NCBI GenBank assembly: GCA_021740845.1
Contig: JAIOYZ010000004.1
Location: forward strand, 1-54,141
Reading direction: 5' to 3'
Length of the DNA stretch: 54,141 nucleotides
DNA from: Bacteroidia bacterium
Lineage (GTDB): Bacteria; Bacteroidota; Bacteroidia; UKL13-3
Part shown: piece by piece, positions 1-54,141 of the stretch
Layout of the letters: every line of letters starts with the position of its first letter
How positions within the stretch are numbered: the first letter of the stretch is position 1
Program-made: the position numbers and the translations under genes
Notes under the pieces: generated by a model
Told to the model about the DNA's origin: nothing
Databases searched by the model: none
Seen by the model: only the letters and a program-made list of their open reading frames with translations

Positions 1-28
1 TCTTTAAGAAGTTAATTAGTTTATAATT

Positions 29-2092
29 TTATCTCCTTGGTGCTGGTCTTCCAGCTGGTGGCCTTGGAGTTCCTCTTTGTGGAGTTGGTGCCGGAGCAGC
101 TTCAATTGGTTTTGGTTTTTCCCAATAAATATCCAATACTTTAACAGTTGTTCTTCTGTTTAATTGGTGCTGAGCCTCTGTACATCTTAATCCTTGCTCT
201 CTTTCATTTGGTCCTTCACAAGCACACTCAGTTACCTCTAACATATTCTCACCATAACCTACAGATACCAAACGAGCCGAATCAACCCCATGTGTAATTA
301 AATAAGCAACAGCAGAATCAGCACGTCTTTGAGATAGGCCAATATTGTATAATGAATCTGCTCTACAATCCGTATGAGAACCTAACTCAATTTTTAAACT
401 TGGGTATTTGTTCAATACTACAATTAGTGAATCCAATACTTTAGCTGCATCTGGACGAATAGTTGCCTGGTCTAAATCGTAAAGAATACCGCGTAAGGTA
501 AATGTTTCTAATCCCAAAGATCCTAATTCAAAGTCTTGAACCAAATCAGTTGAAACTTCTAAACCAACAGTGGTTTTTTCTTCCGTTTTACTATCATAGA
601 ACATTTGGCGAGAAGCAAATAATTCGTAATCAGTTTTAGTTTTCAATACAAGTTTGTATGAACCTGCTTGATCAGTTTTTAGAACAAATTTACCAGTATC
701 ATTACTTGAAGTAATAGTAATGGTAGCGTTTGGCATCAAAGCTTTTGTTTTAGCATTACGCACTACACCACTTAATGTAAATACCAATGGTGTCATATGA
801 AAACGGTAAATATCATCTTGTCCTTTACCACCATCTCTATTGCTACTAAAATAACCGCTTTCTTTATCCTTATCTAAAATGATGGCAAAATCATCGCCAT
901 GCGAATTGATTGGCGATTTCATATTAATAGGCTCGCTCCAATCTGTTCCACTACCTGTGGTCATAAAAATATCTGTTCCACCTAAACCTACATGACCATT
1001 AGATGCAAAATATAAAGTTCCATCGTCATGTATGGAAGGGAAAACTTCGTCGTCTTCAGTATTCACAATTGGTCCTAAATTTACCGGATCACCCCAAGTT
1101 TTTCCACGTTTGCTATAGGTAACATACCAAATGTCTTTTCCTCCAAAACCACCAGGCATATCAGAACTAAAATACATAATTTGATCGTCCTTGGTAAGTG
1201 TTGGTTGGCCACAATTAAATGAGTCTGTACTAAAACCTATAGTAGTTGGGTCAGACCATTCGCTACCAGTTAAAGTTGAAACATAAATACGGCAGCTTTT
1301 TCCTTTTAAATTGTTGTCGTAGTTACAACGAGTAACATATGCAGTTCTAAACTTATTATCAAATGCAATTGCTCCATCATTCAATGGTCCGTTCAATTTG
1401 TTTTTATCAACTAAAACAGGCAATTGGTAAGTGATATTATCCTTGTTTTTTCTATCAACTTTATAGGTTGAGGTATACAAATCGGTATAGCTATTGCCTG
1501 TCCAGCCATACATTTTATTTCCACTTACACCTTTTTCTCTATCAGAGGTAAAATAGATTTGGTCTTTTTTGAAATATTGAGGAGCAAAATCCTCCCAACG
1601 AGTATTTAATCCCTTTACATTTTCAACAAGGTAACGAGTTTTGTCGTTTTTCCATTTCAAGGCATTTTCACAACCTTTAATTTGGCGTTCTACCATTTCA
1701 CCATTTTCAGGGGTCATTTTTTGGTAGACTTTAAACTCAACAATAGCCTCCTCAAATTTCTGATTGTTCTTTAAAGTTTTAGCTAAACGCAATTGATTAT
1801 CGGTATTTCCTTTGTCAATTTTAATTGCCTTGCGGTACCAATTTTCGGCATTCTTCATGTCGTTCATTAACCAATAGCACTCAGCAGCTTTGTTGGCTGA
1901 TTCTATTTTTTCTTGTTTGTTTTTGGTGCTAGAATACACCTTACGGTAATTGTCTCCAGAAATGAAATATTCTTTTTTCTGGAAAGCATCACGTGCAGCA
2001 ACTATGGATCCTTTTTTGGAGCCACAAGATGAAATAAATGCCATCATAGAAACACTTAACAGCAGGGAAAGCAAAAAGTATCTTTTATTCAT
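29..2092 (-). CDS. PorE-like outer-membrane lipoprotein (TPR, beta-propeller, CRD, OmpA)
   Basis: 687 aa. A lipoprotein signal ends at the lipobox ISSC (Cys at about 23). TPR helices follow (about 30-145), then WD40/PD40-type propeller repeats with FTSDR- and YFASNG-like blades (about 160-430), a carboxypeptidase-regulatory-like domain (about 440-525) and an OmpA-type peptidoglycan-binding domain (about 535-655) with the HTDCR...LSQRRA signature. The tail is rich in Pro and Ala. This domain order is that of PorE, the T9SS component that anchors the PorK/N ring to peptidoglycan. Bacteroidota carry several paralogs with the same order, so PorE itself is an inference. T9SS cargo is encoded at 14.7 and 20 kb. 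A TACGTTTG -7 box lies 20 bases before the ATG. Confidence 0.85.
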   Translation of the reverse strand: MNKRYFLLSLLLSVSMMAFISSCGSKKGSIVAARDAFQKKEYFISGDNYRKVYSSTKNKQEKIESANKAAECYWLMNDMKNAENWYRKAIKIDKGNTDNQLRLAKTLKNNQKFEEAIVEFKVYQKMTPENGEMVERQIKGCENALKWKNDKTRYLVENVKGLNTRWEDFAPQYFKKDQIYFTSDREKGVSGNKMYGWTGNSYTDLYTSTYKVDRKNKDNITYQLPVLVDKNKLNGPLNDGAIAFDNKFRTAYVTRCNYDNNLKGKSCRIYVSTLTGSEWSDPTTIGFSTDSFNCGQPTLTKDDQIMYFSSDMPGGFGGKDIWYVTYSKRGKTWGDPVNLGPIVNTEDDEVFPSIHDDGTLYFASNGHVGLGGTDIFMTTGSGTDWSEPINMKSPINSHGDDFAIILDKDKESGYFSSNRDGGKGQDDIYRFHMTPLVFTLSGVVRNAKTKALMPNATITITSSNDTGKFVLKTDQAGSYKLVLKTKTDYELFASRQMFYDSKTEEKTTVGLEVSTDLVQDFELGSLGLETFTLRGILYDLDQATIRPDAAKVLDSLIVVLNKYPSLKIELGSHTDCRADSLYNIGLSQRRADSAVAYLITHGVDSARLVSVGYGENMLEVTECACEGPNEREQGLRCTEAQHQLNRRTTVKVLDIYWEKPKPIEAAPAPTPQRGTPRPPAGRPAPRR

Positions 2093-2111
2093 GAATATAG
2101 GGTTTTCAGGT

Positions 2112-2119
2112 CAAACGTA
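2112..2119 (-). promoter_or_regulatory. Putative -7 box of the PorE-like gene
   Basis: The minus strand reads TACGTTTG, matching the Bacteroidota -7 consensus TAnnTTTG, with 19 bases between it and the ATG. No convincing -33 TTG was found at normal spacing. Confidence 0.4.
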
Positions 2120-2193
2120 TTTAATGCAAGTTTATTAAATTTTGCTATTTTACCGTTACAATTTATGAAAAAAACTGAAAATATTAATAAAAA

Positions 2194-2214
2194 GGCGACC
2201 GAAGTCGCCTTTTT
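2194..2214 (-). terminator. Intrinsic terminator after glnN
   Basis: A GGCGAC / GTCGCC stem with a cgaa loop is flanked by A and T runs on both sides. It lies just past the glnN stop and can work for minus-strand transcription. Confidence 0.7.
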
Positions 2215-2216
2215 AT

Positions 2217-4400
2217 TTACTTAACAAATAACATTTCTCTGTATTTAGGCAGCTTCCAAAGCTCGTCATCTACCATAAATTCAAGAGCATCACTACTATT
2301 TCTTATTGGTTCAAACAGTGGTTTTATTTTACCACTAAAAGCCATTGCACTCTTGTGGGTGCTGCTTAAATGGTGTGCTTTATCTAATTCTTCAAGCAAT
2401 TTTGCAACATTAGTACTGATAATTTTTATATGGCCAGCCAATTCTTTAATTAAATTAACCTGCACTTCAGTATCAGATTTACTTAAACCAGCATCCTTCA
2501 TCGCTTTTACATTTTCTGCCAAATTTCTTTGGTAAGCAATACCTGCAGGAATAACATGACTAGTTGCTAATTGAGCAAGTAATTTAGCTTCAATATCAAT
2601 TTTCTTAACATACAATTCTTGCATAATTTCGTAACGAGCATTTAATTCTACCTCGTTAAAAATCTCATTTCTTACAAAAACCTCTTTGCTAGATTTGCTG
2701 ATATATGCATTTAGGGCTTCTGGTGCATTTTTAATATTGCTCAAACCTCTTTTTGCTGCTTCCTTAACCCATTCGTCGCTGTAGCCATTTCCTTCAAACA
2801 AAATTTTCTTGCTCGCTTTGTAATAGCCTTTCAAAACTTCTAAAATGGCATCTTCTTTTTTCTTGCCTTTTTTTATTAAAGCTTGCGTATCAGCACTAAA
2901 TTTATTCAATTGGTCGGCCATAATTGTATTCAATACAATCATTGCATTAGCACTGTTTGCGCTTGATCCAACTGCCCTAAATTCAAATTTATTACCTGTA
3001 AATGCAAATGGTGAGGTTCTGTTTCTATCGGTATTGTCTAATAAAATTTCAGGAATTTTCTTCACATTAATAGAACCAGCTTTGCTTACGTTTTTAGAAG
3101 TTGAATTGTTTAATAAACTCTCCAAAACTTCTGTCATTTGGCTACCAATAAAAATACTTACAATAGCAGGAGGTGCTTCATTAGCGCCCAATCTATGCTC
3201 GTTACCAGCACTAGCAATTGAACCACGCATTAAGTCTGCATGGTCATGAACAGCTTTAATTACATTTACAAAGAAGGTTAAGAACTGTAAATTTTCTGAT
3301 GGATTATGAGTAGGTGCCAACAAATTGGTGCCTGTATTGGTAATTAAACTCCAATTGTTATGCTTGCCACTTCCATTAATTCCTGCAAATGGTTTTTCAT
3401 GCAACAAAACCTTGAATTTATGGCGCAAAGCAACTTTTTCCATTACGTCCATCAACAATTGGTTGTGGTCAATAGCCAAATTTACTTCTTCAAAATTAGG
3501 AGCACACTCGTATTGTGAGGGTGCAACTTCGTTATGACGAGTTTTCAACGGAATGCCTAATTTGTAACATTCTGTTTCAAAATCTACCATGAAATCGTAA
3601 ACACGAGGATGGATTGAACCAAAATAATGATCCTCCAATTGCTGACCTTTTTCTGGAGATAAACCTAGCAAGGTTCTACCAGTTAACATTAAATCAGGAC
3701 GAGCAACGCACATGGCTTCGTCTATCAAGAAATATTCTTGCTCAATACCTAATGAGGCATAAGCTTTGGTTACGTTTTTATCAAAAAAGTTACTGCAAAC
3801 ATTTACCACTGCTTTTTCTACAGCATGCAATGCCTTTAATAAAGGAGCTTTATAATCTAATGCTTCACCTGTATAGGAAACAAAAATAGTTGGAATACAT
3901 AAGGTCTTTGCATTGAAACCTTCCATAATAAATGCTGGAGATGAAGGATCCCAAGCGGTATATCCGCGCGCTTCAAAGGTGTTTCTTATTCCACCATTTG
4001 GGAAACTAGATGCATCTGGTTCTTGCTGAACCAAAGCTCCACCTGCAAATTTTTCTATCGCTCTACCATCTTCCGTAGGTTCAAAAAATGAATCGTGTTT
4101 TTCGGCTGTAGCGCCGGTTAATGGTTGAAACCAATGTGTATAATGACTAACTCCTTTTGAAATTGCCCAGTTTTTCATTCCTGCAGCAACCTGATCCGCC
4201 ATAGAGCGATCAATTTTTTCTCCATTTTTAATGGCATTCGAAACTGCTTTGTAAGCTTCTTTGGATAGAAACTCCATCATGGCCGAATCGTGAAAAACAT
4301 TGGTATTAAAATACTCAGAAACTCTCACAGATGGAGGGGTTACTGTAATTGCCTTTCTACTCTGCACAGTATCAAGGGTTTTGGAACGAAGAGTTAGCAT
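2217..4400 (-). CDS. glnN: Glutamine synthetase type III
   Basis: 727 aa from ATG 4400. An upstream TTG at 4439 would add 13 residues, but the family begins near the LTLRSKTLDTV...VTPPS...VSEYF region, so the ATG is preferred. The enzyme forms glutamine from glutamate, ammonia and ATP. Type III is the long form (about 730 aa) typical of Bacteroidota and some cyanobacteria. Family blocks seen include GIEQEYFLID, RHNEVAPSQYE, HEKPFAGINGSGKHNNW and GNEHRLGANEAPPA. The gene is followed by a terminator and is probably monocistronic. No PII or amtB gene is nearby. A one-mismatch copy of the GGTTTGAACC motif is at 2309. Confidence 0.95.
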   Translation of the reverse strand: MLTLRSKTLDTVQSRKAITVTPPSVRVSEYFNTNVFHDSAMMEFLSKEAYKAVSNAIKNGEKIDRSMADQVAAGMKNWAISKGVSHYTHWFQPLTGATAEKHDSFFEPTEDGRAIEKFAGGALVQQEPDASSFPNGGIRNTFEARGYTAWDPSSPAFIMEGFNAKTLCIPTIFVSYTGEALDYKAPLLKALHAVEKAVVNVCSNFFDKNVTKAYASLGIEQEYFLIDEAMCVARPDLMLTGRTLLGLSPEKGQQLEDHYFGSIHPRVYDFMVDFETECYKLGIPLKTRHNEVAPSQYECAPNFEEVNLAIDHNQLLMDVMEKVALRHKFKVLLHEKPFAGINGSGKHNNWSLITNTGTNLLAPTHNPSENLQFLTFFVNVIKAVHDHADLMRGSIASAGNEHRLGANEAPPAIVSIFIGSQMTEVLESLLNNSTSKNVSKAGSINVKKIPEILLDNTDRNRTSPFAFTGNKFEFRAVGSSANSANAMIVLNTIMADQLNKFSADTQALIKKGKKKEDAILEVLKGYYKASKKILFEGNGYSDEWVKEAAKRGLSNIKNAPEALNAYISKSSKEVFVRNEIFNEVELNARYEIMQELYVKKIDIEAKLLAQLATSHVIPAGIAYQRNLAENVKAMKDAGLSKSDTEVQVNLIKELAGHIKIISTNVAKLLEELDKAHHLSSTHKSAMAFSGKIKPLFEPIRNSSDALEFMVDDELWKLPKYREMLFVK

Positions 4401-4528
4401 AGTGCGTTGGTTTTTTTTATAATTGGGCCGAAGATACAACGACTAAAAATATTGAGAAAGAAAAATAGTAAACAATTAATCCTCAATCGAAAAGTTTAAC
4501 GATTTTTATACGCTAGTAAATTTGAAAA

Positions 4529-5497
4529 TCATAGATTTTCTGAAAGCAATAAGCCTTCTTTCAAAGCATAATTACTTGCTATGAGTTGGTTCAAACCGAA
4601 ATTTCTTAAAACCAAACGCATAAGCAAAGTGGCTACCACAATCATGTCTACTCTAAAATCTAGTAGCCCTTTTAAATTTTCTCTTTCTGTTTTGTTTGAA
4701 CCCATAATGCAGTCAAAAAACTTGTCGGCAGCGTCTAAAGAAACTCGATGTGCAAAGGGTGTAAGAGATTCGCAGTCGATATTCAAATCTAATTTTAATA
4801 CATCCAATAAGGTTTCAAAACTACCTGCAGAGCCCACCAAAATAGCCAATTTTTTATACTTAGTTTCGGTTTGAACCAAAGCCAGTTTTAAAGGATTTAG
4901 GATTGCTGTTAAATAAGATTCTATCTCTTGGATTTGAAGAATACGAATGGGATTTGATGGTTGAAATTTTTCCAACAATCTTGCTGCGCCAATTTCAAAA
5001 CTTTGCTTCCAAAGAATTTGGTTTTGGATGCCAATAATAAATTCCACACTTCCACCACCAATATCCATTACCAAAATTGGTTCGTTGGGAAATTCAAAGG
5101 ATTTTGAAACACCCAAATAAATGAGGGAAGCCTCGGTATCACCAGAAATACTTTTTACAATTATGCCAAAACGCGATTCAATTTCGGCCAAAAAATCCAA
5201 ACCATTTTTTGCATTTCTAATAGCTGAAGTACCCGTAGCTACAATTGAATGAATAGAATAGGATTGGATGATTTCAGAAAATTCTTGAATAGCATTGATG
5301 CCTCTTTCCCAAGCTTGCGGTGTTAGAAATCCATTGTTTATGCCGCCCGCGCCAATTTTAACTGGAATCTGTTTCTGCAAAATTTCCCTAAAACCATGTT
5401 CACTCAACTCCGCAATTAGCAAATGAAAAGTATTGGTACCTAAATCGAGAACCGCCTTCAGCTCCTGGCTTTTGGCCTTTAGCAGATTTGTTTCCAT
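4529..5497 (-). CDS. Ppx/GppA phosphatase
   Basis: 322 aa, exopolyphosphatase / pppGpp phosphatase of the actin-Hsp70-sugar kinase fold. Seen are the first phosphate motif LDLGTNTFHLL (from about residue 17), GTSAIRNAKNG, and the second phosphate motif DIGGGSVEF. The length fits the short two-domain forms without the C-terminal helical domain. The first 13 residues (METNLLKAKSQEL) are not family sequence: they are translated from heptanucleotide repeats, and the ATG lies in the first copy of a 53-bp tandem repeat. Two exact GGTTTGAACC motifs lie inside the gene (4588 and 4868), encoding GLN and VQT in different frames. Whether it acts on polyphosphate or pppGpp cannot be told. Confidence 0.85.
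   Translation of the reverse strand: METNLLKAKSQELKAVLDLGTNTFHLLIAELSEHGFREILQKQIPVKIGAGGINNGFLTPQAWERGINAIQEFSEIIQSYSIHSIVATGTSAIRNAKNGLDFLAEIESRFGIIVKSISGDTEASLIYLGVSKSFEFPNEPILVMDIGGGSVEFIIGIQNQILWKQSFEIGAARLLEKFQPSNPIRILQIQEIESYLTAILNPLKLALVQTETKYKKLAILVGSAGSFETLLDVLKLDLNIDCESLTPFAHRVSLDAADKFFDCIMGSNKTERENLKGLLDFRVDMIVVATLLMRLVLRNFGLNQLIASNYALKEGLLLSENL
4588..4597 (-). repeat. GGTTTGAACC motif, copy 1
   Basis: Exact copy in ppx, with TC before and AA after on the motif strand. Confidence 0.8.
4868..4877 (+). repeat. GGTTTGAACC motif, copy 2
   Basis: Exact copy in ppx, opposite orientation to copy 1, full TCGGTTTGAACCAA consensus. Confidence 0.8.
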
Positions 5498-5610
5498 AGT
5501 AAATTAGCTTTTAGCCTTTAGCTATTAGCCTTTAGCAGATTTGTTTCCATAGTAAATTAGCTTTTAGCCTTTAGCTATTAGCCTTTAGCAGATTTGTTTC
5601 CATAGTAAAT
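5482..5610. repeat. 53-bp tandem repeat over the ppx start
   Basis: A block beginning gcagatttgtttccatag recurs at 5482, 5535 and 5588, a 53-bp period. Each unit is built of heptads (agctttt, agccttt, agctatt, agccttt, agcagat) plus about 18 other bases. Each copy carries an ATG on the minus strand (5497, 5550, 5603). The first starts ppx. The other two open 10-codon frames reading METNLLKANS and then stop. Confidence 0.9.
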
Positions 5611-5650
5611 TTGCCTTAAGTAGAATAATAAAAGAAGGCTATTAGCCTTC

Positions 5651-5713
5651 GGCCAACAGCCAACAGCCAGATGCCATGAGCTAGATGCTAGGAGCCAGAT
5701 GCCAGATGCCTCC
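5651..5713. repeat. Degenerate heptanucleotide repeat array
   Basis: Nine consecutive 7-base units keep phase while drifting in sequence: ggccaac, agccaac, agccaga, tgccatg, agctaga, tgctagg, agccaga, tgccaga, tgcctcc. The array lies between ppx and the E2 gene and abuts the E2 stop. The 5498-5715 gap holds nothing else but the 53-bp repeat. Confidence 0.85.
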
Positions 5714-5715
5714 TC

Positions 5716-6951
5716 TTAAACCAACATCTTCACCGGATTCTCAAGTAAATCTTTTAAAGTGCCTAAGAAAGCAGAACCCACAGCTCCATCTACCACACGG
5801 TGATCGCAGCTTAAGGTAACTTTCATTACTTGAGCAATTTTCATTTGTCCGTTTTCTGCTACTACAGTTTCTTTTGCTGCACCAACTGCCAAGATACAAG
5901 CATCTGGCGGATTGATAATGGCGGTAAATTCATCTATTCCAAACATTCCTAAGTTAGAAATGGTGAACGTATTTCCTTCAAATTCGTTGGGTTGTAATTT
6001 CTTATTCTTGGCTTTATCTGCTAATTGCTTCACTTCAGCACTAATGTGAGAGATGCTTTTATTATCTGCAAATTTTACAACAGGAACTATTAAGCCATCC
6101 TCAATAGCAACAGCAACACCTATATTTATGTGTTGGTTGTATCTAATTTTATCTCCTAGCCAAGATGAATTGGCATTTGGATTTTTGCGCAATGAAGCCG
6201 CAACTGCTTTAATAATAATATCGTTCACAGAGATTTTTACCTCGCTGTATTCGTTCATTTGCTTGCGGGCAGCAATTACCTTATCCATATTAATCGACAT
6301 GGTTAAGTAAAAGTGAGGAGCGGTATGTTTGCTTTCGCTCAATCTGCGAGCAATTGCTTTGCGCATTTGGCTAACCGGAACTTCAGTATAACTTTCTTGA
6401 GCAACAATTTGTGGTAAACTCACAGGTGCTGCAGCTTTGCTAGCACTTGCTGTTGTAGCAGGCACAAAATTCTCAATGTCTTTCTTTACTATTCTTCCAT
6501 TATCGCCGCTACCAGCAACTGCGTTTAAATCAATGCCTTTTTCTTTAGCAATAGATTTTGCCAAAGGAGAAGCCTTAACTCTTCCATTATCTGATGCTGA
6601 GGCAACAGGTGTTTCTTCAACCACTGGAGCATCCACATGAGCAGGTGCTTCAGGTGCACTTGCTGCAGCTTTTGGTGCTGCTGCTCCAGAAATTAATGCG
6701 GTAATGTCTTCGCCTTTTTGTCCAACAATGGCTATCAATGCATCAACTGGAACAGAACCTCCAGCAGGAATACCAATATGCAAAAGTGTTCCTTTTACAA
6801 AGTTTTCCAATTCCATGGTTGCTTTATCCGTTTCCACTTCTGCCAAGATATCTCCTGGTTTCACTTCCTCACCCACATTTTTCAGCCACGAAACAATAAC
6901 CCCTTCGGTCATGGTATCGCTCATCTTGGGCATATTAATTACTTCAGCCAT
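5716..6951 (-). CDS. Dihydrolipoamide acetyltransferase, pyruvate dehydrogenase E2
   Basis: 411 aa. An N-terminal lipoyl domain has ETDKATME with the lipoylated Lys at 43. An Ala/Pro-rich linker leads to the peripheral-subunit-binding domain (about 127-165, ASPLAKSIAKEKGIDL...GSGDNGRI). The catalytic acyltransferase domain ends in SCDHRVVDG with the active-site His near 384. It transfers acetyl groups from lipoamide to CoA in the pyruvate dehydrogenase complex. One lipoyl domain is present. E1 and E3 genes are not adjacent. A good promoter (6977-7007) gives a leader of about 20 bases. Confidence 0.93.
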   Translation of the reverse strand: MAEVINMPKMSDTMTEGVIVSWLKNVGEEVKPGDILAEVETDKATMELENFVKGTLLHIGIPAGGSVPVDALIAIVGQKGEDITALISGAAAPKAAASAPEAPAHVDAPVVEETPVASASDNGRVKASPLAKSIAKEKGIDLNAVAGSGDNGRIVKKDIENFVPATTASASKAAAPVSLPQIVAQESYTEVPVSQMRKAIARRLSESKHTAPHFYLTMSINMDKVIAARKQMNEYSEVKISVNDIIIKAVAASLRKNPNANSSWLGDKIRYNQHINIGVAVAIEDGLIVPVVKFADNKSISHISAEVKQLADKAKNKKLQPNEFEGNTFTISNLGMFGIDEFTAIINPPDACILAVGAAKETVVAENGQMKIAQVMKVTLSCDHRVVDGAVGSAFLGTLKDLLENPVKMLV

Positions 6952-6976
6952 TATTTTCCTTATTTTTTAGCGTTTG

Positions 6977-7007
6977 CAAAAATATCTATTCCTACATGGT
7001 TTGCAAA
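6977..7007 (-). promoter_or_regulatory. Promoter of the E2 gene
   Basis: The minus strand reads TTTG (7007-7004), 19 bases, then TATTTTTG (6984-6977), matching both Bacteroidota elements at standard spacing. The predicted start site is about 20 bases before the ATG. Confidence 0.6.
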
Positions 7008-7069
7008 TTTGGCGCTAGTAAAATTTAACAAAACCAATCATTTGAGTCGAGTGACTCTTAATTATCAAA

Positions 7070-7864
7070 TTACTTTATTAGAACCAAAACAAATTTGGCC
7101 TGAGCTTGGTTAAGCGCATTTTCAAAAATTAGGTTGTCTCCTTTAATCACAAAATGGTCGGTACTTTCAAGAGCAAGCCTAAATTGGTCTTCCGTTTCCA
7201 TATTTTCACAAGCCATCATGGTGGTAGCAATTCCACCAAAATTTAGTTTGTTTCCACCCATTTGTTCAAATTTACCCATTAAGGTATTGCAACCTCCACT
7301 TCCAGAAAAGCTAGAGCTTTCGGCGGTTAATCTAATAAAAGGTTCTTTATTTAATTTAGGAGTTGTTGGGATTGGCTTTCCATTAAGTTCAATAAGTTTC
7401 CAATATTTCCCCATTAAACTTATGTTCTCTTTATTTAAAATATAGAAAATTGCTTGAGAGCCTGTAATGCGTTTTCCTTTTTTGTCCAATAGGGTTAAAC
7501 GGTCTTTAGAAAGCAAAGCAAAAATGGAGTCGTTAGGATTTGCATTGCTAACCATTACAAAATAGTTGCCCTCTTTTTTCCATAAAAATCTTCCTTCATC
7601 CTCAAATACCTGAGCATCTTTGCCTATAAATTTGCTCTTCATTTTATAGGTATTTCCCTTTTGCAATTCTATTAAGGTTTGGATTCCATCGCAATCTGCA
7701 CAAGGTATAGTTCCTTGGTAACTGCCCTCCCATGCGAAGGTTATGGTGGTGTTTTCCTCAATCCACAAAGCGTTTTTATCCTTTTTCTTTTGCGCAAATG
7801 CGGAGATAGAAAATAATAAAAGAGCACTTAATGCAATAATGGAACGACTAAAATGATTTTTCAT
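7070..7864 (-). CDS. Exported NlpE-like / META-domain protein
   Basis: 264 aa. A signal peptide ends near SAFA-Q. Residues about 45-130 resemble the NlpE N-terminal domain, with GTIPCADCDGIQT and its CxxC. Residues about 150-264 form a META (HslJ-like) domain with FSGSGGCNTLMGKFE and TTMMACENMETEDQF. In other bacteria NlpE senses envelope or copper stress, and HslJ is a heat-shock envelope protein. There is no lipobox Cys, so it is probably periplasmic. The combination suggests an envelope-stress role, which is inference. It stands alone between the E2 gene and thyA. Confidence 0.8.
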   Translation of the reverse strand: MKNHFSRSIIALSALLLFSISAFAQKKKDKNALWIEENTTITFAWEGSYQGTIPCADCDGIQTLIELQKGNTYKMKSKFIGKDAQVFEDEGRFLWKKEGNYFVMVSNANPNDSIFALLSKDRLTLLDKKGKRITGSQAIFYILNKENISLMGKYWKLIELNGKPIPTTPKLNKEPFIRLTAESSSFSGSGGCNTLMGKFEQMGGNKLNFGGIATTMMACENMETEDQFRLALESTDHFVIKGDNLIFENALNQAQAKFVLVLIK

Positions 7865-7996
7865 GGTTCTTACTTTTGGCCATAAAAATAGTATAAAGTT
7901 CCAAAAAAAAGTGGGAAGTTTTTTGCTTTGTGGGTAGGGGTTGAATTATGGCTTTTTAGTTGTTTTATTCTATGTTCAAATACACCTCTTAGGTTC

Positions 7997-8006
7997 GGTT
8001 TGAACC
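7997..8006 (+). repeat. GGTTTGAACC motif, copy 3
   Basis: Exact intergenic copy 81 bases before thyA, full TCGGTTTGAACCAA consensus. Confidence 0.8.
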
Positions 8007-8074
8007 AAAAGAATATATCTGCTTGTTGAAAACAAGTACAAAACTCCTCGATTTACCTTAGTAAACTTGAAACT

Positions 8075-8082
8075 TATATTTG
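8075..8082 (+). promoter_or_regulatory. Putative -7 box of thyA, leaderless spacing
   Basis: TATATTTG fits TAnnTTTG, and only four bases separate it from the thyA ATG. A weak -33 (TTTA, 8052-8055) lies 19 bases upstream. Transcription would start at or next to the ATG. Confidence 0.45.
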
Positions 8083-8086
8083 AGTT

Positions 8087-8881
8087 ATGAATCAATACGA
8101 GGAACTTTTAAAGCATATTTACCAAACAGGAACTTTTAAATCAGACCGCACAGGAACAGGAACCAAGAGTGTTTTTGGTGCACAGTTGAGGTTTAATTTA
8201 AGCGAAGGTTTCCCAATGATTACAACCAAGAAAGTTCACCTTAAATCTATTCTTCACGAATTACTTTGGTTTATAAAAGGTGAAACAAATACCAAATACC
8301 TAACTGATAATGGTGTAACCATTTGGGATGAATGGGCCGATAAAGATGGAAATTTAGGTCCGGTTTACGGCTACCAATGGCGTTCTTGGCCAGCACCAAA
8401 TGGACAGCATATTGATCAATTGAGTGAGGTAATTGAAACAATAAAGAAAAATCCAGATAGCAGAAGAATGATTGTGAGTGCTTGGAATGTGGCCGATTTG
8501 CCACAAATGGCTTTGATGCCTTGCCATGCGTTTTTTCAATTTTATGTTGCCGATGGAAAGTTAAGTTGCCAACTGTACCAAAGAAGTGCAGATATGTTTT
8601 TGGGAGTGCCTTTTAATATTGCCAGCTATGCATTTTTAACCCATATGATTGCCCAAGTTTGTAATTTACAAGTGGGAGATTTTGTACATACATTTGGTGA
8701 TGCACACATTTATAGCAACCATTTTGAACAAGTAGAATTGCAGTTAAGTAGAGACCCTCGCCCATATCCAACCCTAAAAATGAATCCAGATATAAAATCC
8801 ATTTTCGATTTTAAGTTTGAAGATTTTGCTTTAGAAAATTATAATCCGCACCCTGCTATTAAAGCTCCAGTTGCTGTATAA
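8087..8881 (+). CDS. thyA: Thymidylate synthase
   Basis: 264 aa, the same length as E. coli ThyA. It methylates dUMP to dTMP using 5,10-methylene-tetrahydrofolate. Seen are RTGTGT near the N-terminus, the nucleophile Cys146 in [10 protein letters not shown], the folate/dUMP motifs [28 protein letters not shown] and the C-terminal KAPVAV. The usual partner folA is not next to it; a toxin-antitoxin pair follows instead. The start is fixed by family alignment, which makes the four-base distance to the -7 box notable. Confidence 0.97.
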
Positions 8882-8970
8882 AATTCTTTCTTCCAAAAGT
8901 ATTTAAGGCAATCAAGTTTTGTCTTGAAGTTGCTAATGGTAAATTAAATACCACCGGAAATGAAAATAGT

Positions 8971-9001
8971 TTTGCTTTTAGTAACTTATAAGTTACTTTT
9001 G
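8971..9001 (+). promoter_or_regulatory. HigBA promoter
   Basis: TTTG (8971-8974), 19 bases, then TACTTTTG (8994-9001). The -7 box ends four bases before the GTG start. The palindrome at 8980-8997 covers the spacer and half the -7 box, as expected for autorepression. Confidence 0.6.
8980..8997. promoter_or_regulatory. Palindromic operator of the HigBA-type operon
   Basis: AGTAACTTATAAGTTACT is a perfect 18-bp palindrome inside the promoter. It is a likely binding site for the downstream Xre-type antitoxin, which is inference. Confidence 0.6.
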
Positions 9002-9005
9002 TTTT

Positions 9006-9359
9006 GTGAAAGTCAGAGAAGTAATTGCTTTCAAAAATTACTTTGAGAGTTTTTTGAAATCTCAGCATCAAAAGGTTCAGGATAAAGTGTTTAAGATAAT
9101 TGAAGCTATTGAGACGCTTGAAAGGGTCCCTTCAAATTATTTGAAATTCTTAGTTGGAACAGATGGTTTATATGAGGCTAGGATTCAATTAGGTTCTAAT
9201 ATCTGGCGAGTATTCTGCTTTTTTGATAATGATAAGCTAGTTATTTTACTCAATGGGTTTCAGAAAAAGACACAAAAAACACCCAAGAATGAAATTGAAA
9301 AAGCGCTTAGGTTAATGATTGAATATTACGATCAAAAAGAAAAAGAAAATGGAAACTAA
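9006..9359 (+). CDS. HigB/RelE-type toxin (Gp49-like)
   Basis: 117 aa from a GTG start. It belongs to the phage-derived Gp49-like/HigB family of ribosome-dependent mRNA interferases. Seen are LYEARIQLGSNIWRVFCFFD followed by LVILLNGFQKKTQKTPKNEI, the family core. The start is supported because family members begin MK(V/I)REV. Its last 11 bases overlap the antitoxin gene. Toxin-first order is typical of higBA. Confidence 0.88.
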   Translation: MKVREVIAFKNYFESFLKSQHQKVQDKVFKIIEAIETLERVPSNYLKFLVGTDGLYEARIQLGSNIWRVFCFFDNDKLVILLNGFQKKTQKTPKNEIEKALRLMIEYYDQKEKENGN

Positions 9360-9639
9360 AAGTTGGAAAAAAATCAAGAATGAGGTCTACGGAATCGAGG
9401 GAACTGATCGTAGAGATGGTTTAGAGAGAGATTTTGAAAGTTTCAAAATTGGATTGTTACTAAGAAAAGCAAGAGAAGACAAACACTTAACACAATCTGA
9501 ACTTGCCAAATTGGTTGACCGCAAAAGAGAATACATCTCTAGAATTGAGAACAATGGTAGCAACCTCACTTTGAAAACTTTGTTTGATATTGTTGAAAAA
9601 GGTTTAGGTGGAAAGGTCAATATTTCAATTGAACTCTAA
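9349..9639 (+). CDS. Xre-family antitoxin (HigA-like)
   Basis: 96 aa from ATG 9349 (an in-frame TTG ten codons earlier is unlikely). The helix-turn-helix spans about residues 35-90: LLRKAREDKHLTQSELAKLVDRKREYISRIE. It should neutralise the upstream toxin and repress the shared promoter through the palindrome at 8980-8997. The start overlaps the toxin stop by 11 bases, so translation is probably coupled. Confidence 0.88.
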   Translation: METKSWKKIKNEVYGIEGTDRRDGLERDFESFKIGLLLRKAREDKHLTQSELAKLVDRKREYISRIENNGSNLTLKTLFDIVEKGLGGKVNISIEL

Positions 9640-9654
9640 AAAACATTTTCATTA

Positions 9655-9682
9655 AAATTGGTTCTTTGTCCCAAACCAATTT
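9655..9682 (+). terminator. Hairpin after the HigBA pair
   Basis: A 9-bp perfect stem AAATTGGTT / AACCAATTT with a 10-base loop lies 15 bases past the antitoxin stop. Only a short T-rich stretch follows, so termination is uncertain. Confidence 0.35.
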
Positions 9683-9704
9683 CTAGCTTCTTTGGCAAAA
9701 AAAA

Positions 9705-9732
9705 CTATGGACTAAGGTCTATGGTCCATGGA
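9705..9732. repeat. Short heptanucleotide repeat
   Basis: Four in-phase 7-base units (ctatgga, ctaaggt, ctatggt, ccatgga) between the antitoxin gene and the DUF4783 stop. Same style as the arrays at 5651 and 15673 but a different core. Confidence 0.65.
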
Positions 9733-9733
9733 C

Positions 9734-10129
9734 CTACTCCCTCTCAATCCTAAACTCATTTACCTGAAGACCATTTCCATTGTCCTTCATGAAAATATAG
9801 GTTCTAAATTTTCCGTTTACAGCTTCGTATATAATAATAGCGTATTTGGCGCCTTGCGCAGATGAACCTTTGTGTTGTACGTTTACATTTTTTGGTGGAT
9901 GCTGAGAGAAAAAGTTTTTAAGCATTTGCTCGCTTTGTTGCTTGCTATAAATTCCTTCATTTTCTAATAAGGTAAGCTCCACATTGCTGCTAAAAAACTT
10001 AGTGATACCGCTAGTTTGGCCTAGTTTCATTGCAGCCATTATATCATCAAATGGATCAGCAAGGCTAACTAAGGGGAAGAATAAGAAGGCTAAAAAAACC
10101 AATTGAATCTTTTTCATAATTTTCTTCAT
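9734..10129 (-). CDS. DUF4783 exported protein
   Basis: 131 aa from ATG 10129. The longer open frame from a GTG at 10195 has no family support and lacks a signal peptide at its start. A signal peptide ends about SLA-DPF. The mature part, with GITKFFSSNVELTL, YSKQQSEQMLKNFFSQHPP and a C-terminal EFRIERE, looks like the Bacteroidota-restricted DUF4783 family (NTF2/SnoaL-like fold by my reading). Function is unknown. It is convergent with higA and divergent from gpmI. Confidence 0.75.
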   Translation of the reverse strand: MKKIMKKIQLVFLAFLFFPLVSLADPFDDIMAAMKLGQTSGITKFFSSNVELTLLENEGIYSKQQSEQMLKNFFSQHPPKNVNVQHKGSSAQGAKYAIIIYEAVNGKFRTYIFMKDNGNGLQVNEFRIERE

Positions 10130-10229
10130 TGCAAGTTTACGATGCGGTAAATCCAAAAACCATGCCAATAGAATAACACCCAAATTTGCTGGCACTAATA
10201 TAAAAATCCATTTTTATTAATTAAAGGAA

Positions 10230-10237
10230 TATTTTTG
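10230..10237 (+). promoter_or_regulatory. Putative -7 box of gpmI
   Basis: TATTTTTG ends five bases before the gpmI ATG, so the predicted leader is one or two bases at most. The -33 region is T-rich without a clear TTG. Confidence 0.4.
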
Positions 10238-10242
10238 CAGCC

Positions 10243-11769
10243 ATGGAAAATCGCGTTATTCTACTCATTCTAGATGGTTGGGGAAATGGAAAACCTTACC
10301 AAGGAAATGCCATCAATATGGCCAACAAACCAAACTTCGATAGATTAATTGGTGCTTACCCAAATTCTGAATTGCACACCTGTGGCGAATGGGTGGGATT
10401 GCCTGATGGACAAATGGGAAACTCAGAAGTTGGACACATGAATATTGGCGCTGGCAGAGTTGTTTACCAGCAATTGGTTTTAATTAATAAAGCATTTAGA
10501 GAAGGAACAGTTAATCAAAATGCAGTTTTATTGAATGCCATAGAAATTGCTAAAAAGAATAATAAAAAGATTCATTTAATAGGTTTGGTTAGCGATGGTG
10601 GTGTGCACAGTAGCATCGATCATGTGAAGGGTTTATGTGATTTTATGCAGAGCAATTCTTGTGATAATTTTTTTGTACACGCCTTCACTGATGGAAGAGA
10701 TACTGATCCCAAAGGTGGTTTGCAATACCTTACAGATTTGAATCAACATTTGGTTCAAACCGGAGGGAAATTGGCAAGCGTTATAGGCCGATATTATGCC
10801 ATGGATAGAGACAAAAGATGGGAGCGTGTAAAACTAGCTTACGATGCCATGGTATTGGGTGTTGGCGAAAAATCAAGTGATGTTTTTAACACCATTAGCC
10901 AACGTTATTCTGCTGATGAAACAGATGAATTTATGAAACCAATTATTTGTGTTGGTTCAAACCAAAACCCAATTGCTTTAATAGACGAAGGAGATGTGGT
11001 GATTAACTTTAATTTCCGCACCGATAGAGGCAGAGAGATTTCTTTGGCACTTACGCAACAAGATTTTCCTGAACAAGAAATGAAGGCCTTAAATCTTCAT
11101 TATATTACTTTAACCGAATACGATAAAACCTATAAGAATGTTTCGGTTGTATTTCCAGATATTGAGTTGAACCATACCTTAGGTGAAGTTTTGGAAGCCC
11201 ATAATAAAAAGCAAGTACGCATTGCAGAAACAGAAAAATATCCGCATGTGACTTTCTTTTTTAGCGGTGGAAAGGAAACTCCTTTTGTAGGTGAAACAAG
11301 GCATATGGCGCCTTCTCCAAAAGTGGCTACTTACGATTTACAACCAGAAATGAGTGCCGAGCAAGTATGCGGATTTACCTTGGATGAAATTGCCAAAAAC
11401 GAAGCCGATTTTATGGTGGTTAATTTTGCAAATCCAGATATGGTTGGTCATACCGGCGTTGTGGCTGCAGAGATGATAGCTATAGAAAAAGTAGATAATT
11501 GTTTGGGTAGGGTAGTGGAAGCTGCTTTAAAAAATAACTATACTTTATTAGTAACTGCAGATCACGGTAATGGTGAATACATGATTAATGAAGAAGATGG
11601 TTCGCCAAATACCGCGCATACCACCAATGATGTGCCTTTGATTTTAATTGAACCCAATAAAAAACACACAATAAAATCGGGTAAATTGGCTGATTTGGCT
11701 CCTACAACTTTGGCTTTGATGGGCATTGCTCAACCCAAAGAAATGGATGGAGTTTCATTAATAGATTAA
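10243..11769 (+). CDS. gpmI: 2,3-bisphosphoglycerate-independent phosphoglycerate mutase
   Basis: 508 aa. It interconverts 3- and 2-phosphoglycerate in glycolysis, with two Mn ions and a phosphoserine intermediate. Seen are ILDGWG near residue 10, the active serine (about 61) in GQMGNSEVGHMNIGAGR, DGRDTDP, HVTFFFSGG, and the alkaline-phosphatase-type metal motifs NFANPDMVGHTG and VTADHGN. Two exact GGTTTGAACC motifs occur in the gene, in different frames (LVQT at 10752, GSNQ at 10954). An intrinsic terminator follows. Confidence 0.97.
   Translation: MENRVILLILDGWGNGKPYQGNAINMANKPNFDRLIGAYPNSELHTCGEWVGLPDGQMGNSEVGHMNIGAGRVVYQQLVLINKAFREGTVNQNAVLLNAIEIAKKNNKKIHLIGLVSDGGVHSSIDHVKGLCDFMQSNSCDNFFVHAFTDGRDTDPKGGLQYLTDLNQHLVQTGGKLASVIGRYYAMDRDKRWERVKLAYDAMVLGVGEKSSDVFNTISQRYSADETDEFMKPIICVGSNQNPIALIDEGDVVINFNFRTDRGREISLALTQQDFPEQEMKALNLHYITLTEYDKTYKNVSVVFPDIELNHTLGEVLEAHNKKQVRIAETEKYPHVTFFFSGGKETPFVGETRHMAPSPKVATYDLQPEMSAEQVCGFTLDEIAKNEADFMVVNFANPDMVGHTGVVAAEMIAIEKVDNCLGRVVEAALKNNYTLLVTADHGNGEYMINEEDGSPNTAHTTNDVPLILIEPNKKHTIKSGKLADLAPTTLALMGIAQPKEMDGVSLID
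10752..10761 (-). repeat. GGTTTGAACC motif, copy 4
   Basis: Exact copy in gpmI, coding frame VQT. Confidence 0.8.
10954..10963 (-). repeat. GGTTTGAACC motif, copy 5
   Basis: Exact copy in gpmI with the symmetric flanks TT and AA, coding frame GSNQ. Confidence 0.8.
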
Positions 11770-11779
11770 CTAAAAAATT

Positions 11780-11825
11780 GCCCATTAGAATTTCTTAACT
11801 AGAATTTTAATGGGCGATTTTTTTA
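11780..11825 (+). terminator. Terminator of gpmI
   Basis: A 13-bp stem with one mismatch (GCCCATTAGAATT against AATTTTAATGGGC), followed by a run of Ts. Confidence 0.75.
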
Positions 11826-11838
11826 TAAAAATAAGAAC

Positions 11839-12957
11839 TTATTCTTCGGCGAGTTTTACCAAGTCTTTAGCAATTTTGCTTCCCAAAGCCACGCCCATTC
11901 CATTGAGCCTAATACCTATAAATTGCCTTTTGCTGAGGGCTTGAACCAAAGGTTGTTTGTTGTTGCCAAAGGCCATAATGCCACTCCAAGTATGTTCTAT
12001 GCTATAGTTGGTTTGTGGCAATATAAATTCTTTCAAATAGCTTTCAAGTGTATTTAGTATGGTTCGGTTTGAACCAAACGCCGTAGTCTCTTCAGTAGTA
12101 AAATCTAAATTTCTACCACCTCCAAAAATGATTCGGTTTTGGAAGTTTCTAAAATAAAAATATCCCTGATCAAAGAAGAAGGTCCCTTTTACTTTTAGGT
12201 TGGGAATTACGGAAGTTGCGATAACTTGTCCTCTGCCAGGGTTTAAATCTAAATTGGGTAAGAGTGATTTGCTAAAAGCATTGGTACAAATAAATAATTT
12301 ATCTGCGCTAAATTTATGTTTGGTTAATTCAACAGTAACAGCTGTTTCGCTTTCATTAATTTCCTTTACTTCTGCTCCTGTGAGAATTCGTATTCCCAAT
12401 TGCGACGCATATTTCCAAAGACTATCCATCATTTTTCCCGTATCAATTTGTCCTTCCAAGCTATTGGAAACAACTGCTGATAATTGGCTTCCATTCAAAC
12501 CATTTTCTATCGCTACCTTTTGGTTCAAACCGAATAAATTTTCTTTAAACAAAGGAAACAAGAGTGAATTCATAGAATCTAATTGCTCTAAGAAACCTTG
12601 TTCTTGATTTTTAAAAACCAATTCGTGACCACCCAATTGTTGAAAGCCAATGGCCTCATCGCCCAAGCGTTTTCTTAACAGTTGCAAACCAGTATAACGA
12701 TCTTCTATCAATTGAAGTAGTGCATTTTCTCCCATTAGATTTAAGTCGGAGCAGTTTTCACTTAAAGAGCCAAAGCAGGCAAAACCTGCATTTTTAGTAG
12801 AAGCGCCAGTTGGAAGCATTCCTCTTTCTAAAACTAATATACGAGCGCTTTTATTTTTTTCTGCCAATTCGCAAGCCAGAGATAAGCCGCTAATTCCCGC
12901 GCCAATAATGATATGCGAGTAGTGAATAAAACTATTTTTCTCCCAAAAGCTGAGCAT
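11839..12957 (-). CDS. FAD-dependent oxidoreductase (DAO family)
   Basis: 372 aa. The dinucleotide-binding motif IIIGAGISGLSLACELAE lies at about 17-34 and ends in an acidic ERG for the ribose. STKNAGFACFGS fits the DAO/glycine-oxidase/PuuB group, and the C-terminal LNGMGVALGSKIAKDL is the second FAD contact. Such enzymes oxidise amino acids or amines; the substrate cannot be read from sequence. The gene is convergent with gpmI. Two exact GGTTTGAACC motifs lie inside (12066, encoding FGSN; 12522, encoding FGLNQ), in opposite orientations. Confidence 0.85.
   Translation of the reverse strand: MLSFWEKNSFIHYSHIIIGAGISGLSLACELAEKNKSARILVLERGMLPTGASTKNAGFACFGSLSENCSDLNLMGENALLQLIEDRYTGLQLLRKRLGDEAIGFQQLGGHELVFKNQEQGFLEQLDSMNSLLFPLFKENLFGLNQKVAIENGLNGSQLSAVVSNSLEGQIDTGKMMDSLWKYASQLGIRILTGAEVKEINESETAVTVELTKHKFSADKLFICTNAFSKSLLPNLDLNPGRGQVIATSVIPNLKVKGTFFFDQGYFYFRNFQNRIIFGGGRNLDFTTEETTAFGSNRTILNTLESYLKEFILPQTNYSIEHTWSGIMAFGNNKQPLVQALSKRQFIGIRLNGMGVALGSKIAKDLVKLAEE
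12066..12075 (+). repeat. GGTTTGAACC motif, copy 6
   Basis: Exact copy in the FAD oxidoreductase gene, full TCGGTTTGAACCAA consensus. Confidence 0.8.
12522..12531 (-). repeat. GGTTTGAACC motif, copy 7
   Basis: Exact copy in the FAD oxidoreductase gene, full consensus, opposite to copy 6. Confidence 0.8.
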
Positions 12958-13018
12958 CTGTTTTAAAGATTTTATGTATCACAATTATAGCATAATTAGT
13001 TTAATAGCAGGATTGGGC

Positions 13019-13026
13019 TATCTTTG
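13019..13026 (+). promoter_or_regulatory. Putative -7 box of the DEAD-box helicase gene
   Basis: TATCTTTG fits TAnnTTTG. It predicts an unusually long leader (about 90 bases), ending in a small GGGC/GCCC hairpin and seven Ts directly before the ATG. Confidence 0.45.
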
Positions 13027-13118
13027 CCGCACGATTTCTATAATTTTAAAGGAAATCATTGCAGAGAAGGTAGCTTAGATCAATTGTTTTTGAGGGCCGA
13101 TTTCTGCCCAATTTTTTT

Positions 13119-14384
13119 ATGACTACATTTGATCAGCTTAACTTAGTTGAGCCCATTTTAAAGGCCCTTCAGGCCGAAGGTTATGTTAAACCTACACCCA
13201 TTCAAGAGCAAGCAATTCCCATTTTATTAAAAGGACAAGATTTATTAGGTTGTGCTCAAACCGGAACTGGTAAAACCGCAGCGTTTGCTATTCCTATTTT
13301 ACAATTATTGTATCAGCAAAGCCAAAAACCAGAAGCTGGAAGAAGAAAAATTAAAGCTTTAATTTTAACTCCTACACGCGAATTGGCAATTCAAATAGAA
13401 GAGAGCTTTGCCTCATATGGTAAATTCACCAATATTCGTCAGACTGTAATCTTTGGAGGTGTTTCGCAACACAGTCAGGTAAACCGTTTGCAGAATGGTA
13501 TTGATGTGTTAATTGCTACACCAGGCAGGTTGCTAGATTTAATGCAACAAGGGTATGTGCATTTACAAGAATTGCAATTTTTTGTATTAGACGAAGCCGA
13601 CCGTATGTTGGATATGGGATTTGTGAACGATGTGAAAAAGGTGATTGCCAAATTACCTAAGAAACGCCATTCACTTTTTTTCTCAGCTACCATGCCACCA
13701 GTAATTCAGAGCTTGGCAGATAGTATTTTGCACAACCCTGCAAAAGTGGAAGTAACTCCTGTTTCTTCTACCGCTGATACCATTCAACAATCCTTGTTTT
13801 ATGTGAGCAAAGGAAATAAAAAGAAACTTTTGATTCACTTGATTCAAACTGAAAAAATTAAAAGTGTTTTGGTATTTACCCGTACCAAACATGGTGCCGA
13901 TAGAGTAGTAAAAGATTTGGATAAAGCAGGAATTCGTTCTGCTGCCATACATGGTAACAAATCTCAAAATGCTCGTCAGAATGCCTTGAGTGATTTTAAA
14001 ACAGGAAAGATAAAAGTGCTTTTAGCAACAGATATTGCATCTCGTGGAATTGATATTGATGAGCTTTCTCACGTTATCAATTACGAGTTGCCAAATATTC
14101 CTGAAACTTATGTTCACCGTATTGGTAGAACAGGTAGAGCAGGCTTTAACGGCATTGCCTTTTCTTTTTGCGAAGAAGAAGAATTTGGTGAGTTGAAGGA
14201 TATTCAAAAATTAATTGGAAAGAAGATTCCGGTTAATGATTCACATCCATTTCCATTAGGAGCTAGTTTAACAGACAATGCACCTATTCAAGCGAAAGCA
14301 AAAAAACAATTGCCACCGCATAACCGCCCACCCGCAAATAAACCGGTACACAAGCCAAAACGCCATTGGCGCGGAAGAGATTAA
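13119..14384 (+). CDS. DEAD-box ATP-dependent RNA helicase (RhlE-like)
   Basis: 421 aa. All helicase motifs are present in order: Q motif (KPTPIQEQAIP), Walker A (AQTGTGKT), PTRELAIQI, TPGRLLDL, DEAD (about 155), SAT, VFTRTKHGAD, ATDIASRGID and HRIGRTGRAG. A short basic, Pro-rich tail (about 390-421) is typical of RhlE-type RNA chaperones. It probably unwinds RNA in ribosome assembly or cold adaptation. The about 90-base leader could carry regulation, which is inference. A strong terminator follows. Confidence 0.95.
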   Translation: MTTFDQLNLVEPILKALQAEGYVKPTPIQEQAIPILLKGQDLLGCAQTGTGKTAAFAIPILQLLYQQSQKPEAGRRKIKALILTPTRELAIQIEESFASYGKFTNIRQTVIFGGVSQHSQVNRLQNGIDVLIATPGRLLDLMQQGYVHLQELQFFVLDEADRMLDMGFVNDVKKVIAKLPKKRHSLFFSATMPPVIQSLADSILHNPAKVEVTPVSSTADTIQQSLFYVSKGNKKKLLIHLIQTEKIKSVLVFTRTKHGADRVVKDLDKAGIRSAAIHGNKSQNARQNALSDFKTGKIKVLLATDIASRGIDIDELSHVINYELPNIPETYVHRIGRTGRAGFNGIAFSFCEEEEFGELKDIQKLIGKKIPVNDSHPFPLGASLTDNAPIQAKAKKQLPPHNRPPANKPVHKPKRHWRGRD

Positions 14385-14430
14385 AGCGCTAATAGCAGCC
14401 TTTTTCTAAAATCTTAAATAAATTTGCAAC

Positions 14431-14467
14431 AAATACCCCAAAGGAAATATACCCTTTGGGGTATTTT
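14431..14467. terminator. Strong bidirectional terminator after the helicase gene
   Basis: A 14-bp perfect stem (AAATACCCCAAAGG / CCTTTGGGGTATTT) with an 8-base loop and flanking T and A runs. Confidence 0.8.
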
Positions 14468-14688
14468 GCCTTTATTAGCTTTAAATGATAATTACACACA
14501 AACTAAGTGTCATTGATTGATGAAACTTTAGACAAGGAAGAAATTAGGCATATACTGGTTAGGCTATAATTAATTATATCAGTTTGAAAATATTGGAACC
14601 AATCAATTATTAATTTTCTTAAATTTGATATGTTTATACTGGTCTTCAATTTGAGGAGTATGAATTTGAGTTTTAGAAAAGGAAAAAG

Positions 14689-15558
14689 ATGAAAAAACTG
14701 CTATTACTTCTTTTTGTTTTTGCAAGTGATATGCCAGTTATGGGGCAGTTGGTTGCAAATGGTGGTCCCGACGTGAGACTTTGTTCTGGAATAACAAATT
14801 TAGATTCTGTAACTATAGGTGCTCTGCCAACAGCCAGCGGGGGTTATCCTCCATATAGGTATATTTGGTATGGGTCAAATACAATTAACCCTAACAATAC
14901 TTATCATGCATCCTATTATCTTTCTGATACTACAATTGCAAATCCCAAGTTGAAAGGCTATGTAACAATGAAATTTAATTTAATTGTAATTGATAGTCTT
15001 GGCAATTTTGCTACTGGTTTTACAAACGTTCAATCTCGGGGTTTTGCAATGAATTTGAGTGTGAAACAACGATACATCAAAATTAAAGATACTACATTTT
15101 TGTATACGAGTCTTGGCGGCGGCTTTCCCCCTTACAAATATTATTGGACACCCAATTATAATATTTCAAATCAAAATTCAGAGAATCCATTGGTTTGGCC
15201 TGACACCTCAACCAGGTACTACCTAACCATAATTGATGATATTGGTTGCGTTAGCCAAAGAGATTTTGTGGACGTTCATGTATTCCCAACTGGACTAACA
15301 AAATCAATACCCGACCATAACAAAATAACTATAATTCCAAATCCAATCATTGATAAATCCACTATCAAATTTAAGGACAACACCACAATCCAAAAACTTC
15401 AAATTCTTGATGTTTTTGGAAGACTTGTTTATACCATTATCCTAAATGGAAACTCTAAAATTGAAATTGAAAAAGATCTCCTTGGAGTGGGCGTATTTAA
15501 CATTATAGCCATAGATGAGGATAATTACTACCAAGTTGGAAAAGTCGTTGTAAGGTAA
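14689..15558 (+). CDS. Secreted protein with T9SS type A sorting domain
   Basis: 289 aa. A signal peptide ends near VMG-Q. Two similar PKD/SprB-like segments follow, each built on a SGGYPPYRYIW / GGGFPPYKYYWTP motif (about 52-65 and 142-155). The last about 75 residues form a T9SS C-terminal domain (IIPNPIIDKSTIKF...LQILDVFGRLVY...GVFNIIAI...KVVV). It should be exported by the T9SS and attached to or released from the surface. Function is otherwise unknown. The 220-bp gap upstream shows no other gene. Confidence 0.75.
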   Translation: MKKLLLLLFVFASDMPVMGQLVANGGPDVRLCSGITNLDSVTIGALPTASGGYPPYRYIWYGSNTINPNNTYHASYYLSDTTIANPKLKGYVTMKFNLIVIDSLGNFATGFTNVQSRGFAMNLSVKQRYIKIKDTTFLYTSLGGGFPPYKYYWTPNYNISNQNSENPLVWPDTSTRYYLTIIDDIGCVSQRDFVDVHVFPTGLTKSIPDHNKITIIPNPIIDKSTIKFKDNTTIQKLQILDVFGRLVYTIILNGNSKIEIEKDLLGVGVFNIIAIDEDNYYQVGKVVVR

Positions 15559-15627
15559 TCTCCATTAACACTTAAGAATCTTCAATAAAAAGTCATTCAC
15601 CCAACTATTTAATAAAGCCTCATAAAA

Positions 15628-15657
15628 AAAGCAGGCAACCCAAAAGTTACCTGCTTT
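15628..15657 (+). terminator. Terminator after the T9SS cargo gene
   Basis: AAAGCAGG...CCTGCTTT stem extended by AAC/GTT with one mismatch and a 6-base loop, flanked by A and T runs. It can serve both convergent genes. Confidence 0.65.
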
Positions 15658-15672
15658 CCTAATACCAAATGA

Positions 15673-15781
15673 TGCCAGAAGCCAGCCGCCAGAAGCTAAA
15701 GGCCAACAGTAAACAGTCAACAGCCAACAGCTCATCCTACGCTAAAGCTTCGGCCGACAAAGCCAGCAGCCAACAGCTCTC
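15673..15781. repeat. Heptanucleotide repeat array with an inserted 25-bp element
   Basis: Nine in-phase 7-base units (tgccaga, agccagc, cgccaga, agctaaa, ggccaac, agtaaac, agtcaac, agccaac, agctcat) run from 15673 to 15735. A 25-base unit with the core gctaaagcttcggccgac interrupts, then three more heptads (agccagc, agccaac, agctctc) run to 15781. The plus-strand frame across the insert reads SSYAKASADKAS. The array abuts the ettA stop. Confidence 0.8.
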
Positions 15782-17455
15782 CTATATATTCTTAAACCTA
15801 ACTCTATGTGGTGCCGAATCGCCTAGGCGTTGTTTTTTGTTTTCTTCGTATTCGCTGTAGTTTCCTTCAAAGAAATAAACTTGGCTCTCGCCTTCAAAGG
15901 CTAAGATATGTGTTGCAATTCTATCTATAAACCATCTATCATGGGAAATAACCACCACGCAACCTGCAAAATTTTCAATTGCTTCTTCCAAGGCACGCAA
16001 TGTGTTTACGTCAATATCATTGGTTGGTTCATCTAGTAATAAAACATTACCTCCTTGTTTTAAGGCCATGGCCAAATGCACGCGGTTTCTTTCTCCTCCA
16101 GATAATACGCCAACCTTTTTACTTTGGTCGGTTCCACTAAAGTTAAACTTAGAAATATAGGCTCTTGCATTTACTTGCTTGCCACCTACAATCATGGTTT
16201 CCGTTCCTCCACTTATTACTTCAAATACACTTTTGTCGGGTAGTAAATCTTTATGACTTTGATCTACATAAGAGATTTGAACGGTTTCACCCACTTTAAA
16301 ATCTCCTCCATCAGCATTTTCTAAGCCCATTATTAAACGGAACAAAGTGGTTTTACCCACACCATTCGGACCAATAATTCCAACAATTCCACCACGTGGC
16401 AATGAGAAATTAAGGTTTTCGTATAATAATTTATGGTCGTATTTCTTGCTTACTCCTTGTGCATCAATAACAATATCTCCCAAGCGAGGGCCAGCAGGAA
16501 TAAAGAGTTCCAGCTGTTGTTCTTTTTCTCTTTGTTCCTCGTTTAATAATCTATCGTAGCTATTTAAACGTGCTTTTTGTTTTGCTTGTCGGCCTTTTGG
16601 ACCTTGGCGTACCCATTCTAACTCACGCTCCAAAGCCTTGGCACGCTTGCTTTCAGATTTCTCTTCTGCTTGTAAACGCTTGGCTTTTTGCTCCAACCAA
16701 CTGCTGTAATTTCCCTTCCATGGAATACCTTCTCCACGGTCGAGTTCTAATATCCAACCAGCCACATTATCTAAGAAATATCTATCGTGCGTTACGGCAA
16801 TAACAGTTCCTGGGAAATTCTTTAAATATTGCTCCAACCAATCTACACTCTCTGCATCCAAGTGATTGGTAGGCTCATCTAATAAGAGAATATCGGGCTG
16901 ACTTAAAATCAATCTACACAAAGCAACACGTCTTCTTTCACCACCAGATAATACATTTACTTTGGCATCCGGCTCAGGGCAACGCAAGGCGTCCATTGCT
17001 TTTTCCAATTTGGTATCTAGTTCCCAAGCATCTAATCTATCTAATTCTTCCATAACCGATGCTTGTCGGTCCAAGATTTTCATCATATCGTCTCCATCCA
17101 AGTTTGGATCAGCCAATTTATTGTTGATGCTTTCAAATTCATCTAACATATCTGTGATATGCTTAACGCCTTCTTTTACGCATTCAACCACAGTTTTGGT
17201 TTCATCTAAATTTGGCTCTTGTTCTAAGAAACCAATTTTGTAATTCTTGCTATCAAAAACTACTTCGCCTGTATAGTTTTTATCTACACCTGCAATAATC
17301 TTTAACAAGCTCGATTTACCTGAGCCATTTAGACCAAGCACGCCAATTTTGGCACCGTAATAAAAGCCAAGGTAAATGTTTTTTAATACCTGTTTTTGTG
17401 GAGGGAAGGTTTTGCTAACCCCCGCCATTGAAAATATAATTTTGTGATCGCTCAT
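15782..17455 (-). CDS. ettA: Energy-dependent translational throttle protein EttA (ABC-F)
   Basis: 557 aa, two ABC ATPase domains without membrane segments. Domain 1: Walker A GLNGSGKSS (about 42-50), signature LSGGERRRVALCR, LLLDEPTNHLDAES. Domain 2: GPNGVGKTT, LSGGERNRVHLAMA, LLLDEPTNDIDVNTL. The linker holds KGRQAKQKARLNSYDRL. Length and the NDID Walker B variant fit EttA, which binds the ribosomal E site and gates the first elongation cycle according to ATP/ADP. It is followed by a heptad repeat array; the TPMT-family gene lies 29 bases upstream on the same strand. Confidence 0.94.
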   Translation of the reverse strand: MSDHKIIFSMAGVSKTFPPQKQVLKNIYLGFYYGAKIGVLGLNGSGKSSLLKIIAGVDKNYTGEVVFDSKNYKIGFLEQEPNLDETKTVVECVKEGVKHITDMLDEFESINNKLADPNLDGDDMMKILDRQASVMEELDRLDAWELDTKLEKAMDALRCPEPDAKVNVLSGGERRRVALCRLILSQPDILLLDEPTNHLDAESVDWLEQYLKNFPGTVIAVTHDRYFLDNVAGWILELDRGEGIPWKGNYSSWLEQKAKRLQAEEKSESKRAKALERELEWVRQGPKGRQAKQKARLNSYDRLLNEEQREKEQQLELFIPAGPRLGDIVIDAQGVSKKYDHKLLYENLNFSLPRGGIVGIIGPNGVGKTTLFRLIMGLENADGGDFKVGETVQISYVDQSHKDLLPDKSVFEVISGGTETMIVGGKQVNARAYISKFNFSGTDQSKKVGVLSGGERNRVHLAMALKQGGNVLLLDEPTNDIDVNTLRALEEAIENFAGCVVVISHDRWFIDRIATHILAFEGESQVYFFEGNYSEYEENKKQRLGDSAPHRVRFKNI

Positions 17456-17484
17456 TTTTTTGAATTGGGTTGCGAAAATAATAC

Positions 17485-18081
17485 CTAGCCTTGCTTTTCT
17501 AAAATAAAAAATAATTCTCTGCCAGCCCTCGGTTTTATTGAGTTATTGCAAGGTTCTAATTGTTTAATCTTAAAATAGGGTTCAAAATGTTGCACATAGG
17601 CTTCTGCTGCTCCGCCAAATGGAGGACCTTCTTGCGTGAGAGGAAAATCAAATAATACGCCTGCTAGTTTTCCTTTTGGTTTTAAAATTTGACTCATTTT
17701 AAAAGCATAATCGTCTCTTTGCGAAGGATGAATGGCGCAGAAAAAAGTTTGTTCTAGCGCCAAATCATATTGCTCTTGGTGGTTAAAGAAATCATCGCAA
17801 ACCAATTTGATGTTTCCGTTTTTTACAGCTTCTGCGTTTCTGTTTCTCACATTTTCTAGCGGGCTTTCGGCTAAATCAATTAAGGTAATATCGCTAAAGC
17901 CTAGGTTCAACAAAGCCTCTACCTCATGTGCATTTCCGCAACCGGGTATCAATAGTTTAAGGTCGGTTTGAACCAATTGTTGGCAATAAGAAATTAGTGG
18001 AGTGCTGGCGGAACCCATATCCCAACCTGTTTCTCCTTGCTGGTAGCGGGATTCCCAATATAATCCGTTTAATGTTGGCAC
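17485..18081 (-). CDS. TPMT-family SAM-dependent methyltransferase
   Basis: 198 aa from a GTG start (the [15 protein letters not shown] motif at about 9-23 leaves little room for another). It resembles thiopurine S-methyltransferase-type enzymes: [28 protein letters not shown] as the SAM site, DLAESPLE. Such bacterial enzymes methylate thiol, selenium or tellurium compounds; the substrate is unknown. It is divergent from the transaldolase gene, 54 bases apart, and may be cotranscribed with ettA. One GGTTTGAACC motif (17965) encodes LVQT. Confidence 0.85.
17965..17974 (+). repeat. GGTTTGAACC motif, copy 8
   Basis: Exact copy in the TPMT-family gene, full consensus. Confidence 0.8.
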
Positions 18082-18089
18082 GCTGTGAA

Positions 18090-18117
18090 TTGTTTTAGTT
18101 GCAGAAGTTTATCTTTG
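18090..18117 (+). promoter_or_regulatory. Promoter of the transaldolase gene
   Basis: TTG (18090-18092), 17 bases, TATCTTTG (18110-18117). The predicted leader is about 15 bases to the ATG at 18136, supporting that start over an upstream GTG. Confidence 0.55.
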
Positions 18118-18135
18118 CCCAAAAGTAATAGAATT

Positions 18136-18792
18136 ATGAAGTTTTTTGTAGATACAGCCAATTTGGCTCAAATTAAAGAAGCCAACGACCTTGGTATTTT
18201 AGACGGTGTAACCACCAACCCATCCCTAATGGCCAAAGAAGGCATTAAGGGAGAAGCGGCAGTTTTGCAACATTACAAAGACATTTGTGCAATTGTAGAT
18301 GGCGATGTTAGTGCAGAAGTTATTAGTACAGATTTTGAAGGCATGATTGCTGAAGGCGAAAAATTGGCTGCTTTGCATCCAAATATCGTGGTAAAAGTTC
18401 CAATGATTAAAGACGGTATTAAAGCCATTAAGTACTTTACTTCTAAAGGAATTAAAACCAACTGTACTTTAATTTTCAGCGCTGGTCAGGCAATTTTAGC
18501 TGCAAAAGCAGGTGCTACTTATATTTCTCCATTTGTTGGAAGATTAGATGATATCTCTTTTGACGGTATGGAATTGATTGCACAAATTGCACATATCTAT
18601 CAAGTTCAAGGATACCAATCTCAAATATTGGCAGCCTCTATTCGCAACCCTATTCATATCATTAAATCTGCAGAAGTAGGTGCGCATGTAATTACTAGTC
18701 CTTTATCTAGCATTTTAGCTTTATTAAAGCATCCATTAACAGATAGCGGCTTGGCTCAATTCTTAGCCGATCACGCAAAATCAAACGGATAA
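18136..18792 (+). CDS. Transaldolase / fructose-6-phosphate aldolase family
   Basis: 218 aa from ATG 18136; an in-frame GTG at 18085 precedes the promoter and is rejected. It begins [10 protein letters not shown] and has TTNPSL, the Schiff-base lysine in VVKVPM (Lys87), [22 protein letters not shown] and ASIRNP. This is the short TalC/FSA-type transaldolase, which moves dihydroxyacetone units in the pentose phosphate pathway. True transaldolase and F6P aldolase cannot be separated on this evidence. A GGTTTGAACC motif and a terminator follow. Confidence 0.92.
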
Positions 18793-18798
18793 TTTTTT

Positions 18799-18808
18799 GG
18801 TTCAAACC
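18799..18808 (-). repeat. GGTTTGAACC motif, copy 9
   Basis: Exact copy between the transaldolase stop and its terminator, full consensus. Confidence 0.8.
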
Positions 18809-18812
18809 GAAT

Positions 18813-18852
18813 AAAAAAAGCCCAATAGAAATTTATCTGTTGGGCTTTTTTT
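18813..18852 (+). terminator. Terminator of the transaldolase gene
   Basis: AAAAAAAGCCCAA / TTGGGCTTTTTTT stem with a 14-base loop. Confidence 0.8.
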
Positions 18853-18923
18853 ATGGAAAAAAATATTGAATCGTTTTAAATGAAATTCTATTGGGTTATA
18901 GCCAAAATAGAATCTTGAAAATA

Positions 18924-19258
18924 TTACAAATCAAGAACGATTTTTAGGTTGTCTTTAAGTTTTATTTGTTGTGCTTTAGTCAATTGCCCAAGTCTTGTAA
19001 TTAGTCTTTTGTTATCTATTGCACGTATTTGGTCAACCAAAATATCACTTATCTTGTCGAGTTGGTTTTTATTTAAATGTACCCTTAGTAAATCAATATC
19101 CTTTAATACGTTTGTGGTAATTGGGCAAACGATTGTAGAAAGATTGTTGTCGTTAAAAGATCTGTTTGGATGATAATAACAGGACGAGTCTTTCCAGGTT
19201 CGGTTCCTTTACTCAGGTTAGGGTCGGCAAGCCATATGTCGTATTGCTTAATTTTCAT
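18924..19258 (-). pseudogene. MazF/PemK-type toxin, frameshifted
   Basis: Translating the minus strand from ATG 19258 gives MKIKQYDIWLADPNLSKGTE, PGKTRPVIIIQTDL, a MazF/PemK start. The frame is then lost at an A4 run (19155-19158 on the plus strand). Adding one base restores NDNNLSTIVCPITTNVL, HLNKNQLDKISDILVDQIRA and IDNKRLITRLGQL to a stop at 18924. Without the added base the protein is disrupted. The ATG overlaps the antitoxin stop by 11 bases, a normal toxin-antitoxin layout. Either a recent single-base deletion, a sequencing error in a homopolymer, or (least likely) programmed frameshifting. Confidence 0.75.
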
Positions 19259-19478
19259 CAATTAATTTCTCAAATTCAAGTAGAATATCCATTGAATCTT
19301 TGCTAGTCATTGCTGATTCTTTAGCAAGTTGATTTTTTAATAGACGTCTTTTGTTTACTAGATTATGTAAGCTAACAGCTTCATTAATATAAGCATTTTT
19401 ATCCATATGAAGTTTACCTGTTATTTCCTCCGTTTCATTAAATATTTTGTCGTCTAATTTTAAAGATAAAATTTTCAT
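19248..19478 (-). CDS. RHH-type antitoxin of the MazF-like pair
   Basis: 76 aa. The N-terminus (KILSLKLDDKIFNETEEIT...MDKNAYINEAVSLHNLV) fits a ribbon-helix-helix DNA-binding domain, and the acidic C-terminus (DILLEFEKLIDEN) would bind the toxin. It is immediately upstream of, and overlaps by 11 bases, the frameshifted MazF-like gene. A -7 box TACCTTTG lies four bases before its ATG, within an inverted repeat that is a likely operator. Confidence 0.72.
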   Translation of the reverse strand: MKILSLKLDDKIFNETEEITGKLHMDKNAYINEAVSLHNLVNKRRLLKNQLAKESAMTSKDSMDILLEFEKLIDEN

Positions 19479-19482
19479 TTAT

Positions 19483-19512
19483 CAAAGGTATATATTATTA
19501 GTATATACTTTG
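19483..19512 (-). promoter_or_regulatory. Antitoxin promoter box within an inverted repeat
   Basis: The minus strand has TACCTTTG (19490-19483) four bases before the ATG. The plus strand has arms CAAAGgTATATA and TATATAcTTTG (one-base indel) around a short AT spacer. It probably binds the RHH antitoxin. No -33 element was seen. Confidence 0.45.
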
Positions 19513-19754
19513 TTTTTTTTTATATTTTCTAGCCGTAATTTAAATGAATAATGATTTTGAAGATTGGCTAAAAAACAATCAGCCTAATCCGTTTTAATCT
19601 ATGAAAGTAAAGTGGCCCATTTTTATTTCGAAGTTTAGATTTATAAGAGAATTGAATCCATAAAAGTTTATCGTTTTTGAAATCTGATATTTACCAAGGC
19701 CAAATTTTTTGGCACGATTAAGAGATATTAAACACATTTATTTTTGTCATTTTT

Positions 19755-19764
19755 GGTTCAAACC
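19755..19764 (-). repeat. GGTTTGAACC motif, copy 10
   Basis: Exact intergenic copy with symmetric TT/AA flanks. Confidence 0.8.
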
Positions 19765-19881
19765 AAATACTATTTATGAGCCAATTGTTGGTTCAAAATA
19801 AATCTAAAAATCCCTTGAATCTATTGTTATTATTAGCTAATTGTTAATCTGTATTTAATTTGTCTATTTGTTTTTCAATTC

Positions 19882-19891
19882 GGTTTGAACC
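19882..19891 (+). repeat. GGTTTGAACC motif, copy 11
   Basis: Exact intergenic copy, full consensus, 127 bases from copy 10 and inverted to it. Confidence 0.8.
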
Positions 19892-19969
19892 AAAAAGACA
19901 TTCTTGCAAAGGAGTTGGCATTGGTTAAAGCGAATAATTTCCGTAGATTACAAGCTTATTTAAATTTAC

Positions 19970-22900
19970 ATGTCTACGACTTTTTCTTTTCGAAATTCCC
20001 TTTACAAAATTTCATTTCTAGTTTTTGTTATTTCTGTATCTGCATCCAATGCGCAAATTGTAAATGTTGGTTCGGGCAGTTATACCACAACATTTCCTGG
20101 TACCGATGCCGCTGGAAGAAATTCATTCCCCTCAGGTTCTCCGCTTACCATTGGAAATGCAGCTGGAAAGCCTGTTCCAACCAATGATTGGTGGTCGAAT
20201 AAAGTGAAGAATAATCATTCAGATAATCTGTTCAATTATCCTTTTACCATGAAAACCACAAACAGTGGCTTGGTAGTTACGTATATTCCTTGGGGTGTAA
20301 TTGATGATATTTCGCCAGTGGTAGTTGGCGTTTCTGGTTTGAGTGCAGGTGTCGCTAAAGTTTCAGATTTTTCTGATTGGACAGTCAATATAAATTGGGC
20401 GGATGCCACGCATAATTTTACTGCAATTTCTGGAGTAGGAATGCCCTTTCTGTATTTTACAAAAGATAACTCAAGCTTGGCTCAAATTACAGTTAACTCC
20501 GGCACAGCAACTATTGATAATGAAAAGATAATTATTGTAGATACAAGAAACGGTGCCGACTTTGTAGTTTATGGTCCTGCAGGAAGTGTTTGGACAAAAT
20601 CAGGTAACAATTATACTTCCAATTTAAATGGGAAAAATTATTGGTCGTTGGCATTTATTCCTTTAACTGCTTCTAATATAAATACAGTTGCCAATGAGTA
20701 TAAAAAGTTTGCTTATGTGTTTCCCAAAAACACCTTAGCCAATTGGTCGTACAATGAAAATACATCCATTGTTCGTACAGATTTTGTGGTAGAAACTGAG
20801 GTGAAAGAAGGTTCAGATACAACCATGTTATTGGGTTTATTACCTCACCAATGGGCGCATTTAGCTCCTGGTTCTGCTAGCTTAAATGGTTATGTGTATG
20901 CCAGTGTTAGGGGCCAGTTAAAAACTACGGCCACCAATAGATTTAGTGTAGAGAATAAGTTTTTGGGAATTCTACCAACCTTGCCTTATGTAGATAATTT
21001 GAGTACTGGTTTTAGCCCAATGAAACTAAGTGAAAAAATTGATGCCATTAAAAATGATGGCCTAAGCACTTGGACAGATTCTTATAATGAAGGTCAGGTA
21101 ATGAACCGATTGATACAAACAGGCAGAATTGCCGAATTAGCAAAAGATACTGTTTCATTAAACATCATTTTAGCAACCATTAAAGATAGATTGGAGAATT
21201 GGTTAACTACCAAGCCGGGAGAAGTAGCTTTTCTGTTTTATTATAATCAGACTTGGTCTACTTTAATTGGTTATCCTGCAGGCCATGGCCAAGATGGAAA
21301 TATCAACGACCATCATTTTCATTGGGGTTATTTTATTCATGCTGCCTCTTTTGTGGAGCAATTTGAACCCGGATGGAAAGATAAATGGGGAGCTATGGTA
21401 AATCTTTTAGTTAAAGATGCAGCAAATGATAATCGCAATTCATCCGATTATCCTTACTTAAGAAATTTTAGCCCTTATAACGGACATTGTTGGGCAAATG
21501 GTTTTGCTACCTTTCCGCAGGGCAACGATCAGGAATCTACTTCTGAAAGTATGCAGTTTAACTCATCCTTAATTCATTGGGGAGAGGTAACAAATAACAA
21601 AGCCATTCGCGATTTAGGAATATATTTATATACCACCGAGCAAGCTGCCATTGAAGAATATTGGTTTGATAAGAACAAAAGAAATTTTGGTTCAAACCAA
21701 CAATACAGTTTGGTTTCTAGAGTATGGGGAAACAGTTATGATAATGGTACTTTTTGGACTGCAGATATTGCTGCATCTTATGGAATTGAAATGTATCCCA
21801 TTCACGGTGGTTCACTTTATTTAGGTCAGGATACCAATTATGTGAAAACGCTTTGGGCAGAAATTGAGAAGAATACAGGTATTTTAACCAACCAAGTAAA
21901 TGATAATTTATGGCACGATGTGATGTGGGAATATTTGGCTTTTATTAATCCAGAAAAAGCCATCAGTCTGTATAATTCTAATCCTTCCAGAAATTTAAAA
22001 TTCGGCATATCCGATGCTCAAACCTACCATTGGTTACATGCTATGAATGTATTGGGAAATGTTAGCAATTCTATTGGTTCAAACCATCCCTTGGCTGTTG
22101 TTTTTAGCAAGAATGGTGTTAAAACTTATGTTGCCAATAATTATAATAATACTCCATTAGTGGTAACGTTTTCTGATAATTATGTATTAACGGTTCCTGC
22201 AAGAAGTATGGCAACCAGCAGAGATGCAAATGTAAGGGGAGTGTTGAGTTCGGGCTTTTCAGAAGTTTATCCTGGTGGCAGTTTGAACCTAACATTAGCT
22301 ATAACAAATGGTACGGCAAGTAAGGTGCAGTTTATGAATGGTGATTCTTTAATTGGTGAGGATACTCAAGCACCATTTAGCATTAAGGTTTCAAATTTAC
22401 AAGTTGGTAAAAAGAGTTTTTATGCAAGAATTTATAGCGGAGTAAATTTTGGAGTAAGTAATATTTTGAATGTTTTAGTTGGAGAGAAATTGCCATTTTT
22501 GGGAGTTCCAATAGAAATTCCAGGTACACTTATGCCGGGCAATTTCGATGTTTTTGAAGGAGGTATTGGACAAGGAATTACATACAACGATAACTCTTCT
22601 AAAAACGAAGGTGATTATAGAATGAATGAATCTGTGGATGCCTCCTCGGATGCGGTGGAAGGAAAAGTAATTTGTTATATCGCTCCAAACGAATGGCTAA
22701 GTTATACCGTAGACGTGAAGCAAGCAGGTTTGTATTCGGTTCAGATTAGATATGCGTGTGGTAATTCTTCTGGTGGAGGTCCATTTATTATGGAATCAGA
22801 TGGGCAGCAATTAGGGTCGCCTATTACCGTAACATCAACAGGTAATTGGACAACTTGGGCAACAAAAACTATAGAGAATATTCCTTTAAAAAGTGGTAAA

Positions 22901-24100
22901 CAAACCCTTCGACTTTTATTTACAAATGGAGAGTTAAACTTAGGGAAACTTGTTTTTACCTATGTAGCTAAGCTCCCATATTTTGAACCAATAGCAGAGG
23001 CTGGTCCTAATAAATTAGTGGTATTGCCAGCCAATACTGTGATTTTAGATGGCAGTAAAAGTAAGGTTCTTGGGCCTGGACAATTAAGCTATTCTTGGAA
23101 GCAAGTTTATGGACCATCTCTTGTTTCATTTGATAATACAAAAATTGCCTCACCATTGGTTTCTGGTTTGGAAGAAGGTGTTTACTTGTTTGAGTTATCT
23201 GTTTCTAATGGTATCCAAACAGATAAGGATTTGGTATATGTTGTTTCTAGTTTAGATAGCAATATTGCGCCCAAAGTAGCCATCAATTCGCCGGGAGATC
23301 AAGCAAGGTTTATTGACAACGAAACCTTTGTTATTTCTGTTCTTGCTTCGGATTTAAACGGAACAATTTCAGAGGTGAAATTATATGAAGGTCAGAAATT
23401 AATTTCTAGTAGCACCAATTCTCCATTTGATTTTAATTGGTACGGACGCGTTGGAACCTATGTTTTTACTGCAGTTGCAATAGATAATAATGGACTTGCT
23501 ACTACATCAAAACCAATTACCATTTTTGTAGATTCAACGCCATCGTGCATGGGTAAAGCATTTAATGGTGATTTTGATTACATTTTTTCAGATGATGAAA
23601 GCAACCCAACATTGACGTTTATTCCTAGTAAAACAGGTGTTGGTAGCCCAACTTGTATTTTGTATTACGGTACCAATGCGGGTAGTTTACCCGGATATAA
23701 TGTTACCCCAAATACACCTTACAGATTAAATGCTGTCAAAGGATCTAAGGTTTATTTTTATTATACCTATTCTTATCCAGGAGCGGGGGAGAAGAATACA
23801 TCTACAAATAAAAATACATACGTGATAGGCAGTTGCAAGCCTTTTGCAACAGGAGTGAATCCAGTAAATGAAATGGCAGGAGTTCAGTATTATCCAAATC
23901 CTGTTAGCAGTGTTTTAACATTTATTCTGCCTGAACCAAATACAAGTATTCTGGTATATGAAGCATCAGGAAAATTATTGGATCAAATAGAAATTAACCA
24001 AACAAATTTTGAATACGATATGAGTAAATTCTCTAGTGGAATTTATCTGTTTGAGTTAAGAAACAAACTAGGAGTGAAGCAAATTAAAATTATCAAATAG
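19970..24100 (+). CDS. GH81 endo-beta-1,3-glucanase, multimodular, T9SS-exported
   Basis: 1376 aa. A signal peptide ends near ASNA-Q. The GH81 catalytic domain (about 35-745) has PTNDWWSN at the start, NDHHFHWGYF (about 445, with the candidate acid Asp), NGHCWANGF (about 505) and GNDQESTSES (about 520, the catalytic Glu block). Then an Ig-like region (about 750-830), a CBM6-like module (about 850-1000), a PKD domain (about 1003-1095), a second Ig-like domain (about 1100-1185), a Cys-containing module (about 1190-1290) resembling those on Bacteroidota laminarinases, and a T9SS sorting domain (about 1300-1376). It should cut laminarin, curdlan or fungal glucan at the surface. No SusCD genes are adjacent. 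Two GGTTTGAACC motifs lie inside. Confidence 0.9.
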   Translation: MSTTFSFRNSLYKISFLVFVISVSASNAQIVNVGSGSYTTTFPGTDAAGRNSFPSGSPLTIGNAAGKPVPTNDWWSNKVKNNHSDNLFNYPFTMKTTNSGLVVTYIPWGVIDDISPVVVGVSGLSAGVAKVSDFSDWTVNINWADATHNFTAISGVGMPFLYFTKDNSSLAQITVNSGTATIDNEKIIIVDTRNGADFVVYGPAGSVWTKSGNNYTSNLNGKNYWSLAFIPLTASNINTVANEYKKFAYVFPKNTLANWSYNENTSIVRTDFVVETEVKEGSDTTMLLGLLPHQWAHLAPGSASLNGYVYASVRGQLKTTATNRFSVENKFLGILPTLPYVDNLSTGFSPMKLSEKIDAIKNDGLSTWTDSYNEGQVMNRLIQTGRIAELAKDTVSLNIILATIKDRLENWLTTKPGEVAFLFYYNQTWSTLIGYPAGHGQDGNINDHHFHWGYFIHAASFVEQFEPGWKDKWGAMVNLLVKDAANDNRNSSDYPYLRNFSPYNGHCWANGFATFPQGNDQESTSESMQFNSSLIHWGEVTNNKAIRDLGIYLYTTEQAAIEEYWFDKNKRNFGSNQQYSLVSRVWGNSYDNGTFWTADIAASYGIEMYPIHGGSLYLGQDTNYVKTLWAEIEKNTGILTNQVNDNLWHDVMWEYLAFINPEKAISLYNSNPSRNLKFGISDAQTYHWLHAMNVLGNVSNSIGSNHPLAVVFSKNGVKTYVANNYNNTPLVVTFSDNYVLTVPARSMATSRDANVRGVLSSGFSEVYPGGSLNLTLAITNGTASKVQFMNGDSLIGEDTQAPFSIKVSNLQVGKKSFYARIYSGVNFGVSNILNVLVGEKLPFLGVPIEIPGTLMPGNFDVFEGGIGQGITYNDNSSKNEGDYRMNESVDASSDAVEGKVICYIAPNEWLSYTVDVKQAGLYSVQIRYACGNSSGGGPFIMESDGQQLGSPITVTSTGNWTTWATKTIENIPLKSGKQTLRLLFTNGELNLGKLVFTYVAKLPYFEPIAEAGPNKLVVLPANTVILDGSKSKVLGPGQLSYSWKQVYGPSLVSFDNTKIASPLVSGLEEGVYLFELSVSNGIQTDKDLVYVVSSLDSNIAPKVAINSPGDQARFIDNETFVISVLASDLNGTISEVKLYEGQKLISSSTNSPFDFNWYGRVGTYVFTAVAIDNNGLATTSKPITIFVDSTPSCMGKAFNGDFDYIFSDDESNPTLTFIPSKTGVGSPTCILYYGTNAGSLPGYNVTPNTPYRLNAVKGSKVYFYYTYSYPGAGEKNTSTNKNTYVIGSCKPFATGVNPVNEMAGVQYYPNPVSSVLTFILPEPNTSILVYEASGKLLDQIEINQTNFEYDMSKFSSGIYLFELRNKLGVKQIKIIK
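21689..21698 (-). repeat. GGTTTGAACC motif, copy 12
   Basis: Exact copy in the GH81 gene (GSNQ), symmetric TT/AA flanks. Confidence 0.8.
22076..22085 (-). repeat. GGTTTGAACC motif, copy 13
   Basis: Exact copy in the GH81 gene (GSNH). Confidence 0.8.
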
Positions 24101-24107
24101 CACACAA

Positions 24108-24145
24108 AAAAAAGAGTTCAAATTGTAATGTTTGAACTCTTTTTT
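24108..24145. terminator. Terminator between the GH81 and AraC genes
   Basis: A 15-bp perfect stem (AAAAAAGAGTTCAAA / TTTGAACTCTTTTTT) with an 8-base loop between convergent genes. Confidence 0.8.
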
Positions 24146-24225
24146 GTTTTATTTTAAGGGTGAATTTATTTTGCCTTTTGTAAGTGTCAATGAGATAAAC
24201 TGAAAAGGGGAATGAGCTTATTCTG

Positions 24226-25107
24226 TCATGCTTCACCTCTTGCAAATCCAACGGTCTCCCTATATAGTTGCGGGGAAACATCTGCATTTATTTTAAAGAA
24301 TCTGCTAAAATAAAATTCGTCTGCATACCCTAATTCATAGGCAATTTCCTTTACTGTTTTGCTGGTAAGATACAACTCGCGTTTTGCTTCTATAATTATG
24401 CGTTCTGCAATAAGTTCGGTTAAGGTTTTATTGAAATAATTTTTGGTTATTTTGGCCAAGGTTTTAGCAGAAATATTTAGAACATCGGCATAATCACTTG
24501 CCGAATGTTTAGTTTTAAAATCCCTTTCAATAGCATCTTTCAATGTTTGAAGAATAAGTGGTTCTTGATTTTCCGTTTGTGCCAATTTTGCTTCGGGTTG
24601 TTGGGCTGTCTTTAATCTCGAAGCCGTAATCAAAAAGATTTTTAGGTAGGAAACAAGTAATTCGGATTGCGCTAAATCTGGATTTTGCATTTCAACTTTC
24701 ATTTGTTCTATAATGTTGGTGAATGCATTGGAGGTGTTTTGATCAATTGAAATAAACGGTGCTTGGTAGATATTATTAAAGAGGATGCCGTTGCATGCTA
24801 CTTCTTTTTGGTGCTTGTGAATACAGAAGAAGTCGGGGTGAAAGTTTAGGACAATACCTTTTGTTTCCGAATTAAATGAAAACATAAACGGTTGATAGGG
24901 TGCAAATGAAAAAAAACTATTCTCCTCAAATTCATATTCTGAAAAGTCAACCTTTACTTTTCCATTTCCTTTTTGAACCCAAATAAGCGAATAGTAATTG
25001 AGTCTTTGAACATGGTCAAAAGCAGAGCCATCTTCTAATGAAAAAAGCTTAAATGCTAAATTCCCATTATTTGGATTAACCAAGGTAAATGTAGATTGAT
25101 TCATCAT
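24226..25107 (-). CDS. AraC-family transcriptional regulator
   Basis: 293 aa. An N-terminal cupin-like sensing domain (about 20-150) precedes a C-terminal AraC double helix-turn-helix (about 190-285) with SASDYADVLNISAKTLAKITK and VKEIAYELGYADEFYFSRFFK. The ligand is unknown. It is first-last with a DinB gene and an AhpD-like gene on the same strand, which it may control. It ends convergent to the GH81 gene behind a terminator. Confidence 0.9.
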   Translation of the reverse strand: MMNQSTFTLVNPNNGNLAFKLFSLEDGSAFDHVQRLNYYSLIWVQKGNGKVKVDFSEYEFEENSFFSFAPYQPFMFSFNSETKGIVLNFHPDFFCIHKHQKEVACNGILFNNIYQAPFISIDQNTSNAFTNIIEQMKVEMQNPDLAQSELLVSYLKIFLITASRLKTAQQPEAKLAQTENQEPLILQTLKDAIERDFKTKHSASDYADVLNISAKTLAKITKNYFNKTLTELIAERIIIEAKRELYLTSKTVKEIAYELGYADEFYFSRFFKINADVSPQLYRETVGFARGEA

Positions 25108-25231
25108 AAATTATTTCTTGCTTTTTTATACCGAATTTATTTATGTAATAGTCCAATAGAATTGGCCTAAACATCTATTGCGTTGGCATATACCTTGTAA
25201 GATTTGGACTAAATTATAAATACTTTAGGTA

Positions 25232-25678
25232 TTACTTGTCCAAAAGACGACGGTGATAATTGATTTGACCTAGGTGATACGATAAATGGCCTGCTAGATG
25301 TAAAAGAAAAAATTCGGTTGTTGTTTTTTCCTTAAATACTAGAATTGGGTATTCGCTTTCCAATTGTTCGTTGCTTAATTCACTTAGCACTTTGTTTACA
25401 ATGTTAATGGTAGCATCAATTTTTTCTATTAATTCAGCTCTTGGGATGTTTTTCAATGTAAATTCTAAAGCTCTTTCTCTTTTGTATCCAGAATTGCCAA
25501 GTTCTGAACCAATAAAACCATTTAGGTTACCAATTAGGTGAAGGCAAAGATTTCCTGCCGAATTAGAAATACCTAATTCAGTATCCCACAATATAGACTC
25601 ATTGCTATAAGCTTCTATTTCTGTTTTTAGTTTTGTAAGGTCGCGTGTAAATAGAGTGGCTAATGTATTTGTTATCAT
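25232..25678 (-). CDS. DinB-superfamily protein
   Basis: 148 aa. A four-helix-bundle DinB/YfiT-type protein with probable metal-binding histidines in LCLHLIGNLNGFIG (about 47) and HLAGHLSYHLGQINYHRR (about 126-143). Some relatives are thiol-dependent S-transferases; here the function is unknown. Neighbours (AraC regulator, AhpD-like protein) hint at a stress role. Confidence 0.8.
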   Translation of the reverse strand: MITNTLATLFTRDLTKLKTEIEAYSNESILWDTELGISNSAGNLCLHLIGNLNGFIGSELGNSGYKRERALEFTLKNIPRAELIEKIDATINIVNKVLSELSNEQLESEYPILVFKEKTTTEFFLLHLAGHLSYHLGQINYHRRLLDK

Positions 25679-25784
25679 AATGTATTTATTAAATATGGTG
25701 ATACAAATTAAAGCGCTTTATGCTTGTTTGGTGCAATAAAAGAAAGCCAGAATTTGTCTGGCATTCTTTAAAATATTGATTGTA

Positions 25785-26330
25785 CTAGCTTGTTGCTAAT
25801 TCTAAGGAAGGTGCCAAAGGGAAATCTACTGAAACTTTAGTTAAGTTGTGTAAGTAGTTCATAGCAGTTTTATCACTTACTTGAAGAATTAAATCTACCA
25901 AATTTTCATTGGTATAACCTTGGTTGAAAAATTCGTTTACAGTTTCTTCGCTAGCTTTACCTCTGTTTTTAGTAATGTCTGCAGCTAGGGCTACCAATGA
26001 ATTAAGTTTGCTGTCTGTAGCTTTTCCGCGTCTTATATCTAAAATTTGCTCATCAGAAAATCCATTCATTTTGCCAATCACAGTATGGGCACTTTGGCAA
26101 TAAATACAGTTGTTTACCTGACTAACAATTAAATTTACAGCTTCCTTTTCTTTGTTAGAGAGGGTTGTTTTTGCATTCTGATAGTTTAGGTATCTATCTA
26201 AACCATTTTCGGAATAAGCAATTGCGGCATACAAATTAGGAACAAAGCCTAAAGCTTTATTTAATTTGTCGAAAATTTCTTGGTTGATTGACCCTACTTC
26301 TTCTCTAGTTGGAACATTGAATTTTTTCAT
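25785..26330 (-). CDS. AhpD-like peroxidase / carboxymuconolactone decarboxylase family protein
   Basis: 181 aa. The redox motif NNCIYCQSAHTVIGK gives Cys75, Cys78 and His82, the AhpD-type catalytic set. It has the length of the uncharacterised peroxidase-related subgroup. It probably reduces peroxides through its CxxC pair. It is the first gene of a possible AhpD-DinB-AraC run on the minus strand. Confidence 0.87.
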   Translation of the reverse strand: MKKFNVPTREEVGSINQEIFDKLNKALGFVPNLYAAIAYSENGLDRYLNYQNAKTTLSNKEKEAVNLIVSQVNNCIYCQSAHTVIGKMNGFSDEQILDIRRGKATDSKLNSLVALAADITKNRGKASEETVNEFFNQGYTNENLVDLILQVSDKTAMNYLHNLTKVSVDFPLAPSLELATS

Positions 26331-26674
26331 TTCTTTTATTTTTTGATTTGTTATGTCTTAATTGACAGCACAAAGGTGCCCTTACACCAACCCACTTAAA
26401 ATGGATTATTACCGCAAGCCCATGGATAATTTTTCCATGACTATTTTCGAGGCTTTTGAAATGAGTTATTTATGAAATTGTGAATGGAGAAAATTGTAAT
26501 TCGCAGATAATATAGGCGAGTTTCTCACTCCAATCATTAAGATTAATGTCCGGATGCCTTAAGGCAATTGGGTCAAAACACGCACAATTGTTTTTGGTTA
26601 TCTACCAAATTTTTTATTAGTAATTATAGGTTTGCTTCTTCTAAATTTAGGTTCAAACCAACCCCTTCTTAAGT
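26331..26674. other. 344-bp gap between the AhpD-like and PIG-L genes
   Basis: No supported gene; a 24-codon frame at 26401 is probably chance. It holds a GGTTTGAACC motif at 26650, a GCCTTAAGGC palindrome near 26557 and a weak CATGGA/TCCATG dyad near 26430. Confidence 0.5.
26650..26659 (-). repeat. GGTTTGAACC motif, copy 14
   Basis: Exact intergenic copy 16 bases past the PIG-L stop. Confidence 0.8.
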
Positions 26675-29218
26675 TTATCTCAACTCTATCAAATTTACAA
26701 ATAACCTGTAGGCGCCAGGAACGCCTGCAGGCAATTCCCTAAAGAATACCAATCCTGTATAGATATAGTTTCCTTTGCCATAATTCCCAATTATCAACGC
26801 ACCATTATCAGGTTTTTCATTGGGGTCGTTCATGGTAATTGGTGTCGCATATTTAGAATCAATTTCTCCCGCATGATAAATGCTACGTTCTTGAATCCAA
26901 GCTTTAAAATCAGATTCAGAAATCTTATTTGGACTATTAAATACTGGATGATTTGGGGTATTTATTATGACTTTGGCATTTTCATCAGTTACTCTATTTC
27001 TAGTAATCTTAAAAGGGTAGGGGCCCATATCGCCGCCTTTAAACGGACCAGCAAAACTATTGGTATTGTATTGAACTATTAAATTGCCACCTTGTTCTAC
27101 ATAACGCATTAATTTGCTTTTATAGAGACTTAACTTCTCGTTTACGTTGTATGCCCTAACTCCAATAATTATTGCTTGGTAAGCTTCTAATGTCTCATTT
27201 AGTAGCATTTCATCTGTAAGTAAGGTAAGCTCATATCCTAATTGTGTTAATGCCGTGGGAACTTCATCTCCAGCACCTGGTATATAGGCCAGTTTTTTAA
27301 AGGTTCTTTTTACATCTAGTTTTACTAATTTTATTTCTGCTTTTGGAAATAAAGTTTGCACGGGTATATGGTCGTATTTTATTTCTTTTAAACCCACTGC
27401 TGGTTTAGGTTCGGTTTGAACCAAAGCAATGCTGAAAATAAGTTTTTCGATACTTTCATTTGCTGGTGCGTTTACCAATAAAGTAATTTCTTTTTCCTCG
27501 CCTTTTAATTTTAATTCAAATGGAATGCCTTGTGCAATTTGGGCCGAACTCAAACTTTCTTTCCAGCGAATATTCCAGCCCTTAGGTTGATTAAAAAGAA
27601 GCTCGCCTTTCACTTGGGCTTTGCCTGCTTTCAATACTACTTTTATCTCTTTAGTTTCTTCATTACTGCATATAAAACTTGGGTTCAAAACGTTTACAAA
27701 AACCGGCGGAGTAATTACCAAAGGTCTATAGTTTTCACCCTTGTCAGGGTCGGTCCATTTATATTTTACTCTATCCCAAAATTCCAAAATATGTCCATCA
27801 ATGCTTAGTTGGTAGCGAGCCAAAAATTCACTGTTTAGCTGATAACCAATTCCTATAAGATTTTGTGGTACAACAAATTTGTTTGCCTCAATATCGTTTT
27901 TTAACCAATACATGCTAGAGGGTGCCATGTCTTTACAAACTATTTCTGTATATGTTTGGGTAAACATTTGGTTGTTTTTTAGCTCCTTTTCAGTGTTTAT
28001 AGATAATGTACTTTTACAGGTTTGGTCTGAACCAAGCGCCAAAAAAGTCAAAGAATTTAAGTTAACAGCAGACGAAGATCGGTTCAAACAATTTAGTTTT
28101 ATTTTTAAAGAATCTCCTTGTGCAACTAAGGCTCCATTTTCCGAAACAAACTCAATAAAAATACCATTCACCAATAAAATGGTTTGTTTAAATTGCTCAA
28201 TTTTGTATTCGTTATATGGGTTATTGTCTTTTGATATCAATGAGAGTGCATCAAATAAACAAGCATTGGTTTTGGATAAATTTCCCTCTTGATAAAATGC
28301 CAGTGATTTCTGCAATAACAAGTCTATTTTCTTGCCATTTTGATATTTGTTCCAACTCACATCAATATTAGAAAAGGGCTCCTCCAAATTACCTGTATCA
28401 CCCATTATTGGCTTAAAATATTCTATTAAATCTCCACGTTGCTTGGCACTTCCAAAACCTTGGCTGCGATGCATGCTTCTGCTTTCTGCAGCAATTTCTC
28501 CATAACTTTTACCAATTAAAGGATTAAACCCACCAACATTTACTGCTAAATTTCCTGTCATGTCTGCTTTAGGATTCCAAAACCTTGATGCATTATTATA
28601 GAATAACCTGCGCGGCTGCCATGTAGAAACGTATTGCAATTGTTCTGGAAATTTTGTTGGGTCAGCAGCGGCTAAAAATGCTTCTTGGGCAAAAACAGCA
28701 GAACTAGTGTGGTGTCCATGTCCGCCACTTCCATCTGTTGAAAAACGGGTGATAATTACATCTGGTTTAAACTTGCGAATTACAAAAACTACATCTGCTA
28801 AAATTGAATCGTGGTTCCATTTTTCTAAGGTTTCTTCTGGTGTTTTGCTATAACCAAAATCATATGCTCTGGTAAAGAATTGCTCTCCGCCATCTGTTCT
28901 TCTTGCTGCTAAAAGTTCTTGACTTCTTACAACTCCTAATTCTATTCCTTGTTCTGAACCAATTAAATTTTGTCCGCCATCACCTCTTGTTAAACTAAGG
29001 TAGCCTGTGCGCAAACATTTTTCATTGGCCAAATATGAAATTAATCGGGTATTCTCATCATCTGGATGTGCGGCAATATATAAAACGGTTCCTGTGTTTT
29101 GCAATCGTTTTATTTGGAGAATAACTTCAGAGGCGCTGTAAGTTTTTGGTACTTGTGCTATTGAAAGAAATGAAATGGAAAGAAATAGAAAGGAAAGTAT
29201 TGTTTTTTTTATCATCAT
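26675..29218 (-). CDS. Large exported PIG-L family deacetylase
   Basis: 847 aa. A signal peptide ends near SIA-Q. The PIG-L/LmbE zinc deacetylase domain (about 40-270) has AHPDDE (His51, Asp53-54) and GHGHHTSS (about 170). The remaining about 550 residues include a beta-rich region (about 370-610) and a C-terminal glutamine-amidotransferase-like/ThuA-like segment (LTDEMLLNETLEAYQAIIIG...GGNLIVQYNT...YTGLVFFRELPAG). Relatives remove N-acetyl groups from sugars; the export signal suggests a periplasmic glycan substrate. One GGTTTGAACC motif (27413) encodes LVQT. Confidence 0.88.
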   Translation of the reverse strand: MMIKKTILSFLFLSISFLSIAQVPKTYSASEVILQIKRLQNTGTVLYIAAHPDDENTRLISYLANEKCLRTGYLSLTRGDGGQNLIGSEQGIELGVVRSQELLAARRTDGGEQFFTRAYDFGYSKTPEETLEKWNHDSILADVVFVIRKFKPDVIITRFSTDGSGGHGHHTSSAVFAQEAFLAAADPTKFPEQLQYVSTWQPRRLFYNNASRFWNPKADMTGNLAVNVGGFNPLIGKSYGEIAAESRSMHRSQGFGSAKQRGDLIEYFKPIMGDTGNLEEPFSNIDVSWNKYQNGKKIDLLLQKSLAFYQEGNLSKTNACLFDALSLISKDNNPYNEYKIEQFKQTILLVNGIFIEFVSENGALVAQGDSLKIKLNCLNRSSSAVNLNSLTFLALGSDQTCKSTLSINTEKELKNNQMFTQTYTEIVCKDMAPSSMYWLKNDIEANKFVVPQNLIGIGYQLNSEFLARYQLSIDGHILEFWDRVKYKWTDPDKGENYRPLVITPPVFVNVLNPSFICSNEETKEIKVVLKAGKAQVKGELLFNQPKGWNIRWKESLSSAQIAQGIPFELKLKGEEKEITLLVNAPANESIEKLIFSIALVQTEPKPAVGLKEIKYDHIPVQTLFPKAEIKLVKLDVKRTFKKLAYIPGAGDEVPTALTQLGYELTLLTDEMLLNETLEAYQAIIIGVRAYNVNEKLSLYKSKLMRYVEQGGNLIVQYNTNSFAGPFKGGDMGPYPFKITRNRVTDENAKVIINTPNHPVFNSPNKISESDFKAWIQERSIYHAGEIDSKYATPITMNDPNEKPDNGALIIGNYGKGNYIYTGLVFFRELPAGVPGAYRLFVNLIELR
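27413..27422 (+). repeat. GGTTTGAACC motif, copy 15
   Basis: Exact copy in the PIG-L gene, full consensus. A one-mismatch copy GGTCTGAACC is at 28024. Confidence 0.8.
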
Positions 29219-29293
29219 GTTTTGCTTCTAGTAATGGAGCGAATATCAGAAAATTATCCTGAATATCGCCATTAGCACAAGAAACATGACGTT

Positions 29294-29680
29294 CTATTTT
29301 TGTTTTGGCTTGTATAGGATCAAACCTAATAATACAAAAAATGCGATGATAGTTTTATATAAATTGGGCAGTTGTATAACCTTTAAATAGGCGTCGTTGG
29401 AGAAGTGAATGGTGGGCAGTAAAATCATTACTCCTGTAAGAAAAAATACAATAGCTATTGTTAAAAAGGATGCGCGTGTATATTGGTTCAAAACGATAGA
29501 TACAGAGCACACACTGATTATGGTTGCGACCAAAAGAACAAAATATTTTGCACCCCAAGGCAATGGAACAAATACGGCCATTACCCCATAATTCATAAAA
29601 TGAAAAATGCCCGAGGCCAAAAATAAAAGCCCTAAAACAATACGTGTTACCTTAAGTGTAATTTCGAGTTTAGACGACAT
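29294..29680 (-). CDS. DoxX-like membrane protein
   Basis: 128 aa with four predicted membrane helices (about 10-30, 44-65, 72-92, 108-124). The start TRIVLGLLFLASGIFHF is DoxX-like. Function is unknown; DoxX-type proteins have been linked to quinone-coupled oxidation. It starts six bases after the lipoprotein gene at 29687 and is the last gene of the respiratory-like operon. Confidence 0.7.
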   Translation of the reverse strand: MSSKLEITLKVTRIVLGLLFLASGIFHFMNYGVMAVFVPLPWGAKYFVLLVATIISVCSVSIVLNQYTRASFLTIAIVFFLTGVMILLPTIHFSNDAYLKVIQLPNLYKTIIAFFVLLGLILYKPKQK

Positions 29681-29686
29681 ACTTTC

Positions 29687-30742
29687 TTATTTTTTGATGC
29701 TGTAAGTATAAAAAGAAGAATCGGATGTGGCAAGATATGCAATAGAAATTATTGAATCTACTAGGGCTATTTGTTCCGTTTGGTTTTCATTTACATTAGA
29801 ATTTATGCTTTGCAATTCATCCTTTAAAATGCGATGATAGGCCATTTTTAAACCAGTTCCTTTAAAGAAATCTTTAGCTCGTTGTGCTTTATAGAGTGCT
29901 TGAGAATAACCCATTGGATAATTAAAAACATCTTCTTGGTAAAGTTCACTCAAAAGTAAAGTCACATAACGGCTATATCCAGGGCAAATCAATGCTCGTG
30001 CATCATCAGAATTTACAAGTTGAAGAAAGTCGAAATAGCTAGTGTCTAAAGGGACAAACTCTTGTCGGGTGCGTTTTTTCCAGAGGAAATAAATTTTGTC
30101 GTTTGCCCAATTAAAAAGCGTTTCCTTTTCAAAGAAATAAGCAAAATTGCTATCTAACTTTTGGCCTCTAAAATAGTTTTGGTAGAACTCAATTTGCTTG
30201 TCTTTTCTTTGATTAATATAAGTTGCGTAGGCAGGCGCCAACAAAAAATTACTGGTATTAAAATATTCTTTCTTGATGTTTGGTTCTCGGTAAAATGTAT
30301 CAGCAAAAATTTGCATAAACTGATTGTATCTTCCTGCCTCCGCATAAGAAGTAAGGGTCAAAGGCATTGTATTGCCTTCAAAATTCAATTGAATACTTTC
30401 ACCAGCTTCAACATAATAGTTTCTTGCAAATACAAATTCGGAGGTGCCTAAATCAAAGAAAGCGCCAGATTGAGAAGGTAAGATTGTAAATTCAAAAGCG
30501 CCATCCTGTTTGATATTACAGGAATCTACCACCCTTTTTTCGCCAAAAAACAGACCCAAGGAGTCTGTAAATTGGTAAAGATAAATAGTTTTTGTTCGAC
30601 TAAAATTAGGGTCTATTTTACCTTTGATAGTAACAGAAAGGGAAGAGTTTTTTGAATAATTAGAACAAGAAGTACTCCATAAAAAAAACATAAAAAGGAA
30701 TACTTGAATTACTAATTTATTACTTCCTAAAACTCTTCCCAT
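29687..30742 (-). CDS. Lipoprotein of unknown function (DUF4369-like N-terminus)
   Basis: 351 aa. A hydrophobic signal ends at lipobox STSC (Cys at about 26). Residues about 34-135 look like the beta-rich DUF4369 domain found at the N-terminus of many Bacteroidota thiol-disulfide lipoproteins, but there is no thioredoxin domain or CxxC afterwards; the rest is helical and unrecognised. It sits 11 bases behind the cytochrome gene at 30754 in the same operon. A role in assembly of the neighbouring complex is a guess. Confidence 0.6.
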   Translation of the reverse strand: MGRVLGSNKLVIQVFLFMFFLWSTSCSNYSKNSSLSVTIKGKIDPNFSRTKTIYLYQFTDSLGLFFGEKRVVDSCNIKQDGAFEFTILPSQSGAFFDLGTSEFVFARNYYVEAGESIQLNFEGNTMPLTLTSYAEAGRYNQFMQIFADTFYREPNIKKEYFNTSNFLLAPAYATYINQRKDKQIEFYQNYFRGQKLDSNFAYFFEKETLFNWANDKIYFLWKKRTRQEFVPLDTSYFDFLQLVNSDDARALICPGYSRYVTLLLSELYQEDVFNYPMGYSQALYKAQRAKDFFKGTGLKMAYHRILKDELQSINSNVNENQTEQIALVDSIISIAYLATSDSSFYTYSIKK

Positions 30743-30753
30743 TTAAGATTAGA

Positions 30754-31164
30754 TTATAAAGAACGGATATAGTTAATCACCTTCCATCTTTCAGAATCGC
30801 TTAGTTTTTCTTTGTATGAAGGCATTGGTTTTCTACCTTCAGTGGTTTTCCAATACAATTCACCATCACTTACTTTTTTAGAATCTGCCGAAGTGAAGTC
30901 GCCACAAGAGATGTCAATTTTATCTGCCTTAGCTCCATCACCTTTTCCTTTGGCTCCATGACAAGATTTGCAATGTTGTGCATACAATTCTTTTCCTTCC
31001 TTTATTGAACTTTCATTTGCAGGTACGGGATTTTTCTTTTTAACAGCAGCTTCAGGTGCAGCCCAAGGTTTACCTGCTGGTTTTTGTGCAATAGCAGAAT
31101 GGCTTATGAATAGGCCTGCGCCTAAAAAGAATAAGCCAAGAACTAGTTTTTTTAAGTTTTTCAT
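30754..31164 (-). CDS. Periplasmic mono-heme cytochrome c
   Basis: 136 aa. A signal peptide ends at AIA-Q. One c-heme site CKSCH (Cys65, Cys68, His69) with the probable axial Met114 in RKPMPSY. It is a close paralog of the divergent gene at 39015: both share CHG..GKGDG, a GD(F/L)T block, YWK...GR..MPS and YIR(S/D)L. It lies downstream of the NrfD and membrane-protein genes and is a likely electron acceptor for them. Confidence 0.87.
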   Translation of the reverse strand: MKNLKKLVLGLFFLGAGLFISHSAIAQKPAGKPWAAPEAAVKKKNPVPANESSIKEGKELYAQHCKSCHGAKGKGDGAKADKIDISCGDFTSADSKKVSDGELYWKTTEGRKPMPSYKEKLSDSERWKVINYIRSL

Positions 31165-31191
31165 AAAATTTAATGTTTGAGTTTGTTTTTT

Positions 31192-31734
31192 TTATACTGT
31201 TTTCAGTTTTTTCAACTTAAATACTTGAAGCAAAACATAAGCCAAAGTGCCCCAAATGCCTGCTATTATAGAAATAGAAGCAATAATAAAATAGATAGGC
31301 GCCTTATCTCTTCCACCTGCAAGTGAACGACCACTATTATCTAATTTGGAAAGGTCTTTTGGTGTTCCAATTTTGGCTTCAGTCTTTTCTTCAAAACTTC
31401 CATAGTTTTCATCGTCTTCTACCTTAGCCAAAACTATCAATTTACCATCATCATTCAAAGGTAAATTATCAGGAAATTCAAAAGTTGCAATTCCATTTTC
31501 TTCGGTTGCTACTTCTGTTTTAATAGGAAGTAGTCCAAATAACCTCTCCACATATAGAGATACAGATACTTCGGCTACTGGCTTGTCTTCGGAGCTTACC
31601 AATACATTGCACACATTTTTTTCATCCACTTTGTCGAATGAAATGCTCATGCTGGCTTCTTTTTCTTGAGCACTTACTAAAAGACCCAAAGAAAATAGGA
31701 AGCAAAATGAAATAAGATATTTAATATTTTTCAT
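31192..31734 (-). CDS. Exported single-span membrane protein of the NrfD operon
   Basis: 180 aa. A cleavable signal ends near VSA-Q. A beta-rich periplasmic part (about 25-140) is followed by one C-terminal membrane helix (about 148-171) and a short basic tail. I do not recognise a family. It is tightly placed between nrfD-like (8 bases) and cytochrome c (27 bases) genes, so it is probably a structural or assembly partner of that complex. Confidence 0.65.
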   Translation of the reverse strand: MKNIKYLISFCFLFSLGLLVSAQEKEASMSISFDKVDEKNVCNVLVSSEDKPVAEVSVSLYVERLFGLLPIKTEVATEENGIATFEFPDNLPLNDDGKLIVLAKVEDDENYGSFEEKTEAKIGTPKDLSKLDNSGRSLAGGRDKAPIYFIIASISIIAGIWGTLAYVLLQVFKLKKLKTV

Positions 31735-31742
31735 CTCGATGC

Positions 31743-33119
31743 TTATTTATAGTTTATGATTTCATCTTTACCTTCCAACTTGCCTTCTGCTACCTCCCAA
31801 ACGGAAATAATAGGGAAGAATCTAGAAAATAAGGTGACAATTAGTAAAGTGGCGGCAAAGGTTGCTGCTACAATAGTCATTTCAATTAAACTTGGTGTGT
31901 AATGTCTCCAAGATTCAGGTACATCTTGAATAGGCAAATAAGGGTGAGCCAAACCAGGTATAACTATTAAATAACGTTTGAACCAAGCTGCAATTACAAC
32001 ACCAACAGCAATAACTGTTAATGGCAATGGCTTACGTAATTTTGGAATTAAAGGAAGCGTTGCTGGGATAACCATTCCAAACAAAACTACCATCCAATAA
32101 AATAGAGCTTCATCTCCAACAAATAAATTCAATAAGTGGTTGGCATGCAATCCACTCATTTTATAAGCTGGTACCAAATATTCGTTGATATTAAAATAGA
32201 TGTAAATAAACGACATCATTACCAAGGCCATTCCTAATTTATCGAAATGCATTTCAGTTAGATATTTTTCTAGGTTGTAGGCTTTTCTTATTACAAAAAT
32301 AGCAACTACCATCCCTGCAACACCTAATAAAAATGCTCCAGAAACAAAGTATGCTCCAAAGTTAGTACTATCCCATTCTGCTCTCAATGTGGTTGCAAAT
32401 AACCACGCAGTTACAGTATGTATAGCAACTCCCAAAGGAATAACCATAATGGTTAATATCTTAATGCTTCTTTTTAAACTCTTCCATTGTGCTTCGGTAC
32501 CTTCCCATCCAAATGATAACAACTCATACATTTTCATTTGCCATTTTGGTTTGCCTGTTAAATGGTTTTTCAAGGTAGCCATAGATGGAATCATTGGAAT
32601 AAATAGTAGGATCAAACTTGTAGTTACATAAGTAAGAATTACAATAATATCCCAAACAATTGGCGATTGAATTCTACCATAAACCACCAAATGCCACAAG
32701 CGTTCTGGTCTTCCCATAGCAGCAACTATACTTACACCTGCAAGCATAATAGCTCCCACGGCAATAACTTCTGCTATTCTAGATAAAGGTCTATACCATT
32801 CAAAATTAGTAAGCTTCAATACTGCCGACATCAATACGCCAATTAAGCTAAGAGCTACAAAGAACACAAAGTTGGAGATGTAAACTCCCCACATGGTATA
32901 ATCTCTTAAGGAAACAGTAACGTATTTACTTTTGGTTTCTTGGATGTAATATGCATAAACACCCAATAAGCAAACAGTAACTAAAAAGCCAATCCAAACT
33001 TTACCCCATAAACCAATTTTTTCTAGAGGCTTGAGTAGGTCTCTTTTCATTTCCATATACTCTTCCTGTGTGAAGGTTTCGTATGTGGTTTTTTCGGAAT
33101 TTTTTATTTTTTCTTCCAT
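31743..33119 (-). CDS. NrfD/PsrC-family quinone-interacting membrane protein
   Basis: 458 aa with about nine to ten membrane helices. Residues from about 75 match the NrfD/PsrC family (polysulfide reductase membrane subunit): SNFVFFVALSLIGVLMSAVL, GRPERLWHLVVYGR, SPIVWDI, GIDLHTVTAW-like AIHTVTAWLF. It exchanges electrons between quinone and the 4Fe-4S protein encoded 18 bases upstream. The about 45-residue N-terminal cytoplasmic extension has no homology I recognise. No catalytic molybdopterin partner is nearby. Confidence 0.88.
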   Translation of the reverse strand: MEEKIKNSEKTTYETFTQEEYMEMKRDLLKPLEKIGLWGKVWIGFLVTVCLLGVYAYYIQETKSKYVTVSLRDYTMWGVYISNFVFFVALSLIGVLMSAVLKLTNFEWYRPLSRIAEVIAVGAIMLAGVSIVAAMGRPERLWHLVVYGRIQSPIVWDIIVILTYVTTSLILLFIPMIPSMATLKNHLTGKPKWQMKMYELLSFGWEGTEAQWKSLKRSIKILTIMVIPLGVAIHTVTAWLFATTLRAEWDSTNFGAYFVSGAFLLGVAGMVVAIFVIRKAYNLEKYLTEMHFDKLGMALVMMSFIYIYFNINEYLVPAYKMSGLHANHLLNLFVGDEALFYWMVVLFGMVIPATLPLIPKLRKPLPLTVIAVGVVIAAWFKRYLIVIPGLAHPYLPIQDVPESWRHYTPSLIEMTIVAATFAATLLIVTLFSRFFPIISVWEVAEGKLEGKDEIINYK

Positions 33120-33137
33120 GTTATTATTCCTTCACAA

Positions 33138-34067
33138 TTATTCTTGTTGATTAAAAACTTCAGTTGCATCTTCAAATGGGAAGTTCCTTTCTACAGGTGG
33201 TAAATAATAAACACGAGGTTTGGTTCCTAATTCTTCAAATTGACGGTATCCTGCACGTTTAGTTAGTAACTCGCTTAATCTAAATGTTTCTTCTCCATTG
33301 GTAACAGCATCTTCTAATTCATCTCCAAAGAAAATTGTACCATTAGGACATTCAGTTACGCAACTTGGTAATATACCTTTTGAAGAACTTTCAGGACAAA
33401 AATCACATTTAGAAACAGTTCCTTCTTGAGAAGATTTAGTGGTACAACATTTATCAGCATCATGTGCATGTTCTTCGCTAAATGCTTGTTGTTCTGGTCG
33501 GCCAAAATTAAAAGTACGAGCAGAATAAGGGCAGGCAGCCATACAGAATTTACATCCAATACAACGGTCGCTATCAATTCCAACAATGCCATCGCTTCTT
33601 TTAAAAGTTGCATCTACAGGACAAACCTTGGTACAAGGAGGATTATCACACTGGTAGCAGGTTTGAGGGAACCAATAAGGTGCTGCCAATTCCGAATCTT
33701 GCATTTTCTTTACCTTAATGTATTCAATTGGAGGTAACATTCCATGCATGCTTTGGCATCCTTCAACACACTTTCTTGCATTGGCACATCTGGCCAAGTC
33801 AATTACCATAATAAATTTCTTACCTGGTATTCCTTCCCTTACATTAAACTGAGAAAGCTTTTCTTCCGAAGGATGTGCAACCAAACTGCTATCAACTTCT
33901 ACAACTTTTCCATCAACCGTTAATACCTTAACCTTTTCGCCAGTTTCCTCTTTAGCATTAGCAAACAAGGTGTTTTTTACTCCCAAGCCTGTGAGTGTGG
34001 CCGTTCCAGCCAACAATCCTAGTTTTAGGAAATTCCGCCTATTGGAATCTTCTTTTTCATTTTTCAT
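33138..34067 (-). CDS. Tat-exported 4Fe-4S ferredoxin subunit
   Basis: 309 aa. A twin-arginine signal SNRRNFLKLGLLAG (Arg10-11) sends it folded to the periplasm. Four cysteine groups suggest four [4Fe-4S] clusters as in NrfC/PhsB/DmsB: CANARKCVEGC, CYQCDNPPCTKVCP, CIGCKFCMAACP and CDFC...CVTECP. An acidic insert with DADKCC between groups is unusual. It pairs with the NrfD-like protein downstream and would pass electrons to or from a periplasmic partner. Confidence 0.92.
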   Translation of the reverse strand: MKNEKEDSNRRNFLKLGLLAGTATLTGLGVKNTLFANAKEETGEKVKVLTVDGKVVEVDSSLVAHPSEEKLSQFNVREGIPGKKFIMVIDLARCANARKCVEGCQSMHGMLPPIEYIKVKKMQDSELAAPYWFPQTCYQCDNPPCTKVCPVDATFKRSDGIVGIDSDRCIGCKFCMAACPYSARTFNFGRPEQQAFSEEHAHDADKCCTTKSSQEGTVSKCDFCPESSSKGILPSCVTECPNGTIFFGDELEDAVTNGEETFRLSELLTKRAGYRQFEELGTKPRVYYLPPVERNFPFEDATEVFNQQE

Positions 34068-34099
34068 ACTCGTATTCTTTTTGAGTTTGATTCAATAAT

Positions 34100-34996
34100 T
34101 TATTCGCCCAATCCAAATTGACGAGTAATATTGAAGCCAATTAAATATCCTGGAACCCCTAAGTTTTTAAAATCATTGTGGTTAAAATATTTAGCTTCTT
34201 GATCCAAAATGCCATTTGAATTACACACAAATATTTGGAATTGGTGATACCCAGTAGAGAATTCTAATCCTAAGCCCAAATTAGGCATTGGTCTGATTGC
34301 TTCGGCTATATTTGAAACATTTAAAGGATGATCATATTCTACCATAAATGAACCTTGTGGGCTAAATTTATATCGTGCAACTGCAGAAACGCCATAAAAA
34401 TCATGGTGCTCATATAAAGTTGCAGAATCAACCATATTGTAATGTGCGTAATGAACGCCTACCTGACCAGAAAATTTACTATTGAATTTTCTTCCAACCA
34501 TTAATTCTCCAAAGTACGACATACGATGGGCGAACTTATAGGTATTATCTTGGTTCATGATACTTGTTTTTTCGCCACCTTTTATTGCAGCATTACCTGC
34601 AAAAGTTACAGATACTGGCATGCCACTAGTTTTTTGTTGAAGTAATTTGTACTTCATACTAAAATCATACAATTGTTTGTTTTTAGTGGCTGCTGCACCA
34701 ACAGATAGTTTCTTGGTTACGCCATATCCAAAGAACAATCTAATATTTGATGGAGCATAAATTCCATACAAATCACTTGCTTTATCAATTAATCCAAATC
34801 TGTGTTGGATATTAAAATCAATATAGCCTTTGTCCACTGTTTGAACAGTTTGGTTGTTAATGGCCAATCCGTTTTCAAATGTTGCCTTAACAATTTCTGG
34901 AGCCATTGGTTCTTCTGGAGCATCTTGAGCCATTACACTCAGTGGTATCCACATGATAAGAAGCCAGATAAGATTTTTTATATTATTCGTTTTCAT
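34100..34996 (-). CDS. DUF5777 beta-barrel protein
   Basis: 298 aa. A signal peptide ends near VMA-Q. Alternating aromatic/hydrophobic strands throughout, ending in NITRQFGLGE, look like an outer-membrane beta-barrel. The pattern KGYIDFNIQHRFGLID...LYGIYAPSNIRLFFGYGVT matches what I recall of the DUF5777 family in Bacteroidota, which often sits near c-type cytochromes. Function is unknown. It is inside the respiratory-like operon, so it may be a conduit or scaffold for the lipoprotein cytochromes. Confidence 0.75.
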   Translation of the reverse strand: MKTNNIKNLIWLLIMWIPLSVMAQDAPEEPMAPEIVKATFENGLAINNQTVQTVDKGYIDFNIQHRFGLIDKASDLYGIYAPSNIRLFFGYGVTKKLSVGAAATKNKQLYDFSMKYKLLQQKTSGMPVSVTFAGNAAIKGGEKTSIMNQDNTYKFAHRMSYFGELMVGRKFNSKFSGQVGVHYAHYNMVDSATLYEHHDFYGVSAVARYKFSPQGSFMVEYDHPLNVSNIAEAIRPMPNLGLGLEFSTGYHQFQIFVCNSNGILDQEAKYFNHNDFKNLGVPGYLIGFNITRQFGLGE

Positions 34997-35014
34997 TGAA
35001 TTTAAGTTTACTTG

Positions 35015-35419
35015 TTAATTGTTTTTAGAACCTTGTTTGATCCAAAGGGCAATTGCATCAATTTTTCCCTGCGATAATTTCCCATCTGGTGGCATGGGTT
35101 TACTAGTGCCTATAATTCGTTTGTATAATAAACTATTTTCAGGTATGGTGTCTGGAGAATCAGCATCCACATATCCCAACATAGTTATTTGGTCGTAAGA
35201 TTTATCAGCTGTTAAGGTAGGAGGAGGACCACCAGTTTCATGGCAGCCAGAACCTAAACAGCTTGAAGTAAAAATTGGGTTTATACTAGCACTATAACTA
35301 ATAGGAACACTTGGGTCAATTACAATAGAGTTGTCTGTAGTAGAATAATATTCTTTCTCACATGAAACCCATAGGATTGTTCCAAATAGTAGAACTAGGA
35401 GTTTATATGTATTTTTCAT
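35015..35419 (-). CDS. Lipoprotein with a CX4CH heme-like motif
   Basis: 134 aa. Lipobox WVSC (Cys20). The sequence INPIFTSSCLGSGCH is placed as in small cytochrome c lipoproteins, but the motif is CX4CH (Cys54, Cys59, His60) rather than CxxCH. A possible axial Met is in GTSKPMPPDG, and the C-terminus (KIDAIALWIKQGS) is typical of cytochrome c. Only two bases separate it from the heme lipoprotein gene upstream. Confidence 0.75.
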   Translation of the reverse strand: MKNTYKLLVLLFGTILWVSCEKEYYSTTDNSIVIDPSVPISYSASINPIFTSSCLGSGCHETGGPPPTLTADKSYDQITMLGYVDADSPDTIPENSLLYKRIIGTSKPMPPDGKLSQGKIDAIALWIKQGSKNN

Positions 35420-35421
35420 AA

Positions 35422-36798
35422 TTATTTAAATGATAAGGTTTCTTTGGCTGAGCCAATGTGATTTTTACCATCGTTGTCCATTAGGGCAATACCAAATACG
35501 TAATCCTTTTTGGTGGTCAATACAAACTGTACATCATCTGGGTTGTTTGTTTGTAATTTACGTTTTATTAAAATTTGGTATTTTTGATGTTTGTTAGTAC
35601 TAGAACTGGTAGCATTTGAAACTTGTATTGGTGTTACATTGCTAATTACAGTAATATCTGCAGAACTTGTACCTGGAGTTGGAGGAACCAAATAATAGCC
35701 TGGAGCTCCAGAAATGCCTCTCAAAAATGTTACAATATCATCCCTTTGCCAAGAACTCAATGGTCCCCAATATCCTGCCATATCCCCAACATCATCCATG
35801 GCTGCTTTGTATGCTTCCCTAGATTTTTTGTTTGATCCTACGCCATTAACTCCACCTGCTTCAGCGCCTTGTCCATTGTGTCCATGGCATGATTCGCAAT
35901 TGGCATTGTAAATGGTTTCCCCACTTTTGGCATCGCCAATCATTGGTGTTTTGTTAAGTAAGAAGTATGTTGGATCTAAAAGTGCAGTAGAACCATTTGG
36001 TAAGGTTATCGTTTGATCTGTTCCATCCCATTCATATTTAGCAGCGTCTCTATCTGTTGTTCCTACAGAGTTTCTTGCCATCATTGCACCACCAGCATCT
36101 GTTGAAAATCCACTTGGTTTTGCAACCATATCGTGCATATATCCTAACGGATTAGAAGTTGCTAAACTCCAATTCCAATAATCAACAGAACCACTTGTTG
36201 GGGTCATTACTGCTGTATTTCCTGTTCCATGACAACTAGCTTGGCAACCAACGGTAGCAAATGCTCCTTTTGCTCCACTTGCACCATCAATATCAAATGC
36301 AAAAGATAGCTTATCGCTATTTCTTTGGGAAGTCCATTCGCCAGTATTTTCACCTGGTTTCAGTGGGTCGCCGCTGCCATTAAACAATAATGTATGATCC
36401 GACACATCAACTGTGGTATCATTCCATTCTGCCAATATATATAAGTATTCAGCATCATATGCTGCTTTTAATGTTAATCTAGGGTCTTTTCCTTTGCTAA
36501 AGCCAGTTAGTCCTGCAAAGGTTCCTGTTAGGTTCAAACCGCCATCTCCATATAACAACCCAGTACTCATATCTGTTGAAGTAATTGGTAAAAAATCTGC
36601 AGTTTTCCAATAGGCTGAATTAATGGTATTAGGAGCTGTTGAAACTTTAATAGCTTCCAATTTAGTGGTAGGTTCTGATACTGGTGGTGGTGCCTTGGGT
36701 GGTAAAGTATACGTATACTCCTTTTCACATCCACCAACCAAAATCAGTATGAGTCCGATTAATAAGAATCGGGAATTAAATATTTTAGTTGTTTTCAT
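35422..36798 (-). CDS. Ethylbenzene-dehydrogenase-type heme lipoprotein with a cytochrome c domain
   Basis: 458 aa. Lipobox VGGC (Cys24). Residues about 45-280 look like the EB_dh heme-b-binding domain of DMSO-reductase-family gamma subunits (SAYWKTADFLPI, YLYILAEWNDTT, SDKLSFAFDID), with a CQASCH site (CX3CH, 185-190) inside. A cytochrome c domain follows (about 288-362) with CESCH (301-305) and WQRDDIVTFLRG. A beta-rich tail (about 378-458) closes it, possibly the end of the EB_dh fold, so the cytochrome may be inserted in it. It opens a nine-gene unit reaching 29294, and a long hairpin lies in its leader. One GGTTTGAACC motif (36531) is inside. Confidence 0.82.
   Translation of the reverse strand: MKTTKIFNSRFLLIGLILILVGGCEKEYTYTLPPKAPPPVSEPTTKLEAIKVSTAPNTINSAYWKTADFLPITSTDMSTGLLYGDGGLNLTGTFAGLTGFSKGKDPRLTLKAAYDAEYLYILAEWNDTTVDVSDHTLLFNGSGDPLKPGENTGEWTSQRNSDKLSFAFDIDGASGAKGAFATVGCQASCHGTGNTAVMTPTSGSVDYWNWSLATSNPLGYMHDMVAKPSGFSTDAGGAMMARNSVGTTDRDAAKYEWDGTDQTITLPNGSTALLDPTYFLLNKTPMIGDAKSGETIYNANCESCHGHNGQGAEAGGVNGVGSNKKSREAYKAAMDDVGDMAGYWGPLSSWQRDDIVTFLRGISGAPGYYLVPPTPGTSSADITVISNVTPIQVSNATSSSTNKHQKYQILIKRKLQTNNPDDVQFVLTTKKDYVFGIALMDNDGKNHIGSAKETLSFK
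36531..36540 (-). repeat. GGTTTGAACC motif, copy 16
   Basis: Exact copy in the heme lipoprotein gene; the only exact copy between 27.5 and 41 kb. Confidence 0.8.
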
Positions 36799-36826
36799 TT
36801 TGTTTAGGTTTAAATGAAGATTGAAT

Positions 36827-36887
36827 AGGACAAAAAATAAAAGGATTATTAATGATTGAGTTTGTCATTCCTTGTATTTTTTGTCCT
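36827..36887. promoter_or_regulatory. 61-nt hairpin upstream of the heme lipoprotein operon
   Basis: Perfect 13-bp arms AGGACAAAAAATA (36827-36839) and TATTTTTTGTCCT (36875-36887) enclose a second helix (AAGGA/TCCTT, then AATGA/TCATT) with a 9-base loop. No T run follows on the minus strand, so it is not a plain terminator. It starts 29 bases before the ATG at 36798. Confidence 0.55.
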
Positions 36888-36894
36888 TTGATTA

Positions 36895-36930
36895 AAAGAA
36901 AAGACTGAGTGATTTGCACCACTCAGTCTT
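36895..36930 (-). terminator. Terminator after the 36938 lipoprotein gene
   Basis: An 11-bp perfect stem (AAGACTGAGTG / CACTCAGTCTT) with an 8-base loop, followed on the minus strand by cttttctttt. It separates two transcription units. Confidence 0.75.
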
Positions 36931-36937
36931 GTTGTAA

Positions 36938-37345
36938 TTATTTACAAATAAAGTCCAAGGTAATAGGGTTTACTGTGTTTTTAACATTAACAGTATAACC
37001 ATTAGTAGCATATGTATAACCCCATGCATCTTGATACTCAGCTGCAATATAGTAATCACCCACAGCTAGGCCTTTTACGGCAAAGTTGCCTACAGAATCT
37101 GCTTGCCAAAATTGAGTGAAAGTTTTTGTAGTTAAATCGTTTGAAATTTTAATGGTAGCAAAGGGTGCTGCTACAGGTGAAGTGCTAGTACCATAATCTA
37201 TATACTTAACAGAACCTTGTACCATAACCTGACCGCCGGTAGAAGTTACTGGAATATCGTATTTTACAGTTTCTTCTTTAGTGCAGGCACTGAAAGTAAA
37301 TAAACCTACTGTTAATGATGCTAAAATATATTTTAAAGTTTTCAT
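36938..37345 (-). CDS. Lipoprotein with carboxypeptidase-regulatory-like domain
   Basis: 135 aa. Lipobox FSAC (Cys21). The remaining about 110 residues form one beta-sandwich of the carboxypeptidase-regulatory/transthyretin-like type (VQGSVKYIDYG...ATIKISND...VGNFAVKGLAVGDYYIAAEY). Function is unknown. It lies 43 bases behind the YceI-like gene and ends in a terminator, so those two form a separate unit. Confidence 0.65.
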   Translation of the reverse strand: MKTLKYILASLTVGLFTFSACTKEETVKYDIPVTSTGGQVMVQGSVKYIDYGTSTSPVAAPFATIKISNDLTTKTFTQFWQADSVGNFAVKGLAVGDYYIAAEYQDAWGYTYATNGYTVNVKNTVNPITLDFICK

Positions 37346-37388
37346 ACTTGTGTATTATTAATGATTATAATTTTTTTTGATAAATAGA

Positions 37389-38420
37389 TTACTGTTTTTT
37401 AGAGAATACCATGTTTGCCTGAATAAACATATCATCTCCTACTGAACCAGACCAAGTGCCATAAGTTTTGTTACTTGCAAAAGCAGCATCTGCGTTTGCT
37501 TTTTCAGCAGCAGTAGGGTTTTTTAAGTATAATTTAGATGCAGTTTTATCCATATGGTCAGAACGTTTGAAATTAAACGATGCTGTAAATCCACATCTTA
37601 ATGTGCCCAATGCTCCTCCAGATCCAGGAGTATATTGTTGGCCATTATAAGTAACATAAACAGTAACTGGTTTAGTTATAGGGTCACCATCATTTTTACC
37701 AGCTTCATTATGTAAATATCTGTTGAAAGTGAAATTACAAGTTACAGTATATCCATTTCCTTGTTGTTTCCATGTTCCTGGTACAGCTTCTAACCATGCA
37801 GTATCTGAGGTTGGGTCAACAACTTGTCTTGTAGAATCCATCCACTGTGTACCCATATAGTTTTGTCCGCACTGAATGTACTGATCTCTACCAGGTTCGC
37901 TTGTGTTTAATGTAGAAACTAATACATAAGCTTTAAAGTAGTTTTTGCTTAAATCATTTGCATTAAATCTAAAGTAAGCTGGTGGGCTTTGTGTATTTGG
38001 TCCTGCTGCCCAATTTTGAGTTGCTGGATATTTAGGATTTGCATTGTAGTTTAATAAAGGTACACCCTTTGCTGGTGCACCATGTACGCCTCCCAATTTA
38101 TTTGGTAATACCGGGAAATCAGGTACAAAATGGAATTCTCCAAAACGGCCAGTTAACCAAGTATCTGAGAAATCATAATAACGAGATTTCCAATTTACAT
38201 TACTATGTGATTTTTCATGTCCGAAAGTTGTATCTAAAACGAAGTCCACCGGTACTGGTAAGTCTGCATTTGGATTAAATACATTTTCAGTAAGTGATTC
38301 TACAACATAATTTGGCTCAACCTTAGTATCAGTTTTACAAGCTTGCCATAAAGTTGCCATTCCAAATGCTAACGCGAAGACTAAGATTAATCTGCGGTGA
38401 TTCATAATTTTTGATTTCAT
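37389..38420 (-). CDS. YceI-like lipoprotein
   Basis: 343 aa from ATG 38420; the longer frame from a TTG at 38465 is not supported. Lipobox WQAC (Cys at about 28) follows a charged start (MKSKIMNHRRLIL). The C-terminal about 130 residues (ITKPVTVYVTYNG...LRCGFTASFNFKRSDH...VGDDMFIQANMVFSKK) look like the second half of a YceI lipocalin-like domain, a family that binds isoprenoid lipids such as quinones. The N-terminal half is unrecognised. Quinone-type binding would fit its neighbours, but that is inference. Confidence 0.6.
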   Translation of the reverse strand: MKSKIMNHRRLILVFALAFGMATLWQACKTDTKVEPNYVVESLTENVFNPNADLPVPVDFVLDTTFGHEKSHSNVNWKSRYYDFSDTWLTGRFGEFHFVPDFPVLPNKLGGVHGAPAKGVPLLNYNANPKYPATQNWAAGPNTQSPPAYFRFNANDLSKNYFKAYVLVSTLNTSEPGRDQYIQCGQNYMGTQWMDSTRQVVDPTSDTAWLEAVPGTWKQQGNGYTVTCNFTFNRYLHNEAGKNDGDPITKPVTVYVTYNGQQYTPGSGGALGTLRCGFTASFNFKRSDHMDKTASKLYLKNPTAAEKANADAAFASNKTYGTWSGSVGDDMFIQANMVFSKKQ

Positions 38421-39014
38421 GTTCTTTAATTTATTGGTTAAAAATTTTGTGATTTTTTTTTGCAATTGTGATTTCGATCGTTAGAAATTTCAATTGCATT
38501 TGTTTGTTTGTTTTTATTTGTTTTAGTGAATAATTACGATGGCAAATATTGGGGCAGATGGCTTACACAAAAATGACAGACATCAGAAAGACGAGTGATA
38601 GATTTCACTTTATTAGTTGATAAAAGTCAGTTTGTTTTTAGTGTGAATTCAGCGGATTGTGCAAAAATCTAATTGCGATGGTTCCCAAAATCCTTGGTTT
38701 TTTTAGTGGTTCAAGGATTTTGCTAAAATCAAGTACTTTGGATTTTTTTAGGCCAAATATCCTTGTTACCCTAAAAATGTTCTCAGAAATGTAAAAGGAT
38801 GGATCTTATAGATTTTATTTTTCTTGAATATATGTAGCTTAATAAAAGGAATATTTTCCATTTGCCAGGCATAAATGTTACATAATAAAATATCTAATAG
38901 CACCCGCTTAACCATCAGCTTCTTAAAACAAAAGTCATTAATAAAGTTAACTTAAATCATTCTTTAAGATATAGATATTAAGAAGTTTTGCCTCCTCGAG
39001 TTTATGGTATTACA
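38421..39014. other. 594-bp divergent regulatory gap
   Basis: No gene supported. It separates the minus-strand lipoprotein/NrfD genes from the plus-strand cytochrome/porin genes. It holds an 11-bp inverted repeat at 38686-38722 (CAAAATCCTTG / CAAGGATTTTG, 15-base loop) and related pieces nearby (TTGGATTTTTTTAG at about 38737, CCAAATATCCTTG at about 38753). No clear -7/-33 pair was found. Confidence 0.5.
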
Positions 39015-39470
39015 ATGGAGTTTAAGTTAATCAAATCAGTTTCTATTAGTATAGGTGTACTTTTCTTTTTTGGTTTTGCCCCTATTAAGCAAATTAATAA
39101 ACCTCGACCTTGGATAGCTCCAAGTTATACCGATTCATTAATAAATCCCTTTCAATCCAATGCCGAACTCCTCCAAAAAGGAAAATCTCTATACCATGCT
39201 CATTGTATAGTTTGTCATGGTGTTATGGGAAAGGGAGATGGGGATTCTGGTTTTGGTTTAGAAATGGAGCCTGGCGATTTAACCGGTAAATCTTCCTCAG
39301 AAGAAAAAGATGGGGCAATTTATTGGAAAATTGAAACTGGCCGATCTTCAATGCCTAGTTTTTCCGACCGTCTTTCCTCAAATCAAATTTGGTATTTAGT
39401 GTTATACATTCGGGATCTTCAGGCAAATAACCTTGTTCCCAAGAAACAGAAAAAAGAAAAATCTCATTAA
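39015..39470 (+). CDS. Mono-heme cytochrome c, paralog of the 30754 gene
   Basis: 151 aa from ATG 39015; a TTG at 38988 would add nine residues and is less likely. An N-terminal hydrophobic segment (about 7-24) is a signal or anchor. One c-heme site CIVCH (Cys64, Cys67, His68) with probable axial Met113 in GRSSMPSF. The Lys-rich C-terminus (KKQKKEKSH) differs from its paralog at 30754. It leads a three-gene plus-strand unit with a porin-like gene and a second cytochrome, spaced by 11 bases each. Confidence 0.85.
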   Translation: MEFKLIKSVSISIGVLFFFGFAPIKQINKPRPWIAPSYTDSLINPFQSNAELLQKGKSLYHAHCIVCHGVMGKGDGDSGFGLEMEPGDLTGKSSSEEKDGAIYWKIETGRSSMPSFSDRLSSNQIWYLVLYIRDLQANNLVPKKQKKEKSH

Positions 39471-39481
39471 TTCATTTAACC

Positions 39482-40651
39482 ATGAAGACAAAAAATATAC
39501 TTGCAACTTTCCTTACTTTTTCCAGTCTCTCCCTCAATTTAGCCTTTGCTCAAGAGGATAATCCTAAGCCTTTCGAAAAAACAAGCTTATCAGGAGTTAC
39601 TAAAAACGTTATTATAGGATACGCTTATTCAGATTTTATGATATCTCCCAAAAGTGATGTTAAAACTAATTTTACTAGAGTTGGTTTTAGCCCAACAATG
39701 ATTTGGAAACTTGGAGAGAAATTATTCTTCGAAAGTCAGGTGGAATTTTACACAGATAGTGGTGATTTAAACACACAAGTTGAATATGCTAAATTATCTT
39801 TTATTGTAAATAAATACATGACTGTTGGTATGGGGAAAATGTTAACCCCATTTGGTTTGTATACAGAAAGAATTGAAGCTCCTTTTATCGAGAAATTACC
39901 TAATTCTCCTCTTGGCTTTAAGCATGTAGAAGGTTCGCCTAATATTGGTCCTATTTGCCCTGAAATGGGTTTTGATGTTCGCGGTGGATTTCAAATTGGT
40001 AATGGTAAAATGAATTATGTTTTATATGTAGCTAATGGTGCAGAATTAAATGAGGGTTTGCTTGAACCGAAATTGGCTGGTGCTTTAGAATATGAAAACT
40101 TCTTCGATAATAATTCTAAGAAATCATTCGGCGGTAGAATTGGTATTTTGCCTCTTTCTAATTCTTCTTTAGAAATTGGAGGTTCTTGGTGCATTGGTGA
40201 AGTTGGTAAAGCCAAATCTTCTTACGAACATCTAAATTCAAAAGCTTATTCCTTCGATGTTACTTACCATAAAACACTTAGAAACATCAAATCAATGGTA
40301 GATTTCAAGGCGCAAATTAATTACCTTTTAGTAGACAAAGCTACCTATATAAACGAGGAAGGAGATCCTTATTCCTTCGAAAATAAAAGTGATATTTATT
40401 ACCTAAGATTATCCATTAGACCTGCACTTGTTAAGAATCCTTATTTAAGAAGAACAGAATTTTTAGCTAGATACAATGTGGCTAATTTAGCAAAGGATGC
40501 CCTTTGGGGAGGGGAGTATATTCGTTTAGATTTAGGTGTTTCTTATTGGCTCAGTTTAAGAACTGGGATACGCTTAGCATACGAAGTTGGCGAATTGGTA
40601 GGTGGCAAAGAATCAAATGCAATTTTGGTAAGATTTGTAACAGGATTTTAA
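39482..40651 (+). CDS. Porin-like outer-membrane beta-barrel
   Basis: 389 aa. A signal peptide ends near AFA-Q. The rest shows amphipathic strands and ends in aromatic F (LVRFVTGF), as outer-membrane barrels do. Features such as KLSFIVNKYMTVGMGKMLTPFGLYTERI resemble phosphate-selective/OprP-type porins of Bacteroidota. It lies between two cytochrome genes, so a role in an outer-membrane electron or substrate conduit is possible but not shown. Confidence 0.72.
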   Translation: MKTKNILATFLTFSSLSLNLAFAQEDNPKPFEKTSLSGVTKNVIIGYAYSDFMISPKSDVKTNFTRVGFSPTMIWKLGEKLFFESQVEFYTDSGDLNTQVEYAKLSFIVNKYMTVGMGKMLTPFGLYTERIEAPFIEKLPNSPLGFKHVEGSPNIGPICPEMGFDVRGGFQIGNGKMNYVLYVANGAELNEGLLEPKLAGALEYENFFDNNSKKSFGGRIGILPLSNSSLEIGGSWCIGEVGKAKSSYEHLNSKAYSFDVTYHKTLRNIKSMVDFKAQINYLLVDKATYINEEGDPYSFENKSDIYYLRLSIRPALVKNPYLRRTEFLARYNVANLAKDALWGGEYIRLDLGVSYWLSLRTGIRLAYEVGELVGGKESNAILVRFVTGF

Positions 40652-40662
40652 AAGAAGTACCG

Positions 40663-40932
40663 ATGAAAAAGAATATATATTTTGGACTATTACTTATTTT
40701 AGGCTTTATCGCTTTTGTATCATTGCCTTCTTGTAAAACTTCATTGGAAGTAAGAGAAAAATCGGGCTCAGTTCTTTGGAGTGAAAACTGCTCAAGGTGC
40801 CATTATTCGCCAGATCCAGAGGATTATAATGATGCTCAATGGGAGGTTATCGTACTACATATGAGAGTTCGTTCTTCCCTAACCGAAGAAGAAGCAGAAA
40901 AAATCACTAAGTTTTTGCAGGACTCAAATTAA
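40663..40932 (+). CDS. Small cytochrome c lipoprotein
   Basis: 89 aa from ATG 40663, 11 bases past the porin stop; a longer open frame upstream overlaps the porin gene and is not used. Lipobox LPSC (Cys24) and one c-heme site CSRCH (Cys43, Cys46, His47). The C-terminal helix (LTEEEAEKITKFLQD) is cytochrome-like. It is much shorter than usual cytochrome c and probably outer-membrane anchored. Confidence 0.8.
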   Translation: MKKNIYFGLLLILGFIAFVSLPSCKTSLEVREKSGSVLWSENCSRCHYSPDPEDYNDAQWEVIVLHMRVRSSLTEEEAEKITKFLQDSN

Positions 40933-40988
40933 TTCGATTTGCACTCTAAATTTTCCTTTGGGAGAATATTGCTTTATTTTGCTACCCT

Positions 40989-42242
40989 ATGGGTAATTTA
41001 CTTCTTACAAATATAAAATCACTTGCCGGTATTTTAGAGTCGGGTCAAACCAAATTGGCTGGTAAAGAAATGAGCAATTTAGCAAGTATTCAAAACGCTT
41101 GGCTAAAAATTGTGGATGGCAAAATTGAAGATTATGGCACTATGGATTCGCTAGCGTTTGGTTCAAACCAAACCATAGAAACCATTGATTGCAGCGGCCG
41201 ATTTGTATTGCCTTGCTATGTAGATTCACATACCCATATTGTTTTTGCCAAAACCAGAGAGGAAGAATTTGTAATGCGTATTAAAGGCAAATCGTATGAA
41301 GAAATTGCCGAAGCAGGTGGAGGTATTTTGAATTCTGCTGCGCGACTTCACCAAATGAGTGAAGACGATTTGTTTGAGGCTGCAAAAACAAGATTAAATG
41401 AGGTGATAAATTATGGAACTGGCGCCATTGAAATAAAGAGTGGATATGGTTTATCTGTGGAAGATGAATTGAAAATGCTTCGAGTGATAAAACGCTTAAA
41501 AGTTATTGCGCCAATTCCAATAAAATCAACTTTTTTGGGTGCACATGCTTTTCCAAAAGAATACAAGCAAAACAGGCCTGGATACATTCAATTAATTATA
41601 GAGAAAATGCTTCCCATTATTGCTCAAGAAAACTTGGCAGATTATATGGATGTGTTTTGCGACCAAGGTTTTTTTACAACAGAAGAAACAGATGTTTTAT
41701 TAGAAGCTGCCGCTAAATTTGGTTTGAAACCAAAAATTCATGGCAACGAATTAGGTTTTACAGGTGGTGTACAAACAGCAGTAAAAAATAATGCCATAAG
41801 CGTTGATCACCTTGAATACACTGGAGATGCGGAGATTGAAAGTTTATTGAATAGTGAAACCATGCCAGTGGCCTTACCAGGTTGTTCCTTCTTTTTAGGT
41901 ATTCCCTATGCACCTTTCAGAAAAATGATAGATGCTGGTTTAGCAGTATGTTTAGCAAGTGATTATAATCCTGGAAGTACACCAAATGGAAGAATGGGAT
42001 TTGTTGTTGCATTAGCTTGTTCTCAAATGAAATTAACTCCAGAAGAAGCCATAAATGCTTGCACAATAAATGGAGCTTTCTCCTTAGAATTAAGTAATGA
42101 AGTTGGTTCAATTACCAAAGGAAAATTGGGCAATATAATAATCACCAAACCTATGGAAAGCTTAGCTATTATTCCCTATCATTTTGGCGTTGATCAGGTA
42201 GAGAAAACTATACTAAATGGAGAGGTATTTCTTGGTATATAA
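40989..42242 (+). CDS. hutI: Imidazolonepropionase
   Basis: 417 aa. It hydrolyses 4-imidazolone-5-propionate in histidine breakdown. Amidohydrolase-superfamily metal motif DSHTHIVF (about 75-82), AGGGI (about 109), IEIKSGYGLS, STFLGAHAFPKE, HGNELG, DHLEYT, ASDYNPGS and the C-terminal GKLGNIIIT are all family features. No hutH, hutU or hutG is in the window. It is convergent with folE, the stops being adjacent with no terminator. One GGTTTGAACC motif (41160) encodes GSNQ. Confidence 0.94.
   Translation: MGNLLLTNIKSLAGILESGQTKLAGKEMSNLASIQNAWLKIVDGKIEDYGTMDSLAFGSNQTIETIDCSGRFVLPCYVDSHTHIVFAKTREEEFVMRIKGKSYEEIAEAGGGILNSAARLHQMSEDDLFEAAKTRLNEVINYGTGAIEIKSGYGLSVEDELKMLRVIKRLKVIAPIPIKSTFLGAHAFPKEYKQNRPGYIQLIIEKMLPIIAQENLADYMDVFCDQGFFTTEETDVLLEAAAKFGLKPKIHGNELGFTGGVQTAVKNNAISVDHLEYTGDAEIESLLNSETMPVALPGCSFFLGIPYAPFRKMIDAGLAVCLASDYNPGSTPNGRMGFVVALACSQMKLTPEEAINACTINGAFSLELSNEVGSITKGKLGNIIITKPMESLAIIPYHFGVDQVEKTILNGEVFLGI
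41160..41169 (-). repeat. GGTTTGAACC motif, copy 17
   Basis: Exact copy in hutI with symmetric TT/AA flanks. A one-mismatch copy is at 41043. Confidence 0.8.
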
Positions 42243-42935
42243 TTATACCAGATTAATCATTTTTATAAACTCTTCGCGCGTTTTAGAATCCAAAAATTTA
42301 CCGCTATATTCAGATGTAACTGTACTGCTAGAAACGTCTTGAACTCCACGCATTGCTACACACATATGGTCTGCTTCAATAATCACAGCAACATCTTCTG
42401 TACCTAAAGCTTCCTTAAGCATATTTACTACCTGCACTGTCATACGTTCTTGCACTTGTGGTCTTTGCGCAAAATAGCGTACAATTCGGTTCAACTTAGA
42501 TAAACCAACAACTTTTCCATTTGGAATATAGGCCACATGTGCTTTACCAATAATTGGCACAAAATGATGCTCACACACACTATGAAAAGAAATATTCTTT
42601 TCTACCAACATGTTTTTATATTGGTATTTGTTTTCAAATAATTTGGCAACAGGCATGTTCTTTGGATCTAGTCCTTTAAACATTTCCATTACATACATTT
42701 TTGCCACTCTATGTGGTGTTCCTTTCAAGGAATCATCATTTAAGTCTAGGCCCAAAATGAGCATGATTTCCTTGAAATGCTTTTCAATTAATTCAATTTT
42801 TAAATCATCATCCAAAGCAAAGGCATCCTCGCGAATGGGTGTTTCCATTGAAAAGCCTACATGATCATCGCTTAATTCTTCGATGTGTAAGTTTTTAATT
42901 TCCGTTGTATTCAACGAAGTTTCTTTCTGTTTCAT
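42243..42935 (-). CDS. folE: GTP cyclohydrolase I
   Basis: 230 aa. It makes 7,8-dihydroneopterin triphosphate. Zinc ligands are Cys121 and His124 in SVCEHHFVP and Cys192 in DHMCVAMRG; SKLNRIVRYFAQRPQVQERM is the family core. The about 40-residue N-terminal extension is common. Its start overlaps the PTPS/queD gene by 41 bases in another frame, so the two are translated from one message and probably act in one pterin or queuosine pathway. Confidence 0.95.
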   Translation of the reverse strand: MKQKETSLNTTEIKNLHIEELSDDHVGFSMETPIREDAFALDDDLKIELIEKHFKEIMLILGLDLNDDSLKGTPHRVAKMYVMEMFKGLDPKNMPVAKLFENKYQYKNMLVEKNISFHSVCEHHFVPIIGKAHVAYIPNGKVVGLSKLNRIVRYFAQRPQVQERMTVQVVNMLKEALGTEDVAVIIEADHMCVAMRGVQDVSSSTVTSEYSGKFLDSKTREEFIKMINLV

Positions 42936-43305
42936 AAAGCGTTACTTTCAATTGATGGTGGCTTGGTATTTCTTTTCTTAATATGTTCCAAATTACCACC
43001 GCTATGTTTTCAGTTGTAGGATTTAATGTCTTAAATTCCTCGCAGTCTAAATTTAAATTCTTATGGTCGAACCTATCTTCAATTTTGTCCTTAATAACTT
43101 GACCTAACCATTTCATGTCTGTTAAATAACCTGTTATTGGGTCAATTTCACCAGTAATACTTACAATTAAATCGTAGTTGTGTCCGTGGAAATTGCCATT
43201 ATTACAAACCCCAAAAAAGGCCTTATTCTCTTCCTCACTCCAACTTGGAATGTTTAACCGGTGTGCGGCATTAAAATGTGCTTTTCTTGATACTGAAATT
43301 TCCAT
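42895..43305 (-). CDS. 6-pyruvoyl-tetrahydropterin synthase / QueD family
   Basis: 136 aa. Zinc histidines His15 (FNAAHRL), His40 and His42 (FHGHNY), catalytic Cys34, and YETERN near the C-terminus. The Cys-to-His spacing is C-x5-HxH (CNNGNFHGHNY), as in animal PTPS, not the C-x3-HxH of E. coli QueD. With ...GEIDPITGYLTDM and FDHKNLNLD this favours true PTPS activity (tetrahydrobiopterin-type pterins), although a QueD role cannot be excluded. It is overlapped by folE. A -7 box TAACTTTG sits seven bases before the ATG. Confidence 0.88.
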   Translation of the reverse strand: MEISVSRKAHFNAAHRLNIPSWSEEENKAFFGVCNNGNFHGHNYDLIVSITGEIDPITGYLTDMKWLGQVIKDKIEDRFDHKNLNLDCEEFKTLNPTTENIAVVIWNILRKEIPSHHQLKVTLYETERNFVEYNGN

Positions 43306-43312
43306 CGCTTGG

Positions 43313-43320
43313 CAAAGTTA
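43313..43320 (-). promoter_or_regulatory. Putative -7 box of the PTPS-folE operon
   Basis: The minus strand reads TAACTTTG seven bases before the ATG; the predicted leader is two or three bases. No good -33 seen. Confidence 0.4.
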
Positions 43321-43489
43321 AACAATTGAATAAGATAATTAGAATTAGTCTATCCAACGAGTTTTTTATTGTTGTTTAATCGAATTAAGGAAAATGTAAA
43401 CAAAAAGTTTTAGTTTTTTAGTTTTTATTTTAAATTTTAGCTCTAATAAACTTTGGGTTTTCTCATTTACTTGTTCCTTTTTTTAGTTC

Positions 43490-43499
43490 GGTTTGAACC
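43490..43499 (+). repeat. GGTTTGAACC motif, copy 18
   Basis: Exact intergenic copy, full consensus. Confidence 0.8.
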
Positions 43500-43608
43500 A
43501 AATTTAGGATTTAATGAAATAGATTTAGAAAAATATTCGATTTAAGTTGCATAAAATCAGCATGATACGTTTTGTTTAACTTTTTATGATAAAATTTAGA
43601 CAAAATAA

Positions 43609-43641
43609 TTTGCATGTCTAAAAAAGATGTTGTTACATTTG
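43609..43641 (+). promoter_or_regulatory. Promoter of the ECF sigma factor gene
   Basis: TTTG (43609-43612), 21 bases, TACATTTG (43634-43641). The predicted start site lies past the ATG at 43627, which rules that ATG out and supports 43672. Confidence 0.55.
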
Positions 43642-43671
43642 TTTAATAATTCACTCAAAAAGTTAAACAAA

Positions 43672-44211
43672 ATGACTTCAATAGATTTCAAAAGAATGGT
43701 TCAAAAAGAGGCAAAGCCACTTCGTCATTATGCCTATCAACTTACAAGAAATGTAGAAGATTCCAACGATTTGGTTCAGGAAACCATGTTGAAGGCATTT
43801 ACCTATCAAGATAAATTTGAAAAGGGAACTAACTTAAAGGGTTGGTTATACACCATAATGAAGAACACTTTCATTAACAACTATCGTAGGATGGTAAAAA
43901 GAAATACATTCATTGATCAAACAGACAATGATTTTTATTTAGATAGTGTTGCTCCATTGGTTAAAAATGAAGGGGAACAAAAATTTCTTCGTGCAGATAT
44001 TGAGAATGCAATAATGGATTTGCCTGTTTCTATACAAAAGCCTTTTACCATGAATATAAAAGGATTTAAGTACCACGAGATTGCAGAAATATTGAATATT
44101 CCAATTGGTACCGTAAAAACAAGAATATTTGTTGCCAAACGCCAACTCAGAGACCAACTTTCTGTTTATGGCAAAATGTATGGTTATTCAGACGAAGCAC
44201 AGGTAGCATAA
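43672..44211 (+). CDS. ECF-type RNA polymerase sigma factor
   Basis: 179 aa from ATG 43672. Region 2 (about 15-80): LRHYAYQLTRNVEDSNDLVQ, then FEKGTNLKGWLYTIMKNTFINN. Region 4 (about 118-170): LPVSIQKPFTMNIKGFKYHE, then IAEILNIPIGTVKTRIFVAK. No anti-sigma gene is next to it; the following exported protein is unrelated in sequence to anti-sigma factors I know. A perfect-palindrome terminator follows, so it is monocistronic. Confidence 0.92.
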   Translation: MTSIDFKRMVQKEAKPLRHYAYQLTRNVEDSNDLVQETMLKAFTYQDKFEKGTNLKGWLYTIMKNTFINNYRRMVKRNTFIDQTDNDFYLDSVAPLVKNEGEQKFLRADIENAIMDLPVSIQKPFTMNIKGFKYHEIAEILNIPIGTVKTRIFVAKRQLRDQLSVYGKMYGYSDEAQVA

Positions 44212-44228
44212 AAATAAATAAGACAATT

Positions 44229-44258
44229 AAGCAGTTTGATATCAAACTGCTTTTTTTT
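44229..44258 (+). terminator. Terminator of the sigma factor gene
   Basis: A 24-bp perfect palindrome centred on GATATC, followed by a T run. Confidence 0.75.
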
Positions 44259-44316
44259 TAGCCATTAATTTGGCAAATTGCGGGGTATTTATTAATCGTT
44301 TATCCAACGCAATATT

Positions 44317-45174
44317 ATGAAGAAGTATATTTTTCTTTTATCCTTTCTATCCTTTACTTTATGTTCTTTTGCTCAATTTGGTACCTTTAAGAAAAAGGAG
44401 GATGTTGAGAAATTTAAAGATACCCGTTTAGTAGTGGTTTTGTTTCCAGATAGTGCTTACAGCGCTTCTGTAATAGCTGCTGTTGAAAGGTATTGGACTT
44501 TTACCGGTTATGAATTTGCTGAGGATACAGCTTTGTATCGTTACAAAAAAGGTGATTATGCCTTCATGTATTTTAGCAAATCAAAGGGTTCAAAGATTAA
44601 AACCCGAATTGCTTCTTCTGAGGAAGATATGAATGCAATGGTTATTACAAGAAAATTTAGTAGGAGAGTTGCAGCAGAAAATTTGCTAGTTTATGGCTTT
44701 TGTAGCAACAGAATTGACACTGCCGATTGGGAATTTGAAACAACTCGTGCTGTTCAATTAATGAACAATTACCTCAATTATGCTATTGAAGCAAAAAGTA
44801 ATAGTGATTTAAGCTCTAGCAAAATGATGTCGGATTACCCTAGTGATAAATCACAACTGGTAGATAAGAAATTATTAATTGAAGACAGACAATTAGAATT
44901 AAAAGGGAAGGAAGAGGCTACCACTCTATTTGATGGAGATGTTGAGGAAGTGGATTATGAGGAAATTCACAAAGCAATTAGATGGCAAGACAATAGTTAT
45001 GTCTACTTCTATTATTCTAAGGATGAAAAGTATTGCAATAAATTGGTAGTAAGTGCCGCAAATAGTGAATTGATGTACTTTACTAGCGAAAGTCCAGAGA
45101 AGTGCAAATGCAATGCAAAAGATCTTAAGGAATTAAAGAATATTAAGGTAGAAGCCCTAAAGCCTAGAAATTAA
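44317..45174 (+). CDS. Exported protein of unknown function
   Basis: 285 aa. A signal peptide ends near SFA-Q. The rest is charged and lacks repeats or motifs I recognise; a CKC near the C-terminus (PEKCKCNAKDL) stands out. It is convergent with the TerB-like gene; one base separates their stops. Confidence 0.6.
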   Translation: MKKYIFLLSFLSFTLCSFAQFGTFKKKEDVEKFKDTRLVVVLFPDSAYSASVIAAVERYWTFTGYEFAEDTALYRYKKGDYAFMYFSKSKGSKIKTRIASSEEDMNAMVITRKFSRRVAAENLLVYGFCSNRIDTADWEFETTRAVQLMNNYLNYAIEAKSNSDLSSSKMMSDYPSDKSQLVDKKLLIEDRQLELKGKEEATTLFDGDVEEVDYEEIHKAIRWQDNSYVYFYYSKDEKYCNKLVVSAANSELMYFTSESPEKCKCNAKDLKELKNIKVEALKPRN

Positions 45175-45175
45175 T

Positions 45176-45541
45176 TTATTCTAGGCCCCAGCAATCGTAA
45201 AGGGTATTAATAAAATCATTTTCTTCTTTGTCCATTTTTTCGTCTGCCATTACTACCTTCATGGCAAATGAAAGCAATTGATTTCTCTCTTCATTAGTGG
45301 AGATTCTATAAAATTGCTGAGCAGTTTCAGTAAAGTGATTTAATCTTTCTTCTTCCGGACAAGCCCTTAAAAATGCTTGTTCTTTTATGATTTCAATTGG
45401 TTCATGGAAACTTTCTTCAAGGAAATCTAGAATAACCGAACTTTCTGCTTGTTGAATTTGTCCATCTGCCAAGCTCAAAAGCATGAGGATGTGAAATCCA
45501 GCCTCGGTCTTGTTCATTTTTTGAATAAATTGAGTAGGCAT
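45176..45541 (-). CDS. TerB-like protein
   Basis: 121 aa. Helical, with FHILMLLSLADGQIQQAE...LDFLEE and LLSFAMKVVMADEKMDKEENDFI, the repeated (A)DG/DE helix-hairpin pattern of TerB/DjlA-N domains. It is a single-domain form without a DnaJ part. TerB domains bind metal and are linked to envelope or tellurite stress; the role here is unknown. It stands alone, upstream of and divergent from the cystathionine lyase gene. Confidence 0.72.
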   Translation of the reverse strand: MPTQFIQKMNKTEAGFHILMLLSLADGQIQQAESSVILDFLEESFHEPIEIIKEQAFLRACPEEERLNHFTETAQQFYRISTNEERNQLLSFAMKVVMADEKMDKEENDFINTLYDCWGLE

Positions 45542-45646
45542 ATTTCTAAGTATTATTGAGGAAAATTAATCCTATTATTTGATTTCGCAAACTTTTTAGT
45601 AATAAATATCAGTGGTATTAAATGATAAACTTTCAGTTTCAGGACG

Positions 45647-45654
45647 TAAGTTTG
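45647..45654 (+). promoter_or_regulatory. Putative -7 box of the cystathionine lyase gene
   Basis: TAAGTTTG overlaps a GTTTGCAAAC palindrome and predicts a leader of about 40 bases. No clear -33. Confidence 0.4.
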
Positions 45655-45697
45655 CAAACTCAAAAGAAATTTTAAAAACAAAACAATACAAAATCAT

Positions 45698-46837
45698 ATG
45701 AAATTTGGAACCAAAGCCATTCATGCTGGTCAAGAACCCGATCCTACCACCGGTGCAGTTATGACTCCAATTTACCAAACAAGTACCTTTTGGCAAGCTA
45801 GTCCTGGTAAACATCAAGGGTATGCTTATGCTAGAGGGAAGAATCCTACTCGCACAGCCTTAGAAAAATGTTTGGCAGCATTAGAAAATGCAGAACATGG
45901 CTTGTGTTTTAGCAGCGGAATGGGTGCAACCGATGCCGTTATAAAAATGTTAAAGCCGGGTGATGAAGTTATAACCGGAAACGATTTATATGGTGGTACT
46001 TATCGCATGTTTACTAAAGTATTTGCAAATTACGGTATCAAATTTCATTTCATAGATTTAAGCAATCCTCAAAATATTGTTCCTTATATCAATGCAAATA
46101 CAAAATTGCTATGGGTTGAAACTCCAACCAATCCAACAATGCAAATTGTAGACATTGAGGCTTGTGCAAATATTTCAAAAGCACATCATTTAACTTTTGC
46201 AGTAGATAACACTTTTGCTTCTCCTTACTTGCAAAATCCACTTGCATTAGGCGCAGATATAGTAATGCATAGCGTAACAAAATACTTAGGCGGCCATAGC
46301 GATGTTATTATGGGTGCTTTAATTACCAATAACGATGAAATTCATGAGAAACTAGCTTTTATTCATAATTCTTGTGGGGCAACTCCTGGTCCTATGGATA
46401 GTTTTTTAGTTTTACGTGGATTGAAAACTTTACATTTAAGAATGAAAGCCCATTGCGAAAATGGGGCGAAAGTTGCTCATTTCTTAAAGAATCATCCTAA
46501 GATAGAAAAGGTTTATTGGCCAGGTTTTGAAGAGCATCCAAATCATGCTATTGCAAAAAAACAAATGCGAGATTTTGGTGGAATGATTTCCATCGTTTTG
46601 AAAGACGCAGATTTGCAAAGAACTTTCGATGTAGCTTCATCTTTCAAAGTTTTTACCTTGGCTGAAAGCTTAGGTGGCGTTGAAAGTTTAATCAACCATC
46701 CTGCAACTATGACGCACGCTTCCATTCCAAAAGAGGAAAGAGAAAAAGCCGGTGTGGTAGATAGTTTGCTTCGTTTAAGTGTAGGTGTTGAAGATATTGA
46801 GGACTTATTAGAAGATTTACAAAATGCTTTGAAATAG
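45698..46837 (+). CDS. Cystathionine gamma-synthase / gamma-lyase
   Basis: 379 aa, PLP-dependent Cys/Met metabolism family. Seen are FGTKAIHAGQEPDPTTGA, YARGKNPTR, SSGMGATDAV, VETPTNPTMQIVD, AVDNTFASP and the PLP lysine (Lys195) in SVTKYLGGHSDVIMG, then SLGGVESLINHPATMTHA. It acts in transsulfuration, making or splitting cystathionine. Synthase and lyase cannot be separated on motif level. A strong terminator follows. Confidence 0.93.
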   Translation: MKFGTKAIHAGQEPDPTTGAVMTPIYQTSTFWQASPGKHQGYAYARGKNPTRTALEKCLAALENAEHGLCFSSGMGATDAVIKMLKPGDEVITGNDLYGGTYRMFTKVFANYGIKFHFIDLSNPQNIVPYINANTKLLWVETPTNPTMQIVDIEACANISKAHHLTFAVDNTFASPYLQNPLALGADIVMHSVTKYLGGHSDVIMGALITNNDEIHEKLAFIHNSCGATPGPMDSFLVLRGLKTLHLRMKAHCENGAKVAHFLKNHPKIEKVYWPGFEEHPNHAIAKKQMRDFGGMISIVLKDADLQRTFDVASSFKVFTLAESLGGVESLINHPATMTHASIPKEEREKAGVVDSLLRLSVGVEDIEDLLEDLQNALK

Positions 46838-46852
46838 GATATTTTTAAGCAT

Positions 46853-46889
46853 AAAAAAACGCAGCATTTTTGGATGCTGCGTTTTTTTT
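46853..46889. terminator. Terminator between the lyase and sugar transferase genes
   Basis: AAAAAAACGCAGCAT / ATGCTGCGTTTTTTT, a 15-bp perfect stem with a 6-base loop between convergent genes. Confidence 0.85.
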
Positions 46890-46905
46890 ATGTTTGTTAT
46901 TTAGC

Positions 46906-48102
46906 TTAAACGTTTTCCTTTTGAAACAAGGCAGGAATAGTTTTTAGGATAATTCCAATATCATTCCAGAACGAATAGTTTTTAGCGTATTCATTATCCA
47001 ATTCCATTCTTTCTTCTTCACTCATTGGTCCGCCTTTTCCTCTTTTGGTTACTTGCCACAAGCCAGTAATACCAGCTGGAGCCATAAAGCGTAAAGCAAA
47101 TTGGTCTGTAGTTAATTTTTCAGCTTCGTATAATGGCAAAGGTCTATTTCCAACAATACTCATATCGCCTTTAAGCACATTAACCAATTGAGGTAATTCG
47201 TCGATACTGGTATTTCGCATGATTTTGCCAAAACGAGTAATCCTTGGATCGTTTTCAATTTTGATGAATTTAGAACCATCTTTGATTCGTTTGTAATCAG
47301 CAAATACCTTCTCACAAATCATATCCCCATCCATGTACAATTTAGATTTACAAGGTGAATTTGATGCAGTACATTCTTCACAAACATAAGCCTTAAAATC
47401 ATCCAATGTTTCTGGTTTTCCGCCTGCTCCATATTGGTTCAAATGCTTTAAGTTCTTCAACATTGCATCTGCTCCTTGCCTCATCGAACGGAATTTGTAA
47501 AAGTCAAATAAGGTATAGCCTGAACCAACTCGTTTTGCTGCATAAAATACTGGTCCTTTCGATTCAATCATTATTATTAGGGCAAATAAAACGAAGAAAG
47601 GAAGTAAAAATAGCAAAGCTAAGCTAGAGAATACCACATCAAAAACTCGCTTGGCCATCGGAATAGAGTATTTTGGAAAAATACTTTGGTTGTTAACTAT
47701 AGATTTATGGTATCGCGGAGGGTTTTCTATTAGATACTTAGCTCTGGTAATAAAATCTTCCCTCACCATCGGCTTTTCAAAAATATCTGCAAACTGCTCC
47801 AAAAGGGCAATATTTCTATTGGCTTCTGTAACCCTATCTACAACTAATACAAAAGGTACATTAGCTGTTTTTGGAACATTCTTGCAGTTTTTTCTCAATG
47901 TAATTCCATTCGCTCCCAATAAATCAGAATAGGTAACAATAAGTTTTACGGGCTCATTGATATTGGTCCATTGAATAAATTGAAAGATATTATCGAAATG
48001 AGATATTTCAAAATCTTCCTTAAAGGTATGCGAAAACTCTACAATTGAATCCGCGTCTGCAGAAATAAAAGCAATCCTATCTTTTGGCATAGATTGGTTC
48101 AT
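46906..48102 (-). CDS. Phosphoglycosyl transferase fused to a pseudo-receiver domain
   Basis: 398 aa. Residues 8-125 look like a response-regulator receiver: DRIAFISADADS start, conserved Lys in IFEKPM (Lys110), but Tyr58/Ser59 where the phospho-Asp should be (LIVTYSDL). A membrane segment (about 157-180) and the WcaJ/PglC-type sugar transferase follow, with KRVFDVVFSS, the DE catalytic pair (301-302) in SIDELPQLVNVLKGDMSIVG, and APAGITGLWQV. An insert (about 212-276) carries four Cys (241, 244, 251, 263), possibly a metal site. It starts lipid-linked polysaccharide synthesis at the inner membrane. The response-regulator gene is two bases upstream. Confidence 0.88.
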   Translation of the reverse strand: MNQSMPKDRIAFISADADSIVEFSHTFKEDFEISHFDNIFQFIQWTNINEPVKLIVTYSDLLGANGITLRKNCKNVPKTANVPFVLVVDRVTEANRNIALLEQFADIFEKPMVREDFITRAKYLIENPPRYHKSIVNNQSIFPKYSIPMAKRVFDVVFSSLALLFLLPFFVLFALIIMIESKGPVFYAAKRVGSGYTLFDFYKFRSMRQGADAMLKNLKHLNQYGAGGKPETLDDFKAYVCEECTASNSPCKSKLYMDGDMICEKVFADYKRIKDGSKFIKIENDPRITRFGKIMRNTSIDELPQLVNVLKGDMSIVGNRPLPLYEAEKLTTDQFALRFMAPAGITGLWQVTKRGKGGPMSEEERMELDNEYAKNYSFWNDIGIILKTIPALFQKENV

Positions 48103-48104
48103 AA

Positions 48105-48485
48105 TTAAACTTTTTTGAGTCTTCTGAAAATATTATCAATCCTAGCTTCTAATTCTTCAGGATTGAATGGTTTAATTAGGTAATCATCTGCACCCGCTTT
48201 TAAGCATTTTATTTTGTCAGATGAACCTTCATTTCCCGATAACATAATCAATGGAACATCTTTAAAAAAACCACTAGATCTAATTTGTCTGATGAACTCC
48301 AATCCATTGATTTCTGGCATATTTACATCGGCAATAATTACATCAGGTATTACTCCTTGTTGCATCCATTCCAATGCGTCTTTCCCATTTTGTTTGGCAA
48401 CAACATTATAGGTTTTATTAAAATAAAAATCCAAAATTTTCAGGATGCTCATCTCGTCATCCAAAGCCAATAGCGTTTTTTTCAT
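48105..48485 (-). CDS. CheY-like response regulator
   Basis: 126 aa, a single receiver domain with all key residues: acidic pair Asp9-Asp10, phospho-Asp53 (IIADVNMP), Ser83 in MLSG and Lys105 in LIKPFN. It has no output domain. It lies two bases before the pseudo-receiver sugar transferase gene and 22 after the NtrC-type regulator, so it may act on the transferase through receiver pairing, which is inference. No histidine kinase is in the window. Confidence 0.92.
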   Translation of the reverse strand: MKKTLLALDDEMSILKILDFYFNKTYNVVAKQNGKDALEWMQQGVIPDVIIADVNMPEINGLEFIRQIRSSGFFKDVPLIMLSGNEGSSDKIKCLKAGADDYLIKPFNPEELEARIDNIFRRLKKV

Positions 48486-48507
48486 GTTCGGGACTTAATA
48501 TGTGGTA

Positions 48508-49881
48508 TTATTTTTTGTATATTTTTTGAAATGAATCTGTTTTCATGATTCTATATATGGTCGATTTTCCAATATTCAATTTCTTAGCTACTGAAATCAC
48601 ATTATCATCATTTTTGTCAAGGTATAATTTGATTATTAAATTAGTGTAATCATCAAAAGTCATTTCTTGAGAAAGGATGTTATTAATAGATTTTTCTGAA
48701 TTATAGGTGATGTCTTTAGATTCAATAGTGCTGTTATCACACAAAACACAAGCTAGTTCAACAATCGCTTTTAATTCTCTAATATTTCCAGGGAAGGTAT
48801 AATCAAGCAATTTTTTCTGGGCATCATTACTCAGAATAATTTTATTTGATTTGTTTTCCTTTACATACTCATCAATAAAGAATTTTGATAAATGAACTAC
48901 ATCATTTCCTCTGTCTCTCAAGGGTGGTAAATGAATTGGTAATCCAAGAAGTCTATAATATAAATCTTCTCTAAATCTACCTTCTTGAACTTCTGTAGCT
49001 AAATTTTTATGAGTAGCTACAATTATTCTTACATCTATAGGAAGTGCATTATTGCTGCCAATTCTGGTAACTTCTCTTTCTTGTAAAACCCTTAATAACT
49101 TAGCTTGTAAGTTTAAATCCAATTCGCCAATCTCATCCAAGAAAATAGTTCCCTTAATAGCTTGCTCAAACTTTCCTATTCTTCTAGAGTCAGCTCCAGT
49201 AAAGGCTCCTTTCTCATGTCCAAATAGTTCACTTTCTATTAATTCTCTTGGAATTGCAGCCACATTAACCGCCACAAAATTTGATTTCCTCCTGTCGCTA
49301 TTATAATGAATTGCTTTTGCAACCAATTCCTTTCCAGTACCTGTTTCTCCTGTAATCGAAACCGTTATTTTACTAGTTGCGGCTTTTTCAATTAATCCAA
49401 AAGTCTTTTTTAGGGCATCGCTATTACCAATAATGGTTTTTGAGAAGTCATATTTCTTTCCTAAATCAGCTTTTAGTTCAGTAATCTCAGATTTTAGCGA
49501 GGTATTTATTAATGCGTTTTGAGCCGAGTTAAGCAATCGATGCTTGGTGTCTTCATTCTTAATCAAGTAATCAAAAACACCTAGTTTTAATAAATCTACT
49601 GCAGTTCCAACATCTTCCTGTCCAGATATTACTATCAGTTGAATTTGGTCGTCGATTTCCTTTATTTTTTTTATCAAATCTGCACCATTCATTCCTGGTA
49701 AGGAATAATCAATGGTTATTAAATCTGGTTTTTCATGAAGTGAATTCAAACAATCCTTTCCATTTTCAAAGGCCTTTACCTCATAATCAGGATTGAGTTG
49801 AAGACTATATGTAAGGAAGTTCCTATACCAGTTGTCGTCTTCAACAACAAATATTTTGTAATTGTTTTTTAAGTTTGCCAT
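48508..49881 (-). CDS. NtrC-type sigma-54 response regulator
   Basis: 457 aa from ATG 49881; a GTG at 49899 is in frame but less likely. Receiver (about 8-125) with phospho-Asp58 in LITIDYSLPGMNG; AAA+ domain (about 150-385) with Walker A GETGTGKE, the sigma-54 contact GAFTGAD, FLDEIGEL and PPLRDRGNDV; and a C-terminal Fis-type HTH (about 415-450) ending VAKKLNIGKSTIYRIMK. It should activate sigma-54 promoters, probably for envelope polysaccharide genes. Part of the minus-strand cluster 46906-52290. Confidence 0.93.
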   Translation of the reverse strand: MANLKNNYKIFVVEDDNWYRNFLTYSLQLNPDYEVKAFENGKDCLNSLHEKPDLITIDYSLPGMNGADLIKKIKEIDDQIQLIVISGQEDVGTAVDLLKLGVFDYLIKNEDTKHRLLNSAQNALINTSLKSEITELKADLGKKYDFSKTIIGNSDALKKTFGLIEKAATSKITVSITGETGTGKELVAKAIHYNSDRRKSNFVAVNVAAIPRELIESELFGHEKGAFTGADSRRIGKFEQAIKGTIFLDEIGELDLNLQAKLLRVLQEREVTRIGSNNALPIDVRIIVATHKNLATEVQEGRFREDLYYRLLGLPIHLPPLRDRGNDVVHLSKFFIDEYVKENKSNKIILSNDAQKKLLDYTFPGNIRELKAIVELACVLCDNSTIESKDITYNSEKSINNILSQEMTFDDYTNLIIKLYLDKNDDNVISVAKKLNIGKSTIYRIMKTDSFQKIYKK

Positions 49882-49941
49882 AGTTGGGGTCCGATGCACA
49901 AATATGTAGATTTAGTCGCAAAATGGGAAGAAATATTTTTT

Positions 49942-50880
49942 TTAGGAATTTTTAATCCATTTTTCCATAAAATCTTGATAAGCAATCTCTATCCCTTTTT
50001 CTAGGCCTACCTTAGGTTTCCACCCCATTTGCCTTATTTTAGAGACGTCCATTAATTTTCTGGGAGTTCCATCTGGTTTGCTGGTATTAAACCTTAAATT
50101 ACCTTTAAAGCCAATTACTTTTTGAACCAAAAGAGCCAAATCATTAATGCTCAAATCTTCCCCACTACCCAAATTAAGGAAAGATTTTTCGGTATAATTT
50201 TGCATTACTAAATAGGCCGCATCCGCTAAATCATCCACAAAAAGAAACTCTCTCAAAGGAGTTCCCGTTCCCCAAATTTCTACTTCAGCGGCACCAGAAA
50301 CTTTTGCCTCATGAAATTTTCTAATCAATGCGGGTAAAACATGGGAATTCTCTGGATGGTAATTATCGTTTGGTCCATATAAATTGGTAGGCATTACCGA
50401 AACAAATTTACATTCATATTGATCCCAATAAGCTTCGCACATTTTTATTCCACTTATTTTTGCAATGGCATAGGGTTCATTTGTTGGTTCAAGCAAACCC
50501 GTTAATAAACTTTCTTCTTTTAAGGGTTGTGGGGCTAGTTTTGGATAAATACAACTCGAACCAAAAAATACTAATTTCTTCACTTGGTTCAAATAACTTT
50601 GATGAATCACATTGTTTTGAATCATCATATTTTCATAAATAAAATCAGCCCTATACGTATTGTTAGCAGAAATGCCTCCAACTTTTGCTGCCGCCATAAA
50701 AACATAATCTGGTTTTTCTTGGGCAAAAAATGCAGCAACATCTGCTTGGTTCGTTAGGTTCAATTCTTTAGAAGTCCTTACCAATAAATTTGTAAATCCT
50801 TCTTTAACTAGTTTTCTATAAACAGCAGAGCCAACCATTCCTCTATGACCTGCAACATAAATTTTTTCGTGTTTTTCCAT
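49942..50880 (-). CDS. fcl: GDP-L-fucose synthase
   Basis: 312 aa from ATG 50880; an in-frame TTG at 50904 is rejected. Short-chain dehydrogenase/epimerase: NADP-binding [10 protein letters not shown] (about 10-19), AAAKVGGI, the catalytic triad region with [13 protein letters not shown] and [45 protein letters not shown] and [12 protein letters not shown]. It makes GDP-L-fucose from GDP-4-keto-6-deoxymannose for polysaccharide synthesis. Its usual partner gmd is not in the window. Confidence 0.95.
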
Positions 50881-50918
50881 GTGTTCTATTTTGGTAACAA
50901 ACAAGCTTTGGTCAAACT

Positions 50919-51662
50919 TTATGAACCAAGCTTGTTTTTATAAATATCTACCATCTCTTTTTTGGTATGTTCACTAAATTTTGAGTTATAAATCATTTTA
51001 TACTGACTCCCCATTTCAATTGAGTCGTATTTTTTTACTCTCACATCTTTTGTATGAAAAATGGCAATTAATTCTCCTTGGTAAAAAACCAAAAGGATTC
51101 TAGGTTGCAATACTTGTTGTATAAAATTGGGTTGAACCAATAAATAGGAAGTATATTGATTGCTTTCTATTGTTTCAATAAACTTATATTTCTCCAAAAA
51201 AGGTTTAAAATAGATTAGCTCCTCATTGCTTTTGGCCTGATCCAATAACTTGCTTAAATCATCTTCTGCAATGAATCTTGAATCTGAACAGCCTTTTACG
51301 ATATAACCAGAAATAACCAAATGAGTTAAGGTGTCTTTTTCTTCCAATAACTTCATTGGATTAAAGGAAAGAGAAACTTTACCCAATAACTTTCCCTCTT
51401 GGTTATATAGCTTGGTTTTTTCCATCAAACGCAAGCCATCATACAAATCTGTTGTTATTACCCAAGCATCAATCCAAACCCTTAACTTTTGCTCAGGGAT
51501 AGGCATAGAGTAAAATTCAACGCCAGGGTATAACGACAAAACTTCCTTCCCTTTTTCTTCTTCGGTTAAGGAGCAATATCCACTCGTGCGTTCTGCATAA
51601 GCTTGGTTCAGACCAAAAAAAAATAGGCCTAAAAGGAAAGTAAGAAAATTACTTTTTAGCAA
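50919..51662 (-). CDS. Exported protein of unknown function
   Basis: About 247 aa. No ATG is available; a TTG at 51662 gives a good signal peptide ([23 protein letters not shown]) and overlaps the dedA end by 14 bases, so it is preferred to the TTG at 51689. The mature part is beta-alpha mixed with no family I recognise. A one-mismatch motif copy GGTTCAGACC (51605) lies in the signal region. The start is uncertain. Confidence 0.6.
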
Positions 51663-52290
51663 ATTTGTGTTTAATAATTTCAAAACCAACTGGCAATAAA
51701 GAAATCAAAATGATTCCAAAAACCACTTTCTCGAAATTAGCTTTTATCCACGGTAAACTTCCAAAGAAATAACCCGCTAAGGCAATAGAACTAACCCAAA
51801 GAACGGCTCCAGCTATGCAATAGGTGATGTATTTTTTATAAGTCATGCTACCTACTCCTGCTACAAAAGGAGCAAAAGTTCTAACAATTGGCACAAAGCG
51901 AGCAAGGATTATTGTTCTAGCACCATGTTTTTCGTAAAACGAATGTGTTTTATCTAAATAATCTTTTCTAATGGTGAAAATGCCAAATAATTTAGCTCCT
52001 TCACCTTTCTTGGCTAAATATTTTCCAATAAAATAATTGGAGTTATCACCACATAAAGCAGCAGCAATAAGTAAAACAATAATTACTCCGATGCTTAAAT
52101 TGTTGGCTTCGTTTGCTGCTAAGGCGCCTGCCGCAAATAACAATGAATCCCCTGGTAAGAAAGGCGTTACAACCAAACCGGTTTCCATAAAAACAATAAG
52201 GAACAAGAGGCCATAAACCAAAGTTCCATAGGTATTTATAAAAACTTGCAAGTGCTTATCGAAATGAAGAATGTAATCTAGGTATTCCAT
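51649..52290 (-). CDS. DedA-family membrane protein
   Basis: 213 aa with about five to six membrane helices. Family motifs: ETGLVVTPFLPGDSLLFAAG (about 36-55), GDNSNYFIGKYLAKK, and RFVPIVRTFAPFVAGVGSM (about 127-145) with the conserved arginines. DedA proteins are undecaprenyl-phosphate or phospholipid flippases and half-transporters. A C55-P recycling role would suit the neighbouring phosphoglycosyl transferase, which is inference. It is the first gene of the minus-strand cluster, divergent from a small lipoprotein. Confidence 0.9.
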   Translation of the reverse strand: MEYLDYILHFDKHLQVFINTYGTLVYGLLFLIVFMETGLVVTPFLPGDSLLFAAGALAANEANNLSIGVIIVLLIAAALCGDNSNYFIGKYLAKKGEGAKLFGIFTIRKDYLDKTHSFYEKHGARTIILARFVPIVRTFAPFVAGVGSMTYKKYITYCIAGAVLWVSSIALAGYFFGSLPWIKANFEKVVFGIILISLLPVGFEIIKHKFAKK

Positions 52291-52338
52291 ATTTTAGTTT
52301 AAAGATGCGCAAGTTTAAGAAAATCTGATTGGTTTTTA

Positions 52339-52346
52339 TAATTTTG
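52339..52346 (+). promoter_or_regulatory. Putative -7 box of the small lipoprotein gene, leaderless spacing
   Basis: TAATTTTG ends four bases before the ATG at 52351; a weak TTTA lies 21 bases upstream of the box. Confidence 0.4.
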
Positions 52347-52350
52347 TATC

Positions 52351-52473
52351 ATGCGTAATAATAGAAAGATACTATTTTTGGTTGGCTTGCTTTTTCTTTT
52401 GGTCACTGTAAATTCATGTAGTTCACACAAAGGAATTGCAAGAGATAGGAAATGCAATTGCCCTAAATTTTAA
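52351..52473 (+). CDS. 40-aa lipoprotein
   Basis: MRNNRKILFLVGLLFLLVTV then NSCSSHKGIA and a Cys-rich end RKCNCPKF. The signal and lipobox (VNSC, Cys23) make it a tiny lipoprotein of about 18 mature residues. Its stop overlaps the glycosyltransferase ATG (TAATG), so the two are coupled. Small lipoproteins with a C-terminal CxCPxF-like end are familiar to me from Bacteroidota, but I know no function. Confidence 0.7.
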   Translation: MRNNRKILFLVGLLFLLVTVNSCSSHKGIARDRKCNCPKF

Positions 52474-53303
52474 TGGAAAAACAGGTAAAACTTAGTTTAA
52501 TTACCGTTTGCTTTAATGCCGGTTCTCTAATTGAAGAAACCCTGCTTTCGGCCGTTAATCAATCTTTTCAGGATTTTGAATTGGTTATAATCGATGGTGG
52601 CTCAACAGATAATACACTCCAGAAAATAAAGCCTTTTGAAAAGTATATTGGAACGCTTGTTTCAGAAAAAGACAAGGGTATTTACGATGCCATGAACAAA
52701 GGTATTGCCTCAGCAAAAGGGGAGTGGCTATATTTTTTAAATGCAGGCGATTCTTTTTATAATAATACCGTTCTTGAGGAAGTTTTCTCCAATGATTTGG
52801 CATGTCAATCCGATTTTATTTACGCACAAGTTGAAACTAAAAATGAACCAACTGGCATCAATTATTTAAATGGAAAGCCAGTTAATCTTCCAATGTTTTA
52901 CTCGCATTACCCAATTTGCCACCAAGCCACTTTTGCTAAAAAGAAAGTTTTTAACCTAATTGGGAATTTTGATTTAGCTTATCCTTTAGTTGCCGACTCA
53001 GAATGGTTTATTCGGTTATTTAAGAATGAAAACCTGTCATCTTTTTACTTAGATAAAATCATTGCCTATTACGATATTCAAGGCGCAACCTATCACAAGC
53101 GCATGAAAGGTTACCGAGAATACATTCGGGTAGGTTTCAGGCATTTTCCAATTCATATAGCCATTATCAATACCCTTCTTTATCCCATTATTTGGCTAAA
53201 GGTTTGGGTAATTAGAACTTTTCAAAACCAAGCTTGGTTCAAAAAGTATAGAGAACTTAAATTCAAAAATAAATTGGCTCAAGAGAAATCGGGTGCTAAT
53301 TAG
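52473..53303 (+). CDS. GT2-family glycosyltransferase
   Basis: 276 aa. A GT-A fold glycosyltransferase: KLSLITVCFNAGSLIEETLLS at the start, IIDGGSTDNT (about 40-49), DKGIYDAMNKGIASAKGEWL and the nucleotide-sugar/metal motif NAGDSF (about 90-95). It resembles WcaE/WbbD-type enzymes of surface polysaccharide synthesis. The C-terminal about 45 residues contain an amphipathic or membrane-touching segment (ALINTLLYPIIWLKVWV-like). It is coupled to the small lipoprotein by a one-base overlap. Confidence 0.88.
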   Translation: MEKQVKLSLITVCFNAGSLIEETLLSAVNQSFQDFELVIIDGGSTDNTLQKIKPFEKYIGTLVSEKDKGIYDAMNKGIASAKGEWLYFLNAGDSFYNNTVLEEVFSNDLACQSDFIYAQVETKNEPTGINYLNGKPVNLPMFYSHYPICHQATFAKKKVFNLIGNFDLAYPLVADSEWFIRLFKNENLSSFYLDKIIAYYDIQGATYHKRMKGYREYIRVGFRHFPIHIAIINTLLYPIIWLKVWVIRTFQNQAWFKKYRELKFKNKLAQEKSGAN

Positions 53304-53340
53304 AAATGTATTTTTTCGGTTTGATCCAAAAATAAGCACT

Positions 53341-54141
53341 TATGAAAATTAAGGAGATTACAAATTACCTCGAAAGTTTAGCTCCATTGGCTTACCAAGA
53401 ATCCTACGATAATTGTGGGCTTTTAGTTGGTTCAGACCAAACAGAAATAACTAAAGCTTTGGTAACTTTAGATTGTACGGAGGAAATTATTGAGGAGGCC
53501 ATTGCCAATGGATGCAATTTAATTATTGCCCATCATCCCATAATTTTTGGCGGACTAAAAAAATTAAATGGCAAAAACTATGTAGAAAGAACCGTTATCA
53601 AAGCCATTCAAAATAATATTGCCATTTATGCAATTCATACCAATTTAGATAATGTAATGGGTGGCGTAAGTTCAAAAATTGCAGAAAAGCTCGGTTTGAA
53701 CCAAACTCAGATTCTAGACACTAAATCAGGATTACTTCTAAAATTGGTTGTTTTTGTTCCAAACGAGCACTTGGAAAAAGTGAGAAATGCCTTGTTTGCG
53801 GCTGGTGCTGGAACAATTGGTGCTTATGATAAATGTAGTTTTGTTGCAACAGGTATGGGATCTTTTCAAGCAGCAAAAGGAACAAACCCTTTTGTTGGAG
53901 AAATAGATCAGTTGCATTTTGAACCAGAATCGAGGTTGGAAGTGATATTCCCGAGAACTATTGAAACTAACGTTATTACAGCCCTTAAGGAAAATCATCC
54001 TTATGAAGAAGTTGCCTACGATTTATTTTCTCTTCAGAATAACTTTACCCAAGTTGGGTCGGGCATAATTGGATTTTTACCTGAACCTTTAAACGAGGCC
54101 GAATTTTTAGGATACCTTAAAGAGAAAATGGAATTAAAGGC
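53341..54141 (+). CDS. Nif3-like dinuclear metal centre protein, cut by the window end
   Basis: The first 267 residues are present with no stop before the window edge. NIF3/YbgI/YqfO family: YDNCGLLVG, AHHPIIFGG and IHTNLDN supply metal-binding His and Asp. From about residue 130 (VVFVPNEHLEKVRNALFAAG...CSFVATGMGSF) an inserted CutA/PII-like domain as in YqfO begins. Function is debated. One exact GGTTTGAACC motif (53693, GLNQ) and one one-mismatch copy (53429) lie inside. Confidence 0.9.
53693..53702 (+). repeat. GGTTTGAACC motif, copy 19
   Basis: Exact copy in the Nif3-like gene, full consensus. Confidence 0.8.

Follow-up and report, generated by a model that had tools for sequence, protein, structure and literature searches.

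In a Bacteroidia genome, four consecutive genes encoding a Tat-exported iron-sulfur protein (FER), an NrfD-type quinol protein, a single-span protein (SPAN) and a monohaem cytochrome c (cytA) probably specify a molybdenum-free menaquinol:cytochrome c oxidoreductase, which would work with exchangeable outer-membrane haem proteins and probably serve as a low-oxygen branch. In the proposed scheme, NrfD would oxidise quinol at the periplasmic face and the electrons would then pass through the Fe-S clusters of FER. SPAN, anchored beside NrfD, would dock cytA and thereby allow its reduction, a role suggested by the occurrence of a cytochrome and SPAN as a single protein in two genomes. cytA would in turn deliver electrons to the outer-membrane haem lipoproteins (cytB, the EB_dh protein and cytD), partnered by the DUF5777 and porin389 barrels, and the branch would most likely operate at low oxygen beside the alternative complex III (ACIII) of the same genome. 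The quinol donor, the direction of flow, the docking by SPAN, the hand-over to the lipoproteins and the low-oxygen use are what we infer from the genes and genomes described below.

The window, that is, the whole stretch of DNA analysed (54,141 nucleotides), carries the genes in two divergent sets (Table 1), and all of the genes listed in the preliminary description are open and lie where it placed them. Each of the five cytochrome-type proteins counted there (cytA, cytB, the EB_dh protein, cytC and cytD) has a haem motif, and three of them do look like lipoproteins, the lipobox being detected in the EB_dh protein and read by eye in cytB and cytD. Of the two proposed barrels, DUF5777 is well supported by its Pfam score, while porin389 was called by appearance only and matches no family; the YceI-like lipoprotein falls below the Pfam cut-off of 23.7 bits. 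The ethylbenzene-dehydrogenase haem-subunit (EB_dh) domain, left unnamed in the first reading, was recognised with Pfam. The sequence clusters of the YceI-like, tpr351 and DoxX-like proteins comprise 15, 10 and 7 loci, respectively. Terminator-like hairpins number 13 in the whole stretch against 7.9 expected. In positions 38424-39020, neither Fnr/Crp boxes with at most one mismatch (three palindromes) nor TTG-N8-CAA were found.

Table 1. Features of the two divergent gene sets in the window
Feature	Position	Strand	Remarks
DoxX-like membrane protein	29294..29680	-	20.5 bits, below the cut-off of 23.6
tpr351, putative lipoprotein	29687..30742	-	No family match
cytA, periplasmic monohaem cytochrome c	30754..31164	-	CKSCH; Pfam 54.4 bits
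SPAN	31192..31734	-	N-terminal hydrophobic stretch, periplasmic domain, one C-terminal span
NrfD-type quinol protein	31743..33119	-	Pfam NrfD 91.7 bits
FER, Tat-exported iron-sulfur protein	33138..34067	-	First motif C-x5-C-x3-C-x3-H
DUF5777 outer-membrane barrel	34100..34996	-	Pfam 243.5 bits; modelled with 12 strands
cytB, putative lipoprotein cytochrome	35015..35419	-	CX4CH site (CLGSGCH)
EB_dh-domain lipoprotein, 458 aa	35422..36798	-	Pfam EB_dh 69.9 bits; CX3CH and CESCH
Hairpin, terminator-like	36901..36930	-	13 pairs, T-rich tail; between reg135 and EB_dh gene; pattern match only
reg135, small lipoprotein	36938..37345	-	Lipobox Cys followed by CTKEE
YceI-like putative lipoprotein, 343 aa	37389..38420	-	First gene of minus-strand set; ATG at 38420; YceI 22.3 bits (below Pfam cut-off)
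cytC, monohaem cytochrome c	39015..39470	+	CIVCH; shares sequence cluster with cytA
porin389, unclassified	39482..40651	+	Barrel-like by appearance only; no family match
cytD, 89-aa putative lipoprotein	40663..40932	+	CSRCH

The expectation of a Tat-exported four-cluster ferredoxin was borne out for the Tat motif (RRNF at residue 10) and not for four clean clusters. The second Cys of the first motif is replaced by Ala (CANARKCVEGC), and the site should therefore hold a 3Fe-4S cluster or employ another ligand; the same Cys is missing in 42 of 49 relatives. The identification of NrfD as a quinol protein agrees with its Pfam score and with nine hydrophobic spans in a simple scan, and all four of its relatives among solved structures are ACIII-type subunits (best E 7e-43, 6btm_C). 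A Ser reported to be strictly conserved in quinone-reactive members (PMC8076601) corresponds to S152 here, which is invariant, and the quinone-site residues His139 and Asp253 of ActC given in the same source are, on by-eye mapping, not retained. SPAN was confirmed to have a single span, at its C terminus, in addition to a hydrophobic stretch at the N terminus; its periplasmic domain appears Ig-like from weak bMG3 and intimin matches, the top match among solved structures being intimin (E 0.009).

The gene order recurs in many genomes, and the module is thus real and not a chance arrangement. The gene directly upstream of NrfD is FER in all 48 usable places, the one directly downstream is SPAN in 44 of 45, and this NrfD type and SPAN occur in the identical 22 of the 247 class genomes, in agreement with the earlier view that the genes belong together. 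In 2 of the 45 SPAN proteins (L079 and L080, from two genomes), a cytochrome c domain is fused to SPAN. Over 43 triplets, the correlation between the distance matrices of NrfD, FER and SPAN is r 0.79-0.85, compared with 0.55 for the NrfD-DUF5777 pair (n=28), all values being inflated by species relatedness. The divergent set is also linked to the module, since it lies on the same strand in L085 and L084; porin389 falls within the FER-NrfD same-strand run in L085, L086 and L084, with cytD downstream of it in L085. Loci L063 and L064, which partly repeat L020 and L019, were left out of the order, motif, lipobox and distance-matrix counts and retained in the sequence-cluster counts, the locus-layout comparison and the multihaem count, and the ActC of L082 was excluded from the order and distance-matrix counts. 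Because L015/L021 and L018/L022 each represent two contigs of a single MAG, a gene may count twice. Gene names in other genomes come from reading by eye except where a family scan is given.

Among the haem proteins, cytA is related to cytochrome c552 and ActE structures. The cytB sequence cluster has CX4CH in 23 and CXXCH in five of its 30 proteins, and that of the EB_dh protein has CX3CH in all 16 and CXXCH in 10. In the window's EB_dh protein the CX3CH site is CQASCH (residue 185), and CESCH (residue 301) lies in an inserted cytochrome c domain. Its score is above the PF09459 gathering score (33.3 bits); among the matches listed to solved structures, cytochrome c aligns over the insert and no EB_dh-fold chain appears, and its AlphaFold model (pLDDT 42.8) is unusable. 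EB_dh matches are present in 14 of the 22 module genomes against 8 of the 225 others, two of the 14 (G077 and G086) being proteins of about 300 aa, unlike the 458 aa of the window. Within 8 kb, cytB is absent in 21 and DUF5777 in 20 of the 51 module instances, some of them at contig ends.

The preliminary description had reported the lack of a catalytic subunit, and none was recognised on by-eye reading of the window ORFs. PF00384 searches covered the organism's own genome, 18 genomes of related loci and the 247 class genomes. The own genome has a single match, of 915 aa with an adjoining NuoF-like gene, which reads as a soluble formate dehydrogenase of the NAD type. Four of the 22 module genomes, with completeness of 100% (two), 99% and 91%, have no PF00384 match; hence no Mo partner is required, and a Mo catalytic subunit encoded away from the locus but sharing its regulon, the outcome that would have counted against the original proposal, was rejected as a general partner. 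It is very improbable that the true partner is a catalytic subunit (Mo or multihaem) outside the locus, as the PF00384 matches inspected include five soluble formate-dehydrogenase types and one nitrate-reductase-like protein (L024, L058, L059 and L062), the remaining matches being judged by length only, and as G118, which is 100% complete and has three FER-NrfD-SPAN sets, lacks any match. Such a partner would nevertheless fit the MoCo-synthesis genes adjoining the module in L017, L019 and L020, the presence of a PF00384 match in every one of the 18 genomes searched from the L004-L023 loci, the outer-membrane set beside a Tat Mo enzyme in G025 (L093), and the co-variation of formate dehydrogenase with the module within genera (pooled odds ratio 20, p 0.006). 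Two of the matches from the 18 genomes (L060 and L061) are Psr-like enzymes that bring their own Fe-S and membrane genes. Of the 22 module genomes, 8 have a formate dehydrogenase, hand-picked by length and score among the PF00384 matches listed, compared with 32 of the 225 others (p 0.013). Formate dehydrogenase was set aside as the linked enzyme, the overall association being weaker than that of EB_dh or NorB and the own enzyme being of the soluble NAD type, although the within-genus signal is still positive.

The kind of complex envisaged here is already known, as Mo-free NrfCD complexes are in print, and the novelty is less than had been suggested. For Melioribacter roseus, the Mo-free NrfC/NrfD-like pair Mros1571-1572 has been proposed to supply cytochromes of the periplasm, and possibly an Fe(III) reductase in the outer membrane, with electrons from quinol (PMC3534657). 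The present module likewise has an NrfC-like and NrfD-like pair without a Mo subunit and is a Mo-free NrfCD in that sense; compared by description, a SPAN-like subunit and a monohaem cytochrome are not mentioned in the account of the Melioribacter pair. What sets the module apart as a variant is its SPAN subunit, the change in the first Fe-S motif and an EB_dh lipoprotein with a conserved haem-attachment motif. NrfD clusters of other phyla, some without a Mo protein, are described near nitrogen or porin-cytochrome genes (PMC10732223), set beside ours by description. Among the papers listed by literature searches, no title or abstract opening describes this gene set, and the searches gave no paper on NrfD, ethylbenzene dehydrogenase and cytochrome together in Bacteroidetes.

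Among other systems, DsrMKJOP includes DsrM, DsrK and a trihaem DsrJ, none of which was recognised in the window. DsrO and DsrP are the top NCBIfam matches for FER and NrfD (for the latter the sole match), but at 163 against 200 bits and 104 against 350 bits both miss the curated cut-offs. With respect to ACIII (ActABCDEF), NrfD is nearest to its NrfD subunits among solved structures and cytA is related to ActE, and we infer an ACIII-like quinol:cytochrome c function; the window set shares the ActC-like NrfD with its quinone-site Ser, but lacks multihaem ActA, large ActB, ActD and ActF. A separate ACIII cluster of the same genome, on contig C65, has genes for an ActA-like protein with six haems, for ActB, C, D and E, and for an F-like protein. 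The QrcC/QrcD-like core is common to QrcABCD (QrcC match to FER 96 bits, below cut-off), whose multihaem protein is absent from the window. For comparison with NrfABCD and its multihaem NrfA, no window ORF of at least 100 aa has two CXXCH motifs. The Mo subunit of the CISM enzymes (Psr, Phs, Ttr, Dms) was not recognised in the window. The EB_dh lipoprotein shares its Pfam domain with EB_dh gamma subunits (PF09459, DMSO reductase type II haem b), but scores 18.4 bits against a cut-off of 169.85 for TIGR03477 and differs in being a lipoprotein with CX3CH and an optional cytochrome c insert.

The suggested path from quinol through Fe-S clusters and a periplasmic cytochrome to outer-membrane lipoprotein cytochromes is plausible; its barrel step is not supported. 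DUF5777 is modelled as a 12-strand barrel (pLDDT 59, modest confidence), with Foldseek matches including NanC and KdgM; by sequence it has no match among solved structures, and no paper on it was found in a literature search. It is present in 220 of the 247 class genomes and is therefore not specific to the module. The idea of a barrel as an electron conduit is left unsupported by this spread, the 12-strand model and window cytochromes with one or two haem motifs. Among porin-cytochrome conduits, MtrCAB has a 26-strand MtrB and a ten-haem MtrA. The window resembles MtrCAB-type conduits in having an outer-membrane barrel and cytochrome lipoproteins, but a multihaem cytochrome in a wide barrel was not found, and DUF5777, the barrel modelled, is on that model likely too narrow for an MtrAB-like conduit. 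Electron transfer across the outer membrane is hypothetical.

Extracellular electron transfer, with metals, humics or some other solid acceptor reduced by a surface-exposed haem protein of the EB_dh or Reeler-like type at the end of the pathway, is somewhat unlikely in view of the modelled strand number of DUF5777 and the absence of multihaem genes from the window and 40 of 47 loci. The seven loci with such genes near the module speak for it, with multihaem lipoproteins at L017 and L087 and a protein of ten motifs at L064, although one of the seven (L082) is ActA-like. Surface export in Bacteroidota is associated with C-X-K-(D/E)2 after the lipobox (LES; PMC5080379), and reg135 has C-x-K-E-E in 8 of 8 relatives. 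The full pattern occurs in none of 14 EB_dh and 25 cytB proteins, whereas the shorter C-x-K-(D/E), at 8/14 and 12/25 (two of the 25 cytB lipobox calls being in reality the haem motif), is commoner than in other lipoproteins (4/43). In L068 and L070, module-adjacent haem-motif proteins carry a T9SS sorting domain above cut-off, which also speaks for this reading. A wider form of Bacteroidota surface respiration is unlikely: here the Mo-free FER-NrfD-SPAN-cytA set, with its atypical Fe-S site, would feed interchangeable haem proteins, surface-flipped as lipoproteins or exported by T9SS, and through them extracellular acceptors, the form in the window doing so without a multihaem conduit.

Of the 22 module genomes, 14 encode a NorB-like protein, compared with 39 of the 225 others (Fisher p 8e-6), and the link holds within eight genera (pooled odds ratio 6.8, p 0.002). 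In L075, NorC-NorB-like genes, named by eye and similarity, are found downstream of SPAN at a distance of about 3 kb; in L095 they are downstream of EB_dh-cytB-DUF5777, about 1 kb away, and the own genome has such a pair on another contig. It is possible, if on balance doubtful, that the main role of the module is to supply nitrogen-oxide reduction in the periplasm, with electrons from cytA going to cytochrome c nitric oxide reductase or to N-oxide reductases of other, soluble kinds and with the lipoproteins as accessories; this would leave the outer-membrane lipoproteins and the secreted haem-motif proteins unexplained, eight of the 22 module genomes have no NorB match, and genus g10 runs opposite (0/2 module genomes, 3/5 others). 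Crp/Fnr genes occur as 15 copies at 10 of 45 loci, nine with an Fnr-like four-Cys motif. These Fnr-type regulators and the NorB link favour an acceptor branch and make a reversed flow improbable, in which an external donor is oxidised by the haem proteins of the outer membrane and its electrons go by way of the module to quinone or, through cytA, to the oxidases, even though the sequences do not fix the direction and there are NrfD complexes, Qrc among them, that reduce quinone (PMC13059093).

For finding the module in further genomes, SPAN is a clean marker gene. Bacteroidota are often viewed as aerobic polymer degraders. A conserved, patchily distributed quinol:cytochrome branch that co-varies with a nitric oxide reductase gene and includes haem proteins of the outer membrane would help explain how some of them cope with the loss of oxygen, and, if the haem proteins are located at the surface, it would represent electron export without multihaem wires.

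The genes named in the preliminary description lie at their reported places in the window, arranged in two divergent sets (see table). The EB_dh-domain lipoprotein carries two haem motifs (CX3CH and CXXCH), which that description had overlooked. The protein it had called a four-cluster ferredoxin is indeed a Tat iron-sulfur protein (FER), but its first motif lacks the second Cys.

Gene sets of the window and positions of features in the window and in loci of other genomes or contigs (names outside the window by eye unless a family scan is cited)
Stretch	Position	Strand	Feature
Window		minus	In order of transcription: YceI-like lipoprotein, reg135 (small lipoprotein), EB_dh-domain lipoprotein, cytB (putative lipoprotein cytochrome), DUF5777 barrel, FER, NrfD (quinol protein), SPAN (single-span protein), cytA (monohaem cytochrome c), tpr351 (putative lipoprotein), DoxX-like
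Window		plus	cytC, porin389, cytD
Window	36930-36901	minus	Terminator-like hairpin, separating YceI-like and reg135 from the remaining minus-strand genes
Window	29..2092		OmpA-like protein with PD40-type repeats, at window start (by eye)
L087	181-12844		Around module: six-motif lipoprotein, seven-motif membrane protein, cytochrome b561-like, Rieske-like, 910-aa cytochrome b fused to eleven CXXCH motifs
L082 (G118)	5496-17772		Module and, within a few kb on the opposite strand, the start of an alternative complex III (ACIII) cluster (six-motif ActA-like, ActB-like, ActC-like)
L065	12152-16221		Downstream of module: glutamyl-tRNA-reductase-like gene (haem synthesis), NHL-repeat-like protein, secreted eleven-motif haem protein
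L064	2072-3052		Ten-CXXCH protein, about 5.6 kb from first FER of the locus; also in this locus: moaA and two FER-NrfD-SPAN sets in tandem
L070	14866-17688		940-aa secreted protein after Reeler-like; CX4CH-type motif near N-terminus, long repeats
L089 (own genome, C8)	7647-12188		Second DUF5777 copy with YceI-type protein, CX4CH cytB-like lipoproteins, two proteins with two CXXCH each, two-component regulator

The same gene order recurs in other Bacteroidota. Twenty loci were gathered by NrfD similarity (65% to 89% identity in the best segment), all from records named as members of this phylum; wherever the contigs extend far enough, they carry the FER-NrfD-SPAN-cytA core, and the flanking genes differ. 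Flavobacterium franklandianum LB3P56 (L017) is one carrier of the module. An NrfD alignment search of 247 genomes of the class gave 30 places in 22 genomes at 315 bits or more, the next-best score being 201 bits for the ActC type, and SPAN was found in the identical 22 genomes. The distribution is patchy, with G143 and G204, both of the same genus, lacking the module; a search of 296 genomes of the phylum at a threshold of E 1e-80 gave eight matching genomes, including two from outside the class. After the addition of 26 further stretches, two overlapping earlier loci, the genes were clustered and neighbourhoods were counted for 51 NrfD instances in 45 loci. FER immediately precedes NrfD in all 48 instances not cut off, and SPAN immediately follows it in 44 of 45 (exception L086). 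Within 8 kb of the 51 NrfD genes were found cytA/C-type cytochromes (39), DUF5777 (31), cytB (30), EB_dh (18), YceI-like (16), Crp/Fnr (11), Reeler-like (6), porin389 (6) and cytD (1), the divergent set of the window itself lying at or beyond 8 kb.

A molybdenum catalytic subunit encoded elsewhere was considered as the partner of the module. The own genome (100% complete) contains a single match to the molybdopterin-enzyme family PF00384, a 915-aa protein that lacks a Tat signal, lies next to a NuoF-like gene and reads as a formate dehydrogenase; of the two NrfD proteins of this genome, one is in the window and the other belongs to an ACIII cluster of six genes. Four of the 22 module genomes (G068, G118, G127 and G176; 91, 100, 99 and 100% complete, respectively) gave no PF00384 match at E 0.001, among them G118 with three FER-NrfD-SPAN sets. 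Therefore, a Mo partner is not required, and a general one is rejected. Counted against Mo-independence are the cofactor-synthesis genes adjoining the module in L017, L019 and L020, the Psr-like enzymes of two related genomes (L060, L061), each accompanied by Fe-S and membrane genes of its own, and G025 (L093), where a Tat Mo enzyme that has a separate Fe-S protein neighbours the cytB, DUF5777, EB_dh, YceI and Reeler-like genes. Of 47 loci, 7 have proteins with at least four CXXCH motifs in the retrieved stretch, ActA-like in one case.

Correlations of the pairwise distances are 0.79 to 0.85 among NrfD, FER and SPAN (43 triplets) and 0.55 between NrfD and DUF5777 (28), with shared ancestry contributing to both. 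SPAN is tied to a cytochrome because its N-terminus is fused to a cytochrome c domain in L079 and L080. Among solved structures, NrfD is nearest to the ACIII NrfD subunits and, among NCBIfam families, to DsrP, with a score below the cut-off. A Ser termed strictly conserved in quinone-reactive members in a passage of PMC8076601 corresponds to the invariant S152 of the module NrfD, whereas the ActC quinone-site residues His139 and Asp253, mapped by eye, are not retained. The first FER motif follows C-x5-C-x3-C-x3-H in 47 of 49 proteins, 42 of these 47 lacking the second Cys, and is predicted to hold a 3Fe-4S or differently ligated cluster. ACIII likewise holds one 3Fe-4S site according to the same passage; in the own-genome ActB, however, the incomplete motif is a different one.

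EB_dh occurs in 22 of the 247 class genomes, 14 of them module genomes (Fisher p 3e-12, and 3e-4 when pooled within eight genera); its gene stands apart from the module in several, and in G077 and G086 the protein is short, at about 300 aa. All 16 clustered EB_dh proteins have CX3CH but only 10 the cytochrome c insert motif, so the constant element seems to be a haem attached within the EB_dh domain. Of the cytB proteins, 23 of 30 have CX4CH. The EB_dh position is filled by multihaem lipoproteins in L017 and L087 and, in L068 and L070, by proteins that combine a haem motif with a T9SS sorting domain. The surface-lipoprotein export signal described as optimal in C. canimorsus in an excerpt of PMC5080379, C-X-K-(D/E)2-X, is complete in reg135 (8/8), and the partial form C-x-K-(D/E) is present in 8 of 14 EB_dh and 12 of 25 cytB proteins, against 4 of 43 other lipoproteins.

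The proposal that a barrel serves as electron conduit fared less well. DUF5777 models with modest confidence (pLDDT 59) as a 12-strand barrel, its fold matches including porins, FapF, NanC and KdgM, which argues against an MtrAB-like wire. DUF5777 occurs in 220 of the 247 class genomes, given which the second own-genome copy (L089) may have a more ancient, unstudied role. The suspected link of the divergent set to the module held: L085 has one same-strand run of FER-NrfD-SPAN-cytA-porin389-cytD, and porin389 accompanies the module in L084 and L086. Judged by gene order, the divergent set is assigned to the module.

The suggested novelty holds in part. Sections of PMC3534657 describe NrfCD complexes without a Mo subunit that can feed multihaem cytochromes, possibly with an Fe(III) reductase of the outer membrane as the end point, and sections of PMC10732223 describe NrfD clusters without a Mo protein in other phyla; therefore, the principle is already published. 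No description of SPAN, of the gene set or of DUF5777 was found in the portions of the open-licence literature covered. The gene set is rated a variant of the known Mo-free NrfCD kind.

Regarding conditions of use, the fetched stretches contain 15 Crp/Fnr genes at 10 of 45 loci, nine of which encode an Fnr-like four-Cys motif. A search of the region between the two divergent sets of the window gave no Fnr box. A NorB-like protein is present in 14 of the 22 module genomes against 39 of 225 others (p 8e-6 overall and 0.002 within genera), with the opposite trend in genus g10. L075 has NorC-NorB-like genes close to the module, and L095, from a genome without the module, has them close to EB_dh-cytB-DUF5777; the own genome encodes an apparent NorC-NorB as well as apparent A-type and cbb3 oxidases. 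Use of the module under a low-oxygen or N-oxide condition would fit this gene content.
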